Assembly (NCBI RefSeq): GCF_905475395.1
Contig: NC_058337.1
Coordinates: 113,950,368 to 114,014,367, forward strand
Direction: 5' to 3'
Source of the DNA: Chrysoperla carnea
Taxonomy: Eukaryota > Arthropoda > Insecta > Neuroptera > Chrysopidae
Length of the DNA: 64,000 nt
Shown: piece by piece, positions 1 through 64,000 of the stretch
Numbering within the stretch: the first letter of the stretch is position 1
Layout of the letters: each line of letters starts with the position of its first letter
Notes under the pieces: generated by a model
Seen by the model: the letters and a program-made list of their open reading frames with translations, nothing else
Database searches by the model: none
What the model was told of the DNA's origin: nothing
Made by a program: the position numbers and the translations under genes

Positions 1-3000
1 AATTCACGTTATCATGACGTTATCTGGGGACACCCTAAATATCATCTCCAAGTACCCAGCACCGTCAAACAAACCGTAAACATAAATCTTGTATTACCAC
101 TTAATTTTTCTCAAGCCTCAATAAATTATACTTCTTAAGTCCTATCATAATATCAATACGGAATTTATTAAAACTCTTTATAAACACTTTGTACAGTGAG
201 TGCTAACTGCTAGGAACTTTCACTACAAGATACCTCTTCCTTTTCCTTCGACCTGGATACAAATTACTACTGAAAAATAGAATATTACACTTCTAGGGAG
301 CAAAAGAAAAGAATGTTTGTCAGACAAACTTATCAATAAAAAAAGAAAAGGTACATAGGCTGCAGATATGCAAAAATCGTTTCAGTGTAACGTGTTTCAG
401 ACACAACAGTATGGAAAAGTTTCACTTTATACTGCAGGACGAATAGTATATCACACGTCTAGGGGGCAAAAGTAAAGAATAATTATTAGCCTAGGCTTCA
501 TCTTGGTCGACAAGGATTATGAGATCGGAGACATTCATTACTTGCTCCCCTCTTGGCGTATACGCTATTTTTCTGCCCGATAGTGCAGTTTCCTTTTATG
601 TGTAATATACACTATTCTTCCTGCAGTTTAAAGTGAAACTTTTCCATGCTTTTGTGTCTGGAACACGTCAAAGTATTTTTGCATATCTGCACAACTTTTC
701 TTTCCTTTTCTTATCGGGAAGGAAAATGTTTTCATTATGCAGACAAATTCTTCCTCCTTCCTCCGATTAGACTAAAATGTATTTTGGTGTTTGTTTCTTT
801 GAGAGCTGTTCATAGAAACATACTGAAAATTTTGTTACCACTTTCTAAATTTACTACAATTTTCAACCCTGAAATCAATCATTTTCCAATGCCAGGTTTA
901 ATTATTGAATTCAGTAAATTGTCAAAGCCACACTTAAACTTCTTAAATTTTTTCTAATTTTAGTTTAACTAATTATCTTTTTAGATCCTTTAGAGACAAC
1001 GGCTTTGATTACCACCAATATCACTATAAGCCTATTTGTAAAGAATCTTGTTCACGTAATCAGTTTGTAATAATTTGTAGACAAATTCTCAATTATTGCC
1101 CTGCCTTTATAGTAATCTAGTAAGAGTAGGAAAAAGTAAGTAGGTATCACGAGAGAATTAATACCTGGTCCAAGCCCCTAAAGTCTCCCTTTGTATTAGA
1201 AAAAATATGTGTTAAATTTGCATTACTAGTTTTTCCAATAGATCAATCTCACTTTCAACAATTCACAAACTCCTTATATACAGTTTTACACAGCAATCAC
1301 CATCAATATCATTCAACCACCTATTGTATTATATATCTATCGTTATCTTATTCTAAAAATATCATTCTAAAAACACATTTACCATCTTTGTTCAACTGTA
1401 CAAAACAAAAACAAACAAAAAAATCTATCAAGAAAATATCATTCAAATTTATTTATGAGAGCATTGGAACCGTGATCTGAGTCGCTATAGTGAATGGATT
1501 TATTAAAAAAAAAAAATCTTATGGTTGATGATAAAATGGGCACATTGACAAGATATACCACACTCGTAGTAACAACTTTTTGAGAGATGTGGTGGACTCT
1601 CACACATGTCAATCATTACAAGATATTGGTCTCTGTCTTTGAGAAACTGAAGTTGTTATTGATTGTGTCAACGTGTTGTTAGAAATGTTGTTGAAATTAG
1701 AATTATTTTAATGATTTAAAAAAAAATAATAATATTTAGAGATACTGAATTAATTAATCAAAATGTATAAAGATGGATAAAAATCTTCGTTTTAGAGCTG
1801 TAAAGTTTTCTGTTACTTTAAATTTTTGTTTGAAACATTTTTCTTATTCGTTGGCAACAGAACTTAGCTAGCGCTGGACGTAACAATTTACTTTATAAAG
1901 TAATTTCCTTTTATTAAAAGATATAGACAATATTTTACATAAATGATGAAACCATTATTTTAAAAATAATAATAGCTGTTAAGATTTATACAAAAACTAG
2001 CTTGATACCCACCCGTTTTACTGGGCTTAAAAGTAAAAACCACCGCTTTATAGCCTCCACCTCTCTTGATATGCCCAGTTTTTAATTTTGTTAATTGTAA
2101 AATAGTCATAATTCATTGAGTATATCAGAAAAGTTGGCCATGAATTGTTTGACATTTACTATTTAAATTTTTTTAAAGAAATCTTAAATATATGGTTCAA
2201 AATGATTGAACTATTTTCTATAGTTTATAAAATTAAACTTTAAAATTGTAATTTCTCACAATTATGTTATTTTGTATAAATTTCGATAGACTCAGATGGT
2301 GTCGACTTGCCTTCTTATGCAATTTTTTGTCAAAAATCTAGGCAAAACACAATAGATACCTACTTAAAGGCAAGCAAAAAAAATGCCATTTTAAAATCTG
2401 ATAAAACCTTTTAAAAAGGAAACCCCTGCGGAAACTATACCTGCATTTGATAGACACACCAACAAAACAAAAAACCGCAAGCAATTTAAATGACCTAACA
2501 TTTATTTCACATAAAATCGTAAAAAAAATAAAATAAAAACAAAGCGAAGGAAATATTTAGATTTATTTATTCATTAACATTTAACTTTTTTCACTATAAA
2601 AACATCCGTTAGTTAATAAAATATTAATAAATTATAAGATAATGAAGAAACTGGTTGCATGTAAAGTGAGTGTGCAAAAACCGATGAGGGGGTTTATGCT
2701 ACCAGTTCGCCAGCAAAACAGCAATTCTGGATGTAATTTGATACTCAAGTCAACAATTGTTGCAATATCATAATTTGAACTATAAAACCTTTCACCATTT
2801 TCTAAGACTATTTAAGACTATGGTCTGTTTTTATATAATAGTGGCTTAAGGTATGTGATATTCGTACGATAGGTTGCGTACAAAACTTAATTTACAAAGA
2901 AAGGGGGTGTAATAATACTTGGTTTTCATGGGCTCCTTCCACTGTAATAAAACACATCCTCTGTTTAAGTAATGTTTTATTGCATCAATTTGATTTTGAG

Positions 3001-4246
3001 GAATGTATATTTTATTAATTAATTCAAATAAGAATAAGGTAATTATCTCGTAAATTAGGCCTCGGATCCAAATTTGGTACAGGACATTTTTTTCTTATTT
3101 TCTCAGTTTTTTCAGGAGGCAATTGTTCTGCAGTCAATAATAGAACACCCTGTATAGATATACAATTAACAGAAAGTGAAAAATTTACCGCGATACGTGT
3201 AAACTATATATTTGATGCAAAAATTAGCATTTTAAGGAATATATTAGAAAAGTGCGTCTTTTGAAAAATATATTCACTGTGGAAAATGTACATTAAAAAT
3301 TTATTTCTTGATAACTTCAAGGATAACTGTGTAGCGAATTATCTGTGTGATTTTATATTATCAGTATAGTTCTTGGATAACATTCGAAGTTAATTAGAGT
3401 TCGAACGTTTAGCTCAAACAAACTGATTTGATAAACAGGACATCTTCAATTGACAACATATTTGTTCATTTACATTAACACCTCTAACACAAAATTCTAC
3501 TCATGGATTTTATGATTACTTGATCACGAATAGTGGCCAACTTAAAGAATAATAAATTTAAAGCAAAGATTTAAGTTTAGTAGCATCTGTTAAAACGTGA
3601 ACGTAGCTGTTATAAATAAAAATAAATATTAATTACAATTATAATTTATAAATCGATTCAATTATAATAAAACTCAGCGGGTTCCTAATTAAGACCATAA
3701 TAATATAAACTGTATATGTTTGTTTATATGTGTATGTATGTATATTTATATTATTTAGAAATTAAATTAGTATGTTAATTTGTTTTAATTAATAAAATGG
3801 TATAATTAAAATGTGTTTCTATAACTTTGTGAACTAAACTAACAACTTTACATTTAAACTAAAAGGTAAAATCATTATCATCGGAATGAGAACTGCACGC
3901 ATGTGAATGCTTTTAGTACCTATAGTATATTTAGACCGCGGGTCCACAATCAACCAAAATTTCTATGATTCCTTTTATCTTAAAAATATTGGATTTTCCA
4001 TCTAAGAAATAATCTATCTAGCATCTATAATTAAAATTCACATCGTCGCTAAACAATCTTTTTCACAACAACGTAATTGTTAGACACTTACATGAAACAA
4101 CTCCAATATGGTTCGATTAAGAAAACATTTTAGTTTCCCAGAAATCAAAATTGTATGCATATTTAACTGTCGAAATATTTTTCAAAAAATTTCTCATATC
4201 AAAAAAGTTTTTTACTGTCAAAAATGAGAACAAGTAAAATTTTCAC
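1..4246. other. AT-rich stretch without recognised gene
   Basis: No exon or large inverted repeat noted. A 103-codon open frame at 646-957 has no recognised similarity. An isolated AACACCCTGTATA repeat end is at about 3147. Confidence 0.4.
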
Positions 4247-4510
4247 AATTTAAAAAACCCCCGACAATTTTTTTCAAGAACGGAACCCTAAGCTCCCACT
4301 TGAAACATAATTAAGTATATTCTCTATTACATTACCTTTTCCCTTAAAGCCTTCTCCAAACCGAATCGATTTTGAAAATCATCGCCTATTTTTTCGTTGT
4401 TTCGGGTACGGTACACATTAAATTAACTTTTAAACGAAACAAAAAAATTTTTAATCGATTCATCCGTTTAGGCGCTACGATGCCACAAACAGACAGACAG
4501 ACAGACGTGG
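4247..4510 (-). repeat. Dispersed repeat C copy (GGTTCCGTACC family)
   Basis: Shares ACGGAACCCTAAGCTC, CTTGAAACATA, GATTTTGAAAATCATCGC, TTGTTTCGGGTACGG and GCGCTACGATGCCACAAACA then GACAGACAG with four other copies. Reverse orientation relative to 34475-34880. Confidence 0.75.
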
Positions 4511-5865
4511 GTTAAAAATAAATAATTTTCCATTTTTGTTATTTTGTTTCTATAGTGTTAAATATATATTTTGACAAAAAATTGAGGTAAAATACAGCCC
4601 ACAGAAGTGCTCATCTTAATTTGAATAAAAAATTTGGTATTTGAAAAAATATTTCTTTAATAATTTGTATTATTTGATAAAAATTGTTGTTTTAGCGATA
4701 ATCATAATTGATATTTTCTGCATAAAATCTTAATTGAAAAACCTATTAAATCGCCTCATGCAACTTTCTGCTTTTTTTTATGTATGTTATTGAAACATGA
4801 AAATCGAAAAACTCGATTTTCTTAAATTTCAAACTTCTATCTCCGATCAAAGCTTCAGTTCTTTTACAAACTTATCCTCCAAACATCAAACATAAAGAAT
4901 TCTAGAAATTTTGCTTCATTATGAGCTCACGGTCTTATAGTTTGAATAGTAAATTGTGTAAAATAGCAAAACTAAATCTTGTGTCATGTTCTAATTGGAG
5001 AAAATAAAATTGGGATATTTTAAAAGGATATAATTGTCAATGTTTTTGTAATATATTTTAACTTTTGTTATCAGATAGAAAGATCTGGATGTCTATTTAT
5101 TATTTATTAGGCGAGTGTTTTAGTTTTGAAATTAAAAAAAAAAGGACGCTTAAAACTATTGTCAAGTGTGTGGGTTGGAGCGCACGCATACAGTGGGAGG
5201 GTTCGGTAGTTAATGTATAAATCACAAGAGAAATTTGAGACAGAAATAAAAATTCCAGAAATGTTCCAGAAAAACTATCAATCATTTAACTGTTCCACAA
5301 TACTTCTCTAAGACATGCCTTTAAAAAAAAATTTTACCAATAAATAAATATGTTTTCATCAAAACATTACATTCGTTGATGCCGTAACTATAATTGATTT
5401 TAAATAATCCGGTTTAAAATCTCTTGAATAACAAAAATATCGAATTAAAATAAATAAAATAATTGTTTTTAAAATATAATCATTAGATTTCAATGGAATG
5501 TTGCGTATTTTAATCTCTTAAACAAGACGCACACCATAGTTGTTCAAAGTAATCGAATAATTAGCATTTTTTTGTTGAGTTTCTATTCAAACATACCTAT
5601 AAGTGCCGCAGCCACCATCAAATGAATTTGTTATTCAATTCTTTATTTTTAAAACTAAATAACACACGTAAAGCCAGTGTTAAATGTCACTAATGAAGTT
5701 ATTTTAAATTCTTATCTTTTGAAATTCATTCTTTATAAAAGAGACAAAGACAGCAGTATGTTTTTATGGCATCGAGGGTTATTTTTGTTTTTGGAAGTAA
5801 TCCATTGCTGATATGAATAAATAATTTTAAAAAAAAGGCCGAGGGGTTAGTTAACCCTACATCGG

Positions 5866-6157
5866 GCATGGGCGAGTTATATTAAGTCGAAGTCACCATT
5901 GTTATAACTTTATTGTGTGCCATAAACTTTATTGTATGTCTCTGTATCCAAGATTCCACCTCATAGAGGTGGAAGTGAGAAGAGTATACGACTCTTCTAC
6001 CTATCTCAGTTTCTCTTATAGTAATGAGATAAGTAGACAAAAAATGTTGTCTCTCTGTCTTACTCGTATTTTTGATTGTCAATGGTTAGATTGCCATTTT
6101 CTTACTATTTTAGATACAGAAGTATGAGGGACTTCCCTGAGCCACTTTTGCCCATGC
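5866..6157. mobile_element. Possible MITE with 8-bp inverted tips
   Basis: Ends GCATGGGC and GCCCATGC, 292 bp apart. Internal hairpins include AGAAGAGT-ATACG-ACTCTTCT. Similarity between the two sides beyond the tips is weak. Confidence 0.4.
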
Positions 6158-7126
6158 TTGTGTTGGAGCATTAAATCTGTCAACGCTACAACAAAAACTA
6201 TCATATATTGAGCATCTGTGCACACAGCATAGCAAGTAGCATATGGCCAGATCACTCAGGTAAATTGAACAACGTTGGTTGCATGATTCCCTTCGAAATT
6301 CTTGTTTATTGATTTTTCATAAACTAAACGATCAACTACATCCTATTTAGGCTCAAAATATCCCTAATTTGTGTTTTTTTACGTGTTAAATATCGATAAC
6401 TTTGAAAATTTATTGCATCTAATAGAAACAGTCAATGTTCCTGCAACTTTTTTTACAACTTTATGTCTTTAAAAACTATCTTTCTACAACAATTTCGTGG
6501 CAATCTACTTTTAGTCTCATTGCGCTAGAAATATCTTAAGCCTTAAGACAAATGAACGCATTTTAATAAGGAAACTCGTTTTTCTCTAATAGAGGTCCAC
6601 AATTTTTGTACACGGACTTTCTTTTACACATATTGTATGAGTAAAAAAATTGACCGTGTGACTTTTTACTATCCCAAATAAATACACATATCATAATGTA
6701 TTTTTTTTTTTGTATAAACACACCCTCTCCCTTACAAATAGGTATAATACTTTCATCCCCTTGTGCTATTTATAAATAATATACAATTGACACATTTAAA
6801 TAAAAAAATTGATGTATACAATAAGTTGATTTTAATTTTAGTTTTTTTTTATGTTTTTACATTTCAATAAATCATAAATAAATTCATTTAATATTTAAAT
6901 AAATTATATTGGGTGGTTTTGTATAGCTTTGACTTCACCCGAATCATTTGTAAAAGTTTGTATTTTGAGAAATCTTAAAAGCTATCTTTAATTATAGACT
7001 CCTGTAAGCTAAAACCTTCTTTTGACTACGTTTAGATTGTGTGATTTGTGATTTTTGACATATTCAATTAAAACGTCTATATTTTAAATTTATTTGCTGT
7101 GAAGTACCCGCTTTGCTATACTGACT

Positions 7127-7397
7127 TTAACGGTTTACAAGACCCAATTGTGTTGCTCATTTACAAACTCGACCTCACTTTTTGCGTCCTGAGTACCCTG
7201 TAAAAATTACATTTTTTTTCGTTTTTGAGTTATCGTGTGTAACAGACAGACAGACAGACAACCGAAAATGGACTAATTAGGTGATTTTATAAACACCTTT
7301 ACCAAAATTTATTCATAGCATCAATATTTTTAAGCGTTACAAACTTGGGACTTAACTTAGTATAAATTACATATTACATATATGCATGGTATAAAAA
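7127..7397 (+). repeat. Dispersed repeat A, 5'-truncated copy
   Basis: Only the right half is present, starting at GGTTTACAAGACCCAATTGT and ending at GCATGGTATAAAAA. Confidence 0.8.
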
Positions 7398-10300
7398 CCG
7401 TGAATTATTATTTGAATAAGCGGATTTTATCTGCAAAGGCAAATGCTTGTTACTAGGCTTTAAGCACTTTAATAGCCACAAATAATGTCTGATTGAACGG
7501 AAAGTGTCTTGGCTGCTTTTGGGTAACGCAAAACCAAAACCTAAATATTTAGTCTTTTATTTCGGCACAAATAACATTACAGACCATTAAAAACTTTCTA
7601 AATTTCCAATTGAGAAAAGTTAAAGATTTAAAAAAATTGATAAAATATTCATGCGTTTATTTAAATATGTTTAGTTAAAGAAAAATTTCAAACGCAATTG
7701 TATACTCGCGTATTTTATGGTAAAATTCATGAGTCATTGTGCGATGTCGCTCCTCGCTATAGCTGTGTTTAAAACAATATAATTCTTAACACAGTTTTAA
7801 AAACGTTACCTCATTGAAATTAAAATAACAAAATAAGAATCTATTTATATAACTTTTTAAAAATAATAATTAATTATTAAATATAATTTTCGTACGTGTT
7901 TAGAATAAAAACTAATTTATAATAAGTATACGAACTAGAACTAATAGTATTAGCTCGAGCGAATATTGTTTGTAGTATAGTATCAAATAAGACTAGTGTC
8001 TTGAAAATTCGAATAGTATTTCTTCGGATTTTCGAAAAAATAAATTTGACTCAAACTGGCTTTTTTTAATAATATTTATGAAATTAGTTAAGTTTGATAG
8101 GGTTCATTGTAGCAGTTTTGAACTTCGAATACAATTATTGGTATCGAAATATTCAAATTTTTATTGGTGAAAGTCGTTTTATCCAATTTGGTTACTAAAA
8201 GCGCTGGCTAGTGTATAAAACATATTCCTTAGTAAAAAAAAATACAGTTGTGTCTGGATAACACTCGATATTCAGAAACGTCCAATAATCGGAACATTTT
8301 TCGTCCTCCTGGACTTTCCATAAAACTCTTTCAATCACTCAAAAAGGATATTGTTTGTTTGTATATACATCTTAATTTATGATTCTAAAAACACTAACAA
8401 AGCTAAATTAGCGTCTTCAAAATAATGAACTGATCTCTACTGAATTTAACAGGAAATGGCCAGGAGAGTTTAAACATTATCTTAGATTCTTAGATAACGA
8501 ACTAGAATTGAGAATGATATAAAATAGATTATATATTCTATGATTTTTGTTTGTTTATATTGTGGTGATGACGTACATTGTCAAAATTAGGAACTTAGGC
8601 ATTAATTATTTCTTGTTTCAATTTCTGAAACTTTGGGATTTAATAGTAAGCTCTATTCTTAGCCTGTGAAGGTTTTACCATATAGTTTTAGCACAGGAGA
8701 GGTGTCGTGCCACCCGGTAGATATTATATTCTTTTCGGACCTTGGTACATTATAAATGTGGTGCTTTCTTTTTTTATTTAAGGTATTAATTTTAGACGTC
8801 AAATACATGTTTGATTCTTTAAAGAATTTACTTAAAACTTATTTTACTTATTTAAAAATTATTTACTTATTTAAAGTTTTTACTGGATGAAATAATTGTA
8901 GTACAGTTTAAAAAAGACATACTTCTGATTTAGTAGTCAACCCAATATGTACATTACGTTTGGTGTGATTAGGATATTTATTATGACATAGCATAAAAAT
9001 TACATTGTACTTACTTTAAATTATCTTTGTTTTCTTTAACTTCTGATAACTTTCACTGCACTCAATTTTTTTAAAATGATAAAACATAAAATTTTGACAA
9101 ATAGACAGTTATAAAAAGGTTTTTGCATTTTCTCAAAATTCATGGCACCTGAATCGATTGAAAAAGTTTTAGTTTCCTTGGTAACCTAGATGTCTCTTTC
9201 TGGTGTCAGTTGCAGTTTTTTTGGTTTTAACTACCAACCAACAAACAAAAATCGTGCGATAAGAAACATAGTTACAAAAAAAAGAGTAGTTAAGTGTGAC
9301 TCTCGATACTGCTATACTACCTTAATTTCCAAAAAACCTGTACCATTTTATTATGTTCTAAACTAGCCTTATTATGGTAGTTTGCTTAGTACGTGGTAGT
9401 TTACTAAGAATATGAACGCGGTGCGGTACCTACTGTAATATTATTAGATAATCTCTACTAATGGTATTGTAAACATTTAAACATGTCTCGCGATATAATG
9501 GGTACACACTCAACTTAAGAATTTGTAATGAACCGCTTGCTGGCAGTTCAACCCAGTTAGAGGTATACCTTTAATTAGAGGCATAATATTACTTTATAAA
9601 ACAAACTGTTTACATTTATAATTATTTTAAAATAGGAAGAAGTAATGAACAAGTGTGTGTATGCTTCCAAATTAGGTGCTTTGTATTTCCGGTGGAAATT
9701 ATTTTTCATTTAAGAGATTCTGAGATGTGTGAAAATTACATTAGTTAAATAATTTTTATAAAGTTTTACTAAAGACACTTGAATGTTGACAAAATTTATT
9801 TACAAGGTGTTCTTTTTAATTGGCATATGCTTGAAGCTCGATAAATTAATTTACTCCAGGAAAATGCTTCAAACGAATAATGTTAGTTTCAAAAGCACAC
9901 ATCTTAATCCGGCATCGAATTCGATATAAATTTTCAGGTTCAATTAAAATCTCACTCCGATACATAATTGACAAAAATAAGGTGAATTCTTTAAGTTAGA
10001 AAGTTATTCTTTATAAATACGCAAACATTTCTTGTATGAAATTTTATTTTGCAAACCGAATAGTTTAGACAGTAATTGGTAGCAAAAATTTAGTATGCGT
10101 TAGTTCATTATATTTGTTCACTTTTATTGAATTTATTGGAAAATTTTTTCGAAGGGTGCCTAGATTTCTCAGAAACCATTAAACGAAATAATAATTTTGA
10201 TACGAAAAAACAATTTTGGATAAAACATTTAAGTCCCTTTTTGCCTAAACTGTTCGGTTTGCTAAAAAATGATTCGAACAAAAATTTATTTTATTTAGTT

Positions 10301-10530
10301 TCACCAGGCCCGTTGTCTGTCTGTAATCAAATCTTGCAAGCCAAATTTGATCCACTTCCCGGTTTCCGATTGAGCTAAAATTTTGCATGCACATTTAGTT
10401 TTGATGACAATGCATGGTAAGATTGAGACACCTTGATTTTCTCATCGCTTCCACCATATTTGATATATATACATTGTTTTAGTCTTAAATTAAAAATTTT
10501 AATAAAACTTTTTAAGCAACAAGCTTTAAT
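7398..10530. other. AT-rich stretch without recognised gene
   Basis: Nothing coding. The open frame at 10127-10378 ends in CACTTCCCGGTTTCCGATTG, which looks like repeat sequence rather than a gene. Confidence 0.4.
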
Positions 10531-10747
10531 TGTACTAAAAAGAAATAAATAATTTTATTTATGAGTCACTCATCCCCGACTATTTGTAAAAACTTGAGGC
10601 GCTGAATATCAAGAATGAATCGAAAAATAATTAGGTATGTGGAATAGATGAGGCGTTCTTATTCATTTTGAATATTTTAAATTGAACGCCTCAAGTAGTC
10701 GGGTATAAGTGACTCATAGATAAAATTATTTTCTACTTTTTAGTACA
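10531..10747. mobile_element. Fold-back MITE, about 65-bp arms
   Basis: Left tip TGTACTAAAAAGAAATAAAT, right tip ending CTACTTTTTAGTACA. The arms share AATTTTATTTATGAGTCACT against AGTGACTCATAGATAAAATT, and an inner CTTGAGGCG / CGCCTCAAG pair. Confidence 0.82.
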
Positions 10748-11457
10748 ATAATATCCCTTAAAAAGTATTTTTCATTAATTTTTTTAAAAATTAATAACAA
10801 CTTAAGTTAATGATAATCAGTAGGATCTTTTCAATTTATCTTTGTTTTCAAGCGAATCATTGATGATTTCTTTGTTAGATATTTTAACATAAATAACATT
10901 ATATTAATAGCTAAAAAATTACAAAAATAAATTTTTTTATGATATGTGGAAATGGTTTTTCCTTATCATAAATATATTAAAAAAGACCGATAAGGCACAT
11001 AATTTATATTCAAATACACAGCAGATAGAGATAATATCACATTTAAATACAAAATTTTATTTTTTATCAAAGAATAATATATACATTTTGTTTCTTTGCT
11101 CATAAAGTTCGCTGCTGGCTTCTTATCAGCACAGAAAAAAAAACACAAAGATAAAAAAATATATAATTTTAGATTATTATAACTAAGTTGAATGATATAC
11201 AATGAACAAAGATGCTTTGTAGAAATATAATCACAATTATTCTATCGGACATAAAAGTTGAGTAGTACAGTACCAATCGGCGCATGAGTACAAACAACTA
11301 TTCTACCTCTAATTTTTGTATACGATTCTCCTCAAATTTTTTTTATACGAAAATAATTTATTATGCCTTGGGAAAGATTTTAAGGTTATTTGGACAATTT
11401 AGAACAAGAAAGGACTTTTGGACAAATTTTCTCTGAAACTTATAGAAACTTATTTAA

Positions 11458-12133
11458 AGTTCGAAAAAATACGAAAATGGCCACTTTCAATTCTAAAAAA
11501 CAATACGAAAAATAAAAAATTTTAATGTAGCTAAAGTTCTTAAATATTCTTCAAACATGCTTTAAAAAATTTCCATAGCGCCTTAGCCTATTATTTAAGC
11601 CCTTTTATTTTAATAAATAATTAAGTGCTTGCATATACCGATTGTAAACTATCTCGTTAACCACATAAAATATATATGAAGTAAGAAGAGTTTTTATGAA
11701 CGTTCTTATGTATAAAACAAAGAGCGAATGTGTGCTGTGTGTTATGATGTGATTGATATTGTATGCGTACAACTTCAAGTGAAAGCCTGACCGGCTGTGT
11801 TCATGTATACACATATAAAATCCCTCTTTGTTTCATACATAAGAACGTCCATAAGAACTCTTCTTACTTCATAAATTATAAAAGGCTAACGATATGGTTT
11901 ACAAACAGTAAATACTCTGCGAGAATGGAAGAGAGGCTTGCTAAATTAGACTCATATGTTTAGTCTCTCTTCCACACACGCAGTGTATATATGCAAAAAC
12001 CTAGAGCACTGTGAAACTCTTTGTTAAGGGATGTTTGAAGAATAATTATTTTTACTTTGGCAAGGTTAAATTTTTTTGTTTTTCATTTTGTTTTTCAGGA
12101 TTAAAAGTGGTCATTTTCGCATTTTTTCGAACT
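11458..12133. mobile_element. Long imperfect fold-back element, about 676 bp
   Basis: The outer arms match in inverse: AGTTCGAAAAAATACGAAAA on the left and TTTTCGCATTTTTTCGAACT on the right. Inner arms 11670-11735 and 11812-11873 also pair (GAAGTAAGAAGAGTTTTTAT against AAGAACTCTTCTTACTTC). Pairing persists with gaps to a small centre near 11770. Confidence 0.8.
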
Positions 12134-12723
12134 TGTACATAATTTATATCTACCAATAACTACCAACATGTGTACATCACATCGTACGAACATTTTTTCA
12201 CTTTACCTACTATAAAAGTGGTTCGGTCCCATACAAGGTCGTTACAAACAATTTTGACTGTACATATTTTGATAACTTGTCACGACATTTTTATCTATTG
12301 CAAATGTCTATTAAAAAATATAATGATTTTATCTGGATATCTTATTTAAGTACAGGCGAACTTTGGACAAAATTATTTTTAAACATATTAAAAAAAAAAA
12401 TTACAAATTTTTTTTTTATTAATCATATTTTTTGTAAATTACAAATTTGTATACCCGATTTATTTTCATTTCAAAATAGAGTGCAATAAGATTTGCCACT
12501 TAATAATCTAGTAACATTATTGGTGCGAAAGCTTGGCACACTTTCGTAAGTTTATTTAAGACATTTAAATTTCGGATATTTCTTTCCATAATAAACTTAA
12601 GGTACGGATGAAATACGTCTCGTATCTGAGAGTTATTGCGTTATTTAACGTTGGATAAGCACTACCAGAGAAATGTTTGGAAAATAAGAATGCCATAATT
12701 TAATTAAAAAACTTAATCTTATT

Positions 12724-13040
12724 AAGGTAGTACTATCGGTAATAGACTTTGCATTCAGAATTTAATGAAACTAGGCATAGTTGTACATTATTATATCATA
12801 ATTAACCAGTTAAATTTTTAGGGGCCTTCAGAGAGATGAAAAAAAAGATATTTTAAAGATATTTTAACATTGATCCTTATGGGAAATCACAGATTTTATT
12901 TTATTTCACAAAACTGGACGTTCAGATTTTCAGTTCTCTGAAAAAAAAATTTAACTGGTTAATTATGATATAATAATGGAAATCTTTGCCAAGTTTCATT
13001 AAATTCTGAATGCAAAGTCTATTACCGATAGTACCACCTT
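12724..13040. mobile_element. Fold-back MITE, about 97-bp arms
   Basis: Left arm 12724-12820, right arm 12945-13040. Tips are AAGGTAGTACTATCGGTAAT and ATTACCGATAGTACCACCTT. The arms share ACTTTGCATTCAGAATTTAA, TTATATCATAATTAACCAGT and other blocks. The 124-bp centre is unpaired. Confidence 0.88.
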
Positions 13041-13866
13041 CAAACTACAGTCACATTAAAATTATTTGAAAACGTTTTTTCTTTAATTAAGTGACAAAAC
13101 TGTCTGGCATTCAAAATTACTAGCAGAGCATGAAAAATTATTTTAAATAATTGATTAAAAACATATTTAGCAATTCATACATTGGGCCAATAACGTAAAG
13201 TACAAACAAATACACGAAATTATCATTACCCATTTTAATGATTTAAAAAAAAATTAAAATCAATTTTATCAACAAAAAAAAAGGTGATATTAAAAAAAAT
13301 TTGATAACAAATTTATTTTTTATCAAAATAATATCAAAAAATTTTTAAATGAAAAAAACAGTTTACTAATTAAAATTAAATCATATTAACAAATAAAAAA
13401 AATAATCGAATAGAAAACCAACGCGACTAATAAAAAAAAAAATTTGGTGTGAATAAACCCAAATTACCTCTGTATGCAAACCAACTATTTTGTTGTAAAT
13501 GGTATTTTTAATATAGGTATTTAAATAATCATAATGTGTTAAATTTAGGTAACAGTATTAATAAACGGTCCGAAATATCGAACAAGACTTTATTATATTA
13601 TAAAATTGATATATTAGCGGTATATTTGGAATCATACAGTAATGAGGAACAGGCTTAGGTATTTATTGGATTTAATATAATATTTAGAAGGATGTGGTTT
13701 GTTAAGGGTGAGGTTAAGCAAAGATAACCAAGTTACAAAAGTTACTTAAGATATTTAAATAATATTTGAAATCAATTTTGAGTAGGATTGATTTGATACT
13801 TTTGACGATTTCATCTCCTCCAGCTCCATGGCTCCAGGGAGAGGGGTCCTAGAGGGGAGTTATATC

Positions 13867-13906
13867 AAACCTAGGACCTTGTTGATATAAACAAGGTCCT
13901 AGGTTT
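13867..13906. repeat. Perfect 17-bp stem hairpin
   Basis: AAACCTAGGACCTTGTT (13867-13883), 6-nt loop, then AACAAGGTCCTAGGTTT (13890-13906). A perfect, relatively GC-rich stem in AT-rich surroundings. Confidence 0.9.
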
Positions 13907-14381
13907 CTGATACGAAATTTCACTGCTGTCTTCTCAGCCTCCCCTAGAAAATCCCATTTTCCTGTACTTGGAAAGGTTTTCCCTAGGGTGTGGGCCTTCA
14001 CGATTTTTCACGGATATGTGGCTTATACCAATTCTAGGAACACTTTAAGGTCTAGCCTTGTGCCAAGTTTAATCGAAATCGTTAGAGCCTTTTTTTAGAA
14101 AACCCGAAAAATCCTGTTTTGGCCTAAAGGGAAGTACCCTTGAAAAAAGGCCTAGGGAAAAAATGAAAAAATCGTCGGGAATTATAACCAAACTGAGCCT
14201 ATGTACCGAGTTTGAGAAAAATTGGTTGAAAATTGAAGGCTCCAGCTTGGTAACAGACATACCGACATACCGACATACCGACGGACGCAACATTTTTTAA
14301 AAACCACTTTTTTGGAATCAGGGACCCTCGAAACGTGTATTTCCGTTGAAACCCCGATATCGATTTTTTTTTCGATCGCAA

Positions 14382-14412
14382 TACTTTATTATATTTATAA
14401 TATAATAAAGTA
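14382..14412. repeat. Perfect 14-bp AT hairpin
   Basis: TACTTTATTATATT, TAT, AATATAATAAAGTA. It sits at the right edge of a repeat-like stretch (14035-14415) that also holds three ACATACCG units at 14257-14281. Confidence 0.8.
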
Positions 14413-15118
14413 AAAAAATAAAAAAAGGAGAGTTAAGATGGGTTTTTGAAACCCATAATCTATTCAGATATCACAAAAATATTTTTCATAATATCCAATA
14501 GTCTATACTGAATACAAAATCCACAACCTCTAGTTATAACAAATATGTATATAGAGGTAGAAATGAATCGACAAAATCACATATTAAAAAATTTCTGTAC
14601 ATATATATTGGTTCTTATATTATTGAATATCATATTATTTTGATCAATATCTTTGATAGATAATTAAATATTAATAATAATAATCATAATCATTATTATT
14701 AATATTAATTATTTATTGGAAATAATATTTATAAAAAAATAATTCCATCCATTTATGATATATGATTAAAAAATCATTTATAAAATTTTTATGGAAAAAT
14801 GTGATTGAAAGAATTTATTATACAGGATATGACGTCATTTAATTTGTGAAAAGAAGAATCCTTAAAAAATTTTCGAAAATTTTGTCGAATGTTGAAAGTT
14901 TGATGAGGAATTATTTGGCATTTTATATGGTCCAGAAATCATGGAATATTGATATACATAAAAAAAAAACTTTCCAATAAATGTAGTTTTACAAAACGAA
15001 TCACACAATTATAAAAAAACTGTTTAATCTAACAATTTAAAACTTTGAGCAACTTCCATGTTCAAAAGAGCTAAAACCAGTATCCAAATGTCCAAGCTCT
15101 GTGAAATATGTGAAATTT

Positions 15119-15468
15119 ACAAAATTTAAGAAACCCCCGGCAAATGTATTGGTACGGAACCCTAAGCTCGCACTTGAAACATAGCTAAGAACACTCTCTT
15201 TTAAATTACGTCTTTCTTGTAGCCTTGTCCAAACTGAACCGATTTTGAAGATCATCGCTTCTTTTTTAGTTGTTTCGGCTACGGAACTGTAATATCGCAC
15301 TTGAAATATGGGTACGAACACTGTCCATTAGATTGCTTTTAAACAAAAAACAAAAAAACAAAACAAAATTGGTCATCCGTTTAGAAGGTACGTTGCCAAA
15401 GATACACAGACAGACGAACTAAGTGGCCAAACTTATAACACATTTTTTTCGGTTCGGGGGTTAACAAA
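15119..15468 (-). repeat. Dispersed repeat C copy
   Basis: Contains GGTACGGAACCCTAAGCTCG, GATTTTGAAGATCATCGCTT and AGTTGTTTCGGCTACGGAAC. Ends GGTTCGGGGGTTA. Same orientation as the copy at 4247. Confidence 0.75.
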
Positions 15469-15632
15469 AATTAATAACTTTTTGTTGTTACTATTTTTAT
15501 AACCATTTTTGACCAAAAATTTTTATTTTTTATAAGTAAATATTTCTTAAATCAACGATATCAATATCTAATTTACGAAAATTGGGCCAAGAAAATATTT
15601 ACTTCCTATCATGTTAAGAACTTATTTCATGC

Positions 15633-16029
15633 TATTCGTTGTGTGCGTAGTCATGGTAGGGGCAATAAAATCGATGCCAGCGCTTCCAGTAAAAAATTTT
15701 GACGATAAAGGAGGCTGTTATGACTAATTTGCAATTCTTTACATGTTAATGTTATAAAAAATGTCAAATTAAAATTATGGAAAAACACTAATTAATAAAA
15801 TTTAATGAATTAAAAATTGTGCAAATAAGAAATCAAATTGCACAAATATTATTTTTCAAATGTAAATTATCATAATTATTTATTTAAATTTGTGAGATAA
15901 TAATATTAAATTTTCAATGTAAGTCATAAATACAATCCATACAATTATATATGCATCCATACAATTCTATAATTAAAGTAGTGTATCGTTACCATGGAAA
16001 CGCCTCCAAACTCACACACGGTGCGAATA
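15633..16029 (+). mobile_element. Dispersed repeat B, with 13-bp flanking direct repeats
   Basis: This 397-bp unit starts TATTCGTTGTGTGCGTAGTC and ends GGTGCGAATA, so its tips are short inverted repeats (TATTCG/CGAATA). The direct repeat TAAGAACTTATTT flanks it at 15615-15627 and 16030-16042, like a target-site duplication, although 5 bp (CATGC) separate the left repeat from the tip. It has no coding capacity. A reverse-complement copy lies at 37264-37652. Confidence 0.75.
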
Positions 16030-16159
16030 TAAGAACTTATTTTTTTTTACTGTGTATATTGAGAGGCATTAAATTTATCACATATTAAAATAAATCATTG
16101 AGTTTCAAGGAAAATTTTATGCAAGCTTTTTTCAATTAGATGCATCGACTTTCGAAGCA

Positions 16160-16179
16160 TCCTGTATATACAGGATGTA
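16160..16179. repeat. Perfect 20-bp palindrome
   Basis: CATCCTGTATATACAGGATG. It resembles two fused CCTGTATA-type repeat ends, a motif also seen near 3152, 35020 and 35885. Confidence 0.8.
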
Positions 16180-16612
16180 CTATAGAAAGATGAAAACAAA
16201 AAAAAATAAACAAATCTTTCATAATTTGACCACCATCAAAATCACACTCTTACAAACTGACAAATCATTAAAATATTTAGCACATGGTTGTCAACAAAAT
16301 ACCCTCATCTCACACACATTGTGTCCACATCTTCATAGCAGCCCCATAACCACAAAACATAGTAGAGTCATCATAAAATATAAACTGGAATTTATTTTAT
16401 TTTACTTATTTTTATTTTTTTTTTTTATACATTTTGTTTAATGTTTAAATGAAAGAAGAACTCAGTCGCCAAGAGTTATCAACACTTGATTATTTTTGAT
16501 GATAATGTTAAAAACTTATTTCATATTATAAATGTATATTTATTAGATACAGTGTGTTTATTATAATGGTCAACTTTCGGACAATATGTGAGCAAGAAGT
16601 GTATTTTCAGGT

Positions 16613-16806
16613 TATTCGCACAGTGCACGAGTTTTATTTCAGAAGTTTCCATTGTAATAACACACTACTTGAAGACTATAATTTTATGGATTAACATATA
16701 AGTCATTGGTTTGTATATATAGTTAACATAACATTAAAATTAACATTAAAAATTTACGTTGCAATTTCATCTCTTATTCTCAGAATTTCCATTGCAACAA
16801 GTTAAA
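16613..16806 (-). repeat. Dispersed repeat B, degraded partial copy
   Basis: Begins TATTCGCACAGTGCACGAGT like the copy at 37264, but diverges and is truncated before a fold-back element at 16808. Confidence 0.6.
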
Positions 16807-16807
16807 T

Positions 16808-17131
16808 AAAAAAAAAACTTTTAACAAAAAGAAAACCGAGTTCAAAAGGAAAACTCCAAAATATATTAAAATGCACTAAAAAGTAAAAAAATAACGATAA
16901 TATTATAATGTAGTTAAAATTATTGTTATTTTTGGAGTCGGTGTCAGCCAAGCTAATGTAGAAAACTGTTCTGTCAGAGTTGTTTCCTTGGCTGACACCG
17001 AATCCAAAAATAACAATAATTTTAACTACATTATATTATCGTTATTTTTTTACTTTTTAGTGCATTTTAATATATTTTGGAAAAGTTTTCCTTTTGAAGT
17101 CGGTTTTCTTTTTGTTAAAAGTTTTTTTTAT
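16808..17131. mobile_element. Long fold-back element, 145-bp arms
   Basis: Left arm 16808-16952, right arm 16987-17131, 34-nt spacer. The arms are near-perfect reverse complements over their full length, for example TTTTTGGAGTCGGTGTCAGC against GCTGACACCGAATCCAAAAA. No protein is encoded. MITE-like or fold-back. Confidence 0.9.
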
Positions 17132-17444
17132 TTTGTGATTTTTAGTGAATCTGAAGTACACTCACTAACTTGTCACTAAAAAAAGAATCATCGAAGTGAT
17201 ATTGAGTTATTCGTCCTCTTGTCGTGCATACTTAATGCAAATTTAAGACTTTTATGGTTTTCTCATGGATACCGTTCTCAGATCTGTACCAAAATGAAAT
17301 GGGACCAAACGGGAAGCACTAGCTTTCAAACAGATAAAGAATCATCAAAATCGGTTCACCCAGTCAAAAGTTCTGAGGTAACAAACATAAAAAAAAATAC
17401 AGTCGAATTGATAACCTCCTCCGTTTTTGTTTGAAGTCGGTTAA
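17132..17444. repeat. Repeat segment following the fold-back, ending GAAGTCGGTTAA
   Basis: Ends with ATAACCTCCTCCGTTTTTGT then TTGAAGTCGGTTAA. The motif TTGAAGTCGGTT also stands at the right end of the adjacent fold-back (17094-17105), so this may be the rest of one composite element. Confidence 0.5.
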
Positions 17445-19953
17445 TTAACTGTTATTATTCAACAGTCTATATTTTACATTTTACTATACCAATTGATATT
17501 TAATACCAATTACATGTAAATAATTGAAAAATAGTCATATTTTAAATAAAACTTTTACTATACAAAAAAGTAGAAAACAAATACTGTATCTCTTTTTCTA
17601 ATATCTGTCTAATTAGCAGTTTAAATACATATTTCTTGACCAATTTTAACATTTATTTCACTTCTTGTCATCTCTATTTTTCCGATTTTTCATATTTTGT
17701 TAAGAAAAGCGAAAAAATAATTATCGATATTTGCTATTAACTGAAACTTTTTTGTCCATAACGATATCTCGATTTCTAATCATATCGATATAAACTAGAA
17801 GCTCATGATTTATAAAACACCTATATATTACATATATGTATATATTTATTAAATATTATCAGTTTTATATATTGAGTGGTATATTATGTATGTGAAGTTT
17901 GAGTCTGTATCAAACAACACACATATATGTATATTTATTTGTCTGTGATGACTGATAAGCGACATTTTATATTTAATGTTTTTATCAATTAGTTGTATCA
18001 ATCATCACGATTTGTTGTCTGAAACTCAAACTTAAAACTTAAAACATATTATAACATAATACACATATCTCTCTGACTTTATAGCTTACTTACTTAGCAG
18101 CTTAACTTTTAATACTTAAGCTACAAATTAATTCATTGAACACACACACACACATCTACATATATGCTTACTTAATGGATTTTTATAAGAACACAAAAAA
18201 ATGAATTTTATTAAAAAAAGAATTTTATTTAGTTAAGTTAGATAAATTTATTTTTTGGTAATAATGGACCAATTTAAGTTAGCTTATAAACTAACAAGTA
18301 AAAATTTGTTTTTAATTCTGTAACGGTTTTTAAAGCTGTCACGTTTAGATTTTAATTAATTATATATTTCTGGTTAAGTTATAAGTCGGTTTGTTGTTTG
18401 TTAGCCGGAATAAATATTTGCAGTTATATATGTTAATCAATTTCCTAAAAAAATACAGGTAATAGATTATTTCCATGTAGATTTAAACGATTTTCATGCA
18501 AATTTTTTCTTTTTGAAGTTTTAATCGAACTGAATTTTAGGAAGGTACGAGAAAAATTTGATCAGTCCTTTCAAGATTATAAGCCTTTTTTCCAGTTTTA
18601 AAGGATCTCATTATGTAAAATATCCGACAAAGATTCCCAAATGTAGTTTGGTTTTTTTATCACCATAACTCACAAACGAACAGAAATAGCGAGTTTTAAC
18701 CGCGTGCCCTACGTCTCAAAAATAACTTTACGTGAAAATAAAACAGTAGATTGCAAATCTGTGGGACAACCACCAAATAATCTTTAAAAATACGAAAAAC
18801 ACAATAAACTTTTAAGGAATTTTTTCAATTTTACAAAATTTAAGTACAAAATTTTGAATTTTTTGCTATGCAATATTCAATTTTGTAATAGAAACGTGTT
18901 AATTTTTCAATCTCTGAGGGAATTAGCTTACGTAACGCAGCTCCTTCCCTATGAATTTTTGTATTATTTAATGTGTTCAAAATGTCCTCAAAAATTATTA
19001 AGCAAAATTCATATTATTATTTTTTTTTTTCATCAAATATGGATTATGACAAATTTTGGACAGTTTGGGAACTGGAGATTTAAGTCGATAGTTCAAACAG
19101 TTTTTTTCAGAACCGTGGGAACCTTTTTGTAAAACCACATTTCGAGAAAAACACGTTGAAATTTTTTTTTTCGACTAAAAAACATGTTGCCAGGAAAACA
19201 CGGTGAAAATTTTTTTTCGACTAAAAAACATGTTTACAAGACGTTGACGACGATAGCTAAAGAATGTTTTTTGGTCAAAGAAAAGCTATTTCACTATTGA
19301 ACTGCCTTAATATTGTGTTAAGGCACATAATTTTGAAAATCCTTGCAGGTATAATTGTCGTTATTTAAGACTCTCTATATATTCAAGAACTGATTAGATC
19401 CATTTGTGTTATCAGTTGATATTAAACATCGTAAAAGTTTTATTTCTTATAAAGTGAGAGATACTTTTTTTTTAATATATAATATATTTATACATATTTA
19501 AGTATCGTTAACAATGATTGTATTTGTAATATTAATATTGGTATTAATCGATCAACATTGTAAACATTGCTTTATATTACACTTTTGTGTATTTGTTTGA
19601 CAATTATTACTGGTTTGACGACCACACCGTCATTTTTTATTACATTTTATACAAGGAAACGAAATTATTTATTATTTATTTATTATTTTTCCGATTTCAA
19701 TTTTGATTCAGAAATGTCAACCATAAAAGTTTAATCAGAATCATTATCATTTATCAAGTGAGAAAATTTGAGCTTAATGATATTTTCTTGAAACTTGAGA
19801 TTTTTATTAAAATTTGCTATATAACAAAAAATTTCCAAAAACGTTCTGTCGTTTTTCCCATATTTAAATATTTTAGCATCTGAAGGATCATCTTATACCT
19901 AAGTTTTCTACATCTATAGCTATTAGAACCGCAAAAACCATAGAGTACAAGAA
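17445..19953. other. AT-rich stretch without recognised gene
   Basis: Only low-complexity TATATA/ACACAC tracts and the small duplication near 19150 are seen. Confidence 0.4.
19146..19236 (+). repeat. Short tandem duplication
   Basis: Two units of about 50 bp share AAAACACG.TGAAA, TTTTTTTCGACTAAAAAACA and TGTT. No coding meaning is seen. Confidence 0.65.
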
Positions 19954-20301
19954 ACGGTATAAGGGCCATCTTTACTCATCTGATAACCAGATGAGACATA
20001 TTTTTTATGAAATTTTATTGACTTTTAAACACTCCCATCATATTTTTTCTATCAAAAAGTGTTCATGACTAATTAATTTAATTAATTTTAATCAATTTTT
20101 TCCAAGAAAGATTATTTAATTAGGAAAATAATGGTTTAAACTAGCCTGAAAAAACCGTTCATGTAAAAAATTGATTAGAATTAATTAAATTAAAAATAGC
20201 CATGAACATTTTTAAACTATAATAGGTTTAAAAATCAGTAAAATTTCATAAAAAATTTGTCTCATCGATTATCAAATGGGTGAAAATCGACCTTATACCG
20301 T
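19954..20301. mobile_element. Fold-back element, about 140-bp arms
   Basis: Left tip ACGGTATAAGG, right tip CCTTATACCGT. The arms share GATGAGACATATTTTTTATG against CATAAAAAATTTGTCTCATC, and an inner AATTAATTTAATTAATTTTA block. Weaker pairing may extend to about 19890 and 20375. Confidence 0.82.
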
Positions 20302-21254
20302 CTCTTAGACCAATAAAAAAACAGGGAAATTAAAAACATTCTTAAAGTAGCTACCATTTTCTGTTTAGGGATTTTTTTGTAATAACCCCCGATTAACAAA
20401 GAAGAATGTTTTAAGTGAAACGTATCTGCGTATCTGGGTGTCTGTGTATGGCATCGTAGCTCTACCTCCATCTATATTTAGTCAACTTCATCTTTTTAAT
20501 ATTTTTCCTTATTTTTATATGAATGTTTTATTAATTTTTTTAAATCATACTTTATGCGTAATTCTTCATCATTAAGGTGTCAGTACAAAAAATTGTGTTT
20601 AAATTTTAGGAAAAAAACTTTTTTTTATAGTTTCTGCTATATCACTAAAGTTATTTTTAAGATATTTGGTATACATGGATTTTACATATCTGGAAGCATA
20701 TTCTGACCACTATTTTTTTAAATTTTTTACCCGTTGTGCTAAAGTACATATGGTTTTTGTACTTACTTCGGAAACAACCGGTATAAAGTAAAAATAGATT
20801 TTCTCAAAGATTCATGCCAAAATATCTCCGTAACACTTATTAGCATAGAATATATTGTCTTTTTTTTTCCTCAAAAACAATAGAACAAAATACATACTTA
20901 CTAATGACATAATTATAATCGAAGTATTAACTATTACCTACATTCTCATAATAAGTGGTTCTATGGAAATTTATTTACAGGAATAATAAAAATGCTATTA
21001 ATTCCTGAATCTAGAAAATGACCACATACAACCATTATCGGAAATGATACCCAACTAAATTGTCCAAATGTTATTTTAATGCATATTTTTTGTGATCTGA
21101 GCAAAAAAGAACAGATATTTTCATTTATTTCTTAGGCGAGATTTCTTAGTTTTTAAGAAAATTCTCAAAATGTAAGAAGTGTTCTTATTTGAAGACAGAA
21201 GTGTTGAACATTTTTTTAAATTTCTATCCATAATCTTTTCTAATTTTTAAGACC

Positions 21255-21510
21255 CCAACTAAAATAAAAAAGAGGTGTTTTAAGTTTGACCGCATGTGTG
21301 TGTGTGTGTGTGTCTGTCTGTGGCATTGTAGCGCCTAAACAGATGAACCGATTTTAATTGTTTTGGTTTCATTTGAACCGATTTTAATTTAACGGAGAGT
21401 GTTCTTAGCTATGTCTCAAGTGAGTGCTTAGGGATCCGTACCTGAAAATAATAATAAATTGGCGATGATCTTCAAAATCGATTCAGTTTGGAAAAGGCAT
21501 TACATATAAT
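21255..21510 (+). repeat. Dispersed repeat C copy
   Basis: Opposite orientation to 4247. Contains a (GT)n tract, GGCATTGTAGCGCCTAAACA, GATGAACCGATTTTAATT, GTGTTCTTAGCTATG and GGCGATGATCTTCAAAATCG. Confidence 0.72.
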
Positions 21511-21754
21511 CTTAACATATAAATAATTACTATGGAAATAAATGGTCAAATAAACCTGGCTCAATTCATTTTGAAAAGTGAAATGGTAAAATAATTAAGT
21601 AATTCAAAACAATAATTCACAAGAACAAATTCAACTCAAATATTTCAATTTCAATTAAAATATTTCCAAAAATTTGTCTCAAAAAATGATAGCTCTCTAA
21701 GGATCCTTTTCATCTCATCTAATGCCCTCAACCATCACTTTGATATTGATTTAA

Positions 21755-21965
21755 GAAGGAGTGTTATAAGCTTAAAGTGTTTATCTGTGCGTCTGTGTGT
21801 TTTTTAGTGGCATCGTAGCCCCTAAACGGTTGAGCCCACTTGATTGAGAACATTTTATAGCTAAGCTTCCAAAAATCGGTTTACAAGGAATAAATCGCAT
21901 TTGTCTCGAGTTTTTTTAATTTTGTAAGTTTCACTTGTCGGCCAATGTCAAGTTATTAAAAACAT
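21755..21965 (+). repeat. Dispersed repeat C, degraded copy
   Basis: Recognised by GGAGTGTTATAAGCTTAAAG, GTGCGTCTGTGTG and GTGGCATCGTAGCCCCTAAA. The remainder has diverged. Confidence 0.6.
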
Positions 21966-22639
21966 CCTGTGCATAACTGAGTAAAACAGTATTTCCTGTG
22001 TTATTTCTAGACCGTTAAGATTTTCAATACCATCTTATTTAATCACTACATACAATAATATTTTTATGATTCCTGTACACATATGTATATTATATTAGGT
22101 ATATTAATTATCCTTGGTAAATATCACGATACAATAATATAATGAACAACTATTTATTTCATATATATGTGTAATGTGTATAGATAGGAAGCCATGATTA
22201 TCTTTTATAACAAATAAAATATATAAACTTATTTTAAAATTAAATGAACAATAATATACAAATCAAGCGAGTATTAGTTGTCTATCTGTCTGTGTGTGTT
22301 TGTTTATTTGTTTGTATTACCTTCTATTTAAATACGACTCCCCACTTCCACACCACCACCGTATATGAGGTATTAGGGATGATAAGAAGGTTCACTTTTT
22401 GTTATATAAGTTGTCCTTTTTTTTTACAAAAAGCGCGTAGGAAAATCGAACTTCCATAAGTTCTCGACCTAGTACAGTCAGTTCTTGAAACTAATTTATA
22501 AAATAAAATAGAAACAAGCTTCGCTTCTTCTTGCCCTTGAATCTTAGTAATAATATCTATTAGTTTGTTTTTCTAAAGAACCGCTAAAAGGTTTGAGTAT
22601 ATGATGTTATAAGTCGTATATGAACGTATGATTTGATAT

Positions 22640-22685
22640 GAACCTGCAGTTTTATCTAGGGTAGTAACCTGCAGTTTTATCTAGA
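22640..22685 (+). repeat. Short direct duplication
   Basis: AACCTGCAGTTTTATCTAG occurs twice, 26 bp apart. Confidence 0.75.
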
Positions 22686-23778
22686 AATTTTGAAAATATA
22701 CTGAATTTGGCAATATAGTGAGAACCACCTCTCCAATATGATTAAGATGGATAAAAAATTACGAAGCACGATTATTAATGCGCATGTCTCAATATAAAAT
22801 ATAATAAACTGACGCGTATTTACAACATAATTATTACCAGTTAATAAAATGTCTACTTAAAAATATTCCTTGCAAAAAAGCAACATCTAACCACTTTTTA
22901 GAACTTTTATACAGAATTAATTAAACAAAAGTAACTATTGAAGCTGACTTCCGTCCGTCAATACGATCATGCGCATTTAATACCATGCTCTCTTATTGTG
23001 TTTCTCTGTCAGCTGTTTGAATAATGTGTTGAAGCTAATTTTGAGTCAAACAACTTTCTCATTTACACTTTTACAAAAACATCATTTTTTCTTAATGAAA
23101 ATCGTGAAAACCCTCTTTTTGATACTTTAACGCCACCTACTTTTTGTAATTTAACTCGTATGACGTTGCTCCAATGACATAAAATGTAGCTGACAATGTC
23201 TTCTACATTTTTTATTTGAAAAACTTTTCCCTTAAACCAATAGATTCCGAGAAAAACGCATTCCAAATTTTTTTTTCCCATTTTTTTGGATTTTCTCAAA
23301 AACAGCGGAACGAAAAATTCTCTTAATTTTTTTTTAAGTTATTTACATGCCCCCCTAACGATCCATAACCTCAGATCCAGTATTGTAATTTTTTCCAGGT
23401 CCGGCCTTTTTTTCGTCTATATTGACTGAATCATTATGAAATTTCAAATTTTGTGTACTAAAAGTTCTAAGTTTTCACTACTATCGGCAGTCCATTTTTT
23501 TCCCACCCTGTGCAGTAAATACATTATATTAGTACATCGTAGCAGTTTAAAACCAATATAAAATACATTGTACAGAATAGATAAAGGTACCTACCAATAC
23601 CTACGTATGTATTGACTATATAGACCCATAATCTCTTCATTATATAAAATATTGTATATAAATGGAGTCGATTAACAGTCATAGATAACAATACACATTC
23701 TATACTCTACTACTATTTATAATGATCATTCAATCTGATAAAGTTTTAGCTAGAGCTAGCTGCTAGCTAACATCAGCC

Positions 23779-23814
23779 TACACACACACACACAAACACA
23801 CACATACACACATT
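23779..23814. repeat. (CA)n microsatellite, interrupted
   Basis: CACACACA units with occasional AA and TA interruptions. Other CA/GT tracts are at 18141-18152, 21297-21312 and 35171-35188. Confidence 0.8.
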
Positions 23815-24214
23815 GATATAAAACTATTTGCTAGTATTATTGTACCCAACAATAATAACACAGAGAATGGGATACACATTTTATTAATGGTATTCACGGA
23901 AGTCACGGAAGTTGACCATGATCATATTATACTAAACACACAGAAAATTATTTAATGTTAGTATTTAGTATCTTTTATATAATATTTATATGTAAGTGGG
24001 GTCGTGTAAATTGAGATTCCCCTGTATAATAATTAACTGGTGTAATTAGTGCGGTATTTTATATTTAAAATGTATGTGTCTATGAAAATTTAATTTTGAA
24101 GACAGGTATGAAAAGTTCACTTTTAAAGTCCAACTTTTTTGAATTAGTCCTAGTTTTTCAATTTTTAATTTATTTAATAATTGATAATATGTATATTTAT
24201 TAAAAATTTATTTG

Positions 24215-24850
24215 ATTCTGATTTCGATAAAACTCTATATAAAAGGTAATTTTGACCCAAAAATCGCTCTTTGAATCCAATTTTGGATTATATCTCAAGA
24301 GCCACGCATTAAATCATTAAACAAAATCGATTTTTGGATTTTTTGGGCCAAGAAGAAATCGAAAAAATCGAGAAAAAAATTTTGTTTCCGATTTCGATAA
24401 AATTCTCTTTATGAGGTAATTTTGACCCAAAAAATAGAAAAATCGGGTTAATGTATTGATTGGATGTATAGTTTTTGAGAAAATCGCTCTTTGTATCCAA
24501 TTTTGGATTATATCTCAAAAGCCACGCATCTAATCATTAAAAAAACCCGATATTTGGATTTTTTGGGTCAAAATTATCTTATATAATGAATTTTATCGAT
24601 ATTGGAATCCAAAAAAAATTCTCGATTTTTTGCAATTTTCTTAAGGGAAATTTGCAATTTTCTTACCTTGGAAAAAATCGGGAAAAAATTTTTGCTTCCG
24701 ATTTCGATAAAACTCTACATATAAGGTAATTTTGACCCAAAAAGTACAAAAATTGGGTGAATGTATCGATTTAAGAAATTTTATCGAAATTGGAAACAAA
24801 AAAATTCTTTATTTTTTGCAATTTTCTAAAGAGGTACGAACAAAAAAGTC
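24215..24850. repeat. Array of AT-rich repeat D units
   Basis: At least three units carry TTCGATAAAACTCTA or variants, then AAGGTAATTTTGACCCAAAA, and CCAATTTTGGATTATATCTC with GCCACGCAT. Some blocks are in the reverse sense (TTTTGGGTCAAAATTATCTT at about 24560), so units alternate in orientation. Confidence 0.75.
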
Positions 24851-26214
24851 GGGTTTATATATTGATGATTATATTGGCTGTTTTCACTTGTTTTCATTAT
24901 TATTTTTGAAGTACTGAATCTTTCAGATATAAATAATCCCAAAACTCATCGTATTATCTATAATTTTCGATCAAAACACATCATAATAAACACTACACAT
25001 GGTCTTAAAAAACAGACAATCTCAAAAATATATCTCTTACAGAATTTAAGGTACGTATATCTCACCCGCCTTAACATACATTAAACAAAATGAACAGAGA
25101 TAAATATAACATATGGGGTAAGATGAAGTACCTTGAATCAAAATTCACATTTATGAGTTCTTAAAATCCATGCATAAAAATATCACAATGGAAATTGTCC
25201 CTGTTTATAGCACTATTATTCCTCAATAATATGGATTTTTCTCAAGAATTTGAAAACAAGTATCGCTAAAAACTTGTGTGATACATGAAGTGTGAGAAAG
25301 CCTAATATACCTAGATTCACCTTTACCAATTGTACTTGAAGACGCTCTCTTCAACCTGCATTCGTTACAGTTGACTCTAAATAAACCGCTTCATGAAAAG
25401 CAACACATTTCTCTTAGAGGCATCCAGCAACCGCTTTACTGGTTTTTTTAATCATTCGCGATGAATGATGCGAGTTCTTTTAGCCGCTTAACTTTCATTA
25501 CTTGTTAATCCATAAACCTAAGAATATAACTGTGAAATTTAGTTCATACATATTACCTTGTATCAATGGTACATGATGTTGTTGAATTCAAGGTACAAAA
25601 TTTTACGTATTTGAAACTTTATCACCTCAATATTAAACGTTAATTTTAATACTGAAATATTATTTCGAAAACAAAACCATAATGACAACCAGCCTTCAGC
25701 CTATTTCCATTCTGATAAAATACCCTCATTTCAATACAAATGCTGTTCACTAAATATCTGACGAGAGACTATAGAATGATTCAGGATACATTGTACTCTG
25801 GGTACTACATCTTACCCTATTTATTACTGTATTACTGTTCTCAATCGTTAAGGTAGTAGTCGTGTAATAATAATCACCTTTTATTCGATGAGAGTATTAT
25901 ACCTCACCTTAAAACAACACAAACACACACAAACACAGGTAGACAGATAGACTTGAGTTGTTATTTTTAAAAACTACCCATCATAATCAAGATTTTAAAG
26001 GTTGTTATTTTGTGAATGGATTAGTGTTATGCTGTGCCTGTGTTTTAAGCATTATCTTATCATAAAATACGATCAATTATTTGAATTTAGAGTGAACAAT
26101 AATAATCATTTATTATTTTTTATAGTCTATGAAATTTATGATTGGTATTACGTAAATACTGGCGGCGTAAAAAAAATTATATTTACTCTTTATTTTACCA
26201 ACACAAAATTTTCT

Positions 26215-26590
26215 TAAGCTTTTGAGATATAATCCAAAATTGGACACGAGGAGCGATTTTCTCAGAAACCATGCATCTAATCGATACATACAATCGATTT
26301 TTGTATTTTTGGGTCAAAATTACCTAATATACAAAGTTTTATACAAAAATCGAAAAATGTTTTTTGCGTTCGATATCGATAAAATTCATTATATAAGATA
26401 ATTTTGACCCAAAAAATCGGGTTTATTTAATGATTAGATGCGTAAATTTTGAGATATAATCCAAAATTGGAAACAAAGAGCGATTTTCTCAGAAACTATG
26501 CATCCAATCGATACATACACCTAATTTTTGTGTTTTTTGGATCAAAATTACCCAATATATAGAATTTAATCAAACTTGGAAACAAAATCT
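26215..26590. repeat. Second array of repeat D units
   Basis: Shares GAGATATAATCCAAAATTGG, AGAGCGATTTTCTCAGAAAC, TTTTGGGTCAAAATTACCTA and GATAATTTTGACCCAAAAAA with the array at 24215. The dominant orientation is reversed. Confidence 0.75.
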
Positions 26591-29500
26591 AGAAAAACTA
26601 CATTTTTGATTATTGGAGAGTCTTTTTATTGATAAATGTTGCACATGCAATGTTATTTCTACCAAAAAACTTGAAATGTAGAACGTTTATTTCGTCGACA
26701 ATATCTATTGTATTTCAAAACACTAAGTAAATATATAAAACAGACCATAAACATTATAAAAGTAAAAAAGAATGAAATATTAAATCAAATTTGTGCAAAC
26801 TTCAATTTTCAAAAAAAAAAAAAAAAAAAAAGATTGAGATGTTATCTTATATGCACAGGAACACAACATTCACTTATTTTAAGAGATTTTTTTAGTTAAA
26901 AAATTAACGAGCTGCTATAAACATGAAATCAATTTTTTTTCGGTTTTTTTAATTTTATAACACACACACAATATAATGCTTAATCAATCAATGATCGATA
27001 ACTTCTACAAGCGAACGAAGGTCAAAAAAATAATTGGACCATTCAATTCAGACAGGTAAAAGATTAAAACAATATTTATATTTATTTTCAAGTTTAAAAA
27101 AATATTTCGAATGACTTTTTTTATTGATATGAAAACAAATTCAATTTTAAAATTTTAAATCCATCGCTATGACTATTTTTTCTTTAGCCATTTGGTAGGA
27201 TGCTCTAAAGGTATCGCCTTCGATGAGTGATATATATACTAACACAAAATTCTAAGATGAAAGTTCATTTGCAAATTTTAGATCCCACTGCTAACGAGAT
27301 GTGACTTCATTAATTATTGTTTGTATTATTGAAAATTTCTCAATTAATATTAGGACTCCTCTAGTATACGAGGAGAAAAGCACCGACTTCGATGGAAATT
27401 TGGGATTAAGCTTAGTTCATCATCTAGATTAAAAGATATGTTGCCCAGTGGTGTTTTTGTCCAGGGGATGTAAAAATATATGTTGAAAATAACTACAGGA
27501 ATCGATAGAAAAATAAATTCTAAGTAAAAGGTGTCATACAAGTATAATTTGTAAAGTCAATACTTGTCAAGTTATTGGCGTATGAAATTCGGAGTATTTA
27601 ACGTCAAATAACTGAAAAATTAACGATTTTTGAAAAAAGTATATCATAAAATTAGAGTACTATAAAAAACCTTGAAAATGACAAAGTTTCAAGTCATTTG
27701 CACGAAAATTAACGGAATTATAATGACAAGAAAGTTTCTCATATCTTTTTTTATGTTTTATTCAGGACAAAAACTGATGAATTTACAACGCGAACTAAAA
27801 TTAATTTTTGTCGCTTTCCAATTTACTTTATTTAGGTAATGAGAACATGCTCAAAAAGTTCTAGCAATTTTAGACATATGGTTTTTTGAAATGTTGCAAT
27901 TTAAAATGCAAAAATAAATTTCGAAAAAAACGATCAGAAATGTCTTTGTCATTAAATAATAGTTACAAAAAAATCATTTTCAACATATATTTTCCACCCC
28001 ATAGAAGAGGTGGTTACCTCGCCCTGGGCAAAAGCATCACTCAGCATCATATTACTTTTATTTTTTGAGGTCTTATCAACTTATCGTCAAATTTTCAAGT
28101 CAATCGGAGTTTTTACTCTATAGTCAAAATAAAATTTACTATTGATAAATGGTAAGTAATCAGGTGGTCTAAATTAGAACTACTGACAAAACAGTTCACT
28201 TCCTGTTGAACAGTACAAATTTTTATCGCCAGTTAGTGGAATTTATCTGATTTGAATTTAAATATTTTTATAGGCCTCAAAAAATGGTAAGCACAAGTAT
28301 TGCGATCTGGTGGTCGAAATTGTAACTATTTAATTAATTAGTACGAACTATTATCAACAGTTCCAACTTCCAGTTATCATTTATAATTAATTAAATTAAA
28401 ATTGACTTATATTTTTAATTGACTTGTAATTTTTTGAATAAATACAGAAAATAATTAAAAGCTAACCGTTTTTTTTTTTCGGGATCCATATATAAGTACC
28501 ATCTAATAATCTTAGATGGTTTACAGTCAAGTATCTTATCATTTAAACATTTTAGCCATTCTAAATTATTGTGTTTAAACCTGCTCACGATTTTTACTCT
28601 TCGACTATATACACATTTTATAGCTCGACCCACACTTGAGTATTTTGTATCAGTAGGATAAAAACAAGAACCATACATCTTGAACTAACTTCTTTATTTT
28701 TTTGATATCATGATCATATCAAAAAAAATAGATCACGTATCAAACGCATGATGATTCGTCATTTATGTGTAAATTCCGTATAAAGTATAAAATTTTTTTT
28801 ATATGTTAGAGTATTACTTTTAATCCACACTGATGTTTACTTTTTTTGGGTGATAAGAACCTTACCATACACATGCATGATATATATGTAATAGATAATG
28901 ACTGCCATAGTTGTAAAGATAAAAATTATAATTTTAGATAAACATCTGTGAATGTTTTTTAAGTAGAATAATTAATTTTTGAAAATTTTTTTATTAATAG
29001 CGACTCATACTAGTTATTCAATCTTTGTAGTAATATTTAAATAACTTTAATGAATTTCTTGTTACTAAGCCAACCATACTTCAGTTATTTTATTCAAATT
29101 TCCGAGTAACAACTATTATTTTTATAGGGAAGTTACTATTTGATAAAATATAGTTTTAATATATAATTTTAAAATTAATTAAAAATGTTTTAACGTAATT
29201 TATTAGCAATGGATCGAAAAAGTTGAACAATAACGTTTATGATAATACGAAATTCAATGTTATAAAGCGTGTGGTACCTAATTTCTGCATGCATTCTCTT
29301 ATTATTCGTCTATTGAAGGACTTTCCCATAAAAATGATGCCTAAAAATTTAGCGAGTTATTATTACACGAGTGGCGCTTGTTATAATTTACTTTATAGGA
29401 AAATATTTGTCATGTTTTTAAGTAATGTTTTATAAATTAGTCTTAAGAAAAAAACAAAATTTAACAGCTAAAAATGAATTTTAGGGAACGTCCATAAGTG

Positions 29501-29684
29501 ATTTTAAGAACCCTGTGCTTTTTAATATGTCTTGCACCTTGCACCATGCACCTACACCAGAAGGTCAACTCTTTCTCCAACCTCCAAATGTAATTTGAAA
29601 AACAGTAAAGAAAAGTAAAGTTAAAGAAAACAACAATTACATTTCATGTTTTTTAAAACTAAAGCTTAAATTCGAAAATTATAT
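26591..29684. other. AT-rich stretch without recognised gene
   Basis: Poly(A) run at about 26812-26830. Two loosely similar segments, AAATGGTAAG..GGTGGTC, lie at about 28147 and 28283. No coding signal. Confidence 0.4.
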
Positions 29685-30276
29685 ACAGGGTGTTTTTTAG
29701 GTGATCCTAAATCACGGACGAAACAGAAACTGTGAATTGGGATGATAACTAAATTTTTTTCACTATACATGTGAGGAATTCTTTCTGTATATCAATTTTA
29801 ATATAACTTTCAAATTTTTTTATGGTATGAAGTCTACTTTTACGTTTTTATGGGTAGTATCAAATTCGATATGACTCTTGTTATCCAATTCCTTGTAAAA
29901 TTGTCAGAAGAAAAGGAGGACGTTTTTACGATCTGACGTACCGTTAACGATTAAGTTTCGGTATAATTATCTTTTTAATTTTTTTAGAAGTTTTCGACAG
30001 ATATTAAGAAAACTTAAGTTGTTATTATATACAAAGCTTTAGAAATAAAGTTTAAAATAATTTATCACTAGGGCAATTTTATGATTTATTTTAATATCTA
30101 CAAAGAAAATACCTTAATTTAATATTTACTTTACCGAAAAAATTATATCATCATAAATTATATTAAACTATATTTCCCAAAAATTTACTTAAACTTAAAT
30201 CTTCCTAATAATAGTCGAGAAATTAAATTTTGTAAGAAAATCATAGTTTCTGTTCACAGTGATTTATGGACACCCG
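29685..30276. mobile_element. Possible DNA-transposon relic with ACAGGGTG-type ends
   Basis: The left end ACAGGGTGTTTTTTAGGTGA leads to TAAATCACGGACGAAACAGA. The right end, in inverse, reads CGGGTGTCCATAAATCACTG then AACAGAAACTATG. Imperfect inverted repeats of about 45 bp, no coding capacity in 592 bp. Confidence 0.5.
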
Positions 30277-31584
30277 AGTATTTTTAGAAAACTCAAAATA
30301 TTTAACAGAAAACTCAAACGAAAATGAAAAATAATTTATATAAAAATATCCTTGAAATGGATTTTAAAAGTATAAAATTTATTACAAAAAAAAATTATAA
30401 AAAACGATTAAATTTCAACTTTTATCATATAAAACATGATATTTTTTAAAACACAATAAACATATAAACACAAAATATGTTTAGCTATATTATAAATACA
30501 GCAGCAGCACAAATATAGTGTATTTTAATTGGTTATCTATGTTTAAACACCCCCTCATATTTAGAATTATTATCAAAATAAAATTACTGAAAAATACTGA
30601 TTACAACAAACAACTAAACTAGAATTAATCAAAAATGTAACAGGAAATAATATTTATTTGTACACACACAAAAATTATTCTAAACAAATTTTTAAATCAT
30701 AAATAATTTGAATAAAAATTTTAAATAAAATTATTAATAATTTCAAACTAATTTTTAAGTATTTCGATACTGTTAAGAAAATTTTTAAATATTATTTATC
30801 TACAGTGTATCGCATTTAAGATGAAGACACTCTCATATTTGCGTTATTTATAGAAATATCGATTTGAAATTTTGCAGAGTTAAAATTAAAAACTAAACTT
30901 TTTTAACTGGTATGCCATGGAAAGTAAAAAGTGGACAAATTGATAATTTAATAGTGTTATGTTTATTGCAAATTATTACAATTAACTTGTAATAATTTTG
31001 AGTATTTAAAGGCCAAAATAATGAAAAAATTAAAAATGCGAATTTTTACAGAGAATTGATAAGAATTTTTCACAAAACCGTGTAAAGGATGATTAATTAA
31101 TAAATAAAATTTTCAATTTATGGTATAATTCTCATTTTCACTCTTTATCAAAAAAGTGCACGCGTTAACCATTCTAAGTGTTATAACTATAACATTATAT
31201 GTGAATCACATGTACTGGTTAGCGTTTTTTCTTGATTGAGTATATGTCGGTTTTTCATTTTTAAACGCAGTTAGTTTTTTTTTTTTAAATTATAAAATAA
31301 TGAGACGGAAAAAGTTCTTAATTTGGTATGATTATAAGGCTTAAAACTTGTGGAATATTGATTAAAGTTTTTTATAAAAAAGTAATGGAAATATTTTATT
31401 ATTAACTAAAAACCAACATTATTATTATTAGTTTTGGCATCGAAAAGCCTTAAATAGACACAACAATCCCCAAAACAAAAGCCTTTGATTTAGTATGGCA
31501 CACATTTTCCACCAATCCAAAAGTAAGAAACTTTTTGTATTGTTCTCATAATTATTGTAAATTCATTAACGTAAATTTAAAGTT

Positions 31585-31765
31585 TTTCTATCGGAGTGAG
31601 AGACAGCGCGATATTTTAGAGAGAGAAAAAATACAGTTTTCTAAATAGTAGTTGCATTAGCGCAGTAAATGTGTCAACGCCACAATGAATAGTCTCATAT
31701 ATGAGATATAAAACAATAATTTTTTTCTTTCTAAGATATCGTATTTTCTCTTACTCCGATAGAAA
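31585..31765. mobile_element. Short MITE, about 37-bp inverted repeats
   Basis: Left end TTTCTATCGGAGTGAGAGAC, right end reading CTCTTACTCCGATAGAAA, continuing inward to CGATATTTTAGA / TCTAAGATATCG. 181 bp, no coding capacity. Confidence 0.78.
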
Positions 31766-32033
31766 TTCCTTAAGATTTTACGTGCGCAGTTTACTTTCAA
31801 CATGACAGAATCTGTTTTTGTGTCGTTTCTAAGCCCCACAGATAGGAACATTATCGAATTTTTGAACTCTTTTATTCACGATACAACAATTTATTAAATG
31901 AATCATAAATAATTCTCTAGAATTTACTCATATATAGATCTTAAAATAATTACTTGGTAATTAAATTATTTCATATATTTAAATGATTAAACTGATATGT
32001 GATTAACAGTTAAGTCCATGGTCTATAATCAAA

Positions 32034-32056
32034 CATATATATATATATATATATAA
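32034..32056. repeat. (AT)n microsatellite
   Basis: About 11 uninterrupted AT units. Confidence 0.85.
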
Positions 32057-33027
32057 AATAAATTTGTTATCTGTTTTCTAAAAATTGATAAATCATTTTT
32101 ATTTTATCTATAAACATTAAACTTATATATACATTTAATTAAATAGGTACTGTTACAGGGAGATATTAAAGTTTGTTATTTTAGTTATCAAAGTTTTAAA
32201 ATTGTCGCGTCTTATTAATTCATATCAGTCTATCAAATCAACATTTAGTATCATCATTTTATATTATTTTATTAATTAATGTCGAAATTCTATTGATATT
32301 GCAATTTAAACTTTTGCGAGGCACAAACGTACAAAAGGGCAAATAGTATCTACCAAAATTCTGTTTATGTCGACGCTCAGCTGAACTTCCTGAATTGATG
32401 AAAATTAATTATTAGGCTATAAAACCCCAAAAATTATATTAATGTCAATCACTCGTTCATAAAAACATGCTCTTATATTCGTGCACTAGCGGAGGATGTA
32501 TTAAAATGATCCCCCTAAGAAAAAATGTAATTTTTAGCCCAGCTATTCGAAATATGTATAACGTCGAAATAATTTTCGTATTTTTATTTAAGTATTACAA
32601 AATTGGCATGACATTTTTATTCTGTCCAAATTTTTGAACTATTCAATATTTCTCAAAAGGGATTGTTTTACCGACCTGGTAAGAATTGGTGGACCCATTG
32701 CGTTTTTTACCAAACAGTTCACATAAAATCTTAATTATTCTTTTGCAAACACCAAAAAACACTGCTAAAAATCATCTAAATCAACAAATTCCAAACCCGC
32801 CACAAGATGGCGGATAATTTTACCTGTTATTAATTTTACACACAAAATTGGGATCATTTCAACTAATATAAAGAGGATCATTTTACCCGTAAAGGCATAT
32901 TTGAATATCGTCATAAAAACTAAACTTAAACTCCTGTCAAAATGTATTTTAATATTATTAAAAGCCAACCGAAGTTAAGAAGAATTATTTTATTTGACGG
33001 GTCATTTTGTAACACTTTCGTCTATTT

Positions 33028-33172
33028 GAGACGGTATACAACACTAAGACATTGTATCCATACATATACTCAATATACACACACAAGTGCAAATTTATAA
33101 GTTGTTTTTTTGCTTATCTATACAACAAATCGGACAAGAACCGTTTTCTGGGTGCCAAAAAATTCGTCAGTA
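33028..33172 (+). repeat. Direct duplicate segment, left copy
   Basis: Shares ACATATACTCAATA, CACACACAA, GCAAATTTATA, CAACAAATCGGA and CAAAAAATTC, in the same order, with 33868-33995. A related phrase (AAAAACATGCTC.TATATTC) stands at both 32462 and 33832, so the duplicated unit may be larger. Confidence 0.6.
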
Positions 33173-33867
33173 TTTTCTTTTATTTGTAACGTCATTAACT
33201 GTACTATTATTGATAGTCCAGGAGTGAATGATTACTTTTCAATCAAGAATTCACAATAAAGTTACTTTATTTCAACAAATGCAATAACTTTTAAAGTTAA
33301 AACTAAGCAATCGACCAAACCATACAATATATGTATATGCACATGTTTTTGAAGAATGAGTACATCTTATCTTTGTCGAGTCAACTCAGACACACATAAA
33401 ACTCTGCCTATATTTACAATTCTAAGTGTATCTACTATCTATGTATGTATGTGTAAGATCTGTTATCAGAGTTGATGTGCCGGCATACAAAAAAATTATA
33501 ATGCGAAAAAATTATTTTAATATTTATTTTAACAAAACAACAAACACATACACAAAATGTTATTCCCGCGTGATTTTAACACTTTGATTACAATCAAAAG
33601 AGTGGAATTCACAGGTAAAATGTAAATCGTTGAAATTTGTAAATATAAAAATTAAATTTTGTACAGAACCTTGATGTGGACTTCGCTTTCATTTATTCAT
33701 TATTGTCTATTTTAAAAAAATTTTTTGAATCACTCCTTATGTTTTTCTAATAACATTTATTTATAAAAATGCCAATCTTTCTTAATATACTGTAGCTAAG
33801 GTAGTTCATTCATTATAGTTAAGTCCTTAAAAACATGCTCCTATATTCATGCGCTATTTGTGACAAT

Positions 33868-33995
33868 AGTGTACAATACTAAGACATACTATCTATACAT
33901 ATACTCAATACACACACAACAGCAAATTTATAAAAAAAATTTTTCTTTTCAACAAATCGGATAAGAATCGGTCGTTTTCTAGGCTCCAAAAAATT
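33868..33995 (+). repeat. Direct duplicate segment, right copy
   Basis: Same order of shared blocks as 33028-33172, about 840 bp downstream, with small gaps. Confidence 0.6.
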
Positions 33996-34474
33996 CTCAA
34001 ACCACCAAATTGTATTTATAGAATAAAATTATTAAATAAATGATTAAATTAATCGAATAACTATTTAATTATTTTGTCTTTTTTTTTTATATTCACAGTA
34101 AACAAGGTTTTATTAGTATTTACTTATTTGAATAAATATATCAGATTTATTCGGACAATTTCCAGACTTTTTCAAATGTTGAGTTGGTATCTCTATCATC
34201 GGCGAATGTGACAACATATTTAATAGTGATTCGTACTTTATTTTGGAATCTTATATTTGTCAAATATTTTCGTAGATATGGAAAATAGCCACTCAAATTT
34301 TCACCCATTCTGAAATGACGAAGACTACGCCTTGTGATTCACGTTAATAATTAAGAATTAATTATTAATTATAAAGTAAATATTCCTACCAATCTAAAAA
34401 AAAAAAATTCTTCTCGGCTTTTTAGATCATTAATACAAAGCTTGTATTATAAAAATTCTCTAACCCTCGAACAC

Positions 34475-34880
34475 AAAAAGGGTTTTATAAGTTTGACCGC
34501 GAGGTGTACCTGATTTTGATTTTTTTTGTTTAACTTCAAATTTAATTTAATGAAGAGTGGTAAATTAGGGTTCCGTACCCGAAACAACTAAAAAAGAAGC
34601 AATGATCTTCAAAATAGGTTCGATTTGGAGATGACTATTGGATAAAAAGGTTCGCCTAACGAATCTAGGTATCTTGTTTCAAGGGCCAGTTTATGGTTCC
34701 GTACCCAATTATAACTAGAAAAGAGATTATATTCAAAACGGCTGAGCTGACTCTCTTGAACTATAGCTAAGAACAGTCTCGATCAAATTACCTTTAAAAA
34801 TAAAAAATAAAAATCGGTTCAAGAGCTACCATACCACAAAGGAATCTATCAGACTTGACTTTATGTCGGGGAGTTTCTTC
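34475..34880 (+). repeat. Dispersed repeat C copy
   Basis: Contains GTTTTATAAGTTTGACCGCG, TTAGGGTTCCGTACCCGAAA, CAACTAAAAAAGAAGCAATG and a second GGTTCCGTACCC block at 34695, as if the unit were internally duplicated. Confidence 0.7.
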
Positions 34881-34916
34881 AGATTTTTTATTTATGTGTT
34901 ATTAATAATTAAGATT

Positions 34917-34986
34917 CTAAAAATGATCAGGGAATCGGCGGTATTAGGGCATATCCTAATACCATTAATTCCCTGATAATTTTTAG
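34917..34986. repeat. Hairpin of 70 bp
   Basis: The left side holds CTAAAAATGATCAGGGAAT and GGTATTAGGG. The right side holds CCTAATACC and ATTCCCTGATAATTTTTAG. Stem with one small internal loop. Confidence 0.8.
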
Positions 34987-37263
34987 ATTTTCTTCACGTC
35001 TGCCGTGCATGTTATACCCTGTATAATACAGATATTAAATAATGAACCACCCTATAGATAGACAGATAGACAAAAAAATTGAAACAACTTACAAATAAAA
35101 AACAAATGTAATTGTGACCATTATAAATTTTTTTCTGTTCTGGTGTTCTCTGTGTACGGATATTTCTTTCTGTGTGTGTGTGTGTGTATGTTTGTGTGAG
35201 TATTCGTTGAGTCAGTTGATCAAGATAAAGTGTGTAGGTAAATTGAACATAATATTTTTAGTGGTCTCATGAAAAGATAAGGAAACGAAGCCTGTTTTTT
35301 ATCTATGTTTTTCATATATATATATACATATAATATAATACGTATATATAGAATATTATAGCAGGAGGCAGCCTGATATGAACCAAGGTAAGGTTAGGTT
35401 AAAGATACTTCGTTTTATATGTACGTAGGGTAAAGTTTTGTACCTTTAATAGATTGTTTGAATATAACCCCACTTTTCTGTATAGTTGGATAAAATTTAA
35501 ATATACATAGTATTACTCTAAGCATAATATAACAAACAAGAGAAGGGAAAAAAGACTAAATTTACATCGTCATGTACCTTGAATCAAATAACGTCCTGTA
35601 CCAGTTAATGCTACAACTATTTTGCCTTTGTTATTAATAGTTGCGGCTGTTATTGGAGGCACGAAAATAATTCTAATTTTTATTTTTCAACGTGCCAGTT
35701 TTAACTTTTCCTACTACAAAATAATTCTCTTGCCAAATTCAATTATAATTTCCCTTCGTTATAAAAGTAATTCCCTTAACTTTTCAGTTAAGTTCATTTA
35801 AAAACATTAAAATATGGTGATCATCAAATATAATTTTCTAAAATATTAGAATTCAATTTTCGTTCCATACCCAGAATATTTTAACACCCTGTACCTATCT
35901 ATAACAAAAAATGATAATATTGAAACTGAATGAATTATTGTTTTGTATGAAAATAGAAGTATTTTAAAGTATAAATCTTTGAGAGTAAAATTATTATGGA
36001 GTAGAAAAAAATTAAAGCATGTTTTTTTAAGTAGTATTATTAAAGAGTATACTTAAAGGTATAATTCTTAAAATGAAGAAATATTTTGGAATAGACATTT
36101 TTTTTAAGTATACGGTAAGAAATACATGGCGTTTACTACAATGTTGGCATGGTAAAGAGACAAATACGATAGCTTCTATGTTAGAATAAGTAATATTACA
36201 AAATTGAATCGGGCTATCGACCAGAAGTACTGTGCATATCGCCCACCAGTAAGGATCTGACGCCCATACTGCATTGACTCGTCCACCATAACTATTGCTA
36301 ATGTTACTTTTCCCTCAATGGTCAAAACTGTATGACGTTCACACGAATACTGACAAAGTGATATCCATAAAAATTTCTTACCGTGTAGGAAAATTGTGCA
36401 GTAGAAAGAATTCTTTTTATACCACTTTAAAAAGCATATAAACGGTGATCTAAGGTACAACAGTCTCCCATATATATGAAGTAAATGTTTTAGATTACAC
36501 CCGTACCGTCGCCATCATTATCAGGGTTTGAAATGAGGATTTTTTTTTGTATGTGATAAGAAACAAAATATGATTTTTCATTGTAGATTATTTGTATTGA
36601 TATTTACAAAACTTTTAGACTTAACAGGGGTGCATTAATTTTTTAACATTTTTTTAATATGCCATTCACAAAAATTGTGGTTTTTTTCGATTCATATTCC
36701 TAATCATTACTAAAAAAGATTGACTATAAGCAAGGTGATCTCTCTCCTATTCCCCGTAGGTGACACTAAGAACCTTCTTAAGGAATGGGAGGCGTGGCCA
36801 CATAATAAACCACACCCCCTTATGCAATTATAAAAATTTGTGCAATTTATAATTTAAATTAATTAAGAAATAATTACATCGGGTCAAAAAACTGCGAAAA
36901 AATTTTCTCTTTAAAGTTTTGCTCATCGGACCATTGCAATGTCCGAATGTAGCCATTAAACTGCAGAATGTCGTTTAAAAAATTCTATAAAATTGTAAAA
37001 CTTTCTAATATTCAATCAATTTCAGAAAAAAAATACAAGATTAACATACAATGCAAGGTAATGAAATTCTCGAACTTTTATATTTCATGAAGACTTTTGT
37101 TTTTTGTCTATTTCTATACAAAGATCAGAAAATTCCTTACATCTACAAGTGAAAAATTAAAGGGTAATCTATAATTTTAAATATACCGCATTTTTTCAAT
37201 CGACGTTGTCAAATTTTTACGTTTTAAAAAACTTAAATGTAATTCTTAATAATTTTCACAAAA
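34987..37263. other. Mostly featureless stretch with one unexplained open frame
   Basis: A minus-strand frame at 36460-36176 (94 codons, GC-richer between 36190 and 36370) is open. It reads, in part, LTIEGKVTLAIVMVDESMQY, and I do not recognise it. A GGTAAGGTTAGGTTA run is at 35388. Confidence 0.35.
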
Positions 37264-37652
37264 ATATTCGCACCGTGCATGAGTTTTATTGAAGGTGTTT
37301 CCATGGTAACGATACACTACTTTAATTATAGAATTGTATGGATTGCATTTATGACTTGTATTGAAAATTTAATATTATTGTCTCACAAATTTAAATAAAT
37401 AATTATGATAATTTACATTTGAAAAATAATATTTGTACAATTTGATCTCTTATTTTCACAATTTTCAATGCATTAGGTTTAATTAATTAGTGTTTTTTAA
37501 AAATTTTAATTTGACATTTTCTATAACATTAACATGTAAAGAATTGCAAATTAGTCATAACAGCCTCCTTTATCGCCAAAATCTGGCGATTTTCACTGGA
37601 AGCGCTAGCATCGATTTTATTGTCCCTACCATGACTACGCACACAACGAATA
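37264..37652 (-). mobile_element. Dispersed repeat B, inverted copy
   Basis: Reverse complement of 15633-16029 over its full length. It shares TTTCCATGGTAACGATACAC, GAATTGTATGGATTGCATTT and the terminal CATGACTACGCACACAACGA. No clear target-site duplication is visible here. Confidence 0.8.
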
Positions 37653-38480
37653 ACTTTTTTTTAAATGTGTTACAAAATCTATTTTCTGTAATTGTTTTTA
37701 AAATATCTTCTTATTAGAATGATAATAAAATGGTAATTAATCAATGCGCAATGTGAAACAGAAAAAATTATCGTGGCCCCCCGAATGAAAACGCAACATT
37801 TTCAAAAAGTTTCAAGCGCGCATACACAGCCAAAACTTTTTTGATTATCCTCGGTTCCACAGAAATCAGATATTTTTAATTTCACAGCAAAAATTAGTTT
37901 TCTATAAAGTTACACACTGACTCATCTAAAAATAATTTCTTAATCTTTAAACATCTTTTTAAAGGATGTAGTCTCCACTTTCTTAAAAGGTTTTATTTTT
38001 TTGGTGTCTGTTTATATTTAATATTTCAAGAGATAAAATGACTAATTGTTGTCTACAATTTTATAATCCATTAAGTGATTTTTTTTATAGATTTAAAAAT
38101 AAATCAAAACATTTCTTATCAAAAAAAAGCAAATTTCGCGGTCTACGAAACTTCGTACAAAGGTATTTTATTGTCATTACTTTTCTAAGAATTCAATAGA
38201 AATTTTAATTGGGAAAAACCAATTTATAATATTTATTAATCACAAACAGATAATTAGTGGAATATTCCTTAATTAAAATCTAAAAATAGGATCCTTTTAA
38301 GTCCTATAATTAAAACACTTTCTTTGTAAAAGAACAAAAAGTTTTGAAAACCACGAATAAAAACAAAATAAAAGCTTAAAACAATTGAAAATGTATTAAG
38401 CGCGTCACATAAAAAAGTTTTGGCGCGCTTTTAACTCATCGCCAACAATATATGACAGCAAAAATAACACATCTACTTAC

Positions 38481-38520
38481 GTTTTAATGGTTTAGGATTA
38501 CTTTGTTTACGCCTAGACAT
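38481..38520 (-). CDS. ush: First coding exon of a FOG/U-shaped family zinc-finger cofactor (partial gene)
   Basis: Read on the minus strand from ATG at 38520, the exon encodes MSRRKQSNPKPLK plus the first base (C) of codon 14, then a consensus donor (C|GTAAGTAG). The N-terminal MSRRKQ motif is the known NuRD/RBBP4-binding peptide of FOG (ZFPM), SALL and BCL11 proteins. The Asn at position 8 and the probable closing Lys-Arg match vertebrate FOG1 (MSRRKQSNP..IKR) better than SALL (MSRRKQAKP) or BCL11 (MSRRKQGKP). FOG proteins bind the N-terminal finger of GATA factors and recruit the NuRD co-repressor in the nucleus; the fly member is u-shaped, partner of pannier. No C2H2 exon is visible at lower coordinates, so the other exons must lie left of the window. 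The bases before the ATG (AGAAAATGT) are a plausible start context. The motif and splice site are seen directly; the choice of FOG over SALL or BCL11 is inference. Confidence 0.72.
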
Positions 38521-39130
38521 TTTCTAGATGAAAAATTAATCGATGTCTGTTGAAATTCTTTCAGATGACGTAGATGATAAATAGTTCCACAAAAAAATTC
38601 CGTTGTGTATAATTATTATAAAACCAAACGTAACAAAACATAAAGAAAAACAGAAAAATACAAAAAAAACTTGAGAAAACTTATATTAAATCACGCAACC
38701 AATGTTTTAAAACAGTTTTAACAATAATTTTCCACATTTTCAAAACGTTAAAACAAAAACAAAAAGAAAACTAAACACAATCACAAAAAAAAAAATAAAC
38801 AAAATGAAAAATATTCGAGATTCGAAACCACGAAAAATCACACTTTCAAAAAAACTTATTGGTTTTTTTTTAATTCACGAAATGCATGCAACAATAATAA
38901 CTGAATAAAATAATAAGAATATTTTGAGATGCATTCCCTCTTTTCAACAACAGTTATGCAAAAAAAAAACTTTTCCAGAAAAATTCGAGAGTTTAGATTT
39001 TGGAAACAAAACTTCACTTATATAAATGATTCAATGTAATATATGTTCGCTTCTCTATGGTCTATAGTGAACTGTCAGCTTGTCAGTATGGCAACGTGTT
39101 TGCCGTTCTCACTTGGCCATAAGGAGGTTG
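38521..39130 (-). promoter_or_regulatory. Probable 5' UTR/promoter region of the FOG-like gene
   Basis: This region lies immediately upstream of the inferred FOG start codon on the minus strand. It is very A-rich near the exon and locally more GC-rich around 39045-39130 (for example AACGTGTTTGCCGTTCTCAC), which could mark the transcription start region. No TATA box or initiator is called with confidence. Confidence 0.3.
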
Positions 39131-40837
39131 GGCTTATAACTTTCCCATTATACTTACTATAACATTCTGTTGTGTGTATATTATAATGAATCGGTCGGTT
39201 TTCACACGATTCTTTACGATCATTTACGATTTTTATTATATAGAATTTTAAATGTTATAATATATGTGATGAATTATTATTATTATTATTTCGTTAAAAT
39301 TCCCTAATATTATGATTATTATTACTTTACTAACTTATTAAAATAATAAATTTACACCTTGTTAAAATATAACTTTTTTTTATATGTTATTTATACGATT
39401 GGGTGTATAGCATGGACTTTAATCGTGTGTTATACTAAATATGTCTTCCCCTAAGTCATTTTTATGGTAACAGAGCGTAGTAACTGGTGTAGAAAAGGAT
39501 CTATTGGTCGTGTTCGAGTAATTTTATTATGGAATTATCTTTTGTTTAGGTAACAAAATTTATAACAAAGTCTAAGAAGTCAATCTTCAACTACTTCTAT
39601 TATTGTATCGAAACTTTGGTACCATTTACCTAAAATCGCATTGAAAATGAAATACACGACGCGAAATAAAAATCGAAGTGGCAACTGGTGTTACCTTAAG
39701 TGGGAGGACAAATATTAATCAAAATATTTCAATGTATTGGAAAAATTACTTTCATCCAATTAATTGTGATATAAAATCGGGAACATGGACAATGTGTAAA
39801 AACAAATGTTAAATTGTCAAATGTTGCAAGTTCCCGGTAAACCATTACAATTATTTCAATGTATCTATCTATCATTATTATTCATTGCCTGTATTTAAAG
39901 GTTAAATTTAAAATGTATTTTGACATGTGACATTCTTTTGTTTTTAATAATATAAAATTTAAATACTTGATTTTGAACAATTAAAACATATTTTTGGACT
40001 TTTATTAGATACTTTTTTTTCTTAAAAATATCTAATTAAACTTGTTAGAAACACCTCATTAATTTTTTTAAAGATTTTGATAATTTTAAAAATAGTTTTT
40101 AACATATTAGGCATGTTCATTTGTTTTAAGCCTCCCAAATTAATTTTGTTTTTGATCAATAGATGGCAGAAATACTTTATCAGGCTAAAAATAGGAAAAT
40201 AATATAGATAATTTTTTTAAAACCCACTAATGAACGCTTAAGAAATCAAATGTATGAAAACCTCGACATGAGCCAGCAATTTTACTTTTAAATTTTCTAA
40301 TTTGTGTTAAAATAAAGAATTCTTTAACTTCAGAGCGCAAGTTTGCGATTTCAACGGTAATATCCATTTTGAATATCTCTGAATCTATTTTTATGCATTT
40401 TATTTTGACCATGTTAAAATATCTAGTTGTAATGTTGCACTTTTAAGTAAAATAGAGGCGTAGACAAAGGAAGGAGGCTGTTCAACTTTGCCAAAACATC
40501 CCATTGAAAATTTCATTATCTTATTACCTTTCCTTGTCAGTATCTGGGATCGAACCTACTGAATTTGTTAGTATCTTTGATAACAACAAAAAATATAGAT
40601 AAGCTACTCCCTTGATACTCATGCAGAAAAAACATTACCAAAATATTGAAATTATTTCTTATAATGACTTTTGATACATAAGACTAATGCAGTTTAATCG
40701 ATATTTTTTTACTTTCAAAGATTTTTCAATTAGTTTTAGCATTCTTAAATAAAGAATTTCTTAACAAATAATCTATATTTAAATTATTTACCATATTAAT
40801 TGGTCATGTCCGCCATCTAGCAGTAAAAATAAAAACT
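39131..40837. other. Intergenic AT-rich stretch upstream of the FOG-like gene
   Basis: No exon, tRNA or strong repeat is recognised. Confidence 0.4.
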
Positions 40838-41421
40838 ACAAGTGAAAACAAACAATTGACTGAGTTAATTGTTGAAATACCATGTATAGACAGTGTTGAT
40901 GCGCAATCGTTTGTTTTTTTGACGTCACGTAAATAACAAAAGATAGTTACTTTTAAATAGACACACACACAACTGATATTCCTATATTAATACATACTAT
41001 AAAATTTGCACCTAATTAACGCCCTCGTGGGTAAACAGTGATGTTTACAAAAAAATGTTTCAAACAAAAGTTTTTTATTTTTCTATAAGGAACATTTTTT
41101 ACATTTAAACTTTTGTTCTATCTCTAACGGTTTACAAGATGGGTCCTACGGACCCAAGACCCAATTGACCTATGATGCTCATTTACGAACTTGACCTCAT
41201 TTTTTACGTCCTGAGTACGCTGTAAAAAGCTCGATATCTTTTTTCGTTTTTGAGTTATCATGTCCACAGACGGATGGACGGACGGACGGACTGGATTAAT
41301 TTGGTGATTCTATGAACACCTATACCAAAATTTTTTTCGTAGCATCAATATTTTTAAGCGTTACAAACTTGGGACGAAACTTAATATACTATGTATATTT
41401 CATATATACATGGTATAAAAA
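40838..41421 (+). repeat. Dispersed repeat A, full copy
   Basis: Same orientation and ends as the copy at 54480-55018. It shares the left segment AACAATTGACTGAGTTAATT and the right end GGTATAAAA, with a GGAC/GGACGG tract at 41270-41291. Confidence 0.85.
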
Positions 41422-42042
41422 TGTGTATGCATTATAAGAATATGTTATTTCCAATTATACTTTTATAATTTTTGTTTAAAGACTGTCGCTACTTTTGAAA
41501 CACTCGGTTATGCAATTTAAATAGTTTTTTTTCAGCAATATCATAAAAAAATCGAAATAAATAAACAACAACAAAAAATGGCTAAATAAATAAATAAATC
41601 TGTAACTGAACAACATAGTTTGATGTTCATATATTTTATGTTTTTGTTGATTTGTACTTATTGATAAGTTTCGATTAGTTAGTATAGGCTTATTCATATA
41701 AATATTTTCAATCGAATATTTTATTTAAAAATTTACACTTTTATCTAATAAATGCAGATTTAGAATTAATAATAAGAAATCGTACCTTTCCTAGCAGTTA
41801 GTTAGTTCTGCTCCGGACATACATCTTCGATGCTTCCAGAAATATGGATCATCATAATGGATGTTTCCAAAAATTTGATAGTGTAATATCCAACTTTGAC
41901 AGAAAGATACTGGGACGAAATCGTGTCAGTTGCTAGTTTCACATCATTTCAATACATTTTACTTAGCTTTAAAAAAATTTCAAAAGGTTAAAAACAGGAA
42001 TCATTATACCATTTTACATGCATTTAACAATATATCGGGTAT

Positions 42043-42085
42043 TTCAACAATTAACTCAGTCAATTGTTTATTTTCTTATTTCAAT
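42043..42085 (-). repeat. Inverted copy of the left end of repeat A
   Basis: The reverse complement contains AACAATTGACTGAGTTAATT followed by GTTGAAATACC, as at the left end of the copy at 40838. About 32 bp are identical. It could be the opposite end of a larger 1.25-kb element or a separate insertion. Confidence 0.7.
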
Positions 42086-42656
42086 TTTTTTTTTTTTTAG
42101 AGAATTTTGCGTTCTTTAAATTAATTAACTACAATGTTTTTAGTATTTTGCATATTTTCGAATATATTTTGAGATATTTAAATTTTAGGGCTCCTTAATA
42201 TACAAAATCGCTCATAACTTGCGTGTCTCTTACAAAATCGCTCATAGCTTGACAACGGAAAATCATACGGGACACATAAATACAACGCATTTCAAATTGA
42301 AGGGGAAAATAGGACTCTCTCTGTGCGTCAGGACAAACATTGAACTTCTTTTCTTTTGCAAATAGTCTTGAATTTCCGATTACTATATGACAACAGTTCG
42401 AGTCTAAGCCCCAATAGAGCCTAAAAGACCAAGGATAACAAAGCTAAATGCCTGCAAACAGTGTGTATTTTTTCCAAAAGATGTCGCATTTTAATTTTTG
42501 CAGAGTGTATAATTTGTTTTTAATCTTTCTATGTACATGAATAAGTTATAATTTTTTTTATTTCACTTGTTACTTTTAAAATTGCCTTAAAATCAATAGA
42601 ATACAAAGCAAATCTTTGTACACATTGTATAAAGAAGTATTGTAATATTATATAAA

Positions 42657-43233
42657 TATACAGAATGATCCATGTAAATCATGACGAATTGAATGACGTG
42701 GTTTCTTTTTAAGGCAAGTAATCCAAAAACAAACATTAAACAAAACTTAATCCCCCCAAATTGATGAACAAAGGGGGATAATAGAGAAGTATTTTGGTAT
42801 AAACACATACTTAGCCATACTAAACCAATGATAAGGCCAGGACCGAGAAGAAGGGCATCTCCATCTCCTCCATACGCCTCTAAATAATAATAGGAATGCC
42901 ACAACCGATTTCCTTCGGAACTCCTGGTACTTCTTGAAAGCAGTCTTAAGGCAGTGATTTTGCCTGATGAAAACTTATGTTGATAATCATTTGAAGCTTC
43001 AAATTTCCATCGAAATCAGAAGTAACGTAGAGTAGAATGCTTTAAACTTTTCCCCTGGATTATTCTTTACACAATGAAAATTGAACCGTCATTTAACTCA
43101 TTCCGATTCTGTTCTTTAGTGACTATTGACTTAATTTAAAATTTAATACACTTATATTAAATTCTATTAGAAATATAAAGAGACCTAAAAGAAAATAAAA
43201 CTTTGCTACATTTTATCTGGACCACCCTGTAAA
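42657..43233. mobile_element. Possible transposon relic with imperfect 24-bp inverted ends
   Basis: The left end TACAGAATGATCCATGTAAA and the right end, in inverse TTTACAGGGTGGTCCAGATA, match at most positions. An open frame on the minus strand at 42593-42904 overlaps the left end and has no recognised similarity, so it may be a remnant. Confidence 0.45.
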
Positions 43234-46128
43234 CATAATAATGTTTGTGGTTTATTTTTATATAGAAAAAAAAAACCGATTTTTTTTTATCAATACACTT
43301 TTATCTATGAAAAATGATTTATATCAGAGATATATGTGTATGGTTTTCGTTCGTCCTATTTTAAAAATAATATTTTATCTTGATATTAAATATTATATAG
43401 TTCTTGTATTATCAGTCAAATATAATCGCTATACAAAAAAAAACTCGTGAGCAGCAGAGCCCTATCACTTAGATCATATTTTCTCCTCATTAGATGCTTA
43501 CACTATCAAAATACAATTCCTTAACATTCGTTTATAAGTAATTCATATAGAAATAAATCCTTAAACTAAATTTGGTTGGCCTACATTCCACCTGTGCAAA
43601 GCCTTGAGAACGGTGAAAAAACACGTAAATTTCGACATAAAAAAGTAGCTTTTGAATGTTGGAAAGTTAAAACCTCCAAAAATAACTTCCTTGATACTCA
43701 CTTAGCCAACATTTTAGATTTTCAACATAATCTCAATTTTGACGGGCTAAACAACTGCGCAAAAAATGGAAACCTCCTTCAAATTTCTGAAATAAATCGT
43801 CATAATTTCACATCATTTCAAAGAAATTAGGCTGCTACATTTTGGCATCTTTGCATCTTGGCACACATCCTCGAACCTTCTTAAATCGGGCTCGGGCTCT
43901 AAGATAATAAAATTAATTTAACACCCCCCCCCCATCTCCTCTTCGATATTCGATACAGTGCATACCTCTAAGTCTATATTTCCGTAGAAAATACGACTAA
44001 AAACATTGTATATATTTTTTTTGTTATCTATATAAATTCAGTTTTATACATTGGTATTATCTTATTTCCCAATCTAGTGAACTTTTTTTTTTTTTTTGAT
44101 TATAAAATAAATGTTATTTTCAGAGAAAAATAATATAATAAAAACATAAAGTTTTATTATATTTTATTAATAATCAAGATTTAAAGAAATTAAGGAATAA
44201 TTTAATTAAGTATTCATTTTTGTATTTCTTAAAATTCGAAACAAATTATAACAAGTTAAATTCCAAATTTAACTAATATTTTTAAAACATGAATACTTTT
44301 TAGTTTAACAAATATTAGAGTAGATTATTTTTTTTCAAGCAGGTACCGTAAGAAAGTTCCTTGTAATGCCATCTGCACGTGTAAAATGAAAATAACAGTA
44401 ACAAACGGACAACTTATGTACTCCATTTGTTACCGTATAAAGTGATTACAACGCCAATTTTATAGTAGCGATCCTAAAAACTATTATGTCCAAGTAGCAG
44501 TTGTATATCTCACCGTAAGATTTACTTTCCGTCGATTGTAAACTATTAAAATTGTATATTTATCGTCCAAAAAACCATCCCAACTCGACCCAGATCAACT
44601 ATATCCATCGAAACATATGTCTCGACATACGCGAATTCAATTACATGGTTATCACTCGGTCCCATCTATCACGTAAGTTCGAGTTAAATTGATCGCAGCA
44701 GTTTTCGTAAACATAACATCAGAAAATACAAATGTTTGCCAATTTTTATATAATTTGCCGTGCTCAAAACGAATCAATTCCTAAAAAGGATAGTAAAACA
44801 GGGTAAAAAAATAACTCGAAAGTTTTTATTCTTAATTTTTATTTACTTCCTTATTTAACTTGGGAAAGTGGACAATGAACAGAAACCATCTTTAAAAAAT
44901 GCTTACAATTACATTAAAATAACATTGTTAAATGAATTCTAATCACTAAAAAATAGTATTGAAAACTTTCTGAAAATCATTTATTTACATACACATTTAT
45001 GGCAAACCTACAACGTGTCACAGAATAACTATTCTTTTTATTTTCGAGCTTCATTTTATGATTATAAGAGCCATATTGCGACGATATATTATCAGCTACA
45101 TACGAGCAAAAATTTTCAAACATAAAATTGTTTGTTTTCGAATAGATTTTCTGAGACATTCTGTACAGATTTTAAAAATTGGAAATGCTGTAATTCCTAA
45201 AACGGTTGGATTTTTATTTTAAAAATATCGGTCATCGGAGTCAAAAAAGAATTTTTTAACGCCTAATATTAGAGCCAAAATTATAAATAAATGAAGAAAA
45301 TAACTAACTCTTTCCTTTCCGTATTTCTTTCGCCAACATTAGAACATTTAAATTAAACATAAAACTAGAAGTAGCAAAAACTCCGTCCACACAGAATAAA
45401 AATCCTCAAATGACTGATTTATAGGTCTAGAATCAGGCGTAGTGTTTGACAATGATTCCAGAATGGCTGGAAATTTGAGAAACTAATACAATCTAGCGCC
45501 TGATAACATTTTTTTCCACAAAAATTTTAGAGAATTCCTCTTTTAGGGAGACCTTTTAATTTTAATTTTGTTGTAAGCTTTAAATTAATACTTATTCATA
45601 CGATATAAGAACGATATTCAAATGAGAAGATAATTAAATAAAAAACATAAAAATTATTTTGCTCGACGCTTGAAGAACGAGATATCCATCGTCCAACCCC
45701 CTAAAGATTACTATTAATGTTCAAAATGTGGAACTTCAGATATCCTGCTTTGTTGAGAGTCAGGCAAAGTGATTTGTATTTGTATACACGCTATGTTTAA
45801 GTATTATATACAGTAACATGACTGTTGTCACAAATCGTGCACGTATATATCAACATGTTTCTATGAACTTGACTCAAATGGCAGAACTACCTTACATTCT
45901 CTCCTAACCTGATTATCATTCCTAATACATATTCGTCAACATCGATCCCTGAAAAAAAGTTCCCATCTATAAAAATTTATGTAAAAGAAAAAATAGTTTG
46001 GCGCATCTTTGACAATAGCCTTTCAAGTTTCCAGTCGTTATGAAATAACTGTCAAATACTGACACGCCTAGTGCTAGACTTATTAGAATGTATACGTAAA
46101 TGAACGAAGAATTGAAACTGAATGAACC
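43234..46128. other. Intergenic stretch downstream of NF-YB
   Basis: The open frame at 43576-43830 has no known similarity. A C-run is at 43923-43933. Nothing else is supportable. Confidence 0.4.
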
Positions 46129-47702
46129 TTAGCCTAATTGAAACTGTTGTATTTGATCTGGATACGCTGTGTATATAACCGTTTCGCCTTGACCACCTTG
46201 TCCAATAATATTTCCATTTATAATTTGTGTATCTAAAAAAAGTTGTGAAAAAATCCACACAAAAAAACATTTGTTATAACACATTTTTTTTACATAAAAT
46301 CACAGACGTTTTAATTGTAATTATTTAAAAAAATATATATGAATTTACTTAAAAATAAAATAACAAATATATATTAAAAAATTTTTAAACTTTTTTATAT
46401 TTTCACTTACTACTAAACGGATCTTCAGGTGTTTCATCGAAATTTAGTACTTCTAATGTTTTATATCCTTTGGTAGCCTGAAAAAAAAAAATCAAATCTT
46501 AAACAGGCTGTAATGGGAGTTGAAAAGTTATCCTTCTTAAAAAGACACATCCTTGACACTAAACCAATCTATATACCGGTATTCAACCGTTCAGTTCAAT
46601 TTGGATAGGGTGTACTAAATTTAATAGCCATAAAAACATCGAAAATAGCGTTTGTTTGTTCCCTTGACTAGTAAACAATACAACATAACGAATTTCAGCT
46701 CATTTGAACTGAAGGGGGCTGGGATGCTGGCAAAAAAGCGGGGAAAATGTATATCAGACATCTCAAAAACCCATAAATTGTAATATGTTAACATTTGATG
46801 AAGTCCTTCCTTTTTAACTTAAACCATCTTGTATATTCCAAAAGCAGAGAGAGCAAAAATTTTAAATTTTTTGGTAAATATCCTTTTAAGCGCACCGTTA
46901 TAAAATTGTTTAGCAACGTCACCTCCTTTATATTCTATTATTGTACCAAGATGAGACTTAATAAGTCACTTACCTCACGATATTTTTGTAAGTATAGTTT
47001 TAAAGGTTCCACATAGTTATCGAATCCTAACGAAGTCATCGCGAATAGAATATCTTCCCCATTAATTGTCTTCCGTTTTTCCATATGGCAACGATCACTT
47101 GCTTCGCTTGTTATAAAGCTTATAAATTCCGATACACACTCTTGAACGCATTCTCTTGCGTCCTTTGCAATCTAAAATCCAAATGAAACACATAATTCAA
47201 TCTTAATTCGTAATTTAAAGATATTTTAAATCATTGGCGTACCTAAACCTAAATAAAATCAACAAGCGAGATATGAAAAATATTCAATTATTATTTTTTG
47301 CACCGTGTAAGGTGTAATCTTTCTAAAGTAAATGGAAAATAGTCTTAGGTACTCCAATCTTCAAACATTTTGCTTCAAGCAACAACCTACCTTCCCAGAT
47401 TCAGGAATCGCTTTTTTCATTATTTTTGCAACGTTTGCAATAGGTAAGAATCTATCCTGTTCACGTAATGGTAAACCCAATTTATCATTGCCGTCGTGAT
47501 TCGAATCATCAGTGTTCTCAGCTGTTAAATGGTCACCATCATCTGTTAAATATTATATAAAAATTTCCCGTAAAACATTTTTTATAAATTTTATAGGTTA
47601 AAGCTATTAGCTCATACCGTCTAAATCATCCGGGACCATATAATCAGCTTTTACAGTTAGAAAAGCATGTTGCATATCGTCTCCACTTTCACTATTTTCC
47701 AT
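46129..47702 (-). CDS. NFYB: Nuclear transcription factor Y subunit beta (NF-YB)
   Basis: Five coding exons on the minus strand: 47618-47702, 47391-47542, 46974-47171, 46411-46477 and 46129-46232. All junctions are GT-AG and in frame, giving 201 aa (human about 207). NF-YB pairs with NF-YC through a histone fold and, with NF-YA, binds CCAAT boxes in promoters. The acidic N-terminus (about residues 1-50) is followed by the H2B-like histone-fold core at about 54-145, starting [20 protein letters not shown]. The core includes the family-typical cysteines in [20 protein letters not shown], the [14 protein letters not shown] segment and a closing YLQKYRE. The C-terminus ends in a short Gln-containing tail (QIQQFQLG). 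The start is the first ATG upstream of the acidic N-terminus, and the length agrees with the family. The gene is divergent from ISY1, 922 bp away. A weaker point is the short 67-nt fourth exon, though both its phases fit. Confidence 0.95.
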
Positions 47703-48624
47703 TGTTCTTTTATTTATTCGAACTTCACAAAATTTTCTTAAAGAAGTTTGAAGTTTTTCATTACAAAACACTTCACTTCACTGTTTACAAAATTGAATGT
47801 TTTTGTTTACTTGTGTTGGCACAAATAAGCACAATTTTGCACATCTTGTCATGAATCGTAATAAGAATATTCTTAAAAATATCAATTAGAGAAATACAAG
47901 GAATTAATTGGTAAGGCATATTATTCGTTTTGATCTCCAGAACAAAGTTGAAAAACTTTACGAGTGACGAATTTTTAACCTTGTTTATAAACATTTTTTT
48001 TAACAATTTAACTCGCTTAAGATTGCTGTGATAGTTTGGCTAAATACGGCATCCTTAAGTTTTTCAAGTCAGTGATACGATTTTGGTAAAAATAAAAAAA
48101 TAAAAACTTTCGGAAACTACTTCCAATAAAAAATAATTTTAATTGTTCAAAATATTACATTTGGCATATATAATTAAGATTGTTAAAAGAAGCCTGCGAT
48201 ATCAGGATACAATCTAAAGTTGGAGGGTTGGAGCTTTTCATAGAACATAATCTTTTATGAACGACCGCAAATACCTGAATTTGTCAGAATCCATTAATTA
48301 GCTAAAAATAGCAATAATTTAATTATAGTTTGTTTAAATACGCCATTATTAAACTATCTTAAACTATCTTCATTTTGTTCTAGGCATTATAAAGAAAAAT
48401 GAAGTTTGAGCGCTGTTGTTTTCAAATCTGTGTGGATTTGTGCTCTAAGTGTCTGCATGGCAAATATGCTCAACAAAAGTCAAACAGATATCAGTGCGCA
48501 TTCTTTTTCTTTGCATAAAAGTGCGAAATCTAAACAACAAATCTCGAAAATCTTGAAACCACGAATAGATAATTTTTATTCGTAGAATTTTTATCAATAT
48601 TCATAGAAAAATTATCTTCTAAAC
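47703..48624. promoter_or_regulatory. Divergent intergenic region between NF-YB and ISY1
   Basis: These 922 bp separate the NF-YB start codon (minus) from the ISY1 start codon (plus), so both promoters must lie here or in upstream non-coding exons. The sequence is AT-rich. I see no coding exon, no clear TATA box and no repeat shared with the rest of the window. A shared bidirectional promoter is plausible but not shown. Confidence 0.45.
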
Positions 48625-50346
48625 ATGGTAAGTTTCGTAAAGTTTCTACATTTTAATTTAAAACACTTAACGTAAAACTTTCTAACCTTAAATTTGCTTA
48701 AATTTTCAGGCTCGAAATGCAGAAAAAGCGATGTAAGTATAAAATAAAGAAATTATTTGATTATTTAAAAGTGTGAGACTATACTTACTTTAACAGTAGC
48801 TATCTCTAGTAATTAATTCGATCCAACCTAGATCATTTAAACGGACCCGGAGTAGTTTACGAAAAGCTTAACGTATCTTTAAATATTACTACAACTTTTT
48901 ATTTGGTATTCAGGACAACCCTTGCTCGATGGCGGGCCGCACAATTAGGTGAAAATGATAAGAGTAAGCAACGGCGACCTTACTTGGCATCAGATTGTAA
49001 AGATCGTCGAAAATGTGAAAAATGGAGATTACAAATTATTCGAGAAATTGCTAAGAAAGTTGCTCAGATTCAAAATGGTAAGTATCTTAAACTTCAGTGT
49101 TAATTCAATTTAGAAAATAATAATTGTTTATAGCGGGCTTAGGAGAATTTCGGATACGCGACTTAAATGATGAAATCAACAAATTATTACGTGAAAAAAG
49201 ACATTGGGAAGCACAAATTAAAGAATTAGGTGGTCCAGATTATCAAAAAACTGGGCCACGTATGTTAGATCATGAAGGTAAAGAAGTTCCAGGAAATAGA
49301 GGGTATAAATATTTTGGTGCTGCAAAAGATTTACCAGGAGTACGAGAATTATTTGAACAAGAACCACCACCGCCACCGAGGAAAACACGTGCAGAAATGA
49401 TGAAGGATATTGATGCTGATTATTACGGGTATCGGGACGATGATGACGGAATTTTAGCACCTTTAGAATTGCGAGCTGAAAAACTTTGTAAGTTCTTAAG
49501 AGGGTACCTTTTTAAAAAAAAATCACAGTCAACTTATTCTTTTGGAATTTCATAAATCTCGATATGTAGAGTAATTTTGGTCCAAATGTTTGGTGATTGC
49601 TCGGGTATTTCCTATAGTATCCAGAAGTATATAATCGAAAAAAATCTAAAAATTTCTTTCTGGTTGAAATGAAATGTATTGTCTTAGAGTGGACTTTCAT
49701 AGATAAGAATGGAGATCTTGGTCAAGATGTAGCTCTGTGACCCACTTTTGCGATTTGGATACACACGTTCATTTTGACTCGTACAAGTTTGCATGATTCA
49801 AATTCAATCAATTCTTAAGTGGCTTGTACAGTTAAAATGCTTGCGCAAAATTTTCGTACAGACGTTCAAGTTTGCTTTTACAAAAATATTGAACATGTCT
49901 TTAAATGAACCTGTAGAGTCACCTTCAGTAATTAAAATAATAATTCATTTTATTGTTGGATAATTTCCAAGATTTTTTGATATTTTAAGATATTCTTAAT
50001 TTCCTAATGCGTGGCCACTCACTTGAGTTTATATTTCACAGCAATTCAAAACGCGATTAAAGAGTGGAAATCAAAAAAAGAAAATAAAAACTCCGGAGAA
50101 AATGGCAATGATGATGATGAAGAAGATGACGAGGAGGACATTTATCATGTAGACACAACCACATTATCAGATAGCGAAGATCCAACAGAAATATCAAACT
50201 TATCTGAATTATCATCAAATCCCAAATATATTGCTCATGTCCCAGTTCCGACACAACTAGAAGTTGAACAAGCCTTGCTGGAACGTCGTAAACAGGAATT
50301 AATGGAGAAATATGGTGTAAGAGAAACAAAAAATGAAGAAATTTAA
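48625..50346 (+). CDS. ISY1: Pre-mRNA-splicing factor ISY1
   Basis: Five coding exons: 48625-48627 (only the ATG), 48710-48732, 48914-49077, 49134-49487 and 50042-50346. They give 282 aa, close to human ISY1 (285). ISY1 is a component of the NineTeen-related complex in catalytic spliceosomes, acting near the branch site and 5' splice site in the nucleus. The N-terminus MARNAEKAMTTLARWR matches the family. So do the block KKVAQIQNAGLGEFRIRDLN, the GGPDYQKTGPRMLDHEGKEV segment and NRGYKYFGAAKDLPGVRELF. After PPPPPRKTRAEMM comes a lysine-rich then acidic low-complexity stretch (about residues 190-216), and a conserved C-terminal YIAHVPVPTQLEVEQAL block around residue 245. All junctions are GT-AG and keep frame. 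The ATG-only first exon is odd but its GTAAGT donor is a perfect consensus. The gene converges on IPO13 downstream. Confidence 0.96.
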
Positions 50347-50518
50347 AGTTTGGTTAGTTTTTTTTTTCTTTTCATCTTTTTGTACAGTCAAACTCGTTTA
50401 TTATTAAAAAAAAGAGAAAAAAGAAAACGTTTTTCTATCACATTTCAAAAATAGTTGAATTTTTTTTCATTTTCTTCCATAATTTTCCGTCGCTTCCTTG
50501 TTGATCCTTTGAATTCTT
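50347..50518. promoter_or_regulatory. Overlapping 3' end region between convergent ISY1 and IPO13
   Basis: Only 172 bp separate the ISY1 stop (50346) from the IPO13 stop (50519). On the minus strand the first poly(A) hexamer after the IPO13 stop is AATAAA at 50402-50397. On the plus strand I see no AATAAA before 50646-50651, which lies beyond the IPO13 last exon. If these signals are used, the ISY1 3' UTR runs antisense through the final IPO13 exon. Confidence 0.5.
50397..50402 (-). terminator. Candidate poly(A) signal for IPO13
   Basis: AATAAA read on the minus strand, 117 nt after the IPO13 stop codon. Called from the hexamer only. Confidence 0.4.
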
Positions 50519-53500
50519 TTATAAATATGAGTTGTGTGATCCATATTCAGTACCAACTAGTCCACGACATATTAATGAGAATTCTTTAATTGTTTCTTTC
50601 ATTTTGTGTTTATTCGCCTTCTCTCTGTAAAACGAAACAATTATTAATAAACAGCGTCACTATTTCGCCGCGTTGTTTCTGTGTCAAGGTTAAAATTTCA
50701 CTTAATTGACGATTCGAAAACATGTCTAATCAACTCAATCGATTGATAAATGCCAAACTTATTCAATGTTTAAATATCGACATGGTAAATGGGCTAAATT
50801 AGAACTCTTACCTTAAAACAGATTTAACGAATTGTTCTTTTTGGGCGGTTGTTGGTAAACGGGACGGAAAACCATCTTGAGCAACAATAATGGCAAACCA
50901 ACGTGCCAAATAATCACAGAATTTTTTATTTAAAGCTAATAGTATATCAGCGAATGGATCCAAGCCTGTTCGAGGTGATTCACCACCAATACATGCGCAT
51001 ACTTTGATGACTAGTGCTTCACCCGCTGTGTGTACGGTACTTAATAATGGTTCACATTCTCTACTTTGTAATATGAATTTTACTAGAAAGTTTGCTGCAG
51101 ATTTTACTGTTGATAATTCGGGTACACCCAAACATGCAGTAGCTATAAACAAAACAATAACAAATCAGATCATATTTTAAATAGATTTTGTATCTACATA
51201 GTAGTGTTAGTATTCTACCGAGGAAAAAAAAACTAATATATTTCAAGTCTATTAGAAAATTTTGTAAATGTACTTACCACATTGAAATAAAGCTAAAATA
51301 TGTATACCATCACGATACAATAACTCTGGACATTTTTTGAATAATTGTGTCAATACAGCAAAAAATGCATCCAAAACATCAGCATTTTCTGATATATTTT
51401 TACTGGCGGCTGTTAATTGCAGAGTTATATTCACTATTTCACACAATAACAAATGCATTGTATGCGAAAATTCACTATCCTTGCCAAACATTAAAATTAA
51501 CTGGAACAAAATATTTTATATGTTAAAAACATGCTACATAGTAATCGAAATACAAATGCTTTTTTTCACATTCGTGATGTTCGATTTAGATATTTTTCTC
51601 ATTTTTGTTCCAAGGTGGGGCTCTTGGCACCCACCCCAAGGTTAGGTTAGGTTAGAGTAACTGTCCTGAGATGGGTCCGCTGTGATATCAAAAGTGTGTT
51701 CGACGGATTCGACAGAGAGGTTGACAAAGAAAGACTCGATTCAAGTGAGCCCATCTCCTCGTGATAGAAGATGAGACTTGATACACTGTCAGGTCCAGAC
51801 GGTCAGCGTGCCTGCCGCATAGCCAGTGTCCTGAGCTAGCCGCAACAACTTTGCTTATAGAGACTCTTTTAAGCATAAAAGATTTTTGAAACGCCTACGA
51901 TTGTATTCATACCATGCCTGTCTTGTAGCACCACAAGTTCGTTCTTCCCTCCACCTAAGAAAGGCCTTTTTTTAAAAATATCCTCATCCAGGATATGAGC
52001 TTGCAGTTCGCCAATGTAACTCCCGGATTTCAATTGATGCTTGAGTCCGACAACCTAGTGTCATGTCTAGCAAGCTCATCGGCTTCACAATTCCCTGGAA
52101 CATCCCTGTGTCTCGGTACCCATACCAGATTTACATTCATTTGTTCCGTCAGCTCATTTAAGGACTTTCGGCAGTCCTGTGCTACCTTCGAGGTTAGGTA
52201 GACCGAGGTGAATAATTTTAGCGCAGCTTGACTGTGTGTGAAGATAGTAATTTTGCTGCACAGGAGAGTATTCAGTCTTATTCACATACTTCGTAAATAG
52301 CCATCTTCCTCTTGATACACGCTACAATGATACGACAGTCAGAATGACAAACTCAAATCTAGATTTTTAGAGAAAATCTTACAATTTACCTTCTTCTCTA
52401 ACTTAGACCTGTTGGTATAGAATATCACACTCTTTGGCTTAACCAAGTTCTCATCCCAATTCTGCATGATGGGAATCTTTACTGAGGACTTGTTTTCAAA
52501 TTTATCCCTCCCCAAAGTTTCTAAATACGTTAAATTTAAATAAATGATAAAACTTACATGTCTAAACACCACCAAAGCTGAACAAAGCGGTTTAACTCGA
52601 TATCCATTCACTAATAATTGTAAAATATCATTTACTAACGGTTTTGAGTCGTCTAATAGAGTAATAATTGCATGTTTCAATGCTGAGTATAGAACCTAGA
52701 AAAATTTGAAAAATAAATGACATGATATTTTGCAAAATATCCGAATACTAGTCTTTGGATAAACGAAATATCTAACAGTCATTTCAGAAAGTCTGAAAAT
52801 TGTAAAGGCTGTTATCAATATCTAACAACCTTTTCCTCCACACAAAATTTGCATAGCCAGAAATTCGTTTGTCAGGGGATTGGAAAATTTTAAATTGCGT
52901 GGCAAATTTGAAAATACGAAAATAATTGAATGCAAAAATCGTTTTGCCTGACTCTCGAAAAATGCCTGATATCTGACGATCAACACTTTGAGTTTAAGAG
53001 TATTGCACAATTAAAAATTTTCTAGCCTTTCTGAAATGACTGTCAAATATTACACCTGGTACTAGACTTTTAATTTCAAACTTACATCCATAATTTCAAC
53101 ATCTTCGCATGTTTTCCGTGCTAATTGATTAAATAATGGCATAATTTTTTGTAATACAATTAATGTGGGCTGCGGTTGATTATTACTACTTGGCGCATTG
53201 TTACTTGAACTTTGTGTATTATTTAAATTTTCTTTTTTGACTTCGTCTATATCATCTGATTGGATATTGTTTGTATGTAATGTTGAAAATAACATTGCAA
53301 TCATTCGTAATTTAATGATAATTAAACTTCTTGTTGCGTTATTAAACTGGAAAATTAAGTATAAACATAATTAAAACTCTTTAGTATGACTTCAAATCAT
53401 TCTAATTTAAGGGAACTTTATAAGTAAACTACCAAATGCTGATTTATTTTGGCAACATCGAAAAAGCCGTAGTAAAATCATGAGTTTGATATTTTTACAA

Positions 53501-56500
53501 TAAAAGATTAATTTTGAAAAAGATTCATGTAATTTCCTTCCAAATTTTCTTAAACTCAAACGGTAAAATGGACAAAAAAAATATGAAAACCAATAATTGT
53601 GAAATTAAAGTCAAAAAATCGAAAAATTTGATTCAATTTTATCTAGTGTCCTAGAATCACAATTAGGTTCGCTTACGAGTTGAAGCTTGACGATATTTTG
53701 ATTTTGGAGATTGTATCTCCTAATAACGTATTAAAGAAATCTGAAGCAAATACCCTTGGGTAATAATTCACCTCTTGAATTTTATTCACAAAAAAACCAT
53801 TAAAACTTACTCACCGGTTGTGTATCATCCAAAATAGTTTGAAACTCTTCAATAATTGGTATTAAAATAAAATTTAAATACTCCATAATATTCGCTAGCG
53901 GTAATACACTTAATACCTTCCCCACCGAATACATTAATCGTATATTTTCCGGCACGCGTAGGATACGTTGTTGCAGAACTTGTTGTGTTGTTTGTAATAT
54001 TTGTATCGCATACGAATGTATATGTGCTTGACATTCGCGTGTAATATCTTTCAAAGCCATCGTTGAACTTGTACCTACATCAGGATTCATTAATCCTAAA
54101 AGGATTAACGGTATCACATTATTTAACACGTAAGGATGCACATTGATCCATGTTGCGTATGCTCCAATTATATCCAAAGCGGTTGATAATACTTTCACAT
54201 GCAATTTCTCGTACGGGATTTTCGTTAAAATTTGCATTAGTTCTGGTAAATGAACGCCTTCTTCTTCGCATTCAAAATGTTCAGCTATGGCAAAATATGC
54301 GTATAAACATGCTTCAACATGCGGCCAATTTTCAACATTTTCGTAACAAAAATTTATTGACTCGTGTAGTTTATCTTGTAAAATGTTTAAGAGATCATCG
54401 TCTAGAATTTTATAACTATACATCTACAAAAAAAAAACCATGTCAAAATTATGTCAAAGAGATTATAACTATGTTAAAAACAAGTGAAAACAAACAATTG
54501 ACTGAGTTAATTGTTGAAATACCATGTATAGACAGTGTTGATGAGGTAGTCTTTTGTTTTTTGACGTCACGTAAATAAAAAAGATAGCCACTTTTAAATG
54601 GCCACGCACACATAACTGATTTTCTCATATTAATACATACTATAAAATTTGCACCTAATTAGCGCCCTCGTGGGTAAACAGTGATGTTTACAAAAAAATG
54701 TTTCAGACAAAAGTTGATCCAATTGGATCTTGTAAGCCAATCCTACGGACCCAAGACCCAATTGACCTATATTGCTCATTTACGAACTCGACTTCACTTT
54801 TTACGTTCTGAGTACGCTATACAAATTTCAGCTAGATATCTCATTTCGTTTTTGAGTTATCGTGTTGACAGACAGACAACCGGAAATGGACTAATTAGGT
54901 GATTCTATGAACAGCTATAGCAAAATTTTGTTCGTAGCATCAATATTTTTAAGCGTTACAAACTTGGGACGAAACTTAATATACTATGTATATTTCATAT
55001 ATACATGGTATAAAAATCATGATTTCAATCTCTCACAAGTACTGTCTTCTTACTTTCATATTAAATACGAGAAAAGTAATGTTCCTATGATGATACTTGA
55101 ATAACTTTAAGGAAAAAAAAATACTTACCATAGTATCAGCGATATCTTGTCGATGACATCTTAAAGTTTCTTTACTTTCTGATGACCATTTTGGATCATC
55201 ATCATTACTCGGTAACATTGATTTTCTTAGCAATACCGATATCAAATCTTTATAAATAGGTTTAACCGTTTGCACTACACTTTCTGATATTTCTGTATTT
55301 GGTTTAATTACTTCATCCTAAAACATATTTTAAATCAGTGAGAATTAAACACTTTAGTTACAGTGTTTACTTTCTAACTTAGAATATCATTCCAAAAGAT
55401 TCTTTTTTACAGGGAGAGTTTTAAAAAAAGTTCCACTCTTATATTTCGATAACAAAGAAAATCATAAAATGTGAAAACACGTAGTGCCTTTTTTAGGGCG
55501 AATGAAAATACAGAAACAAACAAAATTGAAATTTTTCAAGTTACCTGTAATAAATACCAAAACCCGAATGTTAAATTACTACATTCTTCATCGATAGGAT
55601 GAGCCCCCTTCGTATCTGTACACATTAAAATTGTATGAATTATACACAACGAAAGCTCATATTCCCTAGAATCTGGTGGTTTCATTAAATTATCGATTAA
55701 GATCTTTGAATGGGTTTCAGCACATGTGATTATTAATGAATATATCGGTACTTGAACATTCTGTAACAAAGTTTAAGAAAAATTGAAAATATCTTCAAAT
55801 ATTCACTGTATATCAAGCGTTGGAAAGTTCTTTTCGTTGCGAAATTAGGGAGTCGCTTCCAAGCGGTAGACGTCACTTCATTGCATACTTCAATTGTAAT
55901 TTTTTCAAAACAGTATTAAAAAAGTTACGAAGTCAAACAAAGATGGGTTTGAACTGCGCGCGCTTTTTAAGTGCTGAACTGAAATAAGTTTTAATTTTTT
56001 GTCTGTATGACATTTTTTAAAGAATTGATTTCTACCGCTTGAGTAAATGATTTTAAGACACTAGTTTCTAAGAAAAAACTACAATCAACGTATAAATTCA
56101 CAATCTAAATGACTCTCAACGCAAACTCCATGAGATAAAAGACATCTCTTACCATATCAAAATCATTTTTCCCACGTTCTGCTTGTAAAATTTTCACTAA
56201 TTTATTCATAATACGATCTAATTGAATTGTCACTAACATTGGATATTTATGTGATAATGGATGAGCCACAATAGTACAAATAGCTTCTAGAGTTGCCTCA
56301 ATTAATTCAGTTTCGTCACTGGATAGACCATCGCTTGGTGATGAACATTTCCAATAACAATTTGCACATATCTCTAATAAATATTGTATAATATTATCAC
56401 AATTAGCAATTGTTATACCACCAAATTGAAACCAAGCATGTGCACAACGTGCTGCATGTAAATATGTTGTTATATCGGCTGAACTAAATCTATAACATAT

Positions 56501-58240
56501 ATAAAATCACGGACTATAGCATTAAATATAGACTGACAGTACTATGATAACGATAGGGTACTCCACTATTTTTGAAAAAGTACTTCAAAATGTTGATTTT
56601 GCTAATAAAAAGCCACCAAAAATTTATTTCGGAAAAATACACACGCTTTCTTGCCAAAAACTTAAATTAAATTTTAAACCCTTTTTTAAACTGTCAAAAA
56701 CGCGGGCATCCAATTTGATGTCGTAATATGGGTATCACTATACGAAATAACACAAATAATTTTGACAGATATATTCATAGACATCTGATTATAATATAAA
56801 TACTTATCTATGTATATATTATACCCAACTGTTTACACTGAACTAACTGATGGTCTATGACTCATACCGCTATGACATCACAGCAGGGCTTACCCGCGTT
56901 TTAGGTCACGTGATATACAGTTTAAAAATTACGATTATTAATTTTAATATTTTAAAAGAAAAAAGTGCTTTTATTACATAAATTTTAACTTTTTTCAAAT
57001 TTCATGATTTATTTTTTACTAACGATAATACCCTATTGCATTCTATCACAGAATAAGGTATTTTTGGTGATAAACCTAGATTTTCTTAAGACCATTTGCT
57101 TCACGTACTATTAACTAAAAAATCGTTTCAAATTTAAAGAACCCCTAGAAGACAAAAGATAAAAACCAAACCTACTTAGAAAATGGTAGCGATTCTGGAA
57201 ATGGTTTGAATATCCTTACCTTCCCATTTTCAGCAAGTTAGTAGCAAATTTAGAAAAAAAATAAAGAAATTCTAGTTCTGTTCTCGATTAGAATGAGTAA
57301 AGCAAATAACCGAAAGAAATATTTAATTTACACTGACAAATCACAGACTTTTTGACAACCATTCGTTTGTGATGTAACAATCTCCTAATATATTGAATTA
57401 ACGGTCTATATTAATTTAATGTCTGTAGAAGTACGAAAAAAAAACCATTTGAAACTTACGTATTGGACATAATTGTGGACATGTAAGCTTCAATAGCTTT
57501 TAAAACATCTTTGGATGCATTTTGTAGTTCATTTTTTACAACATTTTTTTGTGTTAATAAAAAGTTCATGCTTTGGAACTGAAAAATTGAGAACAAAATT
57601 AAAAAAATATTCGAAAAATTACCAATTCCAAATACCTACTTCTTCAGGTATCAATGTTAAAATTTCTAATAGAACCCAAATGATACGTTCAGGTTGAATA
57701 TTTGGTAAGTTTTGTGGTTGAAAACTAGTTAACAACTCAGCAAAAGCATTTGGCCAGTAATGAGGTATTGTATACAAAATATATGCTGATAGCTGAAACA
57801 AAAAAAGAGCTTAGAAGTAAAAGCTACACAAAAAGCAAAGTATCGAAAACTTACAGTAATACATAAACGATTTAATACTATCTTTGGGCCCATAGCATAT
57901 GTAAGAATCGCGTCCAGTAATTGCTTTTTAAGTGGTTCATATTGTTCAGTCGGTACTTCGTGCCAATATCGTAAAATTTTCGTATGTAGAGTCGTTGCCG
58001 CGAAAAATTGCACCTCTGAACTCTAAAATCAAAATGAATTAAAAAACTATAAACATGTGTTAGGGAGTTTTTCAAGAATGCGTTTACCCTCTGTGGTTGA
58101 AGTAACTCCCAAACAAAACTCCATGCTTGTGGACAACTTTGTGCTTCGGTTAACCATTGATGTGCTTGCGCCTGCTGTCCAGCTTCTGAACGATAGAATA
58201 ATGTGACGGCTTTTTCTAAATTTTCCGCCGTATATTCCAT
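50519..58240 (-). CDS. IPO13: Importin-13
   Basis: Thirteen coding exons on the minus strand: 58088-58240, 57855-58022, 57640-57792, 57460-57578, 56153-56489, 55545-55760, 55129-55317, 53815-54423, 53086-53346, 52558-52695, 51278-51500, 50812-51142 and 50519-50624. They total 3003 nt, 1000 aa (human IPO13 is 963). IPO13 is a bidirectional importin-beta family HEAT-repeat receptor that imports and exports selected cargoes in a RanGTP-dependent way; the fly orthologue is cadmus. Diagnostic matches from N to C terminus are the start MEYTAENLEKAVTLFYR, PQAWSFVWELLQPQR, KILRYWHEVPTEQYEPLK, GPKIVLNRLCIT, LTLIPEEFQ, LTFGFWYLLQ, DPKWSSESKETLR, DIADTMMYSYKIL, PFADILLALNK and KEFSLICRGLVGTEY near the end. 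A Ser/Asn/Gln-rich insert (about residues 735-765) replaces the charged loop of the human protein. Introns carry a dead LINE fragment (52.0 kb region) and a dispersed repeat (54480-55018). The exon at 57640 uses donor GAA|GTAGGT because that keeps frame and restores the conserved PEEF junction. Confidence 0.95.
50646..50651 (+). terminator. Candidate poly(A) signal for ISY1
   Basis: First AATAAA found on the plus strand after the ISY1 stop, 300 nt downstream and past the IPO13 terminal exon on the other strand. A variant hexamer could be used earlier. Confidence 0.3.
51600..52530 (-). mobile_element. Decayed non-LTR retrotransposon fragment: RNase H and 3' end
   Basis: It lies in the IPO13 intron between exons 52558-52695 and 51278-51500, in the same orientation as IPO13. 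In minus-strand reading, pieces of a LINE-type RNase H domain appear in order. SVIFYTNRSKLE (about 52434-52392) stands where active elements have a TDGSK motif. ITIFTHSQAALKLF follows at about 52260-52215, then NLVWVPRHRDVPGNCEADEL at about 52133-52070. Then comes a C-terminal GHWLCGRHADRL block at about 51832-51790. Stop codons and frameshifts interrupt it, and two catalytic Asp positions are Asn and His, so it is inactive. The RNase H plus the Cys/His-type tail resembles I/R1/LOA-related clades. Reverse transcriptase and endonuclease are not present. The downstream end adjoins a short CTAACC repeat. Confidence 0.8.
51639..51656 (+). repeat. Short TTAGG-type telomere-like tract
   Basis: About three units of GGTTA (GGTTAGGTTAGGTTAG) at the 3' side of the LINE fragment. 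TTAGG is the ancestral insect telomere repeat, but short runs of it also occur at random or as retroelement tails; a similar shorter run is near 35391. Confidence 0.7.
54480..55018 (+). repeat. Dispersed repeat A, copy in an IPO13 intron
   Basis: Matches 40838-41421 over nearly its full length and 7127-7397 over its right half. It starts CAAGTGAAAACAAACAATTG and ends CATATATACATGGTATAAAA. Internal landmarks are CCTAATTAGCGCCCTCGTGG, a variable GACAGACAG tract, AATGGACTAATTAGGTGATT and ATCAATATTTTTAAGCGTTA. The copy at 40838 has an extra internal segment near 41070-41130. No protein is encoded, so it is a non-autonomous element of unknown class. Confidence 0.85.
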
Positions 58241-59713
58241 AATTACAAAATTTTTGTTAACTGATATTAAACAAATTATGAATTGTGAAACTTATTTCAA
58301 TAATAAATTAATCATTTCTAGTTTTAAAATTAATGTTTTGTTTTGAAACTAATTGAAACTTATTTTACTTATGTATAATATAATTTTTTGACATTTTATA
58401 TTAATGGAACTGTCTCCAAAAATATATACACAGCATCACAGATCCGAATATAGTGTCTATTTCACACGATATTTGAATCGAATTACGTAAATTGTCATAT
58501 GTGAAGGCTGTATACAAAAGCCTAAGTACAATAATTCGATAAGTAAAACAGTGCGTATTCGATGGAAAATTCTATTTATTTTAGGTTATATGCGTTATAT
58601 TTAATATTGAATCGCAAGTATCTATAAGCATCCTTCTAAGATAACCAAACAACTTTTAGTTTAACTACATACAAAGTTCATAACTCGGAACTAATATCTT
58701 GAATTTTATATTTTAATTTGGCTCCTGTCTAATAATTTCAGTCCACAACGATCTTCTTATAATTTCTTTAGGGAATATAAAGGATTTAATAAATAAAACA
58801 AAACAGCAAAATTTTTCCATATTTCACATTCATTTCATTAACTTTCAGAAAGAAGAAATTTAAGTTTCTAATCAAAGTTCAATATTAAAAAAATTTCAAT
58901 TCCAAATCAAACGAGGACCAAAAGCCACTCGAAAATGGTCAATTCATTCCAAAAATCTACCCTAAAAATACATTGTAATCATTAAAATCGCCGTAACATT
59001 GAAACTTTACTCTTTCAATAAAGTTTGATCTAAAAATCCATACTTTATTTTATTATTATAATTCTTAACGTTGTTGCTACAAATTAAGAAGCAAATGTGG
59101 GACAAATTTTCTTACAGAAAAAATCACACAAATTGGGTTAAAAGTTGTTGATCGGTTCAGGTTTTTAGATAAAAACTAATGAAAATCGGTATTTGTACTG
59201 ATTGCAGAATACGCACGTAGTCTATGGGAATGTGGCATTACTTGTAGCGAAAGTGTCATAAATAATGTCAAAGATAATTATGTTAATACAATTTTTTGTA
59301 CTCATTGTCAGAAAAATAATTATTTCAGGATTGAAATGAAATTATAGTTCCCAAATAACTAGTTAATGCGCTGAAGGCGTTAAAAATTATGATGGCTAAC
59401 AGATTTCTGAATAGGTATTACATAGGAAAGGACAAGAAGAATAGATATTTTGATATTTATTAAAACTGGACATAATGAAAATAAAAATGTCAAAATTTTA
59501 AAGGTAAGATCATGGAGGTTATAAAAATCTTTATAGCCTCCTTGGGTAAGATTAATCAGCTTTGTAACGCAGCTATGATGGCTGTTTGCTGTAAAATGTA
59601 AATAGACTAACGCCAAATACAATGCAACGGTTTTTTTTACAACTAATTTTCTTAGTAAATCAGTAAACATAACGATAACAGTTTATGTTAAAAACCGGAA
59701 AAACTCTTCTAAA
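58241..59713. other. Divergent intergenic region between IPO13 and the zinc-finger gene
   Basis: AT-rich, 1.47 kb, with no coding exon recognised. It must contain both 5' ends. The only structure noted is a 12-bp stem hairpin at 59514-59541, about 170 bp before the zinc-finger ATG. Confidence 0.5.
59514..59541. repeat. Hairpin upstream of the zinc-finger gene
   Basis: GGAGGTTATAAA, a 4-nt loop, then TTTATAGCCTCC: a 12-bp stem with one G-T pair. It may lie in the 5' UTR or promoter. No function is assigned. Confidence 0.5.
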
Positions 59714-61426
59714 ATGGAAAATTCAAACGATAATGATTGCTTTGAAATTCCAGTAAAAACCGAGTTAATCGATGTAGACAACAATGAACATTCCGATTAC
59801 GAAGAAGTCGAAAAAAAAGAACAAGTAACCGACGATGAAGATTATGAAGATGACCAACCAAGTGATGACTCCGACAGCTCATATGAACTTCCAAAGAAAA
59901 GAAAACGACGAAAATCTCGAACAAGTGAATATCGCTGTACAATGTGTAGTAAAAAGTTTACAACAAAAGCTAGCTTAAAATTTCATGAAATGCGACACCG
60001 TGGCGAAAAACCATTTAAATGTAATAAATGTGACAAAAGTTTCTTAACAAAATCACTTTTAACACGACATGCTCCAGTACATACCGGGAAACGAGCCTAT
60101 AAGTGTGATGAGTGTTCAAAAACTTTCAAATACAGTGCGCATTTAAGTTTTCATCAAGAATCTCACATAGAAAATACACCAGATTTAAAACCGCATAAAT
60201 GTTCGTATTGTTCGAAAATCTTTGCTAAAGCGGGAAATTTACGAACTCACGAACATCAACACAAGAAAAAAAATGCACATAAATGTAATTTATGTCCAAA
60301 AACTTTTAGTGCTCCCGAAGGATTACGGAACCATTTGATAACGCATACAGGAATTAAACGATTTAAGTGTGACCAATGCGATAAGCGATTCTTTTTGAAA
60401 CGTTTATTAGAATCGCATAAATTGATCCATAGTGAAGTTAAACAATTTCATTGTTCAAAGTGTGATAAAGCTTTTACTCATCGTGCAAGTTTAAAATACC
60501 ATGAAAATCAGACCCACAATCGACCGTATAAATGTGATCAATGCGATAAATCATATTCCCATAAACAATTATTCGAACGACACAAACGAGTCGGACATTC
60601 GTTTGTTTGTAAATACTGTGATGGAAAATTCGGAAAAAAATCACTTCGTCGTCATGTTGCTACTGTTCATAAAGGAGAAAATCCTTATAAATGTTCGTAT
60701 TGTGATGCAGCTTTTCTAAGTCGTAAAGATTTGATTGAACATAAATTACAAATGAAAAAGGGGGATGATTCTCATGGGAAATATTTATGTAAGTGGTGTA
60801 AGAAAAGTTTTGCAACAAGAGCTGCGTTGCGTGTGCATAAACGAGTTCATTTTAAGTGTAATCTTTGTGGAAAAACATTCAAAGGAATTACGGCCTACAA
60901 AAAACATCAAATAACGCATACTGAGCATAGACCGTACGAATGTATGTTTTGTGGTCGTAAATACGTAACCGAAGCTCAATTAGATAAACACGAACCATCT
61001 CATATCGAAGAGAAACACTTCCAATGTGAATTTTGTGATAAAACTTTCAAAAAAGAAACTGCTTTACATGATCATAAAACGCTACATACCGGAGAAAAAC
61101 CATACGATTGTGAAATTTGTGGAAAATTCTTTCGTTTATCCACAAACTATTATCAACATCGTAAAATTCATATGATTTCTGAAGAGAAACGAAGTATTAA
61201 ATGTCAAGTGTGCGATAGAGTTTATTTAACGAAACGTGGCTTAAAAGATCATATGCGTAAACATACTGGTGATGAAAAACGTTGGCCATGTAATATATGT
61301 GAAAAAACATTCGTACGGAAATCATCGTTACAAGAGCATGAAGCGAGACATCAACGTGTGAAAACATATCGGGGTGAAATTGTTAAAAAACAATTTTTCC
61401 AGTTGCAAAATGCTAAAGTTGAATAG
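59714..61426 (+). CDS. C2H2 zinc-finger protein with 17 fingers
   Basis: Single uninterrupted frame of 570 aa. Residues 1-60 are acidic and Asp/Glu/Ser-rich and include a possible SUMOylation motif (VKTE, about residues 14-17). A basic stretch KKRKRRK (61-67) is a likely nuclear localisation signal. From residue 73 to about 555 there are 17 C2H2 fingers, beginning YRCTMCSKKFTTKASLKFH and ending WPCNICEKTFVRKSSLQEH. Finger 10 (YKCSYCDAAFLSRKDLIEH) lacks the normal second histidine spacing: the next His is 11 residues later. Most linkers deviate from TGEKP; the canonical HTGEKPY linker is seen between fingers 14 and 15. This is probably a sequence-specific DNA-binding transcription regulator. 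There is no ZAD, BTB or KRAB domain, so no orthologue is named. An AATAAA 34 nt after the stop supports the 3' end. The start is the first ATG of the open frame, directly before the acidic region. Confidence 0.92.
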   Translation: MENSNDNDCFEIPVKTELIDVDNNEHSDYEEVEKKEQVTDDEDYEDDQPSDDSDSSYELPKKRKRRKSRTSEYRCTMCSKKFTTKASLKFHEMRHRGEKPFKCNKCDKSFLTKSLLTRHAPVHTGKRAYKCDECSKTFKYSAHLSFHQESHIENTPDLKPHKCSYCSKIFAKAGNLRTHEHQHKKKNAHKCNLCPKTFSAPEGLRNHLITHTGIKRFKCDQCDKRFFLKRLLESHKLIHSEVKQFHCSKCDKAFTHRASLKYHENQTHNRPYKCDQCDKSYSHKQLFERHKRVGHSFVCKYCDGKFGKKSLRRHVATVHKGENPYKCSYCDAAFLSRKDLIEHKLQMKKGDDSHGKYLCKWCKKSFATRAALRVHKRVHFKCNLCGKTFKGITAYKKHQITHTEHRPYECMFCGRKYVTEAQLDKHEPSHIEEKHFQCEFCDKTFKKETALHDHKTLHTGEKPYDCEICGKFFRLSTNYYQHRKIHMISEEKRSIKCQVCDRVYLTKRGLKDHMRKHTGDEKRWPCNICEKTFVRKSSLQEHEARHQRVKTYRGEIVKKQFFQLQNAKVE

Positions 61427-61459
61427 TTCGCTTTGAGATAAATATAGTTTTTATATTGG

Positions 61460-61465
61460 AATAAA
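61460..61465 (+). terminator. Candidate poly(A) signal of the zinc-finger gene
   Basis: AATAAA 34 nt after the stop codon. Confidence 0.5.
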
Positions 61466-62572
61466 TAACGTTTTTAAACTTTTGCCGTACCGAGGGTTTT
61501 TATAATCCTTTTTTATTAATTTTTTTTAAAGATTGTTTTTTAGTAATTTTTTATCTTTCGCTCTCGTGAGAGGTACGAATTCATATAATGGAAGAAAATA
61601 AGAACCGGAATGGGAAATTAGGAGATCTTATTGTGTTCATAATTTATTTTTATTTACAACGTAATTTGTCTCATGTTTTTGTATAATAATAATCAATATA
61701 AGACAATTTCATTGTGCAATTAATAGTTTTTTAAGTAGTTTCATTTTTATGAATCCACGAATGTTCTGATAATGTTTTATTTACTTTTTAATTTTTTCAC
61801 GCGGAATTAGCTCCACAGTTTTTCTGAATTTCTTTAGTTGAAGCAAAACCTGCAATACTTGTGATTTATTGAACTGGAATTTTTGCCTTATGTAAAATGT
61901 CGAATGTTTGCCTTATTGTCCTTACATGAAATGCCCAACAAAACTGCTTAAATATATGATCCTCTGGTGATAAAAAAGGGGGTTCAGGAGCTCAGAAGTT
62001 GCTACCCTCAAAAGGCACATTATTGATCCTAACTCAATTTCCATCCCTCTAGCTCAATTTGGAAAGGTGGTGCAGGTGCTTAAAGCTTTAAAAACACGAT
62101 TTTGTCGTGTGAAGGAATTGTAGGTGCTGGAAAGTCAAAATCCCGAAGAACACTCTAGCCCTATCTATTTTCATAGCCATAAAAATGTCACCAATAGTTA
62201 TTCTAGGAATCCCCATCAAATTGCTGAAATGTGTCCCCGGTTTTATATCATTGATCTGTGTCCAGTATAAACTCCTAGATGCCGATTCTCATTTGAATTA
62301 AAGGAGATCGTTCCTAAATGAATCATATTGATCGTGTTCTGAGAGTATTAAAAAGGATTTATTACACATTCTATCCCTATCCCCATTGACAAAAAATATG
62401 ATCACTTCTAAAAATATGGTATCAATGAACGTATAGGCAACACACTTTACTCATGCGTAAAATAAATGCATATATTGATACAAAAATATACAAAATATTA
62501 TACATAAATATACAAAAATAAATACATTTTGACTGATTGTAGGATATTCACATTTTTTAAATAGTCTCTTAT
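61466..62572. other. Intergenic region between convergent zinc-finger and cuticle genes
   Basis: About 1.1 kb between converging 3' ends. No exon is recognised. Around 62160-62300 the phrase AGCCATAAAAATGTCACCAA and nearby text resemble 46625-46720, suggesting an old dispersed repeat. Confidence 0.45.
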
Positions 62573-62578
62573 TTTATT
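62573..62578 (-). terminator. Candidate poly(A) signal of the cuticle gene
   Basis: AATAAA on the minus strand, 9 nt after the stop codon. Confidence 0.35.
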
Positions 62579-62586
62579 AAAATCAT

Positions 62587-64000
62587 TCAAATTATTCCAA
62601 GTGATCGTTTGTAATCAAGGGAACGTTGAATTAACTCTGGAATTTTTGGTATATGATCACCTTCTGGTTGAAAACCATTTTTATCAGCTACATAACGTAC
62701 TGAATATGTAACACTATCTGGTCCAATGTATGAAAAGTAACCTTGAGCACGCAATCCTTCTTCATCTGTACCTCTATTTTCGATATGACCCTCTTCTTCA
62801 GCATTTATACCATTTGCCGTTGAGTATCTAAACATATTTTTATAAATAATTTAAACTTGTGAAATACTAAAATCTCATACTTAGAAGCAGTGTTGCCCTA
62901 GATTTTCCATTAAAGCGTTAAATCTACTGTGTTTTTATCATGTTAAACCATTACTTTTCGCACCTCGACGTATATTTTAAATTTAATTTTAAACAATTTT
63001 TGTAATTTTATAGCATTAATTTTGAGAATTTCGAATTTTTAAATTCCGTAAAAGTTCGACCATATTTTTCTCGAAACAACTGTTTTTTAAAGGTATATGT
63101 ACTATTTTTTGTTCGAAACTTCAGAGTGGCCATGCTTCCATTATTTTTAGGATTCATTTCTTAATATGAGTGAAACACTGCAATGGGAGGTAACATAGTA
63201 ATTTATGTAGAGGTTGCAAAAATTAATAAAGCTAAAACCAAATTTTTCAGAAGGGAAGAATAATTTTTTAGTAGTTTCTGAAGCGAAGCATTGAAAAAGG
63301 CTTAATTTCTACTGCTGATGACTTTCTAATAGTTTTCTCCCATGTTATGGGGAGATCCAATGTTTTGGTTCGCCTATACTTACAAATAATGATAGCCACC
63401 TTCATAAATCCTAAAAACGTATTGTAAAATTCCCCATTCATTGCTTGAAAATAAATTTCGTAAATTTTTATCATTATACACGCCACCAACTCGAACTGGA
63501 TCGGTATCTGACGCAGCAGTTAAGTATCCATATTTTGAGACGTAATAACCTTGTCCACGTGTTTTACTATTACTATCTCCGCCCAAATTTGCATTTCCTT
63601 CCACTTGATTATTGGAACCGAATGAATTTGCCTCTAAATAAGAAAAAAATGCTTCGTTTAGTAAGGGAAAAATTACTTTCTCTAAGTTTTACATACTATA
63701 ATAGCCATTATAAGATAAGTTAGCTTCGTTGTTAGTTTTTTGGTCATCTTGGTTTCCATTTTGATTAGTTCGGCTTCTTGTTGCACTTGTATCTTTATTA
63801 ATAAAATCACTTTGATTTCTTTGACTAATTTTGCCTTTAGAATTTGAATACTGGTTAACCGAACCACTTTGATTTCTTTGACTAATTTTGCCATTAGTAT
63901 TTGAATACTGGTTAACCGAACCACTTTGTTTTGAACCAGAAGACTGGGCATTTACACTTGAATCTTGCTTATTAATACCACCTTGATTTGATCCATTTCT
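62587..64000 (-). CDS. Cuticular protein with R&R (RR-1-like) chitin-binding domain, 5' end outside window
   Basis: Three exons on the minus strand: 63697 to beyond 64000, 63384-63633 and 62587-62827, with in-frame GT-AG junctions. The last 265 codons are visible. This is a secreted structural protein of the arthropod exoskeleton. The R&R domain binds chitin and spans the last intron: YEGGYHYLYSTANGINAEEE, then EEGLRAQGYFSYIGPDSVTY, then the hallmark VRYVADKNGFQPEGDHIPKI. The YVADxNGFQPxGDHxP signature is diagnostic of the CPR family, and the EEGH and PD spacing fits RR-1 better than RR-2. The N-terminal part seen is Asn/Gln/Ser/Lys-rich and low complexity, with a 19-residue repeat in two tandem copies. 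The signal peptide and first exon(s) are missing, beyond 64000. The gene converges on the zinc-finger gene. Confidence 0.93.
63811..63924 (-). repeat. 57-bp in-frame tandem duplication in the cuticle protein
   Basis: Two adjacent copies (63811-63867 and 63868-63924) encode SGSVNQYSNxxGKISQRNQ, with TN in the upstream protein copy and SK in the other. Only a few bases differ, so the duplication is recent or homogenised. It is confined to the low-complexity part before the chitin-binding domain. Confidence 0.9.

Follow-up and report, generated by a model that had tools for sequence, protein, structure and literature searches.

The window, the whole 64-kb stretch of DNA analyzed here (C1:113950368-114014367), holds a putative small coding exon on the minus strand, whose gene would run right to left, and a series of recognizable genes to the right of it. 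The features used below are as follows.

1..38474, minus strand: part inside the window of the putative first intron, with no accepted C2H2 or C2HC finger
4041-4079, minus strand: weak coding-like segment of 13 codons, score 11.4 in the codon-bias scan
38475..38480, minus strand: splice donor GTAAGT, with AAAAC ending the exon and GTAAGT opening the intron, phase 1 (sequence read directly)
38481..38520, minus strand: coding portion of what would be the first coding exon, reading MSRRKQSNPKPLK and ending with the opening base of codon 14
38524..38526, minus strand: in-frame TAG, two codons 5' of the ATG (sequence read directly)
47382-47549 and 46956-47168, minus strand: exons of an NF-Y-type histone-fold gene (Pfam CBFD_NFYB_HMF)
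49133-49483, plus strand: Isy1
53809-54402, minus strand: transportin-3/importin-13 gene (Pfam match, at these positions only)
about 59.6-61.4 kb, plus strand: many-fingered C2H2 gene
62.6 kb: cuticle-protein gene (Pfam Chitin_bind_4), which marks the genome as that of an insect

The histone-fold gene at 46956-47549, which we take to be NF-YB, lies to the right of the motif exon on the same strand and is separate from it. It is unlikely that the small exon is part of this gene: the histone-fold exons are followed by a segment at ~46.13-46.30 kb, presumably the NF-YB C terminus, that would end the gene ~7.6 kb before the exon. Coding-like minus-strand segments between ~51 and 58 kb appear to belong to the transportin-3/importin-13 gene; the segment at 56144-56479 had no Pfam match when tested. 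Amid these segments is an RNase H domain (52060-52239, minus strand; PF00075, E 8.6e-6), probably a retroelement insertion, and it falls in the stretch where the window's G+C content reaches its highest peak (51526-52351).

Several repeats are also present. One dispersed repeat occurs at 40838-41422 and 54480-55017 (91-96% alike), with a weaker third copy at 7122-7398 (68-71%), and a dispersed element is found as inverted copies ~21 kb apart at 15633-15951 and 37327-37652 (93-95% complementary). Direct and inverted repeat copies with arms of ~60-180 nt, 65-90% alike, are clustered at 24203-26588, and a tandem repeat of 57-nt units (63808-63932; 2.2 copies, 95% matches) overlaps a coding-like minus-strand segment at 63727-63894. 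Searches with Rfam and for tRNAs each returned 0 matches.

Translation of window positions 38520-38481 on the minus strand gives MSRRKQSNPKPLK, 13 whole codons, after which a C at 38481 begins a split codon 14. If the frame is left unspliced, only two extra codons (R and K) follow before a stop. Because of the in-frame TAG at 38526-38524, the frame starts at this ATG, barring an upstream exon joined to it by splicing, and with one stop two codons 5' of the ATG and another two codons past the donor, the motif and the open frame are nearly coextensive. The peptide opens with MSRRKQ, a type of motif common to FOG, SALL, BCL11, and ZNF423/Oaz proteins, and continues with S-N-P at residues 7 to 9 (SNPK at 7 to 10) and KPLK at residues 10 to 13. 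All six frames of the 64 kb together contain a single MSRRKQ, where a codon-frequency model that treats codons as independent predicts 0.0007 occurrences; under the same independence assumption the expectation for MSRRKQSNP in these frames is 8e-8. On its minus strand, the window holds 19 copies of the hexamer GTAAGT, about one per 3400 bases, and one of them falls precisely where the peptide ends. In a search of the organism's own genome for exact matches, covering 559,487,470 bases in 337 contigs, the 46-base exon-plus-donor string was single copy, in this window. A PDB search with the exon peptide joined to an invented tail found no match.

The initial annotation had described a 40-nt minus-strand exon consisting of essentially just a NuRD-recruiting peptide, followed by a perfect donor. 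Both parts of this description held up, given the peptide at 38520-38481, an MSRRKQ frequency beyond chance, and a consensus GTAAGT at 38480-38475 directly behind the exon. Placement of a NuRD-recruiting, MSRRKQ-type motif on a separate small exon is thus a well-supported prediction from the DNA letters.

The 5' boundary of the exon can be drawn in more than one way. An acceptor-like stretch, TTTTTCATCTAG, directly precedes AAAATG at the start, its AG (38525-38524) lying within the in-frame TAG, and the exon could be internal, with a length of 43 nt (38481-38523), behind a 5' untranslated exon. In flies, Ush-B and Ush-E are two mRNAs encoding one protein, according to the available portion of PMC7891773, so the presence of several leaders would be no surprise. 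A G+C-richer stretch (0.39) at 39051-39201 begins ~530 bases upstream of the ATG and is a possible promoter candidate, picked out by composition alone; this same stretch is overlapped by a coding-like segment on the minus strand (39108-39221), a weak one with a score of 12.7.

The FOG repression motif reads MSRRKQSNP, with S-N-P after MSRRKQ, and the exon carries MSRRKQSNP at its ATG. A literature text search for MSRRKQSNP as letters returned no match. In Drosophila, the 14 N-terminal residues specific to Ush-B begin with nine that are identical to the FOG motif, and this isoform binds dNuRD (PMC7891773, available portion). The S-N-P at residues 7 to 9, together with the agreement between 13 codons plus a split 14th and the 14 Ush-B-specific residues, favors u-shaped, and the exon is likely to be the first coding exon of this insect FOG-family gene, carrying the FOG repression motif. 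The product would be a regulator of blood and body patterning, with a handle for a gene-silencing complex probably supplied by this exon. The FOG/U-shaped identity proposed in the initial annotation therefore remains the best fit by these two features, but no C2H2 finger was accepted on the gene's strand in the 238,480 bases downstream.

Because the gene would run right to left, finger exons were expected left of 38480, and the stretch read there comprised 38,480 window bases and a further 200,000 (238,480 in all). A C2H2 regular expression applied across the window had three minus-strand matches, all judged to be chance. A broader finger expression, able to recognize fingers 1 and 9 of Drosophila Ush, was run over the adjoining 200 kb on the left together with the window's first 40 kb. 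It produced 16 matches, 10 of them on the gene's strand, and none of these 10 was accepted by eye. The nearest approach to a finger layout (C1:113917521-113917598, minus strand) was rejected, having six rather than five residues from the aromatic residue to the leucine and being absent from the coding-like segments. With tblastn, the best match on the gene's strand left of 38480, among matches listed, had an E value of 1.3 for Ush finger 1 and of 0.25 for finger 9 (listed to E ~4.7), the latter running through a stop codon. Overall, the best matches among those listed fell in the zinc-finger gene on the plus strand (59.6-61.4 kb; E 0.019 and 0.096), and all others had E values of at least 0.25.

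A codon-bias scan over the same 200 kb and the window's first 40 kb found nine segments at threshold, which together span scores of 14.5-20.5; seven of the nine are on the gene's strand. Five of these seven, all except those at -193276 and -106224, were viewed, and none was accepted; two were low-complexity sequence. A short acidic stretch ~104 kb downstream (window-relative position -65451, score 14.8) has a good acceptor, lacks a consensus-like donor before its stop, and was rejected. A 30-codon segment on the gene's strand ~170 kb downstream (score 17.0) was neither confirmed nor placed in a gene. A codon-bias scan of the window itself gave four weak segments left of 38480, one of them (4041-4079) on the minus strand, with scores of 11.4-11.8, compared with 15-253 for most segments of the named genes to the right of the exon. 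A scan for phase-compatible second exons returned 22 weak candidates on the gene's strand versus 18 on the opposite strand, with top scores only slightly higher on the gene's strand (2.2, 2.1, 1.1, and 1.1 versus 0.7 and 0.3). The lack of an accepted finger in 238 kb downstream leaves two options, a very long intron or an incorrect u-shaped assignment. If the assignment is correct, the exon is probably separated from the first finger exon by more than 238 kb.

The residues after MSRRKQ bear on the other gene families that share the motif. Residues 7 and 8 are A-K in ZNF423/521 and S-N in FOG proteins, and the FOG-like S-N of the exon speaks against a first exon of Oaz (ZNF423-type), which would recruit NuRD to Oaz targets instead. 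Oaz is the main rival since the motif is reported in fly Oaz, the second Drosophila protein named with it in the available portion of PMC7891773, and the gene downstream of the exon offers no identity of its own, no finger having been accepted. An Oaz exon seems unlikely. Fly Oaz has 21 fingers (PMC2889900, available portion); no finger of any type was accepted nearby in the 238,480 bases downstream on the gene's strand. As for BCL11, these proteins read GKPQ after MSRRKQ, as opposed to SNPK at residues 7 to 10 of the exon. If the exon opened a SALL (spalt) or BCL11 (CG9650) gene, this would account for the N-terminal MSRRKQ, which is found in BCL11B and in SALL2 E1 (MSRRKQRKPQ; PMC7937961, available portion), yet SALL2, the one vertebrate SALL sequence compared, has RKPQ where the exon has SNPK, and no finger of any type was accepted in the 238 kb downstream. 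We regard either of these genes as very improbable.

The exon might also be a stranded or nonfunctional copy that now lies outside any gene. The lack of a single accepted finger exon within 238 kb is what such a copy would predict, but its start, motif, and consensus donor are all intact, and the genome holds one copy by exact matching, leaving this explanation with only a slim chance of being right. A first coding exon of u-shaped remains the preferred reading.

If this reading is correct, a transcript beginning upstream of 38520 would be spliced at 38481/38480 to the common u-shaped exons, placing the FOG motif at the extreme N terminus of Ush as a NuRD-binding handle. GATA-factor/Ush complexes could then recruit NuRD and repress their targets, while transcripts begun at a different first exon would be without it, as happens in Drosophila. 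For this species, transcription and splicing of the exon and the use of alternative first exons are all predicted. The suggestion in the initial annotation that alternative first exons give isoforms with and without co-repressor recruitment describes what has been demonstrated for Drosophila Ush (PMC7891773, available portion), but no alternative first exon was identified here. Nor is the isoform idea new, being in print for Drosophila Ush (PMC7891773) and for SALL proteins (PMC8699250 and PMC7937961), as far as the available portions of these papers go.

With the isoform principle already demonstrated in Drosophila, the value of the exon lies mainly in correct annotation and in a data point on motif-exon distance. 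If the assignment is right, a separately encoded FOG NuRD handle has been retained in another insect, and an annotation lacking the 40-nt exon would yield an Ush protein wrongly devoid of its co-repressor motif. Only the implied separation between the motif exon and the fingers is out of the ordinary, and it depends on the putative u-shaped assignment. One speculative and rather doubtful consequence is that intron length acts as a timer for co-repressor recruitment: with its own promoter more than 238 kb from the fingers, the u-shaped NuRD exon would need hours of transcription to give the NuRD-binding isoform, restricting it to cells that divide slowly, whereas transcripts begun closer to the fingers would soon deliver the isoform that does not bind NuRD.

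The closest known system is Drosophila Ush, where, in the available portion of PMC7891773, alternative promoters and splicing produce some isoforms that carry the NuRD motif and others that lack it. The N termini of Ush-A and Ush-D are different and do not contain the FOG motif, and only the Ush-B isoform coprecipitated with dMi-2 (PMC7891773). The motif is identical in the Ush-B and FOG1 peptides, which compete for binding to dNuRD; the authors' conclusion is that this motif is critical (PMC7891773). In contrast to the exon described here, for which 238 kb of downstream sequence held no accepted finger exon, the fly isoform shares a 1175-residue, nine-finger region (PMC7891773). The exon resembles Ush-B in having the FOG motif at the extreme N terminus, with ~14 residues on an exon of their own and NuRD use that is reported in the fly and predicted here. 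The vertebrate proteins FOG1 and FOG2 (ZFPM1/2) likewise have a NuRD-type motif at the N terminus. They differ at residues 10 to 13, which are RQIK in FOG1/2 and KPLK here. The N-terminal NuRD-binding motif of FOG1 spans 12 residues (PMC7761934, available portion). SALL1 and SALL2 show the same isoform theme in another protein family, with different residues after MSRRKQ. The NuRD motif of SALL1 is encoded by exon 1. Some SALL isoforms lack the motif, SALL1 isoform 2 having lost exon 1 (PMC8699250), and among SALL2 isoforms it is E1 that is noted for carrying it, as MSRRKQRKPQ (PMC7937961), in the available portions of both papers.
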